Source: Allolobophora icterica (taxonomy: Eukaryota; Annelida; Clitellata; Crassiclitellata; Lumbricidae). Taken from it: 64,000 nt of DNA. The first letter of the stretch is position 1. The number at the start of each line of letters is the position of its first letter. The notes under the pieces are model-generated. The model made no database searches and had not been told where the DNA came from. It was given only the letters and a program-made list of their open reading frames with translations. Location of the stretch: NCBI GenBank assembly GCA_963556255.1, contig OY744607.1, positions 6,621,739 through 6,685,738 of the forward strand. The letters are read 5' to 3'. The translations under genes and the position numbers were made by a program. Positions 1 to 64,000 of this stretch are shown here, piece by piece.

Positions 1-521
1 TTGCTGCATAGGCCTCTTAATGAGTAAAAATTCATAACGCAGGCTTAATATAGAGAAGTCAGAAATTCTCATGATTTGCCTTTATAGAAGCTTAAACAGC
101 ATTAGTATATTTCTTTTGCTTCCTGGAATATATGAGATTTGCTACATGCTGAAGCCATGTTTAGTATGCGCAAGAAAGATTAGCGCTAGAAAATAATTGG
201 ATTTCCGAAAACCGCTTTTAGAAGAAGTCTCTCAGCTATCGATTCGTTTTTCTTCCGGGAATAGCAGACGACGAAGCAAACGCGGGTTTCTTTATGCACC
301 TAATTTCCCATCTCTTCGGGTAATAATTATCCAAATAATATCTGTGGCTTCACTGGATTTCGTTCTTTATGAAGTGTTTACTTGGCAAAAGAAACTCTTC
401 TGAGAGGTTCTGGGTGTTGTGCGTCCTACAATAGCCTATTTATATCGCACAAATATATTATTTGGCCTATATATAGGTAGACCTATAGGCCTACATAACA
501 AAGGCGAACGTTACATACGTG
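1..521. other. Unannotated intergenic DNA
   Basis: No gene or recognisable repeat was found before the hAT-type element at 522. A 68-codon open frame at 197-403 has no recognisable domain, splice context or relatives in the window and is treated as chance. Confidence 0.5.
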
Positions 522-689
522 CAGGGGCGTCTATCCCCACATAGTCGATGGAGCAACGTCCCTTTCCCCCTCTTCTTCCCCTTTCCCGTTCCTTCCCCCC
601 TAAAATGGTGTGATACACGCTGACAGATCTTCCCCCTATTTCTTGGATGGAGCATTTGCTCCAAGGTTTCTATGGTGTAGACGCCCCTG
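522..689. mobile_element. hAT-type MITE (168 bp), TSD CATACGTG
   Basis: The ends CAGGGGCGTCTA and TAGACGCCCCTG form a perfect 12-bp terminal inverted repeat. The element is flanked on both sides by the identical 8-bp direct repeat CATACGTG (514-521 and 690-697). CAG-type ends with 8-bp target duplications are the hallmark of the hAT superfamily. It is too short to encode a transposase and is therefore non-autonomous. Confidence 0.85.
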
Positions 690-892
690 CATACGTGTGC
701 AAGAAAGACCTACTCGACTTGGCTTTATTAAACTGTGAGCTTATTATATAGAAGAAGAATAGAATATTCTTTATTGGAACCAATTGCAAACCGTATTTTG
801 GTGTACAGCAACGTAAACATGTTTATACAGATAATATACTAATAATATGTTAATATTAGCTACTAATATTTGTCTCAATAATATTATCCCCA

Positions 893-895
<3 letters not shown>

Positions 896-939
<44 letters not shown>
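896..939. repeat. (AT)n microsatellite
   Basis: Uninterrupted AT dinucleotide run of about 44 bp. Confidence 0.95.
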
Positions 940-941
<2 letters not shown>

Positions 942-1030
942 CATGTCTAGTTGTGAATTTTCGTTTGCCTAATATTGCATTGTAGAATGGCTAGCAAAAA
1001 TATGCAGAAAACCAATCTCAGCATAGTAAC

Positions 1031-1713
1031 CATAGGCGTAGACTCTGGGGGTCAGCCGGGCACGTGCCCCCCCAATAATTGAGGAGCCGGGGCAATGCCC
1101 CCCCAAATCGAGAGGAAAATTTCTTAAAAATCAAAATATTATGTTTCAATATATACAAATTTCTTCAGAAACAGAAAATCAGAGACACAGAACTGAAATA
1201 CTCTCAAAAATTCATAATGAAAACAAAGATTAATTTTTATCTTCAATATCTTCAGTATGAAACAAAACGCCCATTTCATACGCATTAACGTAAACCACAA
1301 GCCTCTGCTGACTGTCCAGACTAGAGGTGAAAAAACTTTTTCAGTATTTGGTTTTAAACAAAAACAAAAGAAAAAGAAAACCACAAATTTTTGTGTTTTA
1401 CAAAAAAAATAAATTTCTTATTTTTGTAGAAGTTATTTTAATAACAGTGATTTAATGATTTTAATTTTTAATTTTCGGAAATCGCAATTAACTGAATTAA
1501 ACTGAGTTGGAGCTCTTGTTCATGCCATTTTTCATGATTTTTATGATCCGAAATCCGAAAATCTTAAAAACAACCAAAACAACCAAATCCATAAAAACGA
1601 AAAAAAAACGAAAAAAACAACAACAAAAACAACTTTTCATATTGAAAAAACTTGTTTTTCTGGTCCAGAACCCATCCCCCCCCCCCAATATTTTGGACAA
1701 GTTTACGCCAGTG
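1031..1713. mobile_element. hAT-type non-autonomous element, TSD ATAGTAAC
   Basis: Left end CATAGGCGTAGAC and right end GTTTACGCCAGTG are inverted repeats with a few mismatches. Identical 8-bp direct repeats ATAGTAAC flank the element (1023-1030 and 1714-1721). The 683-bp interior is A-rich with short open frames only; no transposase motif is visible. Its left end resembles that of the elements at 5071 and 15555. Confidence 0.8.
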
Positions 1714-1786
1714 ATAGTAACAATGCTTGCAGATATAAAAAGACAGAGATTGTGCTTTCTTAAGATATAACATTGTTAAGATATAC

Positions 1787-1824
1787 TTTCCCGAGCTGTT
1801 CAACGCATTATCCAACCCGGTTTT
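1787..1824. repeat. Dispersed repeat, copy 1
   Basis: About 37 bp beginning TTTCCCGAGCTGTTCAACGC recur at 3370-3406 with one mismatch. The copy here lies immediately upstream of the SINE at 1828 and may belong to the same or an older repeat unit. Confidence 0.6.
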
Positions 1825-1827
1825 GGG

Positions 1828-2045
1828 GAAGGGATAGAGTAATGGTAACAGTCATGGCCAGGAGAGCAGCAGTACGCGGTTAGATTCCCGCAACCCCCTC
1901 GGGCGGGCGCCTTGCATGGCTGCCATAACGTGTGTTTAGTTAAGATATTGATTATTGTACTGTCGTGCCTCAATGTAATCTTACTGCGTTTGTCGGTTTG
2001 AATTAATAAAGAAAAAGATTATTATTATTATTATTATTATTATTT
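1828..2045 (+). mobile_element. tRNA-derived SINE
   Basis: A box-A-like segment TAGAGTAATGG (1835-1845) is followed about 33 bp later by a box-B-like GGTTAGATTCC (1878-1888, one mismatch from GGTTCGANTCC). These are the internal RNA polymerase III promoter elements of a tRNA head. About 110 bp downstream the sequence ends in AATAAAGAAAAAG followed by an (ATT)n tail, the usual SINE 3' structure. The tRNA fold is degraded, so this is a SINE and not a tRNA gene. The exact 5' end is estimated. Confidence 0.6.
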
Positions 2046-2165
2046 TTTATTTATTTATTTATTTTTTGCCCCGAGGTATACAGGATCCCTCAGGGACTTG
2101 AATATTAGCTAAAATGGAAAATAAAGTGTCCGGAATGGCCCTATTCATCTATTTCCCGGCCGGAA

Positions 2166-2356
<191 letters not shown>

Positions 2357-2731
2357 ACGTGCCTCTATACATTCCAGCTTCGTGTTTGTCTAAACGAATA
2401 ACAGCTGTTTTGGTATACGTGCATGGTGATGATGCTGCCGAGTTTAGTGACCGTTTGATTTGCCTTTTTAGCTATAGGCTTGTCACGTGCCTTTTTTAGG
2501 CAGTTCTATCAGACGTAGCTCTTGCAGAGCGCCTCGGACTTGCGTATGCTCTTTTGTTGTTGTTAAAAGACCCTATTATTGTCTACTGGCGTCACGACAC
2601 GGGATACCAATTGACAAATATCTCCGTCATAACAGTGTCTAAACGTTGTTTCCAGTTTCTTGTTTGCTTTTATGTGGACCAAAGTTTGTCTGCAACGCTC
2701 TGCATTAGGCCTATTTGTGCATAGTCTTTGC

Positions 2732-2956
<225 letters not shown>

Positions 2957-2959
2957 ATA

Positions 2960-3900
2960 GGCTATGCACTTACGTCATATATATTTGCGCCATGCAATTA
3001 CGTGTGTTTATTTGCGCCATGCAATTACGTGTGTTTGTAGGGCCATAATATGTATATTATACGTTGTAGTCATCCCAGGCGTTGCTGTCAACATCGTAAA
3101 AGACGTCAGTTCACCATAAAGAAAACTGAACCTCTCAAAGCAAAGCTAGTGTACTATTTAATTACTTTTCGTAACCGCTTGGCGTTGAAGATAGGTCGCT
3201 GACTTACACGGCAAAGTTTAAGTAGGCTGTGTGCGCGTGTCGGCACAGTTGAAATAGTTTTTTTGGCTTTTCTTCAAACCATCGAGATGTTATAACCAAA
3301 GATCTTAGAGCCGTAGATCTTTGTTGTAACTGCTCAAATAAATAAAATAACATTATTTAAGTGATACAGTTTCCCGAGCTGTTCAACGCTTTATCCAACC
3401 CGGTTTTTCCACGACTTCCTCTTTAGGCCTAATGGAAACTAATATTTTGAAGTTCATGAATTTGCCGAACAGTTAGCGATTAATTTACTAACGTGCATTA
3501 AATGATGAAATATTTGACGTCGCCTTATCGCGTGACGTGCGGTGTGCAGAAGGCCTCCTTGTGTAATCATACGTAATCCATGGGATTGCATAATGTATTA
3601 AACATTGTGAATTCGCCGGAGAGTGACACTAATTATATATTATGTCACGACCATGATGTAAAAATAGCATCATGGTTACGACATAGCATCGTTAAACAGT
3701 TACTAACCAAACAATCGTTGGGTAAACTCTAACTCGTAGGCCTACTCTGCAGTATACGTTGATACATGTCAGGCCTTTAGCCAGTATGAGGCAAGACGAG
3801 GCGAGTGCCTCGTCGTAATTCTCAAGACGAGGCAAGACGAGGCATGCCTCCTCTTACAGTCTTACTTCGACATGAGAATTAAGATATCGTGTGAAGAGTA
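2960..3900. other. Unannotated interval
   Basis: Contains the second copy of the dispersed 37-bp repeat (3370-3406) and, at about 3785-3855, several copies of the motif GAGGCAAGACGAGGC in both orientations. No gene was recognised. Confidence 0.5.
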
Positions 3901-3904
3901 GGCC

Positions 3905-4581
3905 CTAATAGAGTATTTCAATCTCTTCTTGACACACACTCCCCTTGGCTCCTCTAGCACTAATTCACCACATTCTCTCAACTCTACTCCTACTGCCTAA
4001 CAAATTATCGCTGCCAATTCTCTCTCCCGCCTCCGAAGCAGAAGTGTCACTCCTAAACTCTCTTCCCAACAAGAAGTACGATTTTGACCCTATCCCCAAC
4101 TCTCTTCTAAAATACTGTGCCTCTGTCCTCGCTCCTTTAATCACCAAAATTATCAATCTCTCACTCTACCGGCAACTTCCCAATTGCATTTAAACACTCT
4201 CTAGTCACTACCCTTCTCAAAAAAGCAAGTCTTGACAAGGAAAACCTATCTAACTCCGTCCCATCTCCAGTCTTTCCTTTCTGTCTAAGTTAACTGAACG
4301 AATCATTGTCATTGTTCGGCTAAATGACTACCTCTCTTCTGATTCACTTCATAACCCCATCAATCTGGTTTCACTAAACACCACACCTTGCTGATGGCTG
4401 ACAGCCGTCAGCCATCAGCAAGTATCCTGCCTCTTCTCGATTTTTCCGTCGCATTTGACACCATCATTCACAGCCTTCTCCTTCAACTATTATCTTCTTG
4501 GTTTTGCGTCTCTGGCACTGCTCTACTATTATAAGCATTATCAAGTTGCGTCTGTGTCAGCTTAATGTACAAATAAACGAA

Positions 4582-4624
<43 letters not shown>

Positions 4625-5070
4625 ATCTTCCCGATCCTTCTCTGTTCAAGCCTCCAGCCACTGCTCGCAACCCCTCCCTCTCTCCTGTGGTGTCCCTCAA
4701 GGCTACGTCCTGGGTCCATTCCCTTCATCCTGTTACTGTATACCCACACATTTAAACCATCTCATAAAATCTCCCTCTGTTGATCACCATCTCTACGCAG
4801 ACGATACCCAACTCTACATGTCCCTCTCCGCAAGGTCTTTTCCCACCTCCATCACACAATTACTCAACGTGGTTAACCTAATCTCACAGTGGATGTCATC
4901 CAATCTTTTCTGCCTTAACCATTCCAAAACAGGATTCATCATCCAGCCTTCCTGATCAAATCAAGAAAATTCCGGACCTTTCCATGCACCTATCGACTAA
5001 CTCGTGGTCTCTTACCTTCACCTCCGCAATCTTTGTATTACTTTTGATCCACACCTCTCCTTCTCTAACC
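3905..5070 (+). pseudogene. LINE reverse transcriptase remnant (CR1/L2-like), 5' part
   Basis: Conceptual translation, with several frame changes, gives the order of motifs of a CR1/L2-type non-LTR reverse transcriptase: a DPIPNSLLKYC segment (about 4086-4120), LITKIINLSLY, a LSKLTERII segment (about 4286-4310), SCGVPQGYVLGP (about 4680-4720) and the catalytic YADD (4794-4805) followed by TQLYMSLS. Stops and frameshifts show it is dead. Endonuclease and ORF1 regions are not visible, so the copy is 5'-truncated. It is interrupted by a 16-bp inverted duplication at 4387-4422, by a sequence with a (GATT)n tail at about 4524-4625, and by the hAT-type element at 5071. It continues at 6723. Confidence 0.85.
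4524..4625 (+). mobile_element. Insertion with (GATT)n tail inside the LINE
   Basis: About 100 bp interrupt the LINE reading frame between the segments translated as CVSGTAL and RSFSVQA. The insert ends with AAATAAACGAATTT followed by ten GATT units (to 4624), as at the 3' end of a short retroelement. Its family was not identified. Confidence 0.5.
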
Positions 5071-5256
5071 CATAGGCGTAATTTATGAAGGGTACGAGAG
5101 GTACCCGTACCCCCACTTTTTGGATTAGATGGTACCGTACCCCCACGTCATACCCATTGTGTTTGTCCATTACTATTTTATCTGAGAAAGCCCTCAAGAT
5201 TCAAAACAATTACCGAGCATTATCATCAGTGTGATCACCATCATCATCACTCTCAT

Positions 5257-5454
<198 letters not shown>

Positions 5455-5584
5455 GCCTATAATTATTATTATGCTTGTAATATAAACGATGCCGTTATAA
5501 TTTAACAGTCGCGAAGCTAAAACAATGCGAAATTTGGTACTCTGTATACCTTCTAGACCAAAGTTACCCCAACTTACACCCTTG

Positions 5585-6440
5585 GAATAAAGGCCTATTG
5601 GTAGGCCTACATCATTTCAATTAGGAAACACGTTTATTGTTAGTAAATTTAAATTTTAAGAATAAAGGCCCTTTTTACGTCAATTTAATTATGAAACACG
5701 TTGATTGTATAAATTTCAATTTTAAAACGAAAGGCCTATTGTTACGTCACTTCAATATTGAAACACATTATTTAGTAACTTTTGGATGTATACTATAAAG
5801 GCCTTTGTTACATCTACGTCACATCAGCTATCGAAAAGTGTATTGTCATTATATGTTTACATTTAGGGAATAAAGGCCTTTGTTACGTCACTTCAATTAT
5901 GAAACACATTATTTAGTTAGTTTTAGATTTATACAAAAAAGGCCTTTTTCTACGTCACTTCAATTATCGAAAAGTGCATTGTCATCATTCGTTTGCATTT
6001 AGGGAATAAAGGCCTTTGTTACGTCACTTCAGCTATGAAATAGTTTACTGTTATTATAACGTTAAATTTAGAGAATTATCATAGAGGTTCATTGTTACGT
6101 CATTCTGATAATTGTCAAAGCATATATTATTTTTAATCTCGGATTTAGAGAATTAAGGCCTTGGTTACGTTACCTAAATTATGAAAAAGTCTATTGTTAT
6201 TAAGCTTAAAGTTTGAGCATAAAAGGCTAGCAATTGTTACGCAGGCCTACGTCATTTCGATTACGAAAAACACGTCTATAATTAGCATTTTTAGATTTAG
6301 ACAATAAAGGCCTTTGTTACGTCACTTCAATTATGAAAGTCTATAAAATGTTATTATGTTTAAATTTAGAGAATAAAGGCCTATTGTTACGTCACTTAAA
6401 TTATGATCGAAACACGTCTCTTCAGTAATGAAAACGTCTA
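5585..6440. repeat. Minisatellite, about 70-bp period, about 12 copies
   Basis: The segment AAAGGCCTTTGTTACGTCAC or a close variant recurs at about 5589, 5666, 5731, 5798, 5873, 5939, 6009, 6081, 6154, 6221, 6307 and 6376. Spacing is 65 to 86 bp. Most units also carry TTCAATTATGAAACAC and then a T/A-rich stretch. The units have diverged, so the array is not young. Confidence 0.85.
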
Positions 6441-6722
6441 TTGTTACTAATTTTAAATTATTATTGTCAGTATTATTATATAATTATTATTGTTATTATA
6501 TTTGTTATTATGCTTATTATCATTAGGCCTATTTTATTTATTTTTTATTGTTATTGTTATTATCATCGTCATCATCATCATCATTATTCGGAATTGCGCA
6601 TAAATGGCGCCAAATATAGATTCATTGGGCGTCATTATAATTATTTAACAGTCTTCAAGGGGAGATCATGCGAAATTTGGTACCCCCACTTTCTAGACCA
6701 AAGTTACGCCTCTGCTCTAACC

Positions 6723-7310
6723 ACGTACATCTCCAACCTCTCGCGATCCTGCTTCATGCACATTCGTGACCTCCGACGCATCCGGCCCATGCTCGACCTT
6801 AAAACTGCCTCCACCACTGCTACCTCCATTGTTCATTCAAAGCTTGATTACTGCAATTCCCTCTTCCTCAACTATCTCGACTGAGAGTGTCACTACTCAT
6901 CCCAAGTTCTCCAATCGAGCCATATCCAACACAGCACCACGCCTCTGGAACGATCTCCCGTCTGAATTCCGCAGATTCTCGGTTCCTCCATCATCATTGC
7001 AACCTCTCCTCCATCCTCCTCCTCCTCACTTCCCGGGCTTTCCACTCAAACCTGAAGTATCGCCTTTTCAAGTACTTCTGCCCTCACTCATCTGATCCTC
7101 CGCTTTCCAATTCTCGCCCTAAACGACACCCGCCTTAACAGCTGCTCTGCCTCCTCTCTTGATCTGGCCATCTGGAACCGGACTCGGACCTCTTTTGGAC
7201 CACTCTCTGGAAAACCTCCTCTGATTTGATGTAGAGCTCGTGAATAGGCTGGTGCCCTGCGCTTGGTCTTCGATTGGCGCTTCAGAAGTTTGGAGATTAT
7301 GATTACGATT
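6723..7310 (+). pseudogene. LINE reverse transcriptase remnant, 3' part of the copy at 3905
   Basis: Immediately after the second CTCTAACC repeat the LINE continues with the segments RSCFMHIRDLRRIRPMLD (about 6747-6800), SIVHSKLDYCNSLF (about 6826-6867), then frameshifted APRLWNDLP (about 6939-6962) and KYRLFKYFC. This is the normal C-terminal order of CR1/L2-like ORF2. It ends in an untranslated tail with GTGAATAGGCTGGTGCCC and a final GATTACGATTA (about 7227-7310). That tail recurs at many other places in this window. Confidence 0.85.
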
Positions 7311-7861
7311 AACTTGCCCGACTTCTTCTCCAAGCGTCTGGTCTGAATAATACTATTGAGTCACCTCTTCTGACCTTTATTTGTAGGAACGCATTCCAGG
7401 TAACTATGGATCCAGCCTATACAATTTTAAATCATCATTTTGCTGTCTTTCATATGTTCCGGTAATCGAACATAATTAAAAGATCAGCTATCTGTTTTTT
7501 AAATGATAATTATTACGAATTAAGTTTAAGAAATAACTTCAAATAAGCTAGGATTAGAAGACTGAAGACTCAGTCGGGTACACGACAAGATCATGACGAG
7601 TCGACAACCTATAAAACGACTACGTTTCTGTTTTTTATTGTCGAATATTAAGAACTAACTTTATTTTGTTACATCACATTCTTTTGTATAACACAATTTG
7701 AACAGTGTTTGTTGTATAGTAAACTGAAATGTGTTAATACATCTTAGAAGTTACATGTAAAACAAGTTGAACAACACAATAAAGAGTCCTGCAAAAATCC
7801 ACAAAATGTAATGTTTACTTCAAAAACTTGCCTCGGCTTCAAGCATGATCATAGTTGCAGA
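7311..7861. other. Unannotated interval
   Basis: AT-rich DNA between the LINE tail and the element at 7862. No gene or repeat was recognised. Confidence 0.4.
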
Positions 7862-8779
7862 GTGCGTCTGATTTAAGGCGAGCGGTCGATCGCTCTTCTT
7901 GGTCGCTCGCCTAGCAAAGGTACCGGCGAGCGATTTACCGCTCGCCTAGCCGAAGGCTTCTCACCGTCGGTCGTCGCTCGCTGAGTTTGAGTTAGACTCC
8001 AAGACGATAGACGAACCTAGACCCTGACCATTATTTTATTTACCTAATTGCGATTAATTTAATTTACTTACTTGCGGCAGCGGTGAATGCGTGCCGTGAG
8101 CTGTCCAAATTACTGCTGACTAATCACTCCAATTTCGTGCAATATGATTGGCCATAACAACACGACGGACACCTCACGCTGCGTGACATCATCCGTAACA
8201 TCACCAATTTCGGAAATTATTTAAACAACAGTGCTGGCCAAAATGAGCAAATCGAATAATAATGTACAGTTGAGCACGTATCTGTCATGGAAATTATAAG
8301 CGACTCGTTCGATGTCCATATAGTCGAAATAGAAAGCCATCGGACTGTGAACAAAATTTACTGCATGTTCTGCAGAAAGCACGCCGATAAAATTTGAATG
8401 GATTGCCGGCTGAAAGGTCAAGGTAAAATGAGTGTTCAACGTATGCCGAAGGCTCAACCAACTTTGTGGAATCAGCCGTCACACGTCATCTTACGTCAAT
8501 AGTCGATTCCCACTGAATGTTCATTCATTCATTCTGAGAATTTATATAGATTCTGAGAATTTATACAGCGCCTCTTCAAGAGACCTACGCAGATAACGGA
8601 ACTGAAGTGAGATAGATCTACTAAATGAGTACTATATGCAGCGATACAAGAAATTACGAATACGATACACAAAATACGCTGTACATAAAAGCTCCCGAGG
8701 TCGACCGCGTATCGCTCGCCTACTCGATCCAGCACGATCGATTTTCAACCCGCCTACTATTTTCAAATCAGACGCACTG
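7862..8779. mobile_element. hAT-type non-autonomous element (918 bp), TSD GTTGCAGA
   Basis: The left end GTGCGTCTGATTT is the complement of the right end AAATCAGACGCAC. Identical 8-bp direct repeats GTTGCAGA lie at 7854-7861 and 8780-8787. The left end appears to lack the first two bases of the right-end CAGTGCG. Subterminal sequence is rich in GGCGAGCG and CGCTCGCC motifs in both orientations (7877-7985) that could form stems. Open frames inside are short and unrecognised. Confidence 0.75.
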
Positions 8780-8879
8780 GTTGCAGACAGGCTTTTACAG
8801 AACATTCCAAAACATATTTAGGCATTACAAAATGCTGCCCTTTTGGCTTTAAAATGTTCTAAAACTCACCTTCGAGCAT

Positions 8880-9150
8880 CTACAATATAAAAAGTTTCTG
8901 GAGGTGATACCCCTGGACGCCCACAGTCCCCACTTAAAGGGAATGGGCTGAGGAGGGGATGGGAAGGGTTTGAGAAGGGGAAGGCAGAAAAATAGGGTGG
9001 CGATAGGACGGGACAGGGAAGGCAGGGATGGGCAAGGAGGGAAAAATGAGGGGTAAGGATAGGGAAGCGGAGAAGATGGGAGGGGAGAGCAGAGGCGTAG
9101 ATGGGGGGATTTGCCTCGTCTTGATTTTGCCTCTGGCTACGGGCCTGATA
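8880..9150. other. G-rich purine tract
   Basis: From about 8930 to 9085 the + strand is a G/A-rich irregular repeat of GGGAAGG-like units. It is followed by CAGAGGCGTAGATGG (9090), which looks like one hAT end without a matching partner. Confidence 0.5.
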
Positions 9151-9550
9151 CCAGTCCCTGCAAGCTTGGATGATGAAGGAGGAGGGCGATGCTAATCTTT
9201 TTTACAGAACCACGTCGTTCAACAAAAACCACTGTTGCGTTTAAAACACACGTTCTCTGACAAGTGGATGATAATTAATTATCCAAGCAGAAGTTACTGT
9301 GTATCCGGTGATTATGACGGCTTCACCAGCTTCACCAGCATCAGCCTCGGCAGCTGACAGACAATGCTATTTAAGTAGGCTGGCTGGGGCATATATAGGC
9401 CTACTATAGAAGAATGACGACTGAGAGACAGCGAGAGTAAAGATGCAGAAAACGCCAAGTTCAGAGTCACAAAGTACAACGGAGTACAGTCACAGCTTCT
9501 ATATTCGCGGAATTCACCCAGAGTCCCATATATGTATACATTAATGTGCG

Positions 9551-9835
9551 TATGTATGTATGTATGTATGTATGTATGTATGTATGTATGTATGTATGTA
9601 TGTATGTATGTATGTATGTATGTATGTATGTATGTACGTACTGTATGTATGTACGTACTGTATGTATGTATGTATGTATGTATGTATGTATGTATGTATG
9701 TATGTATGTATGTACTGTACTGTATGTATGTAGACCTACTGTATGTATGTATGTATGTACATGTATGTACTGTATGTATACATGTATGTACATATGTATG
9801 TATGTATGTATCTACTTTGTACTGTATGTATCTAT
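9551..9835. repeat. (TATG)n microsatellite
   Basis: About 280 bp of TATG/CATA tetranucleotide repeats with occasional TACTG interruptions. The foldback element at 9844 sits at its right edge and similar repeats resume near 10240-10375. Confidence 0.9.
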
Positions 9836-9843
9836 GTTTGTAT

Positions 9844-10139
9844 GGGTTCTAGGACTTTTCGCCCCCGGAAGATTCGCCCCGGAAGATTCGCCCTGACATT
9901 TCGTCCCCGGAAGTTTCGCCCCCGTCGATCCAGCTTCTAGTCTTAGTTACATTTTCATCATAAATCCCGCTTCTAGTCTTCTAGATACATTTTCATTGCT
10001 AATCCAGCTTCTAGTCTTAGTTACATTTTCATCATAGATCCCGGAGGCGAAACTTCCGGGGGGCGAATCTTCCCGGGGGCGAAATGTCGGGGCGAATCTT
10101 CCGGGGTCGATTCTTCCGGGGGCGAAATTTCCGTATCCC
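9844..10139. mobile_element. Foldback (TU-like) element 2
   Basis: Both ends consist of inverted arrays of a 15-bp unit, TTCGCCCCCGGAAGA, about 4-5 copies each (about 9857-9925 and 10045-10130). Between them are three copies of a repeat containing ATCCAGCTTCTAGTCTTAG, the same inner unit as in the elements at 11339, 37290 and 51407. Outer tandem 15-bp inverted repeats with an inner domain are the known structure of foldback elements such as sea-urchin TU. The flanking GTTTGTAT and GTTTTGTAT may be an imperfect target duplication. Confidence 0.7.
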
Positions 10140-10239
10140 GTTTTGTATGTAGGCCCTATGTACGCATATAATATTATACATGTATGTGTTTCATCATCAT
10201 CATTATCAGTTCCTGACGCCAGCCATTTGTATACATATG

Positions 10240-10376
10240 GGTGTATGTATTTATGAGTGTATTTAAATGTATGTGTGTATGCATGTATGTATGTATGTAC
10301 TGCATGTGTGCATATATGCATGTCTGTATGTATGTTTGTATGTATGCATGTATGTATGTATGCATGTATTTAAGCA
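10240..10376. repeat. (TATG)n-like microsatellite
   Basis: Degenerate TATG/CATG tetranucleotide array. Confidence 0.85.
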
Positions 10377-10596
10377 TTGTGTTTATGAATGTATGGCGCA
10401 TACGTGCGCGATTGTCTGTGTATGTGGCATACGCTTTGTGTGGTGAATATGAATCCATTGTTAGAGCTGATGAAGGAAATTCTGGTGCTAATGGAAGATG
10501 TTGGTCGGTGACTGTTCGCGCTGGAGATGACGACAAAGAACGCGGCTGTAACAATGTTATTCACAAGCAGCAGCGATAACTTACGTGCCATATGGA

Positions 10597-11135
10597 CCTC
10601 CTCCTATACTCCTCCTCCTCCTCCTCCTCCTCCTCTTGATACTCCTCTTCTTCCTCCTCCTCTCGATACTCCTCTACTTCTTCTTCCTCCTATTTTCATG
10701 CTCTGCTCTTCCTGCCTCCTCCTCCCACTCCTCTACTTCATATTCCTCTTCTTCCTCCTCCTCTTCATGTTCCTCGTCCTTCTATCTCCTCCTCCTACTC
10801 TTCCTCTTGACACTCCTCTTCCTCTTCTTACTCCTCCTCCTCCTCTTCATACTCCTCCTCTTCCTACCTCCTCTTCCTACTCCTATTGTTCATATTCCTC
10901 TTCTTCCTCCTCCTCCTCCTCCTCTTCATATTCTTCTTCCTCCTCTTCATCTTCATTCTCCTCTTCCTCCTCCTCTGCGTACTACTCTTCCTTCTCTTCT
11001 TAATTCTCATCTTCCTACCTGCTCCTCCTCTTCCTCCTCCTTCTCATCTTACTCCTTCTTCTTTTCCTCCTTTTCCTCCACCTCCTCTTCCTCCTCCTCT
11101 TCCTCTTTCTCATCTTCATAATCCTCTTCCTCCTG
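10597..11135. repeat. Polypyrimidine tract (CTC/CTT)n
   Basis: About 540 bp almost entirely C and T on the + strand, mostly CTC and CTT units. Long open frames through it are low-complexity artefacts. A similar tract lies at 14887-15356 on the other side of the foldback element. Polypurine-polypyrimidine tracts of this length can form triplex (H-) DNA. Confidence 0.9.
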
Positions 11136-11529
11136 GTCGCTTCCTCTAGGTCTATATAATCTTTCATAAATCTTCATCTTCCTCGTCCTCCTAAATGCCA
11201 TTGTCCATCCTCTTCCACATCCTCCTTATTTTCTTCCCCAATCCTCTTTCTCATCATCTTTACTTTCCCAGCTGCGCTCTGTTCCTCACCCTCCTCACTC
11301 TTCCTTCGTCGTATTCTTCATCGTCTTCAGTTTCTGGCGGTTCCACGATAATTCGTCTACAGATTTTTCGCCTACTATACACACTTCGTCTACCGACTTT
11401 TGGCCGAACGACATTTCGTCTACTATGACGTTTCGTCAACAGACTTTTCGTCTCCAGACATTTGGCAGCATAATAACAAAGTTCTGGATGTTTATTGTTC
11501 AATACTTCAAGGGAATTAAAACGCTATTT

Positions 11530-14500
11530 TCATGGTGCTTCTAGTTTTAGTAATATCCTACTCGTTGATCCAGCAGTATGAGAATTGTAGAAAAAAGACT
11601 GGGGGGGTTAGACCTTGATTCATGTGGAGTTTGGGTGTGCAATGAAGACTTTACTATGGGGTCCTAAGAAAGACTAGGGGGGTTGAACCCCCCAACCCCC
11701 CCGACAATTCTCACCCTGTGATCCAGCTTCTGGTTTAAGTTATATTTTAATTGTTGATCCCGCCTGTAGTTTAAATTATATTATGATCGTTGATCCCGCT
11801 TCCAGTTTTAATTATAATCATCGCTGATCGCGCTTCAGTTTTAATTATATAATCATCGCTGTCCCGCATGTGGTTTAAGTTATTTTGTTATCGTTGATCC
11901 CGCTTCCAGTTTTAATTATATTTTAATCGTAGATCCCGCTTCCAGTTATAGTAACATTTAAATCGTTGATCCCGTTTCAGGTTTTAGTATTATTTTAATC
12001 GTAGATTCCGCTTCCAGTTTTTATTATATTAGTATCACTCATCCCGCTTCTGTTTTTAGTTATACTTTTAACGTTGATCCCGCTTTCAGTTTTAATTACA
12101 TTTTAATCGTTGACCCCGCTTCCAGTTTATCCCGCTTCCAGTTTTTATTATATCTTAATCGTTGATCCCGCTTACAGTTTATCCTGCTTTCAGTTTTAAT
12201 TATATCATCATCGCTGATCCCGCCTCTAGTTTTAGTTATATTTCAAGTCGTTGATCCCGCTTCCAGTTTATCCCGCTTCGAGTTCTAAGTGTACTTTCAT
12301 GTTTGATCCCGCTTCCAGTTTTAATTATATTTTCATCACCCATCCCGCTTCCAGTTTTATTTGTATTTGAATCGTTTATCCCGCTCTGGTTTTTAAGCTA
12401 TATTTCAATCGTTGATCCCGCTTCTGGTTTTTAGGTTATATTTTAGTCGTTGATCCCTCTCCCAGTTTATCCCGCTTCCAGTTTTAAGTATGTTATCTTC
12501 GCTGATCCACCTTCTAGAGCTAATAATATTTTAATCGTTGATCCCGCCTTTCCGTTTTAATTATATTAGCTTCACTCATCCCGCCTGCAGTTTTAATTAT
12601 ATTTGAATCGCTGATCCCGTTTCCAGTTTTTTATATTTTTTAATCATTGATCCCGACTCTGGTTTTAGTTATATCTTAATCGGTGATCCCGCTTCCATTT
12701 TATCCTGCTTCCAGTTGTAGCTATATTTTAATGGTTGACCCCGATTCTAGTTTTTATTATATTTTAATCGGTCATCCCACTTCTGGTTTTTAGATATATT
12801 TTAATCGTTGATCCCGCCTCTGGTTTTAGTTTTATTTTAATCGTTGATCCCGCTTCCAGTGTATCCTGCTTCCAGTTTTAGTTATATTAAAATCGGTGAT
12901 CTCGCTTCTCGTTTTAGTTATAGTTTCGTCGTTGATCAAGCTTCTGGTTTTAATTATGATATCATCACTCATCCCGCTTCTAGTTTTAATTATTATTTAA
13001 TCGTTGATCCCGCTTCAGTCATATTTTATGATCCCGCTTCCAGTTTATCCTGCTTCCGGTTTCAATTATATTTTAATAGTTGATCTCGCTTCTGGTTTCA
13101 GTTATAATTTAATCGTTGATCCCGCCTCCAGTTTATCCTGCTTTCAGTTTTAATTATATTTTAATCGTTGATTCCGCTTTTCGTTTTAGTTTTATTTTAA
13201 TCGTTGATCCCGCGTCCAGTGTAGCCTGCTTCCAGTTTTAGTTATATTTTAGTCGTTGATCCTGCTTCTGGTTTTAGTTATATTTTCATCGTTGATCCAG
13301 CTTCTGGTTTCAATTATCATATCACAACTCAACCCGCTTCTAGTTTTAGTTATATTTTAATCGTTGATCTGGCTACTGGTTTTAGTTATAATTTAATCGT
13401 TGATCCCGCTTCAAGTTTATACTGCTTCCAGTTTTAATAATATTTTAATAATTTATCCCGCTTCAGTTTTAATTATATTTTAATGGTTGATTCCGCTCCA
13501 GTTTCAATTATCTAATCATCGCTGATCCCGCTTACAGTTTTGATTACATGATCATCGCTGATCCCGCTTGTGGTGTTAGTTTTTTAATCGTTGATCCCGC
13601 TTCTTGTTTTAATTATATTATCGTCACTCATCCCGCTAATAGTTTTAGTTATATTTTAATCGGTGATCCAGCTTCCAGTTTTAATTATATTTTAGTCGTT
13701 AAACCCGCTTCTAATTTTAGTTATATTTTAATCGTTGATCCCGCTACCAGGTTATCCCGCTTCCGGTTTTAATTATATTATCATCACTCATCCTGCTTCC
13801 GGTTTAATTATATTTTAATCGGTGATCCCGATTCCAGTTTTAATCATATTATCATGACTCATCCTGCCTCCACTTTTAATTATATTATCATCGCTGATCC
13901 CACTTGTGTTTTTATATTTTTTTTAAATCGTTGATCTCGCTTCCAGTTTTAATTGTATTTATATAGTTGATCCCGCTGTTGGTTTTTAGTTATATTTTAA
14001 TCGTTGATCCTGCTTCCAGTTTATGGTGCTTCCAGTTTTTATTATATTTTAATCGTTGATCCCGCTTTCTAATTATATTTTAATCGTTGATCCCGCTTCT
14101 GGTTTTAGTTATATTTTAATCGTTGATCCCGCTTCCACTTTATCCTGCTTCGAGTTTTAATTAAAATTTTATCGTTTATCCTGCTTCCAGTTTTACATTA
14201 TCATCACTCACGCTGCTTCCAGTTTTAATTATAGTATCATTGCTGATCCCGCTTCCTGTTTTAATTATAATTATTTTCATCGCTGATCCCGCTTGTGTTT
14301 TTATTTTTTTTATTTGATCAGGCTTCCAGTTATAATTGTATTTTAATCGTTGATCCCGCTTCTGGTTTTAGTTATATTTTAATCGTTGATCCTGATTCCG
14401 GTTGTTGGTGCTTCCAGTTTTTATGATATTTTAATCGTTGATCCCGCTTCCAGTTTTAATTATATTATCATCGCTGATCCCGCTTGTGTTTTTATTTTTT

Positions 14501-14690
14501 TAATCGTTGATCTCGCTTTCAGTTTTAATTATGTTTTAATTGTTGATCCCGCTTCTGGTTTTAATTATATTTTAATCGTTGATCCCGCTTCCAGTTTATG
14601 GTGCTTTCAGTTTTAATTATATTGTCTTCACTCGTCCGATTAAAATATAATTAAAGCTGGAAGCAGGATGAGTGATGATAATGTAATTAA
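11530..14690. repeat. 36-bp minisatellite, roughly 80 copies
   Basis: The unit contains TTGATCCCGCTTCCAG followed by TTTTAATTATATTTTAATCG, period about 36 bp, and repeats in one orientation almost to the right inverted repeat, with a few units in the opposite orientation at about 14640-14690. Some units are shortened to GATCCCGCTTCCAGTTTATC. Because 36 is divisible by three, short open frames such as 12844-13083 appear; they have no other sign of coding. Confidence 0.9.
11574..11718. mobile_element. hAT-type MITE (145 bp), TSD TGATCCAG
   Basis: Ends CAGTATGAGAATTGT and ACAATTCTCACCCTG, flanked by identical TGATCCAG repeats (11566-11573 and 11719-11726). It is inserted into a unit of the 36-bp minisatellite. 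The ends match those of the 478-bp element at 22382, so both belong to one family. Confidence 0.85.
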
Positions 14691-14886
14691 AACACCATCA
14701 TGTTGCCATATGTCTGTAGGCGAAAAGTCTGTAGACGAAAAGTCATGGTAAACGAAATGTTGGTCTGCCGAATGTCTGTAGACGAAGGGTCGTAGACGAA
14801 AAGTCTGTAGACAAATTGTCGCGAAACCGTTTTCGGCTTTTGCTCTCTTCGAATATCTGCGATCAGCTTTCCCATCATCTGCAGTT

Positions 14887-15356
14887 ACCATTGTCCATTC
14901 TCCTCCTTAGCCTCCTTATTCTCTTCTTCTTCCTCCTCCTCTTCCTCCTCCTTCTCTGCCTGCTTCTCCTTCTCTGCCTCCTCCTCCTCTTTCTCTTCCT
15001 CCTCCTTTTCTTCCTCCTCATCCTCTTCCTCCTCCTTCTCTTCCTCCTCCTTCGTCTCTTCCTCTTCCACCGTCTCTTCCTCCTCCTCCTATACCTCCTC
15101 CTCCTTCTCTTTCTCCTCCTTCTCTTCCTCCTCCTCTTCCACCTCCTGCTCCTCTTCCACCTCCTTCTCCTCTTCCTCCTCCTCTTCCTCATCCTGCTCC
15201 TGCTCCTGCTCCTTCTCTTCCTCCTCTTCCTCCTCTTCTTCGTCCACCTCTTACTCCTCCTTTTCTTCCTCTTCCTCCCTATCCTCATCCACTTCCTCCT
15301 CCGCCTCCTACGCCTCCTCCTCTTCCTCCGCCTCCTCCTCTCCTCCTATTCCTCTC
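14887..15356. repeat. Second polypyrimidine tract (CTC/CTT)n
   Basis: About 470 bp of C/T-rich sequence. Its start, CCATTGTCCATTCTC, resembles CCATTGTCCATCCTC at about 11200 on the other side of the foldback element, which suggests the two tracts derive from one duplicated segment. Confidence 0.85.
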
Positions 15357-15368
15357 TTGTGTTGACGC

Positions 15369-15782
15369 TTATAAATGCGCGCACGCTTCGTCGATCCCGC
15401 GTCCTGGATTCTGCATCGGAGATTCAGTCATCAGGTCCATCACTCGGACAGCAGCATCCGACTGTGCAGCATCAGCAGCAGAAACGATAGAAGCCGTCTC
15501 AAAAGCGCCGAAGACGCATACACGAACAGGTAACACAGACTCTATAATTAACACCATAGGCGTAATTTGTTGGTGGTACGAGGGGTATCCGTAACCCCCA
15601 CTTTTTGGACTGGGGTATCGTACCCCACTTTTTGAACAATGCCAATCAATATTGCTTCGGATATGCAAGAAATTGGTACTCCCACATTTTAGACCAAAGT
15701 TACGCCTATGGTTAACACTGTCGACAACGTAACTTGTGTGATTACGGACATAGTCGGAGATTTGATTCTGGGGATAACATGA
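15369..15782 (+). other. Possible open frame interrupted by a MITE
   Basis: If the hAT-type element at 15555-15710 and one target repeat are ignored, the + strand reads open from about 15376 to a TGA at about 15780 (roughly 80 codons), through segments such as SVIRSITRTAASDCAA and VTCVITDIVGDLILG. No domain is recognised. It could be part of an older exon or a chance frame. Confidence 0.25.
15555..15710. mobile_element. hAT-type MITE (156 bp)
   Basis: Ends CATAGGCGTAATTTG and CAAAGTTACGCCTATG. Flanks ATTAACAC and GTTAACAC agree at 7 of 8 bases. The same termini are found on the 1644-bp element at 5071, making this the compact form of that family. Confidence 0.8.
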
Positions 15783-15919
15783 TCCGTACACGATGACCTT
15801 AATTGGTGTGGCACCCATTCAAACGGGCAGCGGTGGTTAATGGCCTCATCCGATCAATTCATTGTAAAATTAGCACAATCGAGGCCGGACTGACACTAAT
15901 ACTTCTACACATATTGACA

Positions 15920-16022
<103 letters not shown>

Positions 16023-16376
16023 TTATACACACAGTATGTATATAAATATATATGCTTATATGTATTAATAATATAATACAACAGAAATGTAACCAAGTCT
16101 GTCACGAATAAAGTGTTACGCGCCTCTCATTTGCTGCTTCCAAATAATTGATATTTATGACCAATGACGCCATCGTTTACAAAATGGCGACATCCCGGCT
16201 GCTCCTTTAAATTAACGGCTTTAAACGGACTTAAACTAATTTACTTAGGTCGCCAAAACGCTGAAATGAAAGAGGTTAACCGGTTTAAACGGGCCAGAAA
16301 TATAACGAAGTGAAGTATTGAAACGGCCATTTGCGACTTGATTGCTATAGCGCCGATAAATAGACGGGATTAAACT

Positions 16377-16959
16377 CAGTGCTTTTTTTCAGTCGGAACG
16401 CGCCGGAACGGCGTTGCGGTGTCACGAAATAGAGTATCCCCCATACGTGCGTGTCCCCCTTAGCAAAATGGGGTATTCGGTTTAGTTTGCATTTTGGCGG
16501 TTTCTAAGTGTATTCAGTCGTACTGTTCGATTTATTGCATACATAAAATTTTTGAATTGCATATCTTTAGTTTGTACGTCGACCTGAAATCAATTTACTT
16601 TGTTTTTGGTGATTTTGACTGGAATTTCGTCGAGGCTATCGTGATGTGTATGACGAGGGGGATGGAATGGTTCATCCCACCGGATACTCTAAACCGGTTT
16701 ATTCCATCCGGGGGGATACGCTTTAGGGGGGATAGAATATCTCGGGACACCGGCACCTTTTTTCAGGTACTAAAAAATAATTTATTTATATTAATAATAA
16801 AAGCAATTATTTAGTTATTTTAATTTAATTTCAGTGTTTTGAACTGTTTTCAGTTTTTATTGAGACCCCTTCCAACCCCCAATCCAGTTTTTCTTGAGAT
16901 TCTAGCCCGTTCATAATTATCGCGTTCCGGAACCTTTTTTTTCCAGAAAAAAAGCACTG
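16377..16959. mobile_element. hAT-type non-autonomous element (583 bp), TSD ATTAAACT
   Basis: Ends CAGTGCTTTTTTTCAG and CCAGAAAAAAAGCACTG are inverted, with identical ATTAAACT repeats at 16369-16376 and 16960-16967. Subterminal GC-rich motifs (GCGCCGGAACGGCG on the left, CGTTCCGGAACC on the right) are shared with the 258-bp element at 46616. Confidence 0.85.
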
Positions 16960-17339
16960 ATTAAACTAATTTACTTACCGATAAATAATACCGCCTGCTC
17001 AAGTAAGGTCATAATAAATTTCACGCACATTGGAAATTCACTTTCAAATTGTTTTGAAACCGTTTTAGGGCTAGTAACTAGTATATAGTTATTATGTGAG
17101 CGCGGTATCTATAGCACCTTTGTTCGATAGTTGAAAGGCGAAAATCTACCATTTCTACCGCAGGAATCAGAAACCCTATAGGCAGATATCTCTTCATGCA
17201 GACAGGATGGGTGCGTTCTTTGTACTGTCTTCCGTCATTGTAACGAGAGTGAAGATGAAACGCGGACTCTGAAATGAAAGCCGTCTTCTGCCGACGGCGA
17301 ATCGTTCGGTTAAAGTCTTCTGAACATGACTTTCATGTG

Positions 17340-17690
17340 GAGTTTTCTGTCTGTCTGTCTCTCTTTCTCTTTCTGTCTCTGTCTGTTTCTCTCTTTGTCT
17401 CTCCCCTGCTCTCTCTCTCTCTCGCTATCTCTCTTTGTCTCTCTCCCTCTCTGTCTCACTTTCGCTTTCTCTCTCCTTGTCTATCTCTCTCACTCTCTCT
17501 TTGTCTCTCTCACTCTCTCCCTCTCTTTCTCTTTGTCTATCTCTCGCTGTTTCTCTTCTTGTCTTTCTCCTGCGCTCTCTGTCTCTGTCTCGTTCTCTCT
17601 CTCTTTGTCTCTCTCTCTCTTTGTCTCTCTCCTTCTCGCTCCCGCTCTCGCTCTCAATTTCCTTCCCTGTTTTTCTCTTTTGATCTAACT
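17340..17690. repeat. (TC)n-rich array
   Basis: CTCTCTCT and TCTGTCTC units with interruptions over about 350 bp. Open frames here are serine/leucine-rich artefacts. Confidence 0.9.
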
Positions 17691-17734
17691 TTTCATTTCA
17701 CTCCTACGACATGTGACTGCATGCCACACTGCAC

Positions 17735-17890
17735 ATACATATTTACATACATGCATGTATACCTAAATACATACAAACATGCATACAAATGTAGACATAC
17801 ATACATACATACATACATACATTCATACATACATAAATACATACATACATGCATGCATACATACGAATATACGTGCATACATACATATTA
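17735..17890. repeat. (ATAC)n microsatellite
   Basis: Tetranucleotide CATA/ATAC array with GCATG interruptions. Confidence 0.9.
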
Positions 17891-18049
17891 ACGTACAGTG
17901 TTTGCTTCGCATAGATGCCGGGAGAAAGCACTTTCCTATTGCAATGAGAGGCAATCAACTTTCTAATTACAGCGTATAAGCCAAGTCCTAACTGTTCACA
18001 GAACAACATGACAATGTCAATTACGAAACGTATTCATTACATACTGAAC

Positions 18050-18212
18050 AATCGTCTCTCACTCTCTACGTCTCTCGTTCTCTCTATTTCTCTGTCTCCC
18101 TGTCTCTCTGCCTGTTTCCCTCTCACTCACTCTCTCTCTCTCTCACTCTCTCTGCACGCCAATCTCTTTCTCTCTGTATCTCTCTCTCTCTCGCTTTCTA
18201 TCTCTTTCTCGC

Positions 18213-18246
<34 letters not shown>

Positions 18247-18290
18247 GCTCTCACACTCTCTCTCTCTGCACGTCTCTCCCGGCCCTCTCC
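18050..18290. repeat. (TC)n and (TCTG)n array
   Basis: CT-rich array including eight consecutive TCTG units near 18214-18243. Confidence 0.9.
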
Positions 18291-18516
18291 GTATTTTAAT
18301 TTTCGGTCATTAAGGAAGAAGTGCATGTAATACGACATCTCGACGAAACACAATAGGATACGGAGCAGCAGATTGCAAATACACAACGAAACTCCTGCCA
18401 AACTACAAATATAGAGAGATATACATTTATACATACATACATACATGCATGCGATACATACATAGAAAAATTAATGCACGCATGCATACTTATACAAATT
18501 CCTACATGCCTGCATG

Positions 18517-19611
18517 CAGTGATATTTTACTTCTAAAAATAATTCCTAATTCAGTTCTAATTCAGTTCTGAGCTCTTGAATTTTACTTCTAATTCTAATT
18601 TTACTTCTCAAATAATTTTACTTCTAATTCCTATTTTAGTTCTCAAATAATTTTACTTCTAATTTTACTTTTCCAAATAATTATTAATTTCCGTGCTGTA
18701 AAAGTACATACGCCTAGGCCTATGCAACGCTTGCAGAGAGAAGCACACCAAACCTGTCTCGAGAAAGAAAAAACCGTTTGAAGTAAAACAAGGGGTGAAG
18801 CTTTAGTCTTACAATGCTGGTAGGCTAATTTGGATTTTGAGTCGTGTGGTTATCATTAATACGAAACGAAGAATTGTCTAGTATAAGCGAAATCGGGTAG
18901 ACCCTACTGTGTGGTCAACCATATCCAAAACGATATGCAGTCGCTGATGGAATTCATTCGAGTCAGTCGGGAAGATCTAATGCTCTTAGGCTGTGCCAGC
19001 GTGTTACCATTCATCTATCCCCCTTCCAAGACTTATATTGCTTGCATTTCTCCAGCTAGTGCTGTTCCACAAATTCCATCATTTTCCCCGTTTAGTACTT
19101 GGCATGTAGATCTGCCTGCACATGTAGTTTCGTCGAAATGATAAACCCAAAATTGGGCTATCTCGCTTCCTTCCGGACAACATTCTCGATAAACTCGTAA
19201 TTTTACAATTTAACGATCAAACCCGAAATAAAATGGCGTATGAAACTGAGGTCGTTGGTACGCAATTAAGTGGGGACAGTTATTAGACAACGAAGACCAA
19301 AGATAATAGAAATTGTATGCGCAGCGTCTTCATCTCAACCGAAGTTTTCCAATGGATTTTGTTTGGAGCGCGTGCAATTTTACCGGTACTTGCCTTCGTC
19401 TCGACTTAAGCGCCACAAGAAGTAAAATGATTTTACTTCTGAAAATAATTCCTAATTTCGTTCATAATTTTAGTTCGGCAAATAATTCCTAATTCAATTC
19501 TTAATTTCGTTCTTTCTGCTGAAATAATTCCTACTTTTACTTCTAGTTATCGTTAACGAAATCATTTATTTTTACTTCTAATTTTAGTTTTCGTTAACGA
19601 AAATATCACTG
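18517..19611. mobile_element. hAT-type non-autonomous element (1095 bp), TSD CCTGCATG
   Basis: Ends CAGTGATATTTT and AAAATATCACTG form a perfect 12-bp inverted repeat. Identical 8-bp repeats CCTGCATG flank it (18509-18516 and 19612-19619), within (ATAC)n DNA. Both subterminal regions (18517-18690 and 19420-19600) contain many TTTTACTTCTAATT-like repeats, a possible transposase-binding array. A 76-codon frame at 18911-19141 is unrecognised. Confidence 0.85.
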
Positions 19612-19659
19612 CCTGCATGTATATATATACATAAATACTTACGATACATATGTACACAC

Positions 19660-20110
19660 GCGCATACATACATACATATTGACGTACCATACATACATGC
19701 ATACCGTATATACATGCACTCATACATACATACATACTTACATAGTTACATACATGCATACGAATATACATACATACGTGTATACATACATACATACATG
19801 CATACGATATATGCATCCATACATGCACTATTACATGCATACACACTTGAAACATACATGCATACACACTTGCATGCATACATACGATACATACATACAT
19901 GCATGCATGCATCCATACGATGCATGCATACATACATATGATACATAGACAGATACCTACATACATACATACATATATACGAACATACATGCATACATAC
20001 ATACATGCGATACACTCAAGCATACATATGATGCATGCATAAATACATACATGCATACATAATGCGATACATACATACGATACTTACATGCATACATACG
20101 ATACATGCAC
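19660..20110. repeat. (CATA)n microsatellite array
   Basis: About 450 bp of CATA/CATG tetranucleotide repeats with scattered interruptions. Confidence 0.9.
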
Positions 20111-20627
20111 ACACATACAGACAGACCGGAACAAGGTTGCAGTAGCACTGAAGCATAAATAGGATGACACAGCACACGGATGAAGCTTCACGCAAGGACG
20201 TTGTGTATTGTTGATTAATCACCGCAATGACGTCATGTCGGTTGCCCTGCACGCTAGACGGATATATAGCCACATTCAAACGCACACGTACATACCCTCA
20301 TGCATGCATAAATATGTACACAATGTATTCATGCATCGGCTGATGATTGGGCGTTACACTGGCGCTATGGTATCTGTTAATTACACACTCAACATATATA
20401 TTGCATTATATTGTATATGAGCATTCATGTGCATGCATGCTACATAAGCAATATTTACATACATTTATGCACAAACCAACACCCCTGTATTGTATTGTAT
20501 TGTATTGTATTGCATTGTACTGTTAATGAAAATGAGCATAGGCCTCTCATGCAGAGATGTCCGTTAATATATTCGCGGTTTTGGGTTTGCGGTTGAGAGA
20601 GAAATACGAATTGCTTTATTCTTCGGC
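20111..20627. other. Region upstream of the GPCR
   Basis: Holds a short (TTGTA)n run at about 20488-20515 followed by AGGCCTCTCATG, which looks like the reversed 3' end of a LINE. No confident promoter was identified; a 5' untranslated exon of the receptor gene could lie here or further upstream. Confidence 0.4.
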
Positions 20628-20629
20628 AG
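20611..20629 (+). promoter_or_regulatory. Candidate splice acceptor before the GPCR start
   Basis: A pyrimidine-rich TTGCTTTATTCTTCGGCAG ends in CAG 13 bases before the receptor ATG. It could join a 5' untranslated exon to the coding exon. It is judged by sequence only. Confidence 0.4.
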
Positions 20630-20642
20630 GACACCTGACACC

Positions 20643-21914
20643 ATGAATGCCTTCAACGATACCTCATTGCAGCGCAATGAAAAACATGATGTCACCACAT
20701 TTTTTCGTGCATCGAGTGACGTCATGTCGGACGCTTGGCTCCGCGCATTCTTCGTCTTCCTCTACGGCGCCATCTTTCTGCTCGGAATTTCCGGAAACTC
20801 TCTGGTCGTCTACGTTGTTCTCCGCAATCCCTCGATGCAAACGATCACGAATGTCTTCATCACGAATCTCGCCGTTTCCGACATCATGATGTGCTTGCTG
20901 GCCGTGCCCTTCACCCCGTTATCGGGTCTCCTGCAGTCCTGGGTCTTCGGGGAAGTGCTATGTCACGTCGTTCCGATGACCCTCAGCGTCAGCGTCTTTG
21001 TATCGACGCTCACTTCGACTGCCATCGCCGTGGACCGTTACTGTGTCATTGTCCATCCGTTCCGTCCTCGGATGAAGGTCGTCTGCTGCCTTCTGCTGAT
21101 CGTCGCCATCTGGACGGTGTCGGTGATCATCTCGCTGCCGCTGGCCATCTACCAGAAGGTGTCGTGGGACCCGGTGGGAGATGTCTTCCTGTGCCACGAG
21201 CTCTGGCCGACCATCACCGCCCGCCAGTTCTTCACGTTCGTCACTCTTGTGCTTCAGTACATCGTGCCCTGCAGCGTCATCAGCTTCTGTTACTGCAAGG
21301 TCTCCTTCGTGCTCGGCTGCCGCTCCAAGCCGAGTCTTGGTCTGGCGGGGACGAACCGTGACCGTATTCGGCGGGACATCCAACGGAAGCGACGAACGAA
21401 CAACATGCTGATCGCGATGGTTTCTATATTCGTCTGTTGCTGGCTCCCTCTGAACGTCGTTCACCTTACGACCGAGTACCTCGACGACATCGGCCGCTGG
21501 GAGTACTTCCTGCTCTTGTTCTTCGTCGCTCACGTCATCGCAATGAGCTCGACGGTGTATAACCCGTTCCTGTACGCCTGGATGAACTACAATTTCAGGA
21601 AAGAGTTCCGGCAGATTGTGCCCTGTCTCCCCGACCGAGCGTCGATGGGGCAACACCTGCGGAGTGCCGATAGCGACCGCAGAACGATAGCAACGGGTGG
21701 TTTGTCGACTCGACTGGCAACGCTGGACGCGACGCAGATTGCGATGAAAACCCGGCAGAGGTGTATTCCGTCAGCGGCCACCGCTAGTCTTTGCAAGAAG
21801 AGTGAACTGCGGCTGGCGACGGTCGTATATCGGGCGGACAGTCAGAAGGTCATCCTGATTCCGATGACAAACAGCTCGAATAAACTCGCAGGTTCACTCA
21901 ATGCACTGTGTTAA
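20643..21914 (+). CDS. Neuropeptide GPCR, NPF/NPY-receptor-like
   Basis: A 423-residue class A (rhodopsin-type) receptor in one uninterrupted frame. The N-terminus has an N-glycosylation sequon at N5. Seven hydrophobic segments carry the class A landmarks: GN at 51-52 (TM1), LAVSD with D80 (TM2), W100-x-FG and C107 before TM3, DRY at 131-133, W157 (TM4), C184 as disulfide partner in loop 2, P209 (TM5), CWLP at 266-269 (TM6) and NPFLY at 307-311 (TM7). Phrases such as MQTITNVFITNLAVSD, VPFTPLSGL and NYNFRKEF fit the invertebrate neuropeptide F / vertebrate NPY receptor group, whose members usually couple to Gi/o at the plasma membrane; ligand and coupling are inferred. Basic residues in loop 3 (238-251) and the C-tail are typical. 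The first ATG was chosen because it gives a normal extracellular N-terminus. A related prolactin-releasing-peptide or RYamide-type receptor is possible. Confidence 0.9.
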   Translation: MNAFNDTSLQRNEKHDVTTFFRASSDVMSDAWLRAFFVFLYGAIFLLGISGNSLVVYVVLRNPSMQTITNVFITNLAVSDIMMCLLAVPFTPLSGLLQSWVFGEVLCHVVPMTLSVSVFVSTLTSTAIAVDRYCVIVHPFRPRMKVVCCLLLIVAIWTVSVIISLPLAIYQKVSWDPVGDVFLCHELWPTITARQFFTFVTLVLQYIVPCSVISFCYCKVSFVLGCRSKPSLGLAGTNRDRIRRDIQRKRRTNNMLIAMVSIFVCCWLPLNVVHLTTEYLDDIGRWEYFLLLFFVAHVIAMSSTVYNPFLYAWMNYNFRKEFRQIVPCLPDRASMGQHLRSADSDRRTIATGGLSTRLATLDATQIAMKTRQRCIPSAATASLCKKSELRLATVVYRADSQKVILIPMTNSSNKLAGSLNALC

Positions 21915-22020
21915 ATTATTTTCTGTAATTGAAGTTAAGGATAATCGTTACTGTTTCAGTCACGTAAACCTGTGTGCACAGGCCACGCGAAATGAAGATG
22001 AATGAAACTTTCCTTTACAT

Positions 22021-22026
22021 AATAAA
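22021..22026 (+). terminator. Candidate polyadenylation signal of the GPCR
   Basis: Canonical AATAAA 107 bases after the receptor stop codon. Confidence 0.5.
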
Positions 22027-22257
22027 ATTACTACTATTGCTTAATTTTTTTCTGTCTGCCTCTCTAAGTTCTCGGGTTTATCGCCCGTTGATGTCGATCA
22101 CATGCTTAACTACCACACTGCTCACTGTCCCGCAGCCATTATTCAAAACGCAACTTGTGTGACCTTCCTGGTGATAGGCGATCCATCCTACAGACATTCA
22201 ATTTCCTTTCCAATTACTTGCTGCACGATGATCGCTATTCCTTATACCTGAGCGTTT

Positions 22258-22352
22258 ATGATCTACCCATACGCTGGTGATTAGGCTGGTATCCCGCGCT
22301 TGGCTTTCAAGTGGCGCTTTGAAGTTTGGAGTTTACGATTACGGTTCGATTA
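22258..22352 (+). mobile_element. LINE 3' tail fragment
   Basis: GATTAGGCTGGTATCCCGCG, then GTGGCGCTTTGAAGTTTGGAG and TTTACGATTACG follow the same order as the LINE end at 7227-7310. Confidence 0.65.
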
Positions 22353-22381
22353 CTGTCGCCACGATTATGATGCTTAAGATC

Positions 22382-22859
22382 CAGGGTGAGAATTGTCAAG
22401 AGTTGGAGGTTCAACCCCCCAGTCTTTCTTAGGGCCCCAGTTAAGTCTTCATTGCACCCCAAGGGGGTCATTTTCAACACCTCCACCACACCACACCCAG
22501 TTGTGCTAGTGTGATTATATTGTGCATATATTTTAGCATTTTCTTTCATAATTCCACCACACCACACCCAGTTGTGCTAGTATGATTATATTGTGCATAC
22601 ATTTTAGCATTTTTCTTTCAATATTCACTTTGTGGGTTATTAATAAATTAATGCTCTGGTTTATTGTAAGATTTGTGACCATGTGAACGGTTTACTAAAA
22701 AATTTGGTGATGTCATCACTAGACGGAGTTTAAGCATTCTATTGCATTTTTGAATTTTCTTAGTTTTCAAAATACGGATAAAATATACAACTCCGCGTGA
22801 ATCACACTCATTAAAGTCTACCTCCCCCCCCCCGTCTTTTTTCTACAATTCTCACACTG
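22382..22859. mobile_element. hAT-type non-autonomous element (478 bp), TSD TTAAGATC
   Basis: Ends CAGGGTGAGAATTGT and ACAATTCTCACACTG, flanked by identical TTAAGATC (22374-22381 and 22860-22867). The interior contains a 71-bp tandem duplication beginning CCACCACACCACACC (22483 and 22554). It is the longer relative of the MITE at 11574, in the opposite orientation. Confidence 0.85.
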
Positions 22860-22867
22860 TTAAGATC

Positions 22868-23913
22868 CTTTCGTAGCATCTCATCTCAAGTGCCAGCAAT
22901 CCGCCTTTGTCACTTCTCTGCAGCCTCCATGACCTTGACTTGCATAATCGAGGACACGTCCTGGTGATGTTACTTTGTTGTGCACACTAAGTCTAATCAT
23001 TTTAACCGATTTCATTAAGTTAGTCAATACTTTGCTTTATTTGCGAGACATTACGTGTTGCGATAGTAAACAATCAGAAATTTCGAAGATTTGCATTTTC
23101 CGTTCATTACTTTACATCTAACATATGAACCTGACAGAATCAAATCAAACTTATACATAAACACATACGTATAAACCTTCACCAGTTGTTTAATCAGTTA
23201 ATGATAATCGCTGATTTTCGATAAACATCAGGTTACAAGCAGATACAAATTGCTTTAAGTGCATGATTGCCTCTATAGGCGGATGTACTGATTCTCTGCT
23301 TAGCATCATTCTGCTAATATAATTAATTATCATTACAATAAAGTTCATCGCAAGTGTAAACGCAAGCTCGGAAATTTCTAAAGCGCTACTTTAAAGCTAT
23401 AGTGTAAAGTGTGCCAGCTCCTTCGTGAGCGTTGCGTCAAGTAGAAGGGGTTATCTAAAGATATAAAATGAAGAACAAAATCCGGTTGCCAGAAGAAAGA
23501 TGAAGAAGGGAACAGGGTAGCTTTGTTATTGTTGTTTGTGTTTATGGAAAAGAAAATGGAAGGCGGAGGTGTGGATGGATTAAAGTAAGATTTCGTGATA
23601 AAGTGAGACTTCATTTAGGTCTGAATGGAAAACCGCTGGAGGCTAGGTAGTAGAGCTTGAGAGAGGTGGCCATGCTAACTACAGTAGGCCTATACAATAT
23701 ACATATATATGTAGTATATAAAGCGCAATATATAGCATACATTTCTTCATTAAACGACAATAGACGAGATTGAAAATTTTAAAATTTTATCAGCTGATTT
23801 TTTCACATGCTGCCACAGTCCAAATTTCCGACAGATCTTTGTTCCTCAAACAAATAATATAGATGCAAAATAATCGTGTAAAATCCCGAAATATGTGCGT
23901 CAGGTGACCAACT
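22868..23913. other. Unannotated interval
   Basis: AT-rich sequence with no recognised gene, repeat or element. Confidence 0.4.
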
Positions 23914-24904
23914 ATATACACCGTGTCTCAAAATAAACTGTGCAAAATTGTTTCTGTCAGAACTTCGTCAAATTTCCATCAATTTAAAAAAATTTTGGTA
24001 GGTAGATGACAAAGTGGCTGAAATTTTATGCTATACATAAATTTTCCACCTCACCTGACTCATGTCACCGCACTACCTTGTTAAACACAGATGTACCAAT
24101 TTCTTATATAACGCTTAAATTTTAACAACTAACGTCTCGAAACTTGGCTGCACTGAAATCCATTTCATCGAGACAGGTGTCAATGTGAATGGGGCCTACT
24201 ATCGCGACAACCTTCTTGCCCAGAAGCTACTGCCAGACATACGCCGGATATCCCAAGGCGAGTTTTTTGTCTTTCAACAGGATGGCGCCCCGGCGCATCG
24301 AGCACGCGACACTGTCTCTTTCCTTGAGCGAGAAACGCCCGACTTCATACCTCCAACACTGTGGCCGCCGAATTCACCGGATCTTAACCCAGTCGACTAT
24401 AGCATATGGAGTGTGCTGCAGGAAAAGGTTTACCGCTCCAGGATAGCCAACGTCGACGAACTCAAAATGCGTCTGATCGACGATTGGGCGCGCTTTGACC
24501 AGTCGATCGTTGATGCTGCTATCAGTCAGTGGCGTTGCCATCTAAACGCTTGTGTCCGTGTAAGCGGGGCACATTTCGAGCACCAATTCTAACACTTTTA
24601 AGCAGATCTGTCATAACAATTAAAAACCCTGCTAAGTAAACCATATTTTACTTTACTGCGTGCTAATTAAGTCGTCAGATAGTTTGTTGCATGTAATAAG
24701 ATTTAGCGTTATATACGAAATTGGCACACCTGTGTTTAACAAGGCTCTTGACGTGAGTCAGGTGAGGTGGAAAATTTATGAATAGCATAAAATTTCAGCC
24801 ATTTTGCCATCTACCTACCAAAAATTATTAAAATTGGTGGAAATTTGACGAAGTTCTGACAGAAACAATTTTGCACAGTTTATTTTGAGACACGGTGTAT
24901 ATAT
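23914..24904. mobile_element. Tc1/mariner-type element with about 205-bp inverted repeats
   Basis: Left (23914-24120) and right (24701-24904) ends are long inverted repeats, starting ACACCGTGTCTCAAAATAAA and running through TTTGGTAGGTAGATG, GAAATTTTATGCTAT and TTCCACCTCACCTGACTCA. The flanks are TA-rich, consistent with insertion at TA, although the exact boundary is ambiguous. The interior keeps only the C-terminal half of a transposase, so the copy cannot move on its own. Confidence 0.9.
24125..24592 (+). pseudogene. Mariner-type transposase, C-terminal fragment (DD37D spacing)
   Basis: The frame is open from about 24125, immediately inside the left inverted repeat, to TAA at 24592. It lacks the N-terminal helix-turn-helix DNA-binding domain and most of the first catalytic strand. 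Conserved motifs are FQQDGAPAHRAR (second catalytic Asp at 24281-24283) and WPPNSPDLNPVDYSIW (third catalytic Asp at 24395-24397), with 37 residues between the two. The position of the first catalytic Asp, in the segment IHFIETG, reads Glu (24170-24172). The direct joint between the left repeat and mid-transposase indicates an internal deletion. The protein class cuts and pastes TA-flanked elements; this copy is expected to be inactive. The C-terminal half still has no stop, so the deletion may be recent. Confidence 0.9.
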
Positions 24905-25510
24905 CAATCAATCAGGTTCGTAAGTCTTTCGGTTATTTTCAATGCCCAGTTTCCAGTATGCAGATGCAAAATTTCGACGGTTTAGCTCATTCGAAAATTT
25001 TTAGGCTACTTTCTGCTTTACTTTCTTTAAAATACTGTACTGTCTTTAAGCAGATAAGTACCAGGTTCAAGCGATTCGTTCGATGGCAGTAAAAGCGATA
25101 AAAGTCAAATTCGTGCGGTTTAAACCTTGGAATACTCTCATATTAGACGTATCAAGTGCTAGCGTTTCGGCGAGTATGCAGATGTTTTGAAACATTAATT
25201 ATCGTGCTATAAATGCAGATTTCTTTAATGCTTATGAGCGTGTTCGTGTCCTGTTCAGAGACTTCCTTTATGCGTCAAACGTCCTCTGACTCAGGCTGTA
25301 GATTCTGGAACATCGTCGATTGGCACCTTCTCCACGTCTGTGTTCGCCTGCACAACGTACTTGTTATTGACGGGTGGTTTGGTTTTAACCTCGTCCAACG
25401 GGTTGCTGAATTCCACATCCTGCAAAAGAAAGCTTTCTTTGAAAAAGGATAAGCATTTATAGAATCTGTGGCGGCCTCGGTTTTGTAGTAGGCCCCTATC
25501 AATATTTAAT
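24905..25510. other. Unannotated interval
   Basis: No recognised gene or repeat; short open frames only. Confidence 0.4.
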
Positions 25511-25514
25511 TTAC

Positions 25515-25572
<58 letters not shown>

Positions 25573-25637
25573 TTATTTTATTTTTTTTTATTTTTTTTTT
25601 TTATTATTATTATATATTATTATTATCAGTAGTAGTA

Positions 25638-25683
<46 letters not shown>

Positions 25684-25701
25684 CAGTAGCAGTAGCAGTA
25701 G

Positions 25702-25732
<31 letters not shown>

Positions 25733-25768
25733 AGCAGTAGCAGTAGCAGTAGCAGTAGCAGTAGCAGC

Positions 25769-25799
<31 letters not shown>
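25515..25799. repeat. (ATT)n followed by (AGT)n/(AGC)n arrays
   Basis: An ATT array (25515-25572), a T-rich spacer, then AGT/GCA trinucleotides (25628-25799). The long leucine run on the - strand is an artefact of the repeat. Confidence 0.9.
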
Positions 25800-26489
25800 T
25801 CATCTTTATCATTATTCCTGGGGCCGACATATGATTCCCCGCGATCTGAAATAGCTCCGGAGAATTTCTAAAGGTCTGCTAAGCATTGTCAAGTTCAGGT
25901 AGAGAGATGGTGCTGCGAAAGGCGGCAGTAAGTATTAAAGCTTTGGATACCAGCTGTAAGGCGTTGCGAAAGATGGCGTCTGTGCTGTTACAACTACTAT
26001 TTCCACTCCTACTATTACGACTACTTCTACTACCATCACTTCCACTACCATTACTAATACTATTGCTACGACTATCATTATTATTTTTTATTGTTATTAT
26101 TATAGACAGCAGCAAAAAACATACGATGCTTAAAGCATCACTCGTTGGTCTACCACGGCTGAATCCAGAGCTGGAAGCAAAGTGTGTCACGAAAAGTTGT
26201 TTGTAATGAAATAGTCGTTATCGTAAGCCAAGCGCAGGGCATCAGCTCAATCCGCGAACTTCTTTAGCGTTACTGTATAAAACTCGTTGTAAAGTCTATG
26301 AGCTTGTCAAATTGCAGAGTGAGTGTGAGTGAAAGCAAAGGGAGGTCCAACATGTTGTCAAAGCATGTAACCGGCAAGAAAGGTCGCTAAGTCGTTACAG
26401 CTTCAGTTTTACATAATTATTACGGCCCAATTAGCCGGAATTCCAATTTATGACTGCGAGAGACATAGAGGCAGACTTTAAATAACTAT

Positions 26490-26665
26490 ATCTCTTGTAT
26501 CTTGACCTGGAACCAATTTTACTTTACCTGCCTATCAATTTCGTTTTGACTGAGCGCCTGTGAATCAATTGGTACCTGTGACTTCGTTTGACTTCGTTTG
26601 TTTGGACACTGTAGAAATCTCGAGATTAGGTTTACAGTGCCATTTGCCCGCACAGCCACCGCGCA
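26490..26665 (+). mobile_element. LINE 3' end fragment
   Basis: CTTGACCTGGAACCAATTTT, TTTTGACTGAGCGCCTGTGAA and CTGTAGAAATCTCGAGATTAG follow the same order as the ends at 47207-47330 and 56945-57070. Confidence 0.7.
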
Positions 26666-27415
26666 GAATCGTGCTTTTTCAGCTTCTCGGGAGCTGCGTC
26701 TGCTCCCCAGAACTCCCTCTGATACGTTCTAAACTATACTGAAAACTGTTTTATTTGGCCGTGCTGGAGTCGGGAGCACCTCTGTGTAGCCTCCTTGAAG
26801 AGGTGCTATAAAAATACTCTAATGAATGGATGAATGAATGAACAATTACTCTGAGTAAAAACTACAAATTAAAAGGCTTACGCAAGTTCTGCACCTGCGG
26901 AACCACACTTTAAATCCTGAAGCTCAAGATATATGGAATCACAATCGATCAGTTCCGCAGTTATATTAGAAGTCGGCGTCGAATCCGCAATATTGTAGGC
27001 CTCTTAAAAATTCTTCATATCGTTAATATCACTGAGGCCGTCTGAAACTTGTAGCACAAGCTTACCTTTTTGCCGACAGGCGTAGAATGGAGGTTTCGGA
27101 AGTAACGAACTGTCACCTGTAACGAAAAGACACAATAAATAACCATTTCAGGAAGGCTTACTACAATTGAATGCATAATTTTACCACACTTTTCAACAGA
27201 GAAAATATTAATTTATTCGTATACGGTCAATAGGTGGCAATACAGTACATTTCATTTACGGACTCATTGAATTGCATAATCACTCATTGCTTGCGTCAGT
27301 GATTTTCACCAGTTTCAGGGTTATTTCTGTTTTCACGCTATAGTTTCTAGTTTGTAATGGCAATGTTTGAGCTAATTAACAATTTAAACGGTTTTATTTT
27401 AGAAGCAACAGATTT
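26666..27415. other. Unannotated interval with a reversed retroelement tail
   Basis: At about 26780-26845 CTCCTTGAAGAGGTGCTATA precedes an (AATG)n run, resembling a retroposon tail. The remainder is unrecognised. Confidence 0.4.
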
Positions 27416-28345
27416 CAGCGTTGTGATTCCGCATTCTTCTTCAAACCCTCGTCATCTCTCGCCTTGGCCAAGGGCGGATCCAGAAGGTCTGTCAGGGGGG
27501 CCAAAAATTTTTTAGACAATCTCCCAAAAAAGTTGATGACTTTTTTTTTAGTCATTAACCTTTTTAATGTCTTCAGTCTACATCTACGGGACCCGCGTTC
27601 TGTGTACATTTTACTCATCCACGCCTACAGGGGGGCCACGCCTGTGTAAACATCATAAAACGCCCATAAAACACATGTTAAAAATAAAGACAAATTTCAA
27701 ATGGGGGGCCATGGCCGGATTGGCCCCCCTGGATCCGCCCCTGGCCTTGGCTACTGCAACTCTGTCCCGTCCGGTCTTCCCACATCGACACGACAACCTC
27801 TATCATCTGTTCTCCACACGGCCGCTCGTCTAGTAAAAGGTCTTGGTCCTAGAGATCATATCACACCATCCCTGAAACAACTACACCGGCTTCCCATCCA
27901 TGCCCGCATCGCCTCAAAATCTCCCTCATGTACTACATCCACTCCGAAATCTCTCCCTCGCACATTACATCCATGGGCCGCCATGTTCTGCTTCCCATTC
28001 CAGAGGACTCCGATCGGCCACGCATTGTATTGTATTGTAATGCATTGCAGGCCTATTAACGAATTTATGAAGCGCCTCTCGCAGTACAACCTAATCAGAG
28101 CCTACGCGTGGGGATTATACAACCCATCGAACCAACAGAAAGTTTGGTAGTAGTGCCTTCTCGGTTTCAGGACCCATAAAATGGAGCAGTCTTCCAACTA
28201 CAGTCCGTCAATGCACATCTGTTATTCAATTTAAATGAAAATTGAAAACTCATCTTTTCACATTGCACTATGACTAGGAATGCAGCGCAACGTGCTCTCG
28301 TGCAAGACTTGTTAAAGCGCGCTATAAATCTTTAGTTATATTGTG
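27416..28345 (+). pseudogene. LINE reverse transcriptase C-terminal remnant
   Basis: Joining sequence across the hAT-type element 27469-27743 gives the typical segment ISRLGYCNSVPSGLP, continuing as LHTAARLVKGLG, DHITPSLKQLHRLP (27775-27900) and ending near LKTHLFTLHYD (about 28240-28270). These are the C-terminal motifs of CR1/L2-like ORF2. It closes with GCGCTATAAATC (28320). A reversed retroelement 3' end with GAAGCGCCTCTCGCAG (about 28025-28135) has inserted near its end. Frames are broken. Confidence 0.8.
27469..27743. mobile_element. hAT-type MITE (275 bp), TSD GCCTTGGC
   Basis: Ends CAAGGGCGGATCCAG and CTGGATCCGCCCCTG, one mismatch in 15. Perfect 8-bp repeats GCCTTGGC lie at 27461-27468 and 27744-27751. 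The host LINE frame becomes continuous when the element is removed. Confidence 0.9.
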
Positions 28346-29067
28346 TAATTAGTGTATGTATTGTGATGTTGAACATCCACGTTTCTGTATGTGTTGTGTA
28401 GGATATACGCCGTTAATTCGCGGAAGTTTTCTTCCAGGCCAAACGCACGATCACTCGATCTAGATCGGCAGTCATACAGGGTCCACATGTTTTTAGGTTA
28501 AAAAGCCTGTATAATTAACAGCTGTACAAATATGCGTGTGTTTTTAGAGTGTGTAGGCCAATAAATTACCCGTATAATTCACTAAATGGCAAATAGTTAT
28601 TCACCCTATGAATACCATATGGCTAGATAGACTTATTTGCAAGCCAAATACCATCTGGCGCGATCCCGTAATACAGAATCGCATAAGAATCAGAGTCCGT
28701 ATTCTTAAATCCACCAGCTATCCATTACTAACACCTTAATGTCGTTCTCAGATCTTTGTGGATTTTATAAAGTCACCATTATGCTAATGTTTTCAGCTCA
28801 GATTAGCCAAAATCCAAGTTAAGATTATACAAGACAGATAGAAGTAGCAAGCAAAAATAATTTCTTAGATCATGCAGTACAATTTAAAAATGAACGCACT
28901 GTATGACGTTAGTAAAATAGTTAAACAGAAGTAGCTGCCAAAATAATTTTACATCATATAGTAGAATTAGAAATGTTATGTACTATATGCCGTTACTGAA
29001 ATTGAAATGATAAGGTCATTAAACCAAGTGAAATTTTAATGTCAGAGAAAAGGTATGACAAAGAGTC
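28346..29067. other. Interval downstream of the antistasin-type exon
   Basis: The 3' exon(s) of the - strand gene, encoding the cytoplasmic tail, should lie here or at lower coordinates. I found no convincing candidate. Confidence 0.4.
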
Positions 29068-29073
29068 ACTTAC
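29068..29073 (-). promoter_or_regulatory. Splice donor GTAAGT ending the antistasin-type exon
   Basis: The reverse strand reads ATCATC-GTAAGT immediately after the transmembrane segment, a perfect consensus 5' splice site. The 27 further codons to the TGA at 28993 would be intron read-through. Confidence 0.75.
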
Positions 29074-32000
29074 GATGATTATCACAGCTGCAGCAACGAA
29101 CATCACCAACGCACACACAAGCAGGATGATGGCGGTGACAGATAAAGGACGATAGTCGTCACAGGCCGATCCAACACAGGGGCTGCACTCGCACATTTCG
29201 CACCCGGTGCTGTCAGTTTTCCGTCCATAATAACAACTGATGGAACATACTTTTGCCGGGCAAGGATTGCATTCGCATATATCGCAACCGTTAATATTCT
29301 TCTTGAATCCATTTTCACAATACATAAGGCACTGAGACTGAGGACATGTGTCGCATTCGCATTTGTCGCATCCATTGGCATCTTTCTTGAATCCATTCGC
29401 ACAGAACATAAGGCACTGGGATCGAGGACATGGCTCACATTCGCATGTGTCACATCCATTGGCATCTTTTTTGAATCCATTCGGGCAGTACATTCTGCAA
29501 GTCGCTGGAGAACACGGATTACATTGACATGTCTGGCAACCATTGGAGTCGTTTTTGAATCCATTCGGACAGTACATATCGCACATCACCGGTGAGCAAG
29601 GATCACATTCGCATGTGTTACAGCCATTGGCATCTTTTTTGAATCCATTCGGGCAGTACATTCTGCAAGTCGCTGGAGAACACGGATTACATTCACATGT
29701 CTGGCAACCATTGGAGTCGTTTTTGAATCCATTTTCACAGTACATAAGGCACATCACCGGTGAACATGGCTCACACTGACATTTGTTGCAACCGTTGGCA
29801 TCCTTCTTGAATCCATTGGGACAGTACATATCGCACATCACCGGTGAGCAAGGATCACACTCACATTTGTTGCAACCGTTGGCATCCTTCTTGAATCCAT
29901 TGGGACAGTACATATCGCACATCACCGGTGAGCAAGGATCACACTCACATTTGTTGCAACCGTTGGCATCCTTCTTGAATCCATTCGGACAGTACATATC
30001 GCACATCACCGGTGAGCAAGGATCACACTCACATTTGTTGCAACCGTTGGCATCCTTCTTGAATCCATTGGCACAGTACATATCGCACATCACCGGTGAG
30101 CAAGGATCACACTCACATTTGTTGCAACCGTTGGCATCCTTCTTGAATCCATTGGGACAGTACATATCGCACATCACCGGTGAGCAAGGATCACATTCGC
30201 ATGTGTTACAGCCATTGGCATCTTTTTTGAATCCATTCGGGCAGTACATTCTGCAAGTCGCTGGAGAACACGGATTACATTCACATGTCTGGCAACCATT
30301 GGAGTCGTTTTTGAATCCATTCGGGCAGTACATTCTGCAAGTCGCTGGAGAACACGGATTACATTCACATGTCTGGCAACCATTGGAGTCGTTTTTGAAT
30401 CCATTCGGGCAGTACATAAGGCACATCACTGCTGAACATGGCTCACACTCACATTTGTTGCAACCGTTGGCATCCTTCTTGAATCCATTGGGACAGTACA
30501 TATCGCACATCACCGGTGAGCAAGGATTACACTCACATTTGTTGCAACCGTTGGCATCCTTCTTGAATCCATTGGGACAGTACATATCGCACATCACACG
30601 TGAGCAAGGATCACACTCACATTTGCTGCAATTGTTGGCATCCTTCTTGAATCCATTGGCACAGAACATATCGCACATCACCGGTGAGCAAGGATCACAT
30701 TCGCATGTGTTACAGCCATTGGCATCTTTTTTGAATCCATTCGGGCAGTACATTCTGCAAGTCGCTGGAGAACACGGATTACATTCACATGTCTGGCAAC
30801 CATTGGAGTCGTTTTTGAATCCATTCGGGCAGTACATAAGGCACATCACTGCTGAACATGTCTCACACTCACATTTGTTGCAACCGTTGGCATCCTTCTT
30901 GAATCCATTGGGACAGTACATATCGCACATCACCGGTGAGCAAGGATCACACTCACATTTGCTGCAATTGTTGGCATCCTTCTTGAATCCATTGGGACAG
31001 TACATATCGCACATCACCGGTGAGCAAGGATCACACTCACATTTGCTGCAACCGTTGGCATCCTTCTTGAATCCATTGGGACAGTACATATCGCACATCA
31101 CCGGTGAGCAAGGATCACACTCACATTTGTTGCAACCGTTGGCATCCTTCTTGAATCCATTGGGACAGTACATATCGCACATCACCGATGAGCAAGGATC
31201 ACACTCACATTTGTTGCAACCGTTGGCATCCTTCTTGAATCCATTGGCACAGTACATATCGCACATCACCGGTGAGCAAGGATCACACTCACATTTGTTG
31301 CAACCGTTGGCATCCTTCTTGAATCCATTGGGACAGTACATATCGCACATCACCGGTGAGCAAGGATCACATTCGCATGTGTTACAGCCATTGGCATCTT
31401 TTTTGAATCCATTCGGGCAGTACATTCTGCAAGTCGCTGGAGAACACGGATTACATTCACATGTCTGGCAACCATTGGAGTCGTTTTTGAATCCATTCGG
31501 GCAGTACATTCTGCAAGTCGCTGGAGAACACGGATTACATTCACATGTCTGGCAACCATTGGAGTCGTTTTTGAATCCATTCGGGCAGTACATAAGGCAC
31601 ATCACTGCTGAACATGGCTCACACTCACATTTGTTGCAACCGTTGGCATCCTTCTTGAATCCATTCGGACAGTACATATCGCACATCACCGGTGAGCAAG
31701 GATTACACTCACATTTGTTGCAACCGTTGGCATCCTTCTTGAATCCATTGGGACAGTACATATCGCACATCACCGGTGAGCAAGGATCACACTCACATTT
31801 GCTGCAATTGTTGGCATCCTTCTTGAATCCATTGGCACAGAACATATCGCACATCACCGGTGAGCAAGGATCACATTCGCATGTGTTACAGCCATTGGCA
31901 TCTTTTTTGAATCCATTCGGGCAGTACATTCTGCAAGTCGCTGGAAAACACGGATTACATTCACATGTCTGGCAACCATTGGAGTCGTTTTTGAATCCAT

Positions 32001-35000
32001 TCGGGCAGTACATAAGGCACATCACTGCTGAACATGTCTCACACTCACATTTGTTGCAACCGTTGGCATCCTTCTTGAATCCATTGGGACAGTACATATC
32101 GCACATCACCGGTGAGCAAGGATCACACTCACATTTGCTGCAACCGTTGGCATCCTTCTTGAATCCATTGGGACAGTACATATCGCACATCACCGGTGAG
32201 CAAGGATCACACTCACATTTGTTGCAACCGTTGGCATCCTTCTTGAATCCATTGGGACAGTACATATCGCACATCACCGGTGAGCAAGGATCACACTCAC
32301 ATTTGTTGCAACCGTTGGCATCCTTCTTGAATCCATTGGCACAGTACATATCGCACATCACCGGTGAGCAAGGATCACACTCACATTTGTTGCAACCGTT
32401 GGCATCCTTCTTGAATCCATTGGGACAGTACATATCGCACATCACCGGTGAGCAAGGATCACATTCGCATGTGTTACAGCCATTGGCATCTTTTTTGAAT
32501 CCATTCGGGCAGTACATTCTGCAAGTCGCTGGAGAACACGGATTACATTCACATGTCTGGCAACCATTGGAGTCGTTTTTGAATCCATTCGGGCAGTACA
32601 TTCTGCAAGTCGCTGGAGAACACGGATTACATTCACATGTCTGGCAACCATTGGAGTCGTTTTTGAATCCATTCGGGCAGTACACAAGGCACATCACTGC
32701 TGAACATGGCTCACACTCACATTTGTTGCAACCGTTGGCATCCTTCTTGAATCCATTCGGACAGTACATATCGCACATCACCGGTGAGCAAGGATTACAC
32801 TCACATTTGTTGCAACCGTTGGCATCCTTCTTGAATCCATTGGGACAGTACATATCGCACATCACCGGTGAGCAAGGATCACACTCACATTTGCTGCAAT
32901 TGTTGGCATCCTTCTTGAATCCATTGGCACAGAACATATCGCACATCACCGGTGAGCAAGGATCACATTCGCATGTGTTACAGCCATTGGCATCTTTTTT
33001 GAATCCATTCGGGCAGTACATTCTGCAAGTCGCTGGAGAACACGGATTACATTCACATGTCTGGCAACCATTGGAGTCGTTTTTGAATCCATTCGGGCAG
33101 TACATAAGGCACATCACTGCTGAACATGTCTCACACTCACATTTGTTGCAACCGTTGGCATCCTTCTTGAATCCATTGGGACAGTACATATCGCACATCA
33201 CCGGTGAGCAAGGATCACATTCGCATGTGTTACAGCCATTGGCATCTTTTTTGAATCCATTCGGGCAGTACATTCTGCAAGTCGCTGGAGAACACGGATT
33301 ACATTCACATGTCTGGCAACCATTGGAGTCGTTTTTGAATCCATTCGGGCAGTACATAAGGCACATCACTGCTGAACATGGCTCACACTCACATTTGTTG
33401 CAACCGTTGGCATCCTTCTTGAATCCATTCGGACAGTACATATCGCACATCACCGGTGAGCAAGGATTACACTCACATTTGTTGCAGCCGTTGGCATCCT
33501 TCTTGAATCCATTGGGACAGTACATATCGCACATCACCGGTGAGCAAGGATCACACTCACATTTGCTGCAATTGTTGGCATCCTTCTTGAATCCATTGGC
33601 ACAGTACATATCGCACATCACCGGTGAGCAAGGATCACATTCGCATGTGTTACAGCCATTGGCATCCTTTTTGAATCCATTCGGGCAGTACATTCTGCAA
33701 GTCGCTGGAGAACACGGATTACATTCACATGTCTGGCAACCATTGGAGTCGTTTTTGAATCCATTCGGGCAGTACATAAGGCACATCACTGCTGAACATG
33801 GCTCACACTCACATTTGTTGCAACCGTTGGCATCCTTCTTGAATCCATTGGGACAGTACATATCGCACATCACCGGTGAGCAAGGATTACACTCACATTT
33901 GTTGCAACCGTTGGCATCCTTCTTGAATCCATTGGGACAGTACATATCGCACATCACCGGTGAGCAAGGATCACACTCACATTTGCTGCAATTGTTGGCA
34001 TCCTTCTTGAATCCATTGGCACAGAACATATCGCACATCACCGGTGAGCAAGGATCACATTCGCATGTGTTACAGCCATTGGCATCTTTTTTGAATCCAT
34101 TCGGGCAGTACATTCTGCAAGTCGCTGGAGAACACGGATTACATTCACATGTCTGGCAACCATTGGAGTCGTTTTTGAATCCATTCGGGCAGTACATAAG
34201 GCACATCACTGCTGAACATGTCTCACACTCACATTTGTTGCAACCGTTGGCATCCTTCTTGAATCCATTGGGACAGTACATATCGCACATCACCGGTGAG
34301 CAAGGATCACACTCACATTTGCTGCAATTGTTGGCATCCTTCTTGAATCCATTGGGACAGTACATATCGCACATCACCGGTGAGCAAGGATCACACTCAC
34401 ATTTGCTGCAATTGTTGGCATCCTTCTTGAATCCATTGGGACAGTACATATCGCACATCACCGGTGAGCAAGGATCACACTCACATTTGTTGCAACCGTT
34501 GGCATCCTTCTTGAATCCATTGGGACAGTACATATCGCACATCACCGGTGAGCAAGGATTACACTCACATTTGTTGCAACCGTTGGCATCCTTCTTGAAT
34601 CCATTGGGACAGTACATATCGCACATCACCGGTGAGCAAGGATCACACTCACATTTGTTGCAACCGTTGGCATCCTTCTTGAATCCATTGGGACAGTACA
34701 TATCGCACATCACCGGTGAGCAAGGATCACACTCACATTTGCTGCAATTGTTGGCATCCTTCTTGAATCCATTGGCACAGTACATATCGCACATCACCGG
34801 TGAGCAAGGATCACACTCACATTTGTTGCAACCGTTGGCATCCTTCTTGAATCCATTCGGACAGTACATATCGCACATCACCGGTGAGCAAGGATCACAT
34901 TCGCATGTGTTACAGCCATTGGCATCTTTTTTGAATCCATTCGGGCAGTACATTCTGCAAGTCGCTGGGGAACACGGATTACACTCACATATCGGACAAC

Positions 35001-35069
35001 CACTGGAGTCGTTTTTGAACCCATTCTCGCAAAAAATTAGGCACTGGACAGGATTGCACGAAGTTGTTC
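29074..35069 (-). CDS. Giant membrane-anchored antistasin-repeat protein (internal exon)
   Basis: One exon of 1998 complete codons. After a split codon and three residues come exactly 70 tandem units of 28 residues (35058-29179), each with six cysteines spaced C-x4-C-x3-C-x10-C-x2-C-x-C and an NGFKKDANGC-type core. This is the antistasin-like domain pattern known from leech and Hydra serine-protease inhibitors, which usually have one to six domains. The array is followed by a partial unit (CVGSACDD) and a hydrophobic helix, LSVTAIILLVCALVMFVAAA, predicted to span the membrane. The exon starts after an acceptor (phase 1) and ends at GTAAGT (phase 0). The exon's own first ATG (34953) lies inside unit 2 and is not the real start; the signal-peptide exon was not found. 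Extracellular location with a single membrane anchor and protease inhibition are inferred. The + strand also shows a 1767-codon open frame here, a by-product of the repeat. Confidence 0.88.
29179..35058 (-). repeat. 84-bp coding repeat, 70 in-phase copies with higher-order structure
   Basis: All units are 84 bp without a single net insertion or deletion. Units 24-36 (33126-32035), 37-50 (32034-30859) and 51-63 (30858-29767) form higher-order blocks of 13, 14 and 13 units with almost the same order of variants, so recent growth was by blocks of 1092 or 1176 bp. The first unit and the last three units (68-70) are the most diverged. Confidence 0.9.
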
Positions 35070-35090
35070 CTGAAATCGTGAAATAAATGG
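35070..35090 (-). promoter_or_regulatory. Splice acceptor opening the antistasin-type exon
   Basis: The reverse strand reads CCATTTATTTCACGATTTCAG directly before the first cysteine-rich unit, a pyrimidine-rich tract with CAG. The exon then begins in phase 1, common for extracellular modules. Confidence 0.6.
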
Positions 35091-35697
35091 GTGTAGAATA
35101 GCTTGTACTTGAATTTATTTATTTCATTTAGTGTCAACGGGGCCTATTCGTGAGAGTGGTCAAACAATGGCGGTAGAAGAATTTCGAATCTACGATTTTT
35201 ATGTGACTGTCCTATTAATATGCCTCTTCTTTCAAAGCTATTCAGGATAGCTTGGTGTCGTCTTCGTTTGCTGATGGTGTTGCCAGTTTTTGATGGAGCG
35301 CAAAATCATTCAATGAACTCTGTGCGGTAGTGTTGGCCTGATTTACAAGACGAAGCACGGGAGCGATCTATATACTTCCTGACAGGCAGAGTAGTGGCAC
35401 ATTTATTGATGTAAGCGGATCTATTCTCAGAACTTTGAGAGCGCCATTACTTTGATGCATTAAATGTGAATCGATGACAGTTAAAAACAGATTCGAAATG
35501 CCGGTCATTTTCGGAGGTCAGGAACGACCTGCATGCGAGCTCGTTCTGTTGTATCGAATGGACCTGAAAGGCTATCTAAGGATGACGAGGATGATGAAGC
35601 AATTGCCTTCAGAACAGACGCAGTGGGAGAAGATTATAGAAGTATATTCCAGAGCCTTGGCTTATAAGAGAAAGTGCTGCTTACAAATCAATGACGC
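35091..35697. other. Unannotated interval (probable intron)
   Basis: If the antistasin-type gene has upstream exons, this is intron. No exon was recognised. Confidence 0.4.
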
Positions 35698-37008
35698 TTG
35701 AGGGAGTCGTTGGGAAGGTTCGAACAAATGCGGACGGCGGAGAGCGGGTTGTGCCTAATGCGGACGTCGGTATTTGAATTTCGCACAGTTACTTCAACAC
35801 AAATAGAGAGGGAACTTCCGGTGAACCAGGCTGGTTTTAGGAAATCACGAGGAACTAGATACCATATTGCCAACTTAAGGTGGATAATGGAACGGCAAAG
35901 GGAGTATGGACAAGAGGTGCACATCTGCTTCATTGATTATAGTAAGGCATTCGACTGCATTAACCACGATTTAATGTGGAAAACCCTACTTGAGATGGGA
36001 ATTCCGAAACACTTGATATGGCTATTAAGGGGACTATATGAAGATCAGATAGCGGTGATAAGAACAGAATACGGAGACACTGATAAATTCAATATCAAGA
36101 AAGGGGTGAGACAGGATGCATTTTGTCTCCATTCCTGTTTAACTTATACGCTGAAAGAATAATGAGAATGGCAGAAATGGAAGGGGTAAAAGAGGGAGTA
36201 AAAATTGCGGGAAGGACATTGAATAATCTTAGATATGCGGATGATACAACACTAATGGCAAAAAGAAAAGATGAGCTGATAGAATTAATAAGAAGGGTAA
36301 GGAGAGAAAGTGAAAAAGCTGGCTTACACTTCAACATAAAGAAGACAAAAGTCATGACAACAGCAGAATGGGATACTTTTGAGATTGACGGAGAAGAAAT
36401 AGAGGTGGTAGAAAGCTTCACTTTCCTGGGATCATTGGTTGAAAAAGAAGGAAAATGTGATACAGAAATAAAACGAAGGATTGCGATTGGGAAAGCTGCA
36501 ATGATTGGACTGGAAAAGATATGGAAGGACAAGCATGTGAGCATAAATACAAAAAAGGCTCGTGAGAGCCCTAACCTTTCCAACGGTTTTGTATGGTTGT
36601 GAGTCGTGGACAATGACAAAAGAACATGGAGAAAAAGGTCAACGCATGTGAAATGTGGATATGGAGAAAGATGTTGAGAATATCATGGACAGAGAAAAGG
36701 ACGAACGAATCAATACGAGTGGAGATTGGTGTCGAGAATGATGAGTCATTCAAACAAAAGGCGACAAGATCGAAGCTAGGATTCTTTGGTCATGTTATGC
36801 GATCTGATGGGCTAGAAAAGGAAATGATGTTGGCTTGTGGTGAGGGAAAAAAATACGGGGTCGACCAAGGAAGAAATGGATGGATGAGATTCACGATGTA
36901 ACTGGAATGAATTTGGAAGAACTAAGGGACATGACTTCGAATAGGAAGCAATGGAGAATGTTTATCATGACGATCGCTAGAGCTCCAGGAGTTGACAGCA
37001 CAAGGTGA
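35698..37008 (+). pseudogene. RTE-type LINE reverse transcriptase remnant
   Basis: Motifs in order: LPVNQAGFRKSRGTR (about 35813-35860), FIDYSKAFDCINHDL (about 35930-35975), IKKGVRQ (about 36096-36116), SPFLFNLYAE, NNLRYADDTTLMA with catalytic YADD at 36234-36245, FLGSLVEKEG, ACEMWIWRKMLRI (about 36644-36684), LGFFGHVMRSDGLEKEMML and GRPRKKWMDEI (about 36869-36900). This matches the RTE/BovB-type ORF2. Frame changes near 36115 (one base missing), about 36560, about 36640 and about 36855 make it a pseudogene. The endonuclease domain is absent, so it is 5'-truncated. Confidence 0.88.
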
Positions 37009-37289
37009 CAAGGTGACTTCAACACAGCCTTTGCATTGAACACCATTCAGTCACAAAGCAGAGGGTTTGTACTGCTTTAGATCTACTTTGATTCCTTAGC
37101 TCGACGCGGAAGTGTTCAAATCCCCGTCCCCTTCTTGGCACATCGAGCTCTGCGATATCCACAGGGTAATCTAAACTAAACTTGGGACTGTGATGGAAGA
37201 GTATAGTACGTAATGCCAGCAGCGGGCAGTGCGGACAAGGAGAGGGAGAGGTTAAAAATATAGGTCATTTAGATGTCATGTGTCATAAT

Positions 37290-37672
37290 GCTGTCGCGAC
37301 AAATGGTTCACGGACAAGTGGTTCACCGACAAATGGTTCACGATCTTCCAGCTTCTAGATTGAACTACATTTTCATCGAGAATCCAACTTCTGCCTTGAG
37401 CCATATTTTCATCGATCTTCCAGCTTCTAGTTTAAGCTATATTATTACCACGCTGATCGAGCTTCTAGTTTTAGCTCCATTTTCATTTTTTTTAAACAAA
37501 CTAGAAGCTGGATGACCGATGAGAATATACATTAAACTAGAAACTGGATGAGCGATGATGAAAATGTAGCTGAAACTAAAAGCTGGAAGATCGTGAACCA
37601 TTTGTCTGTGAACCATTTGTCCGTGAAACTTTTGTCGGTGAACATTTGTCGTGAACCATTTGTCGTGGAACC
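37290..37672. mobile_element. Foldback (TU-like) element 3, TSD GTCATAAT
   Basis: Identical 8-bp direct repeats GTCATAAT flank the element (37282-37289 and 37673-37680). Each end carries tandem copies of the 15-bp unit GTTCACCGACAAATG in inverted orientation (37300-37350 and 37590-37670). The inside holds inner-domain repeats of about 36 bp with TTCCAGCTTCTAG, in both orientations around a centre near 37490. The perfect target duplication defines the boundaries of this family best. Confidence 0.85.
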
Positions 37673-37937
37673 GTCATAATAGGTCGTTTTGCGGACGTCT
37701 TCTATGGATGGCAACTAAGTATCTGGAAATAATCAGCCAGCATGCGGAAGATGTCAAATCTTAACCGAAACTTGACGAGCCATGACAGAGGCTGGTAGGC
37801 ATGTGTCTTGCATGATTAGCGGACATAGGTGTATATGATTGTGTTTCGATTTGTTTATTTTACAAAGTCGTGCGAATTTTTTCAGTTATCCGAATATGGT
37901 CGCTGTGCAAGTGAAATTTTTGGACAGAAATTGGGGG

Positions 37938-38110
37938 ACGCAGTAGCCGAATTGTTTGAACGCTCGCCTTGCGATGCGTAGATCAGGCCTGCGGGTTCTA
38001 GCTTCCCTGTGACGATTACTGTGCATGCAAGTCCTTCATTCACTATTGCTCAGCGCCATCGATTGATACTTGGTCACTTGATAGTGGCGCTTAATAAATG
38101 CTCCGCAACA
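37938..38110 (+). mobile_element. tRNA-derived SINE, copy A
   Basis: Starts with CAGTAGCCGAATTGTTTGAA (box-A-like) and GCGGGTTCTAGCTTCC (degraded box B). It then shares AAGTCCTTCA and TTGCTCAGCGCCATCGA with copy B at 38405. It ends with GTGGCGCTTAATAAATG and a short A/T-rich tail. Confidence 0.65.
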
Positions 38111-38404
38111 ACAGTAATAATAATTACGTCTTCGGTGACTGAGCTAATGATGGGATTTGAGAAACTGGAAGACACACGTGTGTTTGCTTGTTTGAGAAAC
38201 AGCGTTGACAAGAACAATAGGAATTGTTTGGATGTGTGGTGACACTGAATTTTGGGTAGATATTAGCCGAGAAATGAGGGATCGATGCATGACTACCTAA
38301 AGAAATTATTTGGCATTTTATGTGGTATGTTCTTCCGTGACTGTGAATATTGCACGAGTCCAATTTGGATTCTGTGTACTACTGAGTCGCCTACTCCTAC
38401 TGTG

Positions 38405-38545
38405 GGGCATGGTAGCCGATTGGATAGAGCGATCGGCCTGTGATGCGGAGATTACGGATTCGAACCTCCGCAGAAGCGGTCACTGTGTAGGGACCCTGAG
38501 CAAGTCCTTCACTCACAGTTGCTCAGCGCCATCGAAGTTCTGTAA
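38405..38545 (+). mobile_element. tRNA-derived SINE, copy B
   Basis: Box A TAGCCGATTGG (38413-38423) matches the TRGCNNANNGG consensus, and GGATTCGAACC (38456-38466) is a near-consensus box B. The body GAGCAAGTCCTTCACTCACA and TTGCTCAGCGCCATCGA aligns with copy A. The tRNA head is not a complete cloverleaf. Confidence 0.75.
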
Positions 38546-38993
38546 TGTGTGTGCACTTCTGAACTTTGGAAGGAGGGAAATATCAAGCAAATTTGTACTG
38601 CACTTTGCTATCATTATTATTAGTAGTGTTACAGAGGTTTTATATAGCGCTCTTTCAAGGTGTATATACTCAGGAGGGCTACTATCAGGTGTATTGTCAT
38701 ACTTTAACTGGGTTTTTTGTATTTTTCGGCCAAAAATTACGTTTAATTCCTTTTTCGTGGCTCATTGCTTTATGTTACGTCTTTGCGTGAAACTACATTT
38801 CTGTTTTGTTCAATCCGATAAGGAAATGCCAACGATTGTCGTAAATTGTTTCGTCCTCAGGCGAAACTTAATTAAAATACACTGCTCAACGACAACACTA
38901 TTGCGATCAGATGTATGTACAGTACACCAGAGTGTGGGTGCGCAACTGTTATAATAAGAATATACCTACTTACTCACTTAGATACTGAAGAGG

Positions 38994-39012
38994 TTGTTGT
39001 TGTTGTTGTTGT

Positions 39013-39094
<82 letters not shown>

Positions 39095-39102
39095 AATGGT
39101 GG

Positions 39103-39180
<78 letters not shown>

Positions 39181-39183
39181 CGA

Positions 39184-39211
<28 letters not shown>
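38994..39211. repeat. (GTT)n-(GAT)n-(GAC)n microsatellite
   Basis: About 215 bp of trinucleotides switching unit by single-base changes. The Asp- and Met-rich frames are artefacts. Confidence 0.95.
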
Positions 39212-39214
<3 letters not shown>

Positions 39215-39609
39215 TGGCGATGACAATGACGATGACGAAAACGATTACGAATATAGCCAGTAAGCTTGTGTTATTGTGATTTCTATAGCAACAACGGTTG
39301 ATTTCTCCTCCTTCAAGCCATATGTGTCAAAGTTAGGTATTGCTTAATTAAATCTGGTGATACCAACTGATTGAGGAAATTTCGCTTACCATTGGAACTC
39401 TGTGCGTCGACAACTGTTGACCAGCTGAGTGGCCCAAGAATTGCCGACGTCAAAAGGACGAGACAGGCTTTCATCTTACCATTCGTCCTCCTACAATGGA
39501 AAGGAAAACTGCTGTATTGCTCCAGTAGTATCTCCGCTTATCTATGGGGCTGGGCCAGATAACGTTTATGTGAGTCACTTTTATAACTGGAAAATCCGGA
39601 ATTGAAATG

Positions 39610-41329
<1,720 letters not shown>

Positions 41330-41661
41330 TAGCATATATTTTGACGAGGGGTCTTAAGGCATCATCTTCACAGCATAAGCTCAGTTTTAATGAGGGATAT
41401 CTTTTGCATGCTTCCTAAAATGTCACTATAGAAGTCATTAAACGGTATATCTTGATTGTTGATATGCGTCGATATAAAAATACAAAATACAATTCGTATA
41501 TTTTCTAAGAATACTCCTATAGATAGCTTAGAGGCGCTTCACGCAGATGTCTCAGTGAAATTCAATCACATATCAGCTAATTACAGTTATTACACTGCAG
41601 TTCATTACCTTACAACACAATATTTTGACATATCTACAACAGCAAGGAAAATAAACTGCTG

Positions 41662-42195
41662 CAGTAGCAGCTAGTAGTTAGCATAGGCTACTTCTAAGAT
41701 ATTTGAAAGTAGTTAACTACTTTTATCAAAAGTAGTACTACTTTTTCAAAAGTAGTCATAACTAGTAGTTCAACTGCAGATTTTTAATCTGTAGTCAATC
41801 GCTGTTTTAAGTAATTAAAAATAGAATCTTTGATATTCACTGTCATCGTTTTGAAAAATTTTTAATACAGAACATAGTGACAGTTGTTTTAAAGTCTTTT
41901 TTCATTGTTTTGTTAATGTGAAACATGTTAAAAGATGAATATATGATATTGAATAGTACTTAAAGAATGTTGCATGTTGTTTTAATTAATCAGGTCTACG
42001 ACTGTTATCCAATAACTCTATTCCCATCTTACGGAATGAGCAAAAGTGTTTATAAAAGTATATTTTAAAAGTAGTAGTTAAAAAGTAGTTAACTGTATAT
42101 CCTATAACTAGCAACAACTATTGGTTAAACTACTTTAAAATAGTATTTACAGCAATTGTAATAAAGCTATAAAGTAGTTGCAATTTCCATTACTG
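41662..42195. mobile_element. Possible hAT-like element with AAGTAGTTAACTACTT motifs
   Basis: The left part begins CAGTAGCAGCTAGTAGTTAG and the right part ends AGTTGCAATTTCCATTACTG. Both subterminal zones carry AGTAGTTAACTACTTT-like repeats in inverted arrangement. No target duplication could be found, so the boundaries are tentative. Confidence 0.35.
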
Positions 42196-44229
42196 GCCTA
42201 CAAATAAATTACGTTATTGGGTTAACGTATTTGACTTACGGTACACGTTACAGGTGCTTCTGTGTGTAGGATTTCGTCCTATTCTCGCGAAACGTTAATT
42301 CGTTACAGGCTTATCGGGATGTATCGAACTTTCCAGAATCGTTTGCTGAACGCAATGCTACTGTAGCTGTAGAGACCAAAGGCGTCGCTCTTATCTGCTG
42401 AAGCCAGCAAAGAAAGCTTTGCCGAAGATTGAACACTGACGGCTTTGTGGTCGTCTACAATGACTTATATTGGAATAGGGTTAGCCTTTGTGCGTCCAGC
42501 GCTCTGCTTGTCAAGTCTCTCGACTCGCTTCGTGACACACTTGGGCATCAGTAAACAAGGTCGTTACGAAGATATTTAGTAGAATACCACGTGGACAGAG
42601 CGATCGGTGCCTGTTGCACTGCGCGCGGCCCAAAATCAATATTTGAATACTTAAGGAAACATAAAATCGAGAGAGAGGAGGATGGAAAATTCTACAGGCC
42701 TGTGAACTAGTGAGCTGTAACATTACATAAGTCAAACTGCGACTGCGGATATAAATCTCTTTGCGCTAACAACGACATGACAAAGAAAAAGCTTGAATCT
42801 GCGATCTTTTATGAGATTCAAGATGTGGATATGGGGTATTTGGTTACCCGTCTTAACCGCATAAGATGTTTGCAGTGGCCTCTTGTCTGGTGGTTGGCAG
42901 TAATCTTGTCGAAACTTAACTCTGCATAAGTAGACTGCTGTACCCGACCTTAAGTAAGACGCCGACCCATCAAAGTATAAAAAGTAAGTTGTTTGCCAGT
43001 GGAGGGGTTGTCCTTCAAAGGCATGCTTTTTCCAGGATATTACGGAGCGTTATGCATGTGTCTGCAGCCGCGTGAACACCGAAAACAGTGTGTGTGTATT
43101 TATATATCTAGACAATAAATATTGCGCCTTTTAAGTACGTTACAAAAGCTTTGCACGCATGGCTACCTAACCGGCAAGACAACTTGAAAGTGTTTGCTGC
43201 ACAGAGCCAAAGGTAAATGCAATAGAAGACTGTTCCAGGAGCATTGTCCAATATCATGAAGCTCTGCATCTGCATATATCCACAGGCAGACAGCGCAAGG
43301 ATCGCCGACGTGGTTGGCTTGAGACTGGAACACAGAGCTCATTGTTGCTTGTGCCGGTTGAGACACGTGGCACGTCAAGATGTTTTGTCTGAGAAAGAGT
43401 TGAAAGCCCTATTGATGGAAGGCACTGCGATGCCGTACCCTCCCCGCGGCTCGATATATATGGTCTTCTTACCTCTCTTTCCCCTCCCTCTTCTCCTACA
43501 CCTCCAAGTAGGGTTACGACACACGTGGCAAGTGACCAAAATAACAAGTAGGCCTAAACAAGTGTGATTTGGGGCAAAGGCCTGTCAATAACTGTCCACC
43601 AGTCACGTGGTTGTTCTGCGAGCGTTAATTTCCAATAATCGGTGGAGATTTTAAGCAGAAGTGGGCAATGCATTATAGTAGGCCACTATACTGCCATTCC
43701 CGCGAACTGCAATCTAAGAAAATAAATTATTCGGCGGCCCCATAAAATCGACGACACTGTTTGTCTGAACACTTAGAACATAAATGTCTGGGGCCAGACG
43801 TCACTGATGCATGGCACGTTCGTAATTAAAATCTTATAAGTGCGCAGACAGTCTTAATGCGCTGTTTTCTGTTGAAGTTGGTTTAAACGTTAATTCTTAT
43901 TCAGCTCGAGGGTCGGAATTGTAGGTGAGCACGCTAGAGGAGTAGTGTTTAACAGAGCTTAGCCTACTTCAGATAAACCAATGTATGCTTCGCAGTTACT
44001 GTTGATTATCTGTGATCATTTGTGAGCATACTTGATCAGAACACTCAGTGGTCTTATTCACGTTTGCGGTTCGCCGTATTAATTATTGTCTGAACTGCTC
44101 CACAACGCTGAACGTCGCCAACCGCATACAAACAATGCGGTTTCTTCGAGGATGTCATGTGCGAAATTCGTAGAACTGGATTCCGAATTCGACATGGAAA
44201 TACAGAGAGCGAGCCTGCATTATGCCACT
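42196..44229. other. Unannotated interval
   Basis: About 2 kb with no recognised gene or repeat. Open frames at 43244-43567 lack recognisable features. Confidence 0.4.
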
Positions 44230-44237
44230 GGTGTAAT

Positions 44238-45054
44238 CATAGTTGTTAAAAACGATAGAAACTAACTAAAAAACGGGAAAAAACGTCGTTTTATTCTAAA
44301 AAATAAAAAACGGGAAAAAAACGGAAGAAAACGAAAACAATTTGACTTTCTCACATCTTGTAGGCCCTACTGCAATTTAAAATTAAAAATCTTGTTTACA
44401 GAATTTAATCAGCAAATAACACAATTTTATTAGTAAACACTAAGTAGCATCAATCTACAAAAATTATTTTATTTCTTATAAGTTTGGTTTAATAAGAAAT
44501 TGAGAAATTAAAAATATTGAAATCTTTTCAAATTTAAATTGTAAACATAAGTCAACATAAGTCCATGCTGACCAAACTAACAAAATTAAAAACTAAACTT
44601 TGGAGGTATAGACTATATAGTGCAAACTTTCTCACAGTAAATGCATTTCAATTTAGCCAATGCTGGGTGTTTGTCTTTCTCGTTTATCAAAGTAACGTGA
44701 ATCCATTCCGCACCCTTTTCTTTTGGCATTTGAGATAACTTAGAAATAACTTTATAAAATTTTATTTCATGTACTGTGCTATTTCATAAGTATTTATTTC
44801 TCAAATGATGACGTAAATAGCGAGGTAAATTAACTGAATCCTTGAAAGTAGGCTACCAAGACAACGTATACGGGACACTAGACAAAAAAAATTAAACAGA
44901 AACTGAAAAACATTAACAGACAGTAAATAAATAAATAAATAAATAAATAAAGTTACATAAAACGGAAAAAAACGATAAGAAAAATAAAAAACGAAAAAAA
45001 CGACGTTTTTTGGAAAAAAATTAAAAAACGAAAAAAACGATTTTAACATCTATG
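44238..45054. mobile_element. hAT-type non-autonomous element (817 bp), TSD GGTGTAAT
   Basis: Ends CATAGTTGTTAAAAACGAT and TTTTAACATCTATG are inverted with one or two mismatches. Identical GGTGTAAT repeats flank it (44230-44237 and 45055-45062). Subterminal regions contain several AAAAAACGGGAAAAAAACG-like repeats, with an (AAAT)n run at about 44928-44950. Confidence 0.85.
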
Positions 45055-45129
45055 GGTGTAATGTAAATCTTCGAAATTTCTCAGCGCCACACAAAACCTG
45101 CGACAGGGAGATCAGCTTAAACACCGGCG

Positions 45130-45990
45130 CTATATCAAATCAAGTTCGCAATTGCCAGGCTGCCTTGTCCGTTCCGGTGCCAGGTCAGAATCCGGAGAGG
45201 TCAAGCCGAGGAGACCGCATGGTACTAAGGTGGTAATCGGTGATGATGGTGGTCGTGTGGTGGCGCAGGAATAGGATAGGATAGCTTGAAGAGTTCGGTT
45301 TTCAATCGTGTGGAAAGCAACGGAGGAGAGTGCAAACGGAAGAGAGGTGAAGTCAACAGGCGAGATAGGAGGATGAGCAAATTGGCGGTGATCTTTTGGG
45401 AGCTCATTCCAAAGAGCTGGAGCAGCATAGACTAAGGAACGGTTGTAGAATTTCAATGAGGAGGAGACTGGAGGCCGAGGTAGAGGAAGATATGGTGATG
45501 AGCGAGTAGAACTGGAGGTTGGATGGTGAGTAGCTGGCGAATGTAAGAAGGTTGGGAGGTTTGAAGGGCGTTGTAGGGAAGAGATACAATTTTGTAATGG
45601 ATGCGATGAGGGAATTTTAGCCAATAACGTGATTTGAGAACAGGGATTATTTGGTGGTGTTTGCGAGTGTTGGTGACCGCGCGGGCGAGATTGTTGCAGG
45701 CGTTTTATTTGAGAAGAGTCTATGTTGTAGAAAAGGGAATTACAGTAGTCGAATTTGGAATGGACAATTGAGGTGGCTATTGTGCAGGCGGTCTTGTGAT
45801 CAAGTACTGGGCGCAGTCGACGTAGGTTACGAATGTGCATATAGCAGGTGCGAGAGAGCTGGGTGATGTGGTCGGCAAAAGCAAGGCTTTGATCGAAGAT
45901 GATTCCAAGACTGCGGACAGAAGAAGAGAAAGGCACGTGAGAAGTGAGATTTGTTGGAAAAAGTGGGAAGGATTTGCTAGTTTGCTTAAT
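45130..45990 (-). pseudogene. CR1/L2-like LINE, C-terminal ORF2 fragment
   Basis: The - strand frame (open from 45936 to 45130) contains SLGIIFDQSLAFADHITQLS, CYMHIRNLRRLRPVLDHKTA, SIVHSKFDYCNSLFYNID and, after a compacted region, LVYAAPALWNELPKDHR. This is the usual C-terminal order of CR1/L2-type reverse transcriptases and corresponds to the LINE at 6723. Compared with the family order, the segment after CNSLF is shortened and probably frameshifted. The 5' portion, including the YADD box, is missing. Confidence 0.85.
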
Positions 45991-46389
45991 TGCTTGCGGA
46001 GGCCAATAATATAAACTGGTGGCCTGCAGCTACGTTCAGTACTTACGTGAGTACCTATATCTAGACCCTATAGCGCCTATTAAGTGCCTCGTAAAAGCAT
46101 TGGAACCATGTGGGTTCAACGAACGCGCTGTGAGGAAGTGGAACTGCTGTAGGAAGATCGTTCCAAATGTTCTCTCATTTTAAAGGTTGATTGCATTACA
46201 GGGTTGACTTTAGACGTCTATCCCTATCAGGAAGAAATGGGGAAAATGTCCCTCAAAATTAGTTTGGGCGGACACCCATACTTCTGTCACAAACTGTTAG
46301 ACAAAATTGTTTGAAAAACAGTTATACCACCAAAGCTTGAACCAATCTAAGACCGATGCATGCTTGTAGACTTGCGTGACCAGCTCCAG

Positions 46390-47340
46390 AACATATTGAT
46401 CCCTCTTTTCCTCTCAGTCTTGACTCTGCATCCACCCACATTACAAATTCTCCTGACAGCAACGTAGGTGTGATTTTCAACACAAATCAAGGAAATAAGG
46501 AAACCAAAATGCTCTCGCTCATTCTGTCAAAAAAAAAACCACCACAACGTTCCTTATTCTTAAGTCACTCCACTGGCTTAAAATAACTGAACGAATACCG
46601 GTACAAGACAAAACCCAGTGCTTTTTTCTAGAAAAAGGTTCCGGAACTGAACAATTATATGGAAGGGTTAAATCGTTAAATCGAAGGCGAATTCCGAGAG
46701 AAAACGGGGTTGGGGCTGGGGAGAGGTCTCGGTGAGACCTCCCCAAGAAAATTTTTGACGTTACATTGAATTAAAATAACTAAATTATTTTTTTACATAA
46801 CTACATTATTTTTTAGTAGTTGAAAAAAGGTGCCGGAACGCCGTTCCGGAGCGTTCTGGCTGAAAAAGCACTGCAAAACCTATCACTTACAACACTCTCC
46901 GATCTTCGTCAGCTCAACCCATTCCTCTCCGCCTTAGCACTTCTATGCTTCTCCTCTAAAAAAATCGCTCCATAACCCTAGATGTTCCGCCTCTCTGGAT
47001 TACACACCCGCCAGAACTATACAAATAATCTGATCCATCTTACGAACTCGCCAAAACTGCACCTCTTGCCACTCAAAACGCTCATTTTCCACAAATCCCA
47101 TCCTGTTTTCCGTTTTCCCTTCATCTCTCTTGCTGCTCTGATTCTAAACGCGATCCACAGTAGCTGTCTGCCTGCCTGCCTGCCTGTCTGACCACGTTGG
47201 ATCTTGACTTGGAACCTATTTCGACCTGACCTGCCTATTGATTTTTGCTTTGACTGAGCGCCTGCGAATAAACTGGTTCATGCGACTTCGCTTTTTGGAC
47301 GCTGTAGAAACCTCTAGATTACGATTACGAACAGCTATAC
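46390..47340 (+). pseudogene. LINE 3' end, interrupted by a MITE
   Basis: Translation gives LKSLHWLKITERIPVQDK before the insertion at 46616 and resumes after 46873 with YHLQHSP-like sequence. It is followed by LPLKTLIFHKSHPV (about 47073-47115) and the shared 3' untranslated segment GACTGAGCGCCTGCGAATAA (47253). It ends in GATTACGATTACGA. All frames are broken. Confidence 0.7.
46616..46873. mobile_element. hAT-type MITE (258 bp)
   Basis: Ends CAGTGCTTTTTTCTAG and CTGAAAAAGCACTG. The 7-base CAAAACC is repeated on both sides with a one-base offset. It carries GGTTCCGGAAC and CGGAACGCCGTTCCGG and is a short relative of the element at 16377, in the reverse orientation. Confidence 0.75.
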
Positions 47341-47479
47341 CGTGATGATTATTCATAAGCGCTTAGTCAAAACAAATTCGGTGAGCCAGGCAAGTTCAGT
47401 TTCGGTTCTAAAGATCCTGCTGGCATACAGGCATACAGAGACACAGACTATCAAACGGCTAGCGTTACATTGATATGTA

Positions 47480-47895
47480 GGGTTGCCAGATACATGGGTA
47501 GCCAAAGGAGGCAACAGAAAGCCGGAAAGGAGGACAAAGGAGAACGCATTGAATGTTCACTTCGGAGTCAGAGAGTCTCCTAAGTAACCACAGCGCCGCT
47601 CTGTTATACCGGAAATAAAATTCGCACAGATATATTGTAACATTACTCAGATCATGGACTAGAAGCGCCTGGAAAATAGAGTTGGGAAAAAATAAGTAGA
47701 TTACTTAGGAGAACTTAGGGACAGCGTGCGCATGTAAAGTCGTTAAAAACGGTCACAAAATAATAGCCAGCAGTACAATACAACAGACGTACAAAAAAGT
47801 CGTACATTTTCCACGTTTTTAGCTTTGCCTGCCGGACAGAGGACATGAACCAAAAAGGAGGATATGTGCTCCTTTTTCCGGACGTCTGGCAACCC
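47480..47895. mobile_element. Non-autonomous element with GGGTTGCCAGA ends and TA flanks
   Basis: A perfect 11-bp inverted repeat GGGTTGCCAGA / TCTGGCAACCC is flanked by TA on both sides, as expected of Tc1/mariner-type insertions. Subterminal AAAGGAGGA and TCCTTTTTCC are also inverted. No coding capacity. Confidence 0.55.
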
Positions 47896-48246
47896 TAGAT
47901 ATAGGCCTATGTGTATACATTATATATATGCATGGGCCTAAGTATATGCATTGCATATGCGTATAATCTATATCTTTATGTCTATATCAACAATCTGAAT
48001 CTCTATCCAAGTCCTGATAATTTTTTTATTAATTGTCTGTCAATATTTTGTTCATACTTATGCATAGTTCAGTTAAGAGCCTCGATGAAGTGACGACATT
48101 AAAACTGTTATGGAGTTTTTAAAGAGCCGCTCCGCTTCTTTATTAGGCCTATCAAAATGTTTGCAACCGGTCGGCAACAAAACTCGACAGAACGTAACGC
48201 ATATTAATGAGGGTATTAAGCTAATTCTGTCCTTCGACAGGTTATA

Positions 48247-48665
48247 ATGACGTACAGAGGGTGTAATTATCTCCAAAAACATCTACTACAAGGGTATCTG
48301 CCAACTGATACTCCTACATTTGACCTGTTGTGTTCTAAGGCGAACGATGCTCTCTTTGCAGCAATCCTTCAGAACCCAGGGCATGTCCTCCATGATTTGC
48401 TCCCTCCGATACGATCTACCGGATATTATCTTCGACCTCGCCGGCATAATCGCGAGATACCACGATGTGATCCTTTGACGGGGAAGGGTTACATTGCTAG
48501 ATTACTGCATAAATGATAAGAAAACACTTGCTTTTTTAATTACTTATTTATCATTTTTATTTCGATTTATTATTACTTCAATGTTTTACAATCAATGCTT
48601 CTAGCTTCTGTCCCATTGTGCGTTTGCTAATGGTGTAATAAAGAATATACTTACTTACTTACTTA
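48247..48665 (+). pseudogene. Jockey-like LINE C-terminal fragment
   Basis: An 89-codon frame contains LFAAILQNPGHVLHDLLPPI and GYYLRPRRHNREIP, a motif I associate with the extreme C-terminus of some jockey-like LINE ORF2 proteins. It is followed by GTAATAAAGAATATACTTAC and a (TTAC)n tail (about 48630-48665), as expected at a LINE 3' end. A similar tail stands alone at about 38953-38985. Confidence 0.55.
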
Positions 48666-48952
48666 CTACGTCCAGTTGAAGTTTTCCTGTCTTCTTTCTG
48701 TGCGATCTGTAGCCGACCTTGGTCTTAACCTGCATGCAAATTGCACGTGTTTTATGCTGCTTTAATCGTATAGACCTACTCTTTAGAGCCATGCAAAGTC
48801 GTGAGATTAGATCATTTATGGTCAGAACAGATTAGACCAAGAATACGACCTGACCCAGCATAACCACAACACGAACCCAAACCGAACATTTTCTACCCTA
48901 CTCTATAAATACAAGTGCGCGCACACACATACATACAAACGTACGCATACCC

Positions 48953-49053
48953 GTACATACATACATACATACATACATACATACATACATACATACATAC
49001 ATACATACATACATACATACATACATACATACATACATACATACATACATACA

Positions 49054-49087
<34 letters not shown>

Positions 49088-49165
49088 CATACATACGTAC
49101 ATACATACATAATATGCATACATACATACATACATACATACATACATAATATGCATACATACATA
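48953..49165. repeat. (CATA)n microsatellite
   Basis: About 210 bp of CATA tetranucleotides, with TATGCATA interruptions near the right end. Confidence 0.95.
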
Positions 49166-49214
49166 CATTCAGGCATACAAACATATGCATACATGCAAAC
49201 AAACATACATCCAT

Positions 49215-49330
49215 ACAAAAAGAGATTTGTATAGCGCCGCTCACAGCTGAGGCCACTCAGCAGCGCTCCCAGCCTCCCAGTGCGATGGCTCCGAGAGAAG
49301 AAAAAGGTTTGAAGCACGGAAAGGGATGTA
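49215..49330 (-). mobile_element. Retroelement 3' end fragment (reversed)
   Basis: On the - strand it ends AGCGGCGCTATACAAATCTC, the GCGC-TATAAAT type of 3' end found repeatedly in this window. Confidence 0.45.
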
Positions 49331-50336
49331 GGGATGTAGAGATCCAGAAGGTAAGGTTACCCGCATTAAATGTCACACAGACAGACAGACAGACATAATA
49401 AGATGTGGACACATCCTTCATCAATGATTATGACCTTCGTTTAAACGTGTCCACGTGTACGGGATTTAGGACATGCGGTTTCTAGCATACATAAAAAACT
49501 GAGTTAGGGGGATAGCCGTTTAACCAACATATAGGCCTATGTTACAGTGAATAAATTTTTGTTGTTGTAAAATGCCTATAAGAGAATCCGGTCCGACCTG
49601 TTGGGAGTCGAAATGCCTGAGATTTATATGAGAAAGACCTGGCAACAAGAACGGCCATTAATTTGATGTCATTAACCGGTTTGTTGGTGTTTGTCATCTA
49701 CGAGTAAAAGTTTTATGGTCGTATTTTCGTCACGAGCCGAAAAAAGCAGCACACACACAGACACATACAGACACAAACGAAGACAATGACAGAGACACGC
49801 GGACAGACAGAGGTAGGCCGGCAGAGCGAAAATCGTAAAGGTAAAGGCTGTTGGGGTTAAGTTCGGACAGTCTACAGCCGAAGCCATCGAATCATCGAGT
49901 TGTGACCGGTGGTACCAGGCCCTTGCGCCAACCACGCGTGACGATGATTCTGAACGCGTTGCCCATACACGTTGACCTCGTACTGCGACATCACCAACTG
50001 GTACGAGTAAAATAAATACCTCACTTCAAACTGCATACATGATGGGATTACTTGATTTCTATAGCGCCCTGTATGTGAAATCCGAAAACGAAACAGTCAA
50101 AATTCTATCAAGTTCTGAATCGGATCTGACCTGAAATATAAAGGAAACGAAATTTTGACTAAAAGTCTGCCAAAATTCCTTTGTATTTTTATTAAATATT
50201 TTTAGCTTTTGCTAAGATTCCAGTTATTGGTTTGCTTTAGATATTTCCTGTTATGCCTCTAAATTTGTTTTGTTTGATGAAAGTACGTACGGCCTACGCA
50301 ATTGAAGAACGGAAGGACAGAAGGATTGACACGCAT
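49331..50336. other. Unannotated interval
   Basis: A short (CAGA)n run near 49377-49394; otherwise nothing recognised. Confidence 0.4.
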
Positions 50337-50520
50337 TATATATATACCTATATATATTACATACACATAATACATGTCATGTATGTATATATATATTTGA
50401 CATATATACACATAATACGTTTATGTGTATTTGTGCATATATAATTTATGCACACATAAATATATATGTATGTATATATAATTTATGCACACATAAATAT
50501 ATATGTATGTACATAATACT
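50337..50520. repeat. AT-rich short tandem repeat
   Basis: TATATA-rich DNA including a duplicated unit with AATTTATGCACACATAAAT (about 50445-50510). Confidence 0.75.
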
Positions 50521-50618
50521 GTAGGCCTAAATGCATTTCTGTAGGCCTATCTGTGTGTCTTTTTCAGCATCTGCTAGCGAAAAGGCCTTTAGGCCTAATA
50601 TAAAAGGGACCAGGCTAT

Positions 50619-50878
50619 CTTTCTGGTGGAGGCAAAGAAGCGCTGAATGGCTAACCGGTCTGTGAGCGCATTTCATGTCGGTAGATAAAATTTTATAACC
50701 TATGCTGTCGACTTAAACATTTCCACCATGGCTCACATATGCTGCACCCCTCTCTTATCTCGCAACAACGAAGAAGGTGACCTATTTACTATACCAGTAG
50801 CCTACAGTTTTTAATTAATCATCTTAATTAGCCTAATCATCTGAACATCACTGGAACATCTTTGCCTCCACCAGAAAG
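50619..50878. repeat. Perfect 20-bp inverted repeat around a 220-bp spacer
   Basis: CTTTCTGGTGGAGGCAAAGA at 50619-50638 is the exact complement of 50859-50878. No clear target duplication was found, so a MITE is possible but unproven. Confidence 0.6.
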
Positions 50879-50984
50879 CGTACACGTCTGGACCTTGTTT
50901 TGTCAGATTGAGTTCCAGTTGTAGGCCTGTGCTGACTTGGAACTCCTTCACTCGGAATATCTGGACAACCCCTCTGACAAGACG

Positions 50985-51066
50985 CAGCGCTCGTGAATTA
51001 GCTGTTACCCTGTGCTTAACTTTTAAGTAGCGCTTTCGAAAATTTCGAGATTACGATTACGACTAT
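50985..51066 (+). mobile_element. LINE 3' tail fragment
   Basis: GCTCGTGAATTAGCTGTTACC, AAGTAGCGCTTTCGAAAATT and GAGATTACGATTACGA match the tail at 7227-7310. Confidence 0.65.
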
Positions 51067-51406
51067 TCGTATTACGAGATTACGATTATTCTTCTGTAAC
51101 ACTGTGTCAACTCTTTACATGTGACGTGTTACCTTATGCATTCCTAAGATACCGCTATAGAAGTCACGAGACAGTCAAAGGCGTAGCTTTGTATTGTGAC
51201 GGTGGTGTCCGTAACACCAGTTTTAAAAGCGGTGGTGACAGTCACCACTCACCACCACTCTTTGGCCTTGTGCTGAAGTATTTTTGCGACATGACAGTGC
51301 TGTTTCGATTTGAAGCAAGTTCAAGCAACGACAATTATTATCAGCGGTGTATTCTTGCATACTTATTACTTAGGCCGAACTATAGTCTATTGCAATGCTG
51401 TTAGAC

Positions 51407-51902
51407 GGTTCCACGACAAAAGGTTCACGACAAATGGTTCACCGACAAAAGGTTCACGGACAAATGGCTCACGGACAAATGGTTCACGATCTTCCAGCTT
51501 CCATTTTGAGCTATATTTTCATCGTCGCTCATCCAATTTCTAGTTTGAGCTATATTTTCATCGCTCATCCAGCTTCTAGTTTGTGTTTTTTACATTGGAC
51601 TACGAAAAAGCATGTTTTGTTCTATTTTCATGAAACTAGAAGCTGGACGATAGATTAAAATATAGCTTAAACCTGGGACTAATATTGCAATGTTAGTCCC
51701 AGCTTAAACTAGAAGCTGGATGAGCGAAGATGAAAATATAGATCAAACTAGAAGCTGGAAGATCGATGAAATATAGCTCAAACAAGAAGCTGGAAGATCG
51801 ATGAAAATATAGCTCAAACTCGTGAACCATTTATTCGTGATCCTTTTGTCGTGAACCTTTTGTCGGTGAACCATTTGTCCATGAACCATTTGTCGTGACA
51901 CC
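51407..51902. mobile_element. Foldback (TU-like) element 4
   Basis: The left end begins GGTTCCACGACAAAAGG and continues with 15-bp units GTTCACCGACAAAAG (51407-51490). The right end has the inverted series (about 51830-51902). The inside has inner-domain repeats with CCAGCTTCTAGTTTGAGC in both orientations. It is the same subfamily as element 3. No target duplication was recognised. Confidence 0.75.
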
Positions 51903-52128
51903 TTCAGTAGTGGCCCTCTGGGTAACGATCGTCTGCTTTTCATAGGCCATTGAACCGGCAGTTAATGAATCCCGTTATATATTTTTTAATAATAAACTAG
52001 CGCTCTTTGCTAGCGCTTATCTGCTGTCATCCAAACGCTTAAGAAATTAAATACTTCGGAGAAGGAAGAGTCGCTGGACTCTGGAGACATTGAGAGGCGA
52101 GGGCTAAAAATATAAGGTGAACGAGAAA

Positions 52129-53045
52129 CATACCCCTAAGCCGCCGCCGTTAGCCGCCGAGCCGAAAAAATTTCTGCAAGCCGATAAACCGCCGGAAATT
52201 TTACGGCTTAGCCGAAAAACCGCCGAGTGTTATTTCACGGCTAGCCGCCGGAAAAAGTTCGGCTAGAACATACACACAGTTGTGATTATAAAGTTTCCAC
52301 GCTGGCTTGCTAATTTGTACTTAGTGTTCAATGAGCGGTAAGTGCTGACGTCAGTCACATGGCCGTCTCATCGTCTATTGTAAGGGCCCTGTCCAGGCTG
52401 TCCTATAGTTGCATATATTCCGAGTTCTACTTCCGGTTTTATATTCAAAGTTAAATATTTCTAATTATCTCTCATGCAAGTTAGTGCAGAGTGCACAGTC
52501 TTACTACTCTGCTTCAAAAGCGGCTGCAGTCTATTGCCAGAATTTTCACTTTTTTGTTTCTGTGTATCTGTTTCTTTTTTCTCTCGCTATGCGGCTAGGC
52601 CTACACCTATTAGTGCATGTCTGGTAGCCCTATTATTTTGTGGTTCTAACTTCCAATGAGTTTTACATACTTGTAAATCGTAATTGAATGTGAACTCGAT
52701 GCAATGTACGTATGTGAACTGAAAACATGAAATGTCCGTTTATTTCTTAACATAATTATTTGAATTTATTTCTAAAATTATTTTCAGACTGAGTGAATAT
52801 TGCCCACCTTTCGATTTAAAAGTAGTCCCTAGTGTATATTGTATTACTGTGTTAATGATTGATGCACTTATAGTCGAGAAAGGTAGTTTACGCGCTTAAA
52901 AAGCGTAAACTACCTTTTTCGGCTAGCCGTAAAAATTTACGGCTAGCCGAAAAAGTAGTTTACGCTCTTTTACGGCTAGCCGAAAAACCAGCCGTAAATT
53001 TGCTCAAACCAGCCGTTAACCAGGAAAATTACGGCTTAGGGGTAT
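52129..53045. mobile_element. DNA transposon remnant (917 bp) with 9-bp TSD AACGAGAAA
   Basis: Ends ATACCCCTAAGCCG and CGGCTTAGGGGTAT are a perfect 14-bp inverted repeat (with one additional C at the left). AACGAGAAA occurs directly on both sides (52120-52128 and 53046-53054). Nine-base duplications are typical of Mutator-like elements; an 8-base hAT reading is less consistent. Both ends carry repeated GGCTAGCCGAAAAA and ACCGCCG motifs. Confidence 0.7.
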
Positions 53046-53090
53046 AACGAGAAATATACCAGGAACTAAACAGTCTTCCTTTCCACTGAG

Positions 53091-53405
53091 CAGTGTTTAA
53101 TCTGGACACATTTGGGGGGGGGAATTCCCCCCAGGATTTATGTATCCCCCAGAGATCAGAGAGAAAAAAACATAAAATAATAGTTTTGAGTCTACTGGGA
53201 TTTGTGTGTGTGTCGCAGTAATTTGGGATTTGGTGTGTCATTAAGTTTTTTGCAAGATGAAATTTGGAAAAAGTCTTAAAACTCTTTGAAGATGGATGAA
53301 ATTTGCCAAAAAAAGTAATGTCGAAATCCAAAAATTGCCGACGGCCGTTGGTCCCCATAAACCTTGTCCCCCCCCCGGGAAGAGGGGGACTAGATTAAAG
53401 ACTGC
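53091..53405. mobile_element. hAT-type MITE (315 bp), TSD CCACTGAG
   Basis: Ends CAGTGTTTAATCTGG and CTAGATTAAAGACTGC, flanked by CCACTGAG (53083-53090 and 53406-53413). The interior is G- and C-tract rich. It is related to the element at 53520. Confidence 0.75.
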
Positions 53406-53519
53406 CCACTGAGCGTCCTCGCCGTCAAAGGGGGTGGCTCCGGAGGACGGAACGACACTCCGACCGAACTGATGAATGAATTGGAGAGAGGAAGAGGTGG
53501 ATTGAGAGGCCCGTTGGAA

Positions 53520-53908
53520 CAGTGTTTAATCTAGTCCCCCTCTTCTGGGAGGGAAACAAGGTTTCTGGGGGGGGGGAAGCAAAGAATTTACACAAGATTT
53601 TTTAAATCCATCTTTAAAAAGTTTCAGACTTTTCCTAATTTTATCTTCCAAAAAAGTTGATGACCTTTTTTAGTCATTCGTCCGATTTATTACTTTTTCT
53701 ACAGCAATTACTCTCTCAAAAAGGCTGATGACCTTTTTTTTAGGAATTCATCTCTCTGGGGGACCATGTATCCACATGTATCGTGCGGGGGAATTTTCCT
53801 CCCCTAAAGGTCTCTACATTGTAATATTGCTGGCCTCTGGGGACTGGCGGAAAACATCAATCCTGGGGGGACATTCCCCCCCCCAAAGACGTCTAGATTA
53901 CACACTGC
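53520..53908. mobile_element. hAT-type MITE (389 bp), TSD CGTTGGAA
   Basis: Ends CAGTGTTTAATCTAG and CTAGATTACACACTGC, flanked by CGTTGGAA (53512-53519 and 53909-53916). It has the same terminal structure as 53091-53405, including the extra C on the right end. Only 106 bp of other DNA separate the two elements, apart from the target repeats. Confidence 0.8.
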
Positions 53909-54194
53909 CGTTGGAAAGGCCTTATGGAGCAGAGACCGAGGACGAATCAGAGCATGCAGGAATAAAATCGAACAAAAAGGTTTGGAGATGGGAAGGAAGG
54001 TGGAGAGGGAAGAGGAAAGGACGTGAAAACATGGTGTACCTAAATGGTGTTCCACCGAGGTCTGCGAACCCTGTCAGCATAGCCATGAACATTTGTTGGG
54101 TTCCAGATGGGGACCATGTAAGGGTACCATATTGAAATATGGTTCCCATTCAAATCACAGCTCAAGACCTAGGCCTATCTTTAAAACTATCATG

Positions 54195-54320
54195 TGACCG
54201 TCATTGATTTTATAACTCATGTACAGCGCCCATTATTTTTACCTCGGCTCCACTACGGCGCTATATAAATCGTATAGTTGTTGATATTGTTATTATTATT
54301 GTTATTAATATTATTACTTG
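54195..54320 (+). mobile_element. Retroelement 3' tail
   Basis: CTACGGCGCTATATAAATCG followed by an ATT/GTT-rich tail; same class of end as at 28320 and 60545. Confidence 0.45.
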
Positions 54321-54947
54321 GACTCTACGACTGGTGCTTTATTTTTTATTAAACTTTCCCCAGATGCATATGTTTCACCGGGTAGAAGAAATTCGTACAG
54401 AAGAGAGATCAGTATCTTTTTTTGCTTTATTACCACTTTCTTCTTCCTCCTTTTCTTGTTCCATCCTTTTTCCTTTTTTTTCAAAAATCGAGGGTGGGGG
54501 CAAATCCCTCTGCCCCCAAATGACGTCCCTGTTTCTGGCGAGACGTGGAAACCTACGTGAGGGCAGGCCTGTGTGTGACCTTGGCCATTTTATCTCCTAC
54601 CCATTGGCCTAGATATTCCCGTTTTGGAGAGGAAGTAGATATGATCTATGATTAGGCACACAAACCTAACTAGGCCTGTGCTATGTAGGCCTTTCTGCAC
54701 GTGGGTGGGCCTGGTTTTAACGCTACCACGAAAAGAAATTGGTCCATGTGGGTCACTGTAAACACTTGTCTAACTGTCCTGGTTTAATTTTACAAATGTG
54801 TCTTAGATCGGCTTCAGTCTTTGAGAAATAGTAGTCTCAGTTTTTATTGCAATAGCCTAGCAGTGAAAGAAGGCGACTGAAGAATTTTCATGGGGCTTCT
54901 GAGCAATTGCAGCGCCCTCTATCGAACGTGGACGAAACCTTGTACTA

Positions 54948-54949
54948 CC

Positions 54950-55024
<75 letters not shown>
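54948..55024. repeat. (ATT)n microsatellite
   Basis: About 77 bp ATT, then three ATTAGGCCT-containing units. Confidence 0.95.
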
Positions 55025-55025
<1 letters not shown>

Positions 55026-55059
55026 GGCCTATTATTAGGCCTATTATTAGGCCTATTAT

Positions 55060-56290
55060 TTATTTATTTTTTACTTGCGCAGCCACAAAGAAATGTCATA
55101 TCGGAAGTCTGGTAGGCCTACTATTGTCAGTCGCCAGACAAAGAGCAGTTGGATATCCCTAAGCTTGAAAGCCAATTAGAAGCAATTACTTTTGAAAAGT
55201 TGCTCGAAGAAGAGAGTTATATTCCTAGAGCATCGGGGAAATGTAGGTCGTTGGCTTCATTCCTTGTGGCGGCACATGGAATTCACTAGACCCCACGGCC
55301 TGATTACGGCATGCTTTTTGTGCGCTATAGGTTGATGCCTTGCGCATTAGACGCTGGCGCAATAGAAGTTACTTATTACAATTCACAGTTCTACATCGTG
55401 TTTTAGTCAAAAGACCTATTCTCGAAAATCGCAGGCTGAGAGGCTTAATTTGAAAACAGACTATAGGGCCTATACTCGTTGAAGGTAGCTATGAGGGCTC
55501 CTAATAAATATTTTACAGGTTAGACAAGCCAGGTTTATACGCATACACACAGTTAACTGAGCTGAGCGCCTCTAAATAATTAAATAATTAATTGGCTTTA
55601 AGCGCTTATTTTGTGGGCGCTGAAGTTATTCGAAGATTACGATGATAATGGCTATACATACTTATTCACATTCCTACAAGGATAGCAAGGAACCAGCTTC
55701 GGAGTCGGCGTTGTTTTCTCACCTCCTCCGTGGTTAATCAAGTGTGTCGAATTGTTTTTAACGGCGGTGTGTGTCGTCTGGCTCACCTGTTAATTAATTT
55801 CTGGAGCAGAACCGGTTTTGTGTAATGTGATCGCTGTTGTTAACCAATTGATATTATAGTTCCTCAGTGGCTTTCAATTTCCTTCTGGCTTACGTCGAGT
55901 AGGTTGGAAAATTTTGATTTTGGAAATCAGCGGGTATACCTACACGTAGGCGAAGTCAATTTCGTTGACAGTGATCGGGAAAGCGGGTGATAATAATTTT
56001 TAACTGGTTAGGAAGTTCCAATTGGTCGGACGTTTGGTTGTGCATACCAGAAATACTGATCGATTATGGGTGGTTGAATAATCTTGAGATGAAAGGGTTT
56101 TAATAATTGGTAGCCAATTGAGAATCTGTTGAAAACAGACCCTGGGCTGAATCATTCCTTTGCACCAGAGCTAGTTCTGACGACTTCCGATAACATTTCC
56201 ATAACGCCGTGACGGCAGATACTGGCACAGAAATACGCGCCAGTCAGGTGACTGGGAGTGATTGGGATTTTGTGTACAGCCTTATCTTGT
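55060..56290. other. Unannotated interval
   Basis: A degraded LINE-tail-like piece occurs at about 55558-55650 (GAGCGCCTCTAAATAA through GAAGATTACGATGATAA). The rest is unrecognised. Confidence 0.4.
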
Positions 56291-56779
56291 GTAATTGTAA
56301 TTGAAAATTTATATAGCACCACTTCAAGGAGACTCGTCGGAGGCGATCTCGACCTGACACGATGAAACCACAGTGGAACTGAACGGTCTTCAAGCGCTTG
56401 CGGAAAAGAGGGACAGCAGATTTGCCATTTGCCAGGACTGCAGTTTTTTGTTAAAAATATTTACATGTATCTTGAAATTTTATTGTGACTCTGAAGAGCC
56501 TCTCAGTGGCACTGGACCATGGCTGTGTAATAAGTATAAAAAATCGGGTGTGGTAAAACCCCAGACTGCAACACAAACCTCAGACAAAGAGAACTGTCCA
56601 TCTGTAAATCAATTTGGGGCTGGTAAAGTGTCGTTGCATTCCTCAATCATCTGTGATCTGTTTTCCTAGGCTTTGAACTGTTTGACCACAACAAAAGGCA
56701 GGTCAGCCAGATCACAATAATCTGAGCCCCAAGTGGCCTTTCTGGTGCAGGCAGTTATCTGACCCATGCAGTAAACTCA

Positions 56780-57090
56780 CCAACACTTCACGTCTTGCCA
56801 TCTCTGCAGTGCAGTTCTTTCATTGAAAACTGAAAAACTCCTCTTCCACAAATCCAATCCTGATTCTTCCTCTTAGCTCTCTTGCCACTCCGGTTCAAAA
56901 CACATTGCAACTTAGCCATCTGATTGTATACCTGGCTGACCTCTGGATCTGGACCTGGAACCAAACCTTACCTTACCTGTTTATGGATTTTGTTTTGACT
57001 GAGCTTCTCTGAATAAGCAGGTGCCTGTGACTTAGTTTTCTCTGTGCACTACAAGAATTGCGAAGTTGTGATGACAAACTCTGACCATGC
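56780..57090 (+). pseudogene. LINE 3' end fragment
   Basis: A frame-broken segment translates as LKTEKLLFHKSNPDS (about 56826-56870). It is followed by GGACCTGGAACCAAACC and TGTTTTGACTGAGCTTCTC, matching the LINE ends at 26490 and 46390. Confidence 0.65.
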
Positions 57091-57441
57091 TACCCAATAT
57101 GATGCATACTTTAATTTTCGCTTGCTCTCTTCACGTTGCTGATGAATAGAAGTGAAGAAATCAGTGTCTTTTGTTGTAAACCATCCAGTTAATTGTACAG
57201 TAGGGCATAGCAAGAAATATGTTTTGGTTTAAAATGAATTGTGACACAACCAGAAAGGTTGCTCCAGTCCTAAAACATAAGTGTGGAAGAAAGATTGCAT
57301 CAAATTTATTGCATCTAACTTTGCCGCCTAGGAATTGAAGTTTCCTCTACTTTCGCAGGTGGAAACCATGGCAAATAGCTTATTGAGTAAAGCGTTAAAA
57401 TAGTGCCTCCTTTGTTGGGTTGTTTCTAGTGTGCACGAAAG

Positions 57442-57678
57442 TCAACAATGTTGAGTTTGGTTGATGAATTTGGAGAGTTTGGTTGGTGAGTTTGGTGAGT
57501 TTTGTTTGGTGACTTTGGTGACTTTGGTGACTTTGGTGAGTTTAGTCAGTGAGTTTGGTGAGTTTGATTGGTGAGTTTGGTGAGTTTGATTGGTGAGTTT
57601 GGTGAGTTTGGTTGGTGATTTTGCTGAGGCGGGTGAGTTTGGCTTGTGAGTTAGATGAGTTTGGTTGGTGAGTTTGCC
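57442..57678. repeat. Minisatellite of GGTGAGTTTGGTTG-like units
   Basis: Short units GGTGAGTTT and GGTTGGTGAGTTT repeat with variable spacing over about 235 bp, running directly into the 189-bp repeat. Confidence 0.85.
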
Positions 57679-58460
57679 CATGTCTAACTGCAAATCATTG
57701 GTAGACCCCTCTTATTTTGGTATTTCTTATGAAACCATAATCCGCCATTTTGAAATTCATTTTTGGGGGTGTTCTCGTGGTCCGATTTTGTCCAATTTTG
57801 GATATGTCATTCAGCAATGGACTCTGAGCAGGAAACCGTTTAAAAAGCTTCTGAAGCACTTTTGCATATGTCTAACTGCAAATTATTGTTAGGCCTTTAT
57901 TATCACTGGTATTTCTTAGAAAACCCCAAATTCACCATTTTAACACTAATTTTTGGGGGTGTTCCCGTGGTCCGATTTTGTCCAATTTTGGATATGTCAT
58001 TCAGCAATGGTCTCTGAGCAGGAAACCTTTTAAAAAGCTTCTGAAGCACTTTTGCATATGTCTAACTGCAAATTATTGTTAGGCCCCTATTATTACTGGT
58101 ATTTCTGAGGAACTCCAAATCCACCATATTTAAACTAATTTTGGGAGGTGTTCCCCTTGACCGATTTTGTCCGATTTTGGATATGTTATTGAGCAATGGT
58201 TTCTGAGCAGGACACCATTTAAAAAGCTTCTGAAGCACTCTTGCCCATGTCTAAATGCAAATCCGTTTTTATTCGTTTTTATCCGTTGCGATATTATCAT
58301 TGGCATTTCTTAGGAAACCCCAATCCGCAATTTTGAAATTAATTTTTGGGGGTGTTCCCCTTGACCGATTTTGTCCAATTTTGGATATGTTATTCAGCAA
58401 CGGTTTCTGAGCAGAAACCGTTTAAAAAGCTTCTGAAGCAATTTTTCCCTGGTCCAAGTG
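57679..58460. repeat. Tandem repeat, about 189-bp period, four copies
   Basis: Units start with ATGTCTAACTGCAAAT at about 57680, 57868, 58058 and 58247. Each contains TTTTTGGGGGTGTTC, CCGATTTTGTCCAATTTTGG and AAAAAGCTTCTGAAGCAC. The last unit is more diverged. Confidence 0.9.
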
Positions 58461-59390
58461 TAAATTGCATGGACTATAGCTCAATAGTCGCATAATGTGG
58501 TATATTGGAATAACTTCAGAGCCATGGCGGCAAAGTTAAGCAGCATACCAGAAACATAATTTCTATACCAGACACTATCCTATGCACAGGAGCAACAAAT
58601 TAAGATATGCCAAACATAATCCTTTCTGGTCACTATGCCCTATTGTACAGGTCTCTAGAGTGATTGGAGATTTGTATAATTATATAGTGTAGCGATTAGA
58701 GATGTGTATTATTTCAGCTGGTAAAGAGTCTAAAATTTGGCACTTGACTTGATAGTGGCAGCACCATCTTTGTATGCATGTATGTCTCAGATGACTTTGT
58801 GATTTGTTCACAGTTGGCTGACCAAAGACTGAGGTATGTCAACCACAGTTTTGTCAGTTATTTTCTTTTGCAATACACTTCCCTGAGGCACATACATCCA
58901 TCCAATGATACTGTTCTTTGTTTGGTGCCAAGTCCGTTGCTTGTTTGTGGCCAAATCAGGTCTCATTGTCTGGAATCTAGTCTTGGGCATTGTTCTTTAC
59001 TTCTCTGTACCCTTGTTCAGCTCCTTTGTCCATTGTCCAGTCTACCTGTGGGCAGGTTCGGAAAACTTAAGATGCCATTCTTCATTGTTCTGTAACCCTG
59101 TCCAGCAGTATTATCCATATTCCAAATCAGAAGCTGTGTGTTCACGTATACTTTCCTTCAGCTGTTGACTTGACTAACCATGCCTCAGATTTGTACCTCT
59201 TTTTGACTTTGTGTGCATTAATATTTTTATAATAATAATGATTTTGTTCCTTCCAGAACAGGTTAGACTCTTCTGTGATATTAACCTCATGAGAGCTTAG
59301 GCAGTGCTGCACAATAATTGCATAGCAGCTTAGGTTAATGCCATTGCACTTTATAGCGGCACGAGTTCTATATATGAAAGATAAAAAGAT
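58461..59390. other. Unannotated interval
   Basis: No recognised gene. Open frames at 58778-59168 have no recognisable domain. Confidence 0.4.
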
Positions 59391-59441
59391 AAATCAGATA
59401 CCACTGTCACATCCTTCTTATGTGACAGTGGTATCTGATTT
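59391..59441. repeat. Perfect 22-bp hairpin
   Basis: 59391-59412 (AAATCAGATACCACTGTCAC and AT) is the exact complement of 59420-59441, with a 7-base loop CCTTCTT. Confidence 0.9.
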
Positions 59442-59639
59442 TTCATTGTGCTGAGGATATGCCGAAGCTTACAGTGACCAGTCTCCAGAATTTCAGTCCA
59501 TTCTGACAGAGGCATGCATTCTTCCATGTGATAAGTAATAAACCGTGAAAGAGTTGACCATTTCAAGCGGTCCTTCAAAAACGTGATGACTATGTCTCAG
59601 AGATATTGTGTTAAACTCTTTGTCTCTTTGTGCTGTCGG

Positions 59640-60000
59640 CTCTAGGAGCCCTAGCGATCGTCATGCTACACAGTCTCCGTTGCCGTCTTGCTACTTCCCC
59701 AGTAGCCCTTGAGTCGCGCTTTGGCCTGGGAGTCCCTCCTCAGCGCTTCGGCCTGGGAGTCCCTCCATCCGCGACCATTGGCGTGGTTTGGTGTGTCGCA
59801 TGACGATTTTCTTGGCATGATTAACAGGGGTGGTTTGCCATTGCCTTCCCCTGGTTTTGCCTGCCGTGCCCGTTCGTTCCCCTTCTAATGAAAGGGTATT
59901 AACGGTCCGCACCACGTGAAGGTGGGCACGGAGGACTTTGGTTCACCAGCCCAGGTCGGGTCCGAGTCTACGCTCAAAGAGACGTCGGTCAGATCACCTC
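59640..60000 (-). mobile_element. Possible RTE-type LINE fragment (reversed)
   Basis: The - strand contains GGAAGGCAATGGCAAACCAC followed by CATGCCAAGAAAATCGTCAT, a phrase I associate with RTE-type LINEs in many animals. Two GCTTCGGCCTGGGAGTCCCT-like copies sit upstream. Assignment is from memory of such repeats and tentative. Confidence 0.35.
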
Positions 60001-60284
60001 CTTGCTTTACTCTGAAACAGAGTGACTGATGAACCTTTGCAGACTTTGTGTTAAACAGGCAGCCTGAATTTCTAAAAACACAAACCTGTAGAAATGTTCT
60101 TCGAGAGGACTTAAGTAAGAATGTCCAGATACATGTTTGTGAATGCCTTTTTGTAACTGGCTTCCTTGCGGCCTGCATGAGATTAGCGCTAAACTAAACA
60201 CTGTTGTGCCATTCTGTTCCTCTGATTTGAAAAAATGATGCAGTGACTAGTTTCAGTTTTTTGTGTGATTCACTTTTCTATGTT

Positions 60285-60595
60285 TCCTAGGCCTCATTCT
60301 GCTGCTTCGCTGCGTCCTCTCCGATCTTCTGATCGTCTTGACCTCTTAGTTCCTCGTGTCAGGACTACTATGGCTCAGTCCAGATCCTTTCCCTGCATAG
60401 GTCCCTCACTTTGGAACTGACTTCCTCCTTCTGTCCGCACCACCATTCTCTCTGGTAGCGTTGCTTCTTCTATTTCTCACCTTAAATCCTGCTTTTTCTC
60501 TTGGGGTCTCGCGCACTGGCAGCGCCTCTGAATGGTCTATACCGCGAGAGGCGCTTTATAAATGCCCATATACAATACAATACAATATATGTTGT
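60285..60595 (+). pseudogene. CR1/L2-like LINE 3' end
   Basis: Translation gives RSSDRLDLLVPRVRTTMAQS, RSFPCIGPSLWN (about 60380-60417), a stop, and then ISHLKSCFFSWG and LAHWQRL. It ends in GCGAGAGGCGCTTTATAAAT and an (AATAC)n tail at about 60573-60592. This fits the C-terminus and 3' terminus of a CR1-like LINE. Confidence 0.8.
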
Positions 60596-61171
60596 TTTTT
60601 CCATTTGAAAACTGTTTTGGCTAACACTTCATAGTGCGACGTGTTTGGGTTCGCTTAAAAGACTTCAAAGAAATACACAAGATATAGTTTCCCTATTTTT
60701 TAGTCATTGGCATTCAATTGTCGTCCCAAAATGCTGAAAATATTGCATCACACAGAAAAATCTTTTAGGAACTAAATGTATAATCATTTTTATCAGAAAA
60801 ATTATCGTCTACCAAAGGCAAACATTCTGTTTGTAGGAGTCCTTATCATTCACACTAGGGCTGGAGTACATTAGCACCTATTTAAGGTTCTTGCCACCTG
60901 TGTGAGATAGTTTAAAGGTGCTGTGTAAACAGCCAGATATTATTGATGTCTAGGTGATGTATACATATGTATGGGTGCACACATTTTACTGCTAGAGTCT
61001 GTTTTAAAGCTCGGCTAAATATATCCCATATTACGTTGCATTACTCTACAGGTTGTAATGTTATGTTAGGCCCAGTTGTATACAGGATGTATTAATATAT
61101 ATGTATACAGAATATATATAACTGTAATGAAATATAAATATATGAATTATATTGCTCAATATCTAAGTAAG

Positions 61172-61252
61172 AAATCATTTATATGGTGCCTTTCAAGTGT
61201 CGTTCCAAAGAGCTTTTGGACGATGCTTGAAAGGCACCATATAAATGATTTA
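61172..61252. repeat. Long imperfect hairpin (about 37-bp arms)
   Basis: AAATCATTTATATGGTGCC through CCAAA (61172-61208) is complementary, with three or four mismatches, to 61216-61252 around a short loop. The arm resembles the GCGC-TATAAAT retroelement 3' end, so this may be two tails head to head. Confidence 0.8.
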
Positions 61253-61624
61253 AAGAAGAGTGACTTAAAGTAAACAGAAAATATGTCTTGTGCTGGATCT
61301 AATGAATCAGGAGATTATATTCAAAGGAAGGTTCATCCAAGAGGATGATCCAATGTACGAGAAAACCCGATGAGCTTGCATCGATGTGCAGAAGCCAGGG
61401 ACCTGTGAATCTCCGTGGGCAGCAGAGCATAGTGGTCGCAGACCAGGCTGAGACAGAACTGGAAAACAAAGCTTTTTGATGTATGCCATTGCAGTTCCAA
61501 CCATCATGTATCATTCAAGTAGGAGGATCTTGAGTCGAATCCGCTTTTCCACAGGAAGCCAGTGCACCATTTCTTGCATATACTCGGATATGTATGAGTA
61601 TTTTGGCTGATTGAGTTCCATTGT

Positions 61625-62215
61625 TTACATTTCAGCCATATCCCTACTTATGCACATATACTGGAGCTGATGTTTACATTTTAAACCCTGTCCCTACTTA
61701 CACTCATTCTGGAGCTGATGTTTACATTTTCAACCCGGCCCCTACTTACACTCATTCTGGAGCTGATGTGTACATTTTCAACCCGGACCCTACTTACACT
61801 CATTCTGGAGCTGATGTGTACATTTTCAACCCGGCCCCTACTTACACTCATTCTGGAGCTGATGTTAACATTTTCAACCCTGCCCCTGCTTACACTCATT
61901 CTGGAGCTGATGTGTGCATTTCAGCCATATCCCTACTTGCCAGCTGATGTTTGCAATTTTACCCTGTCCCTACTTATACACATGCTGGAGGTGATATTTA
62001 CATTTCAACCATGTGCTTACTTATAAACGTATACTGGAACTGACATTTACATTTCTACTCGACACTTTTGTAAGGTACATAAAAGGTTCTGCGTTAAGTA
62101 TCTTCATGCATGCATACATACATACATACATACATACAACCTCTTTCCTGTTTATATACTTGCTGGAAATGCTGTTTACATTTCAACCATGTCCCTACTT
62201 ATACACATGTGTGCA
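61625..62215. repeat. 48-bp minisatellite
   Basis: Five good copies (61681-61915) of a 48-bp unit containing CTCATTCTGGAGCTGATGT and CATTTTCAACCCGGCCCC. Degenerate copies occur on both sides to about 62215. Being 16 codons, it creates a 108-codon frame at 61621-61947 without other coding evidence. A short (ACAT)n run lies at about 62108-62138. Confidence 0.85.
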
Positions 62216-63430
62216 AGAATAAACTGGCAAGAATAATCTTGCAAGCATAAACTGGCAAGAATAAACTGGCTTGTTGCGGCTGGTTGAAAACAAGTATCTT
62301 GTAATATGTTTGTTTTTAATGGTGACGCTGTTACGACAAGACGATATAAGATCGGTGACAGGCAGCGCCTGTTACGACAACTTGTTCACTGAGACTGTTT
62401 AGCATTTAGAGATACACACTTTAGTTGATGGCCGTCTTTACTACCTGTTTACATTGCAGCTAATTGTTTGCTTAGCCGATCCTGGTTCAATGATCATATA
62501 TATTTCTTAAATTTACAGCCGATAGTCCGATAGAATGCAGGAGTACTCTTGTCCACCTCACAGTTCGTTTTAATTGCCTTCTCAACTTGGCCTTGTTTTC
62601 GTCGCATAGCTACCAGGTTTAGAAATAACCACTTGAGTGATCAATTGTAATTTATAATTTTACAGTTCGCGGCAATGTTGACAAAGGCTTGATAAGAGTT
62701 AGTACGTCTGAAGTTTTCCAATTATTTGGTCGATTTTATAACCGTGAACTTTGCAGCTGAGGCGCTGTTTGTACATGGTCAACCTGACCTGAATGTTATT
62801 GGTCTTCGTTATTGGTTAGCACTGCTGTGAACTTTGGGGTAGTTTAGTTATGTCGTTGTGCAAAGATTTTTGACCTTGTATGTGGGTGACACTTTCTCAT
62901 GTTTTGGTCAAACTTTTCCTTTCCTATGGCGTAGCTCCTGTGAGTTGGATCACTAAGTCCATTGTTTAACCAGTCCATCAATTATTTGTCCTTAGTAACC
63001 TTTAACTAGCTGTTGTTTCAAGGACGTGAGTTACAATATTGTAAATTGCAGTGTTACATTTAACACCTGCAACAATTGCATTGTTCCACAGTGTATGTCT
63101 GGTTTAAGTGGATCAGCTGGTCATATATTTTGGTGCAAAGCCACTCCTGCCAGATGCCTCAGTGTATCTGGATATGTTTATTCCTATTTTGGATATATTT
63201 AGGGCACCCTATAATTAATAACGTCTCAAAGTAATTATATAAATAACCTCCGATCGACCTTACACAGATCTTTTAGATATTGTACGTTGGTGATGCTATT
63301 GCCATGGAACTTCTCTGTGTGTTTTCAAACGTCTTGGATTGTGAGAATGGCTTCATCAACATGCTGTACTTCGAGACGCTGGGATATTTCAAAGCACTAG
63401 TGTCAGTGAATAAGCTGGACAATGTTAGTT
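62216..63430. other. Unannotated interval
   Basis: No recognised gene or repeat. Confidence 0.4.
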
Positions 63431-63445
63431 AGTTAGTTAGTTAAT

Positions 63446-63655
63446 GCAGTGCTGGTGAATAAGCTGTTGCACTCGTGAATAAACTGTTGGACTCGTGAAT
63501 AAACTGTTGCACTCGTGAATATGCTGTTGCGCTCGTGAATAAGCTGTTGTATGTGTGAATAAGCTGTTGCACATGTGAATAAGCTGTTGCACGTGTGAAT
63601 AAGCTGTTGCATGTGTGAATAAGCTGTTGCACTCATGAATAAGCTGGTGCCTTAC
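63446..63655. repeat. 20-bp minisatellite grown from a LINE tail, ten copies
   Basis: The unit GTGAATAAGCTGTTGCACTC, 20 bp, is repeated about ten times with CTC/TGT/CAT/CGT variants. The last unit runs directly into the LINE tail at 63640. Confidence 0.9.
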
Positions 63656-63715
63656 ACTTAGCTTTATAGTGACGCTTTAGAAATTTTGAGATTAATGATT
63701 AATTATCTAGACAGT
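63640..63715 (+). mobile_element. LINE 3' tail fragment
   Basis: ATGAATAAGCTGGTGCCTTA, TTATAGTGACGCTTTAGAAA and GAGATTAATGATTAA match the tail at 7227-7310. Confidence 0.65.
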
Positions 63716-64000
63716 TGATATAGTATCTTTTAATCACCTCGAAAAGCACTGCCTATGATAACCTAAGTACTGTTAAAGTGTATGATGAGCCAAAAGTTCA
63801 ATCAGTATATAAACAGTGATAGCTAGAAAGGTCATGCTTCTGCACACTCGTGAAAACCAACCAACAGATAACCCATCGTGCAACATTACTCGACACAGGA
63901 ATTTTCACAATTTACGTTGAACCGCTATAAATTTCTTGTTACGTGACTAACAACTGGTTGAAAATTTACCAAATTGTAGGCTGTGGAGTCGAAATCTGCA

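Follow-up and report, generated by a model that had tools for sequence, protein, structure and literature searches.

Antistasin-type protease inhibitors are built on a domain of ten cysteines joined by the bonds 1-3, 2-4, 5-8, 6-9 and 7-10, in which Arg or Lys at P1 goes with trypsin-like targets and Met with chymotrypsin and elastase (PMC6265900, in its accessible part). Annelids have multi-unit members, including a leech cocoon protein with six antistasin repeats and EGF domains, and oligochaete antistasins with two to six domains; the available text of PMC12838937 mentions no membrane anchor for them. In CRIM1, type I membrane topology is combined with four antistasin-like domains, an IGFBP motif, six VWC domains and a 76-residue tail (PMC11922885, likewise in part). 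Many tandem PF02822 units are found in the database relatives P0001 (1,261 aa, with 28 units by pattern and 24 as Pfam stretches), P0003 of Asterias and P0004 of Patiria (20 and 21 units by both counts, with WAP domains) and P0005 of Dimorphilus (18 by pattern, 12 by Pfam), none of which shows a strongly hydrophobic helix past residue 60. P0010 (1,411 aa; 12 units by pattern, eight Pfam stretches) has one such helix near its C-terminus. Antistasin proteins with long arrays, and others anchored in the membrane, are already known, and the premise of the sequence-only reading, that these inhibitors are normally secreted and carry one to six domains, is not supported as worded. By pattern, 12 relatives hold 6 to 28 units (Pfam counts fewer in some), in a search that scored the 8,000 candidates with the most words in common with the first 500 residues and was confined to proteins between 0.55 and 1.75 times as long as the query, so that shorter orthologues could be missed; CRIM1 is a membrane protein, and P0010 has its strong hydrophobic helix.

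The locus described here, in a window of 64 kb of Allolobophora icterica DNA, is a variant with 70 units, 2.5 times the largest of the 12 relatives by pattern (70 against 28; 70 against 24 Pfam stretches), all of one length and in a protein predicted to sit in the membrane. P0001, P0003, P0004 and P0005 differ in their irregular spacing, more varied P1 residues and at most 28 units, and P0010 in having fewer, irregular units interleaved with other sequence and another tail. The titles and abstract openings of the open-licence PMC literature searched contained no membrane-anchored antistasin array of such size, and querying with the end of the protein (last units, helix and tail; residues 561-720 of a spliced query of 720 residues) gave zero matches among 69 candidates.

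The array lies in one exon on the minus strand, placed correctly in the sequence-only reading, which gave no strand. Its 5,996 nt comprise 2 nt of a split codon and 1,998 codons, and the earlier count closes exactly: 3 residues (TTS), 70 units of 28 residues and 35 further residues, with zero indels and zero stops. Every unit is 84 nt long and keeps all six cysteines, at unit positions 1, 6, 10, 21, 24 and 26 in 70 of 70, with two-residue linkers between units throughout. A regular expression applied to the spliced protein also counts 70 units, while Tandem Repeats Finder reports 67 copies of period 84 at 29360..34990 (86% matches, 0% indels); 24 units are distinct as protein and 29 as DNA. 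The proposed family is confirmed by Pfam, which assigns PF02822 Antistasin at 1,768.8 bits in 70 stretches (cut-off 21.2). The units share this profile and the six-cysteine spacing with antistasin, hirustasin, guamerin and poeciguamerin; antistasin is the best solved-structure match of a four-unit query (E 1.6e-11), and the C-terminal half of poeciguamerin resembles a unit by eye (accessible part of PMC10342134). Two further Pfam entries for the exon, DUF4116 (27.1 bits against a cut-off of 24.9, no single stretch passing) and DUF2718 (13.9 bits, below cut-off, no stretch), were taken as chance matches.

Table 1. Features of the array locus (positions in the 64-kb window)
Feature	Position	Strand	Remarks
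TATA-box-like TATAAAAG	39578..39585	-	103 nt upstream of predicted start codon; consensus match only
Exon 1, coding part (predicted)	39390..39474	-	Predicted signal peptide MKACLVLLTSAILGPLSWSTVVDA, then QSSN and the opening base of a Gly codon; phase-1 donor gtaagc
Intron 1 (predicted)	35070..39389	-	Phase 1; broken reverse-transcriptase fragments on + strand at 35695..36602
Exon 2	29074..35069	-	All 70 antistasin units; most of the predicted transmembrane helix
Array, 70 x 84-nt units	29179..35058	-	Unit 1, 35058..34975; unit 70, 29262..29179
Higher-order repeats	29767..33126	-	Three blocks, of 13 (units 24-36), 14 (units 37-50) and 13 (units 51-63)
Predicted transmembrane helix, exon 2 part	29074..29145	-	LSVTAIILLVCALVMFVAAAVIII; hydropathy 3.43 over 19 residues
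Exon 3 (predicted)	27066..27116	-	VTVRYFRNLHSTPVGKK; 17 codons, phase 0 on both sides; juxtamembrane, basic residues after helix
Exon 4 (predicted, weakest)	25291..25419	-	DVEFSNPLDEVKTKPPVNNKYVVQANTDVEKVPIDDVPESTA and stop; acceptor ctttcttttgcag/G, score only 2.1
Possible poly(A) signal ATTAAA	25224..25229	-	61 nt past stop; weak alone

The units are six-cysteine half-domains and not the ten-cysteine domain of the leech inhibitors, since the four-cysteine N-terminal half is absent and the two-residue linkers leave no room for it. In comparison with the family at large, the array consists of 70 copies of this half only, the protein has a membrane helix, and the P1 residues are mostly Asp. The last three bonds published in PMC6265900 (accessible part) fall within the six-cysteine half, so that a unit could be self-contained, with bonds 1-21, 6-24 and 10-26 expected inside it if that pattern holds, whereas the leech paper, in its available text, doubts that halves of the antistasin domain fold independently (PMC12838937). 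AlphaFold, run on an eight-unit segment with an input alignment of 15 array segments, returned a pLDDT of 34 and a pTM of 0.17, a failure that leaves a rod shape without support from the model.

The hydrophobic helix noted earlier stands out clearly: the 19-residue hydropathy reaches 3.43 at residues 2009-2027, while no segment within the array exceeds 0.79. Candidate exons for the signal peptide and tail were located in the DNA on either side, exons 1 and 3 by scans. With strict settings (a phase-1 donor after a hydrophobic N-terminus; hydropathy at least 2.3, donor at least 5), exon 1 is the sole match in the 64 kb on either strand, its donor scoring 5.0, right at the limit; looser settings give 2 or 3 further matches. 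Upstream of the array, exon 1 was the only match. The cleavage point in exon 1 is our own reading, and an acceptor-like site opening at 39490 (score 7.4) makes an intron in the 5' UTR possible. Exon 2 begins at the acceptor ...cgatttcag/GA. The consensus donor claimed for its end has the gtaagt core (CATC/gtaagtg), but the matrix score is only 1.8, owing to the exon side. Exon 3 (acceptor 7.5, donor 7.0) is the only phase-0 internal exon with both scores at least 5 between 29 and 20 kb, and one of two on both strands of the whole window, the other being 8947..8870. Exon 4 was chosen by eye and is the fourth longest of 20 acceptor-plus-frame candidates (score at least 2, 27060..20000); a rival acceptor at 25436, 17 nt upstream, scores 3.9 and opens another frame of 53 codons.

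The four predicted exons have compatible phases and join in frame into 6,261 nt with a single terminal stop. By hydropathy and reading, the predicted product of 2,086 residues would be a type I membrane protein, in which exons 1 and 3 of the scans supply the signal peptide and the basic residues behind a single hydrophobic helix; the predicted tail has about 59 residues and the mature chain a predicted pI of 4.8. If the exon 2 donor is not used, the frame runs on for 26 residues to a stop at 28993, with the first basic residue 13th past the exon end and not fourth, as in exon 3. The earlier basic residue leads us to prefer the spliced C-terminus; the unspliced one stays a rival, the more so with a donor at 1.8. 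We count the rarity of exons 1 and 3 in the whole-window scans in favour of the gene model, and the weak exon 4 acceptor, the exon 2 donor and the borderline exon 1 donor against it.

In its predicted type I topology, its multiple antistasin-like units and a cytoplasmic tail that is short, the protein resembles CRIM1 (PMC11922885, in part), and its ectodomain might accordingly bind growth factors or matrix while the tail signals or directs trafficking. We regard such a role as improbable: a tail of about 59 residues, beside the 76 of CRIM1, speaks for it, but Pfam lists neither IGFBP nor VWC domains for exon 2, and intron 1 contains no phase-1/phase-1 exon at scores of at least 4.

Part of the array expanded recently, since any two of the three higher-order blocks agree at 99.2-99.7% of 1,092 nt, unit 49 being left out of the comparison. 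Unit-to-unit identity peaks at lags of 13, 14 and 27. Copy number is likely to vary among individuals. The invariant cysteines, together with a dN/dS of 0.17 pooled across all unit pairs, indicate that the bead has been kept, whereas most nucleotide differences among the recent blocks alter the protein (3 nt with 3 amino-acid changes, 9 nt with 6 and 8 nt with 5), so that the recent copies bear no sign of purifying selection. Blocks so similar are hard to assemble, and the copy number could be an assembly error or the array an unexpressed, decaying gene; we consider this extremely improbable in view of 1,998 stop-free codons, six cysteines in every unit, the pooled dN/dS, splice-compatible exons on both sides and a C-terminal, membrane-proximal end that matches once in the 1.12-Gb assembly.

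Unit position 7, which we take to be P1 as in antistasin, aligns with the Arg of antistasin (1skz) and the Met of guamerin (3bg4). For guamerin, this agrees with the Met printed at P1 (PMC6265900, accessible part); Leu, we infer, may be counted as Met-like. P1 is Asp in 41 units, Arg in 15, Leu in 13 and Ser in one, so that only 28 of 70 carry Arg or Leu. Asp is a poor P1 residue for common serine proteases. A 70-fold form of the protease trap that the sequence-only reading had offered as one possibility is unlikely with Asp in 41 of 70 units. The classes are ordered along the array as Leu, Arg and a run of Asp units, with an Arg unit following 11 of the 13 Leu units, and each of these classes uses a single codon almost throughout (GAT in 41/41 Asp, AGA in 15/15 Arg and CTT in 12/13 Leu units), a uniformity due in part to block copying.

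It is conceivable that the Asp units inhibit a protease preferring an acidic P1, making the array an inhibitor of three specificities. Asp is enriched here over units in sampled paralogue loci (1/76) and database relatives (12/199), its codon is uniform, and of the four residues by which the Asp consensus differs from the Arg consensus, three fall at positions 4, 5 and 7, just before and at P1. Against the Leu consensus, however, only one of seven does, homogenisation of the array alone can fix one codon, and common serine proteases accept Asp poorly at P1; we hold the proposal to be very improbable. The differences between class consensus sequences are too few to claim reactive-loop hypervariability or positive selection. 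A fuller version, in which the ordered Leu, Arg and Asp units, partly copied as 13- and 14-unit blocks, form a membrane-tethered inhibitor whose Asp heads, instead of being spacers, add a third active specificity directed at a protease with acidic P1 preference, from the worm or its microbes, with copy number and head order varying among individuals, cannot be more probable than the Asp specificity it includes and is at least as doubtful.

We tentatively favour, at just short of an even chance, a predicted type I membrane string of mostly non-canonical beads carrying repeated Leu-Arg inhibitor pairs. If spliced and expressed as modelled, in whichever tissue, the 2,086-residue protein would begin with a signal peptide, carry an ectodomain of 70 six-cysteine antistasin-type beads with linkers of two residues between them, cross the membrane by a single helix and end in a tail of about 59 residues, its ectodomain forming a long, disulfide-rich, acidic string held at the cell surface. 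Inhibition would probably reside in the Leu-P1/Arg-P1 pairs, acting on chymotrypsin/elastase-like and trypsin-like proteases respectively, with the intervening Asp-P1 units mainly structural spacers. The missing four-cysteine half, the doubted independent folding and the 41 Asp units count against the inhibitory part of this proposal. They leave room for a purely structural or adhesive surface string, in which disulfide beads serve as a tough scaffold (coat, mucus anchor or adhesion) with no need of inhibition, a rather unlikely reading that nevertheless draws on the missing classical P1 in 41 units, the linkers and absence of indels throughout, and antistasin domains reported, in the available parts of these sources, from sea-star footprint proteins (PMC9382459), limpet adhesive mucus (PMC7333891) and limpet shell matrix (PMC3374290). 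The limpet-mucus authors, however, took their antistasin/WAP protein to be a protease inhibitor (PMC7333891, same part), and an ordered Leu-Arg pair kept 11 times with nearly one codon per class speaks against a pure scaffold, although block copying explains part of it. The ordered P1 classes offer a natural experiment on whether half-domains inhibit and on what follows when a family of beads loses its P1 residue.

Two minor observations concern the surrounding DNA. An antisense open frame spans the array on the plus strand (29780..35086); we do not take it as a gene, because a stop-free 84-nt period yields one for free. Rfam gave zero matches at gathering scores in the 64-kb window. A neighbouring receptor gene points to a probable annelid host: among the best 120 of its 880 matches, the highest-ranking that bear an organism name come from Paralvinella (71% identity, 77% of the query covered) and Ridgeia (71%, 76% covered), followed lower down by Owenia, molluscs and nemerteans.

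The exon arithmetic of the sequence-only reading closes on the minus strand (3 + 70 x 28 + 35 = 1,998 stop-free codons), and a profile search places the units in the family it had named (Pfam Antistasin, 1,768.8 bits, 70 stretches). Each of the 70 units is 84 nt long with all six cysteines complete, and together they comprise 24 distinct types at the protein level and 29 at the DNA level. Four units compared with solved structures had antistasin as top match; a DUF4116 match to the exon, barely above the cut-off and without a stretch of its own, was taken as chance. The predicted transmembrane helix is likewise supported by hydropathy, with all 12 top-scoring windows listed falling on it (best 3.43; array maximum 0.79). 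Of the 422 cysteines in the 1,978-residue predicted ectodomain, 420 lie within units; the predicted pI of the mature chain is 4.8.

Because no Met codon occurs in the array's open frame between the upstream stop and the array, the remaining exons were sought. When both strands of the window were scanned for a hydrophobic N-terminus that runs into a phase-1 donor, candidate exon 1 was the single match, its donor score lying right at the limit and relaxed settings giving two or three further matches. Its ATG is preceded at 103 nt by a TATA-like box and at 16 nt by an acceptor-like site, so the 5' end of the gene model is only provisional. Candidate exon 3 is the one phase-0 internal exon in 29-20 kb whose acceptor and donor both score 5 or more, and one of two such exons in 64 kb, both strands counted; its VTVRYFRNLHSTPVGKK would lengthen the helix and place basic residues on the inner side. 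The candidate tail exon, picked by eye, is fourth by length among 20 candidates at its acceptor threshold, and 17 nt upstream a rival acceptor that opens a different frame reaches a higher score (3.9). Joined, the four exons yield a 6,261-nt coding sequence with a single terminal stop and 2,086 predicted residues.

Features of the predicted array gene and its surroundings
Feature	Position	Strand	Remarks
Candidate exon 1, signal peptide	39474..39390	-	MKACLVLLTSAILGPLSWSTVVDA/QSSN-G, phase-1 donor
Array exon (exon 2)	35069..29074	-	acceptor ...ttcag/GA, donor CATC/gtaagt
Candidate exon 3	27116..27066	-	encodes VTVRYFRNLHSTPVGKK; phase-0 internal
Candidate tail exon (exon 4)	25419..25291	-	acceptor score 2.1
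(TA)113 microsatellite, perfect	39613..39838		27 nt upstream of exon 1 TATA-like box
Tandem repeats, 15- and 36-nt periods	37298..37672		within intron 1
Reverse-transcriptase pieces, two frames	35695..36602	+	RVT_1; within intron 1
Mariner-type element (our reading)	23913..24903		DDE_3 match in 24119..24592 (+)
7-transmembrane receptor frame, long	20568..21914	+	Pfam 7tm_1, 184.9 bits

What could such units do? Unit position 7 aligns with Arg in antistasin and Met in guamerin, and we take it to be P1, the inhibitor contact position, in agreement with the guamerin Met. At this position the array has Asp 41, Arg 15, Leu 13 and Ser 1, the 41 Asp units being copies of each other and hence not independent counts. 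Asp occupies P1 in 1/76 units of eight sampled same-genome paralogue loci (Arg 34/76, Lys 7/76) and in 12/199 units of 12 database relatives (Arg 48/199). PMC6265900 pairs P1 Arg or Lys with trypsin-like targets and P1 Met with chymotrypsin or elastase, and gives the bonds of the ten-cysteine domain as 1-3, 2-4, 5-8, 6-9 and 7-10; an array unit corresponds to the last six cysteines, which in that domain carry the last three bonds. A recent leech paper doubts that the domain halves fold independently (PMC12838937), which counts against a self-contained six-cysteine unit. Judged by P1 residue, the greater part of the array does not resemble the classical inhibitors of trypsin, chymotrypsin or elastase, which leads us to prefer, as close to an even call, a surface string in which repeated Leu-Arg heads would be separated by Asp units as spacers. 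A purely structural string is possible but distinctly less probable; a working Asp specificity seems very unlikely, and we consider it highly improbable that the array is an artefact. In a paralogue locus of the same genome (L009), a frame at 4300..6150 carries 16 antistasin units with P1 Arg in 7/16, and a frame that we read as Kunitz-like (7148..7408) lies about 1 kb downstream.

The P1 order of units 1-70, with spaces added by us, is LRDDDDDDDD LRDDD LRDDD LRD LRDDD LRRDDDDD LRDDD LRRDDDDDD LRDDD LRRDDDDD LRDR LLS. Over 1,092 nt, and with unit 49 omitted from the 37-50 block, units 24-36 and 37-50 are 99.7% identical, 37-50 and 51-63 99.2%, and 24-36 and 51-63 99.3%; unit-to-unit identity peaks at lags 13 (16/53 pairs identical), 14 (9/52) and 27 (10/39). 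Copying within an array is expected to leave the end units most diverged, and the greatest divergence from consensus, in unit 1 and the last three units, fits this expectation. A dN/dS of 0.17, pooled across all unit pairs, indicates that the bead has been maintained; the few differences among the three recent blocks are mainly amino-acid changes, and thus give no bead-conservation signal there.

Neither array length nor membrane anchorage, which the sequence-only reading had thought undescribed together, is novel alone. Among relatives, P0001, P0002, P0004, P0003 and P0005 have 28, 24, 21, 20 and 18 units by pattern (24, 17, 21, 20 and 12 by Pfam stretches); CRIM1 is a membrane-bound antistasin-like protein (PMC11922885), P0010 is membrane-bound by hydropathy, and P0012 has a less marked hydrophobic stretch at its end (2.1). 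Since long arrays and membrane-bound members are both known, neither feature singly makes a new kind. A CRIM1-like receptor is an unlikely reading of the array protein. The literature describes oligochaete antistasins of 2-6 domains and a cocoon protein with six repeats (PMC12838937), and antistasin domains in adhesive (PMC9382459), mucus (PMC7333891) and shell-matrix (PMC3374290) settings. No comparable 70-unit, Asp-majority, helix-bearing array was found in the protein relative searches or the literature searched; as far as these searches reach, the novelty lies in the combination of 70 indel-free units, mostly Asp P1 and a membrane helix.

In the assembly (1,117,693,669 bases, 328 contigs; window at C6:6621739-6685738), a query of the last unit, helix and read-through had one match, the array locus, and further antistasin clusters lie on several contigs (150 of 362 candidates scored). 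Among the matches listed, the best organism-named relatives of the neighbouring receptor are annelid, which makes an annelid host probable, and several relatives are named neuropeptide Y or prolactin-releasing peptide receptor. The mariner-type element, flanked by 155-nt inverted repeats that are 95% complementary, lies about 0.4 kb past the predicted end of the array gene. In intron 1, the consensus units of the 15- and 36-nt repeats resemble each other's inverted copies.
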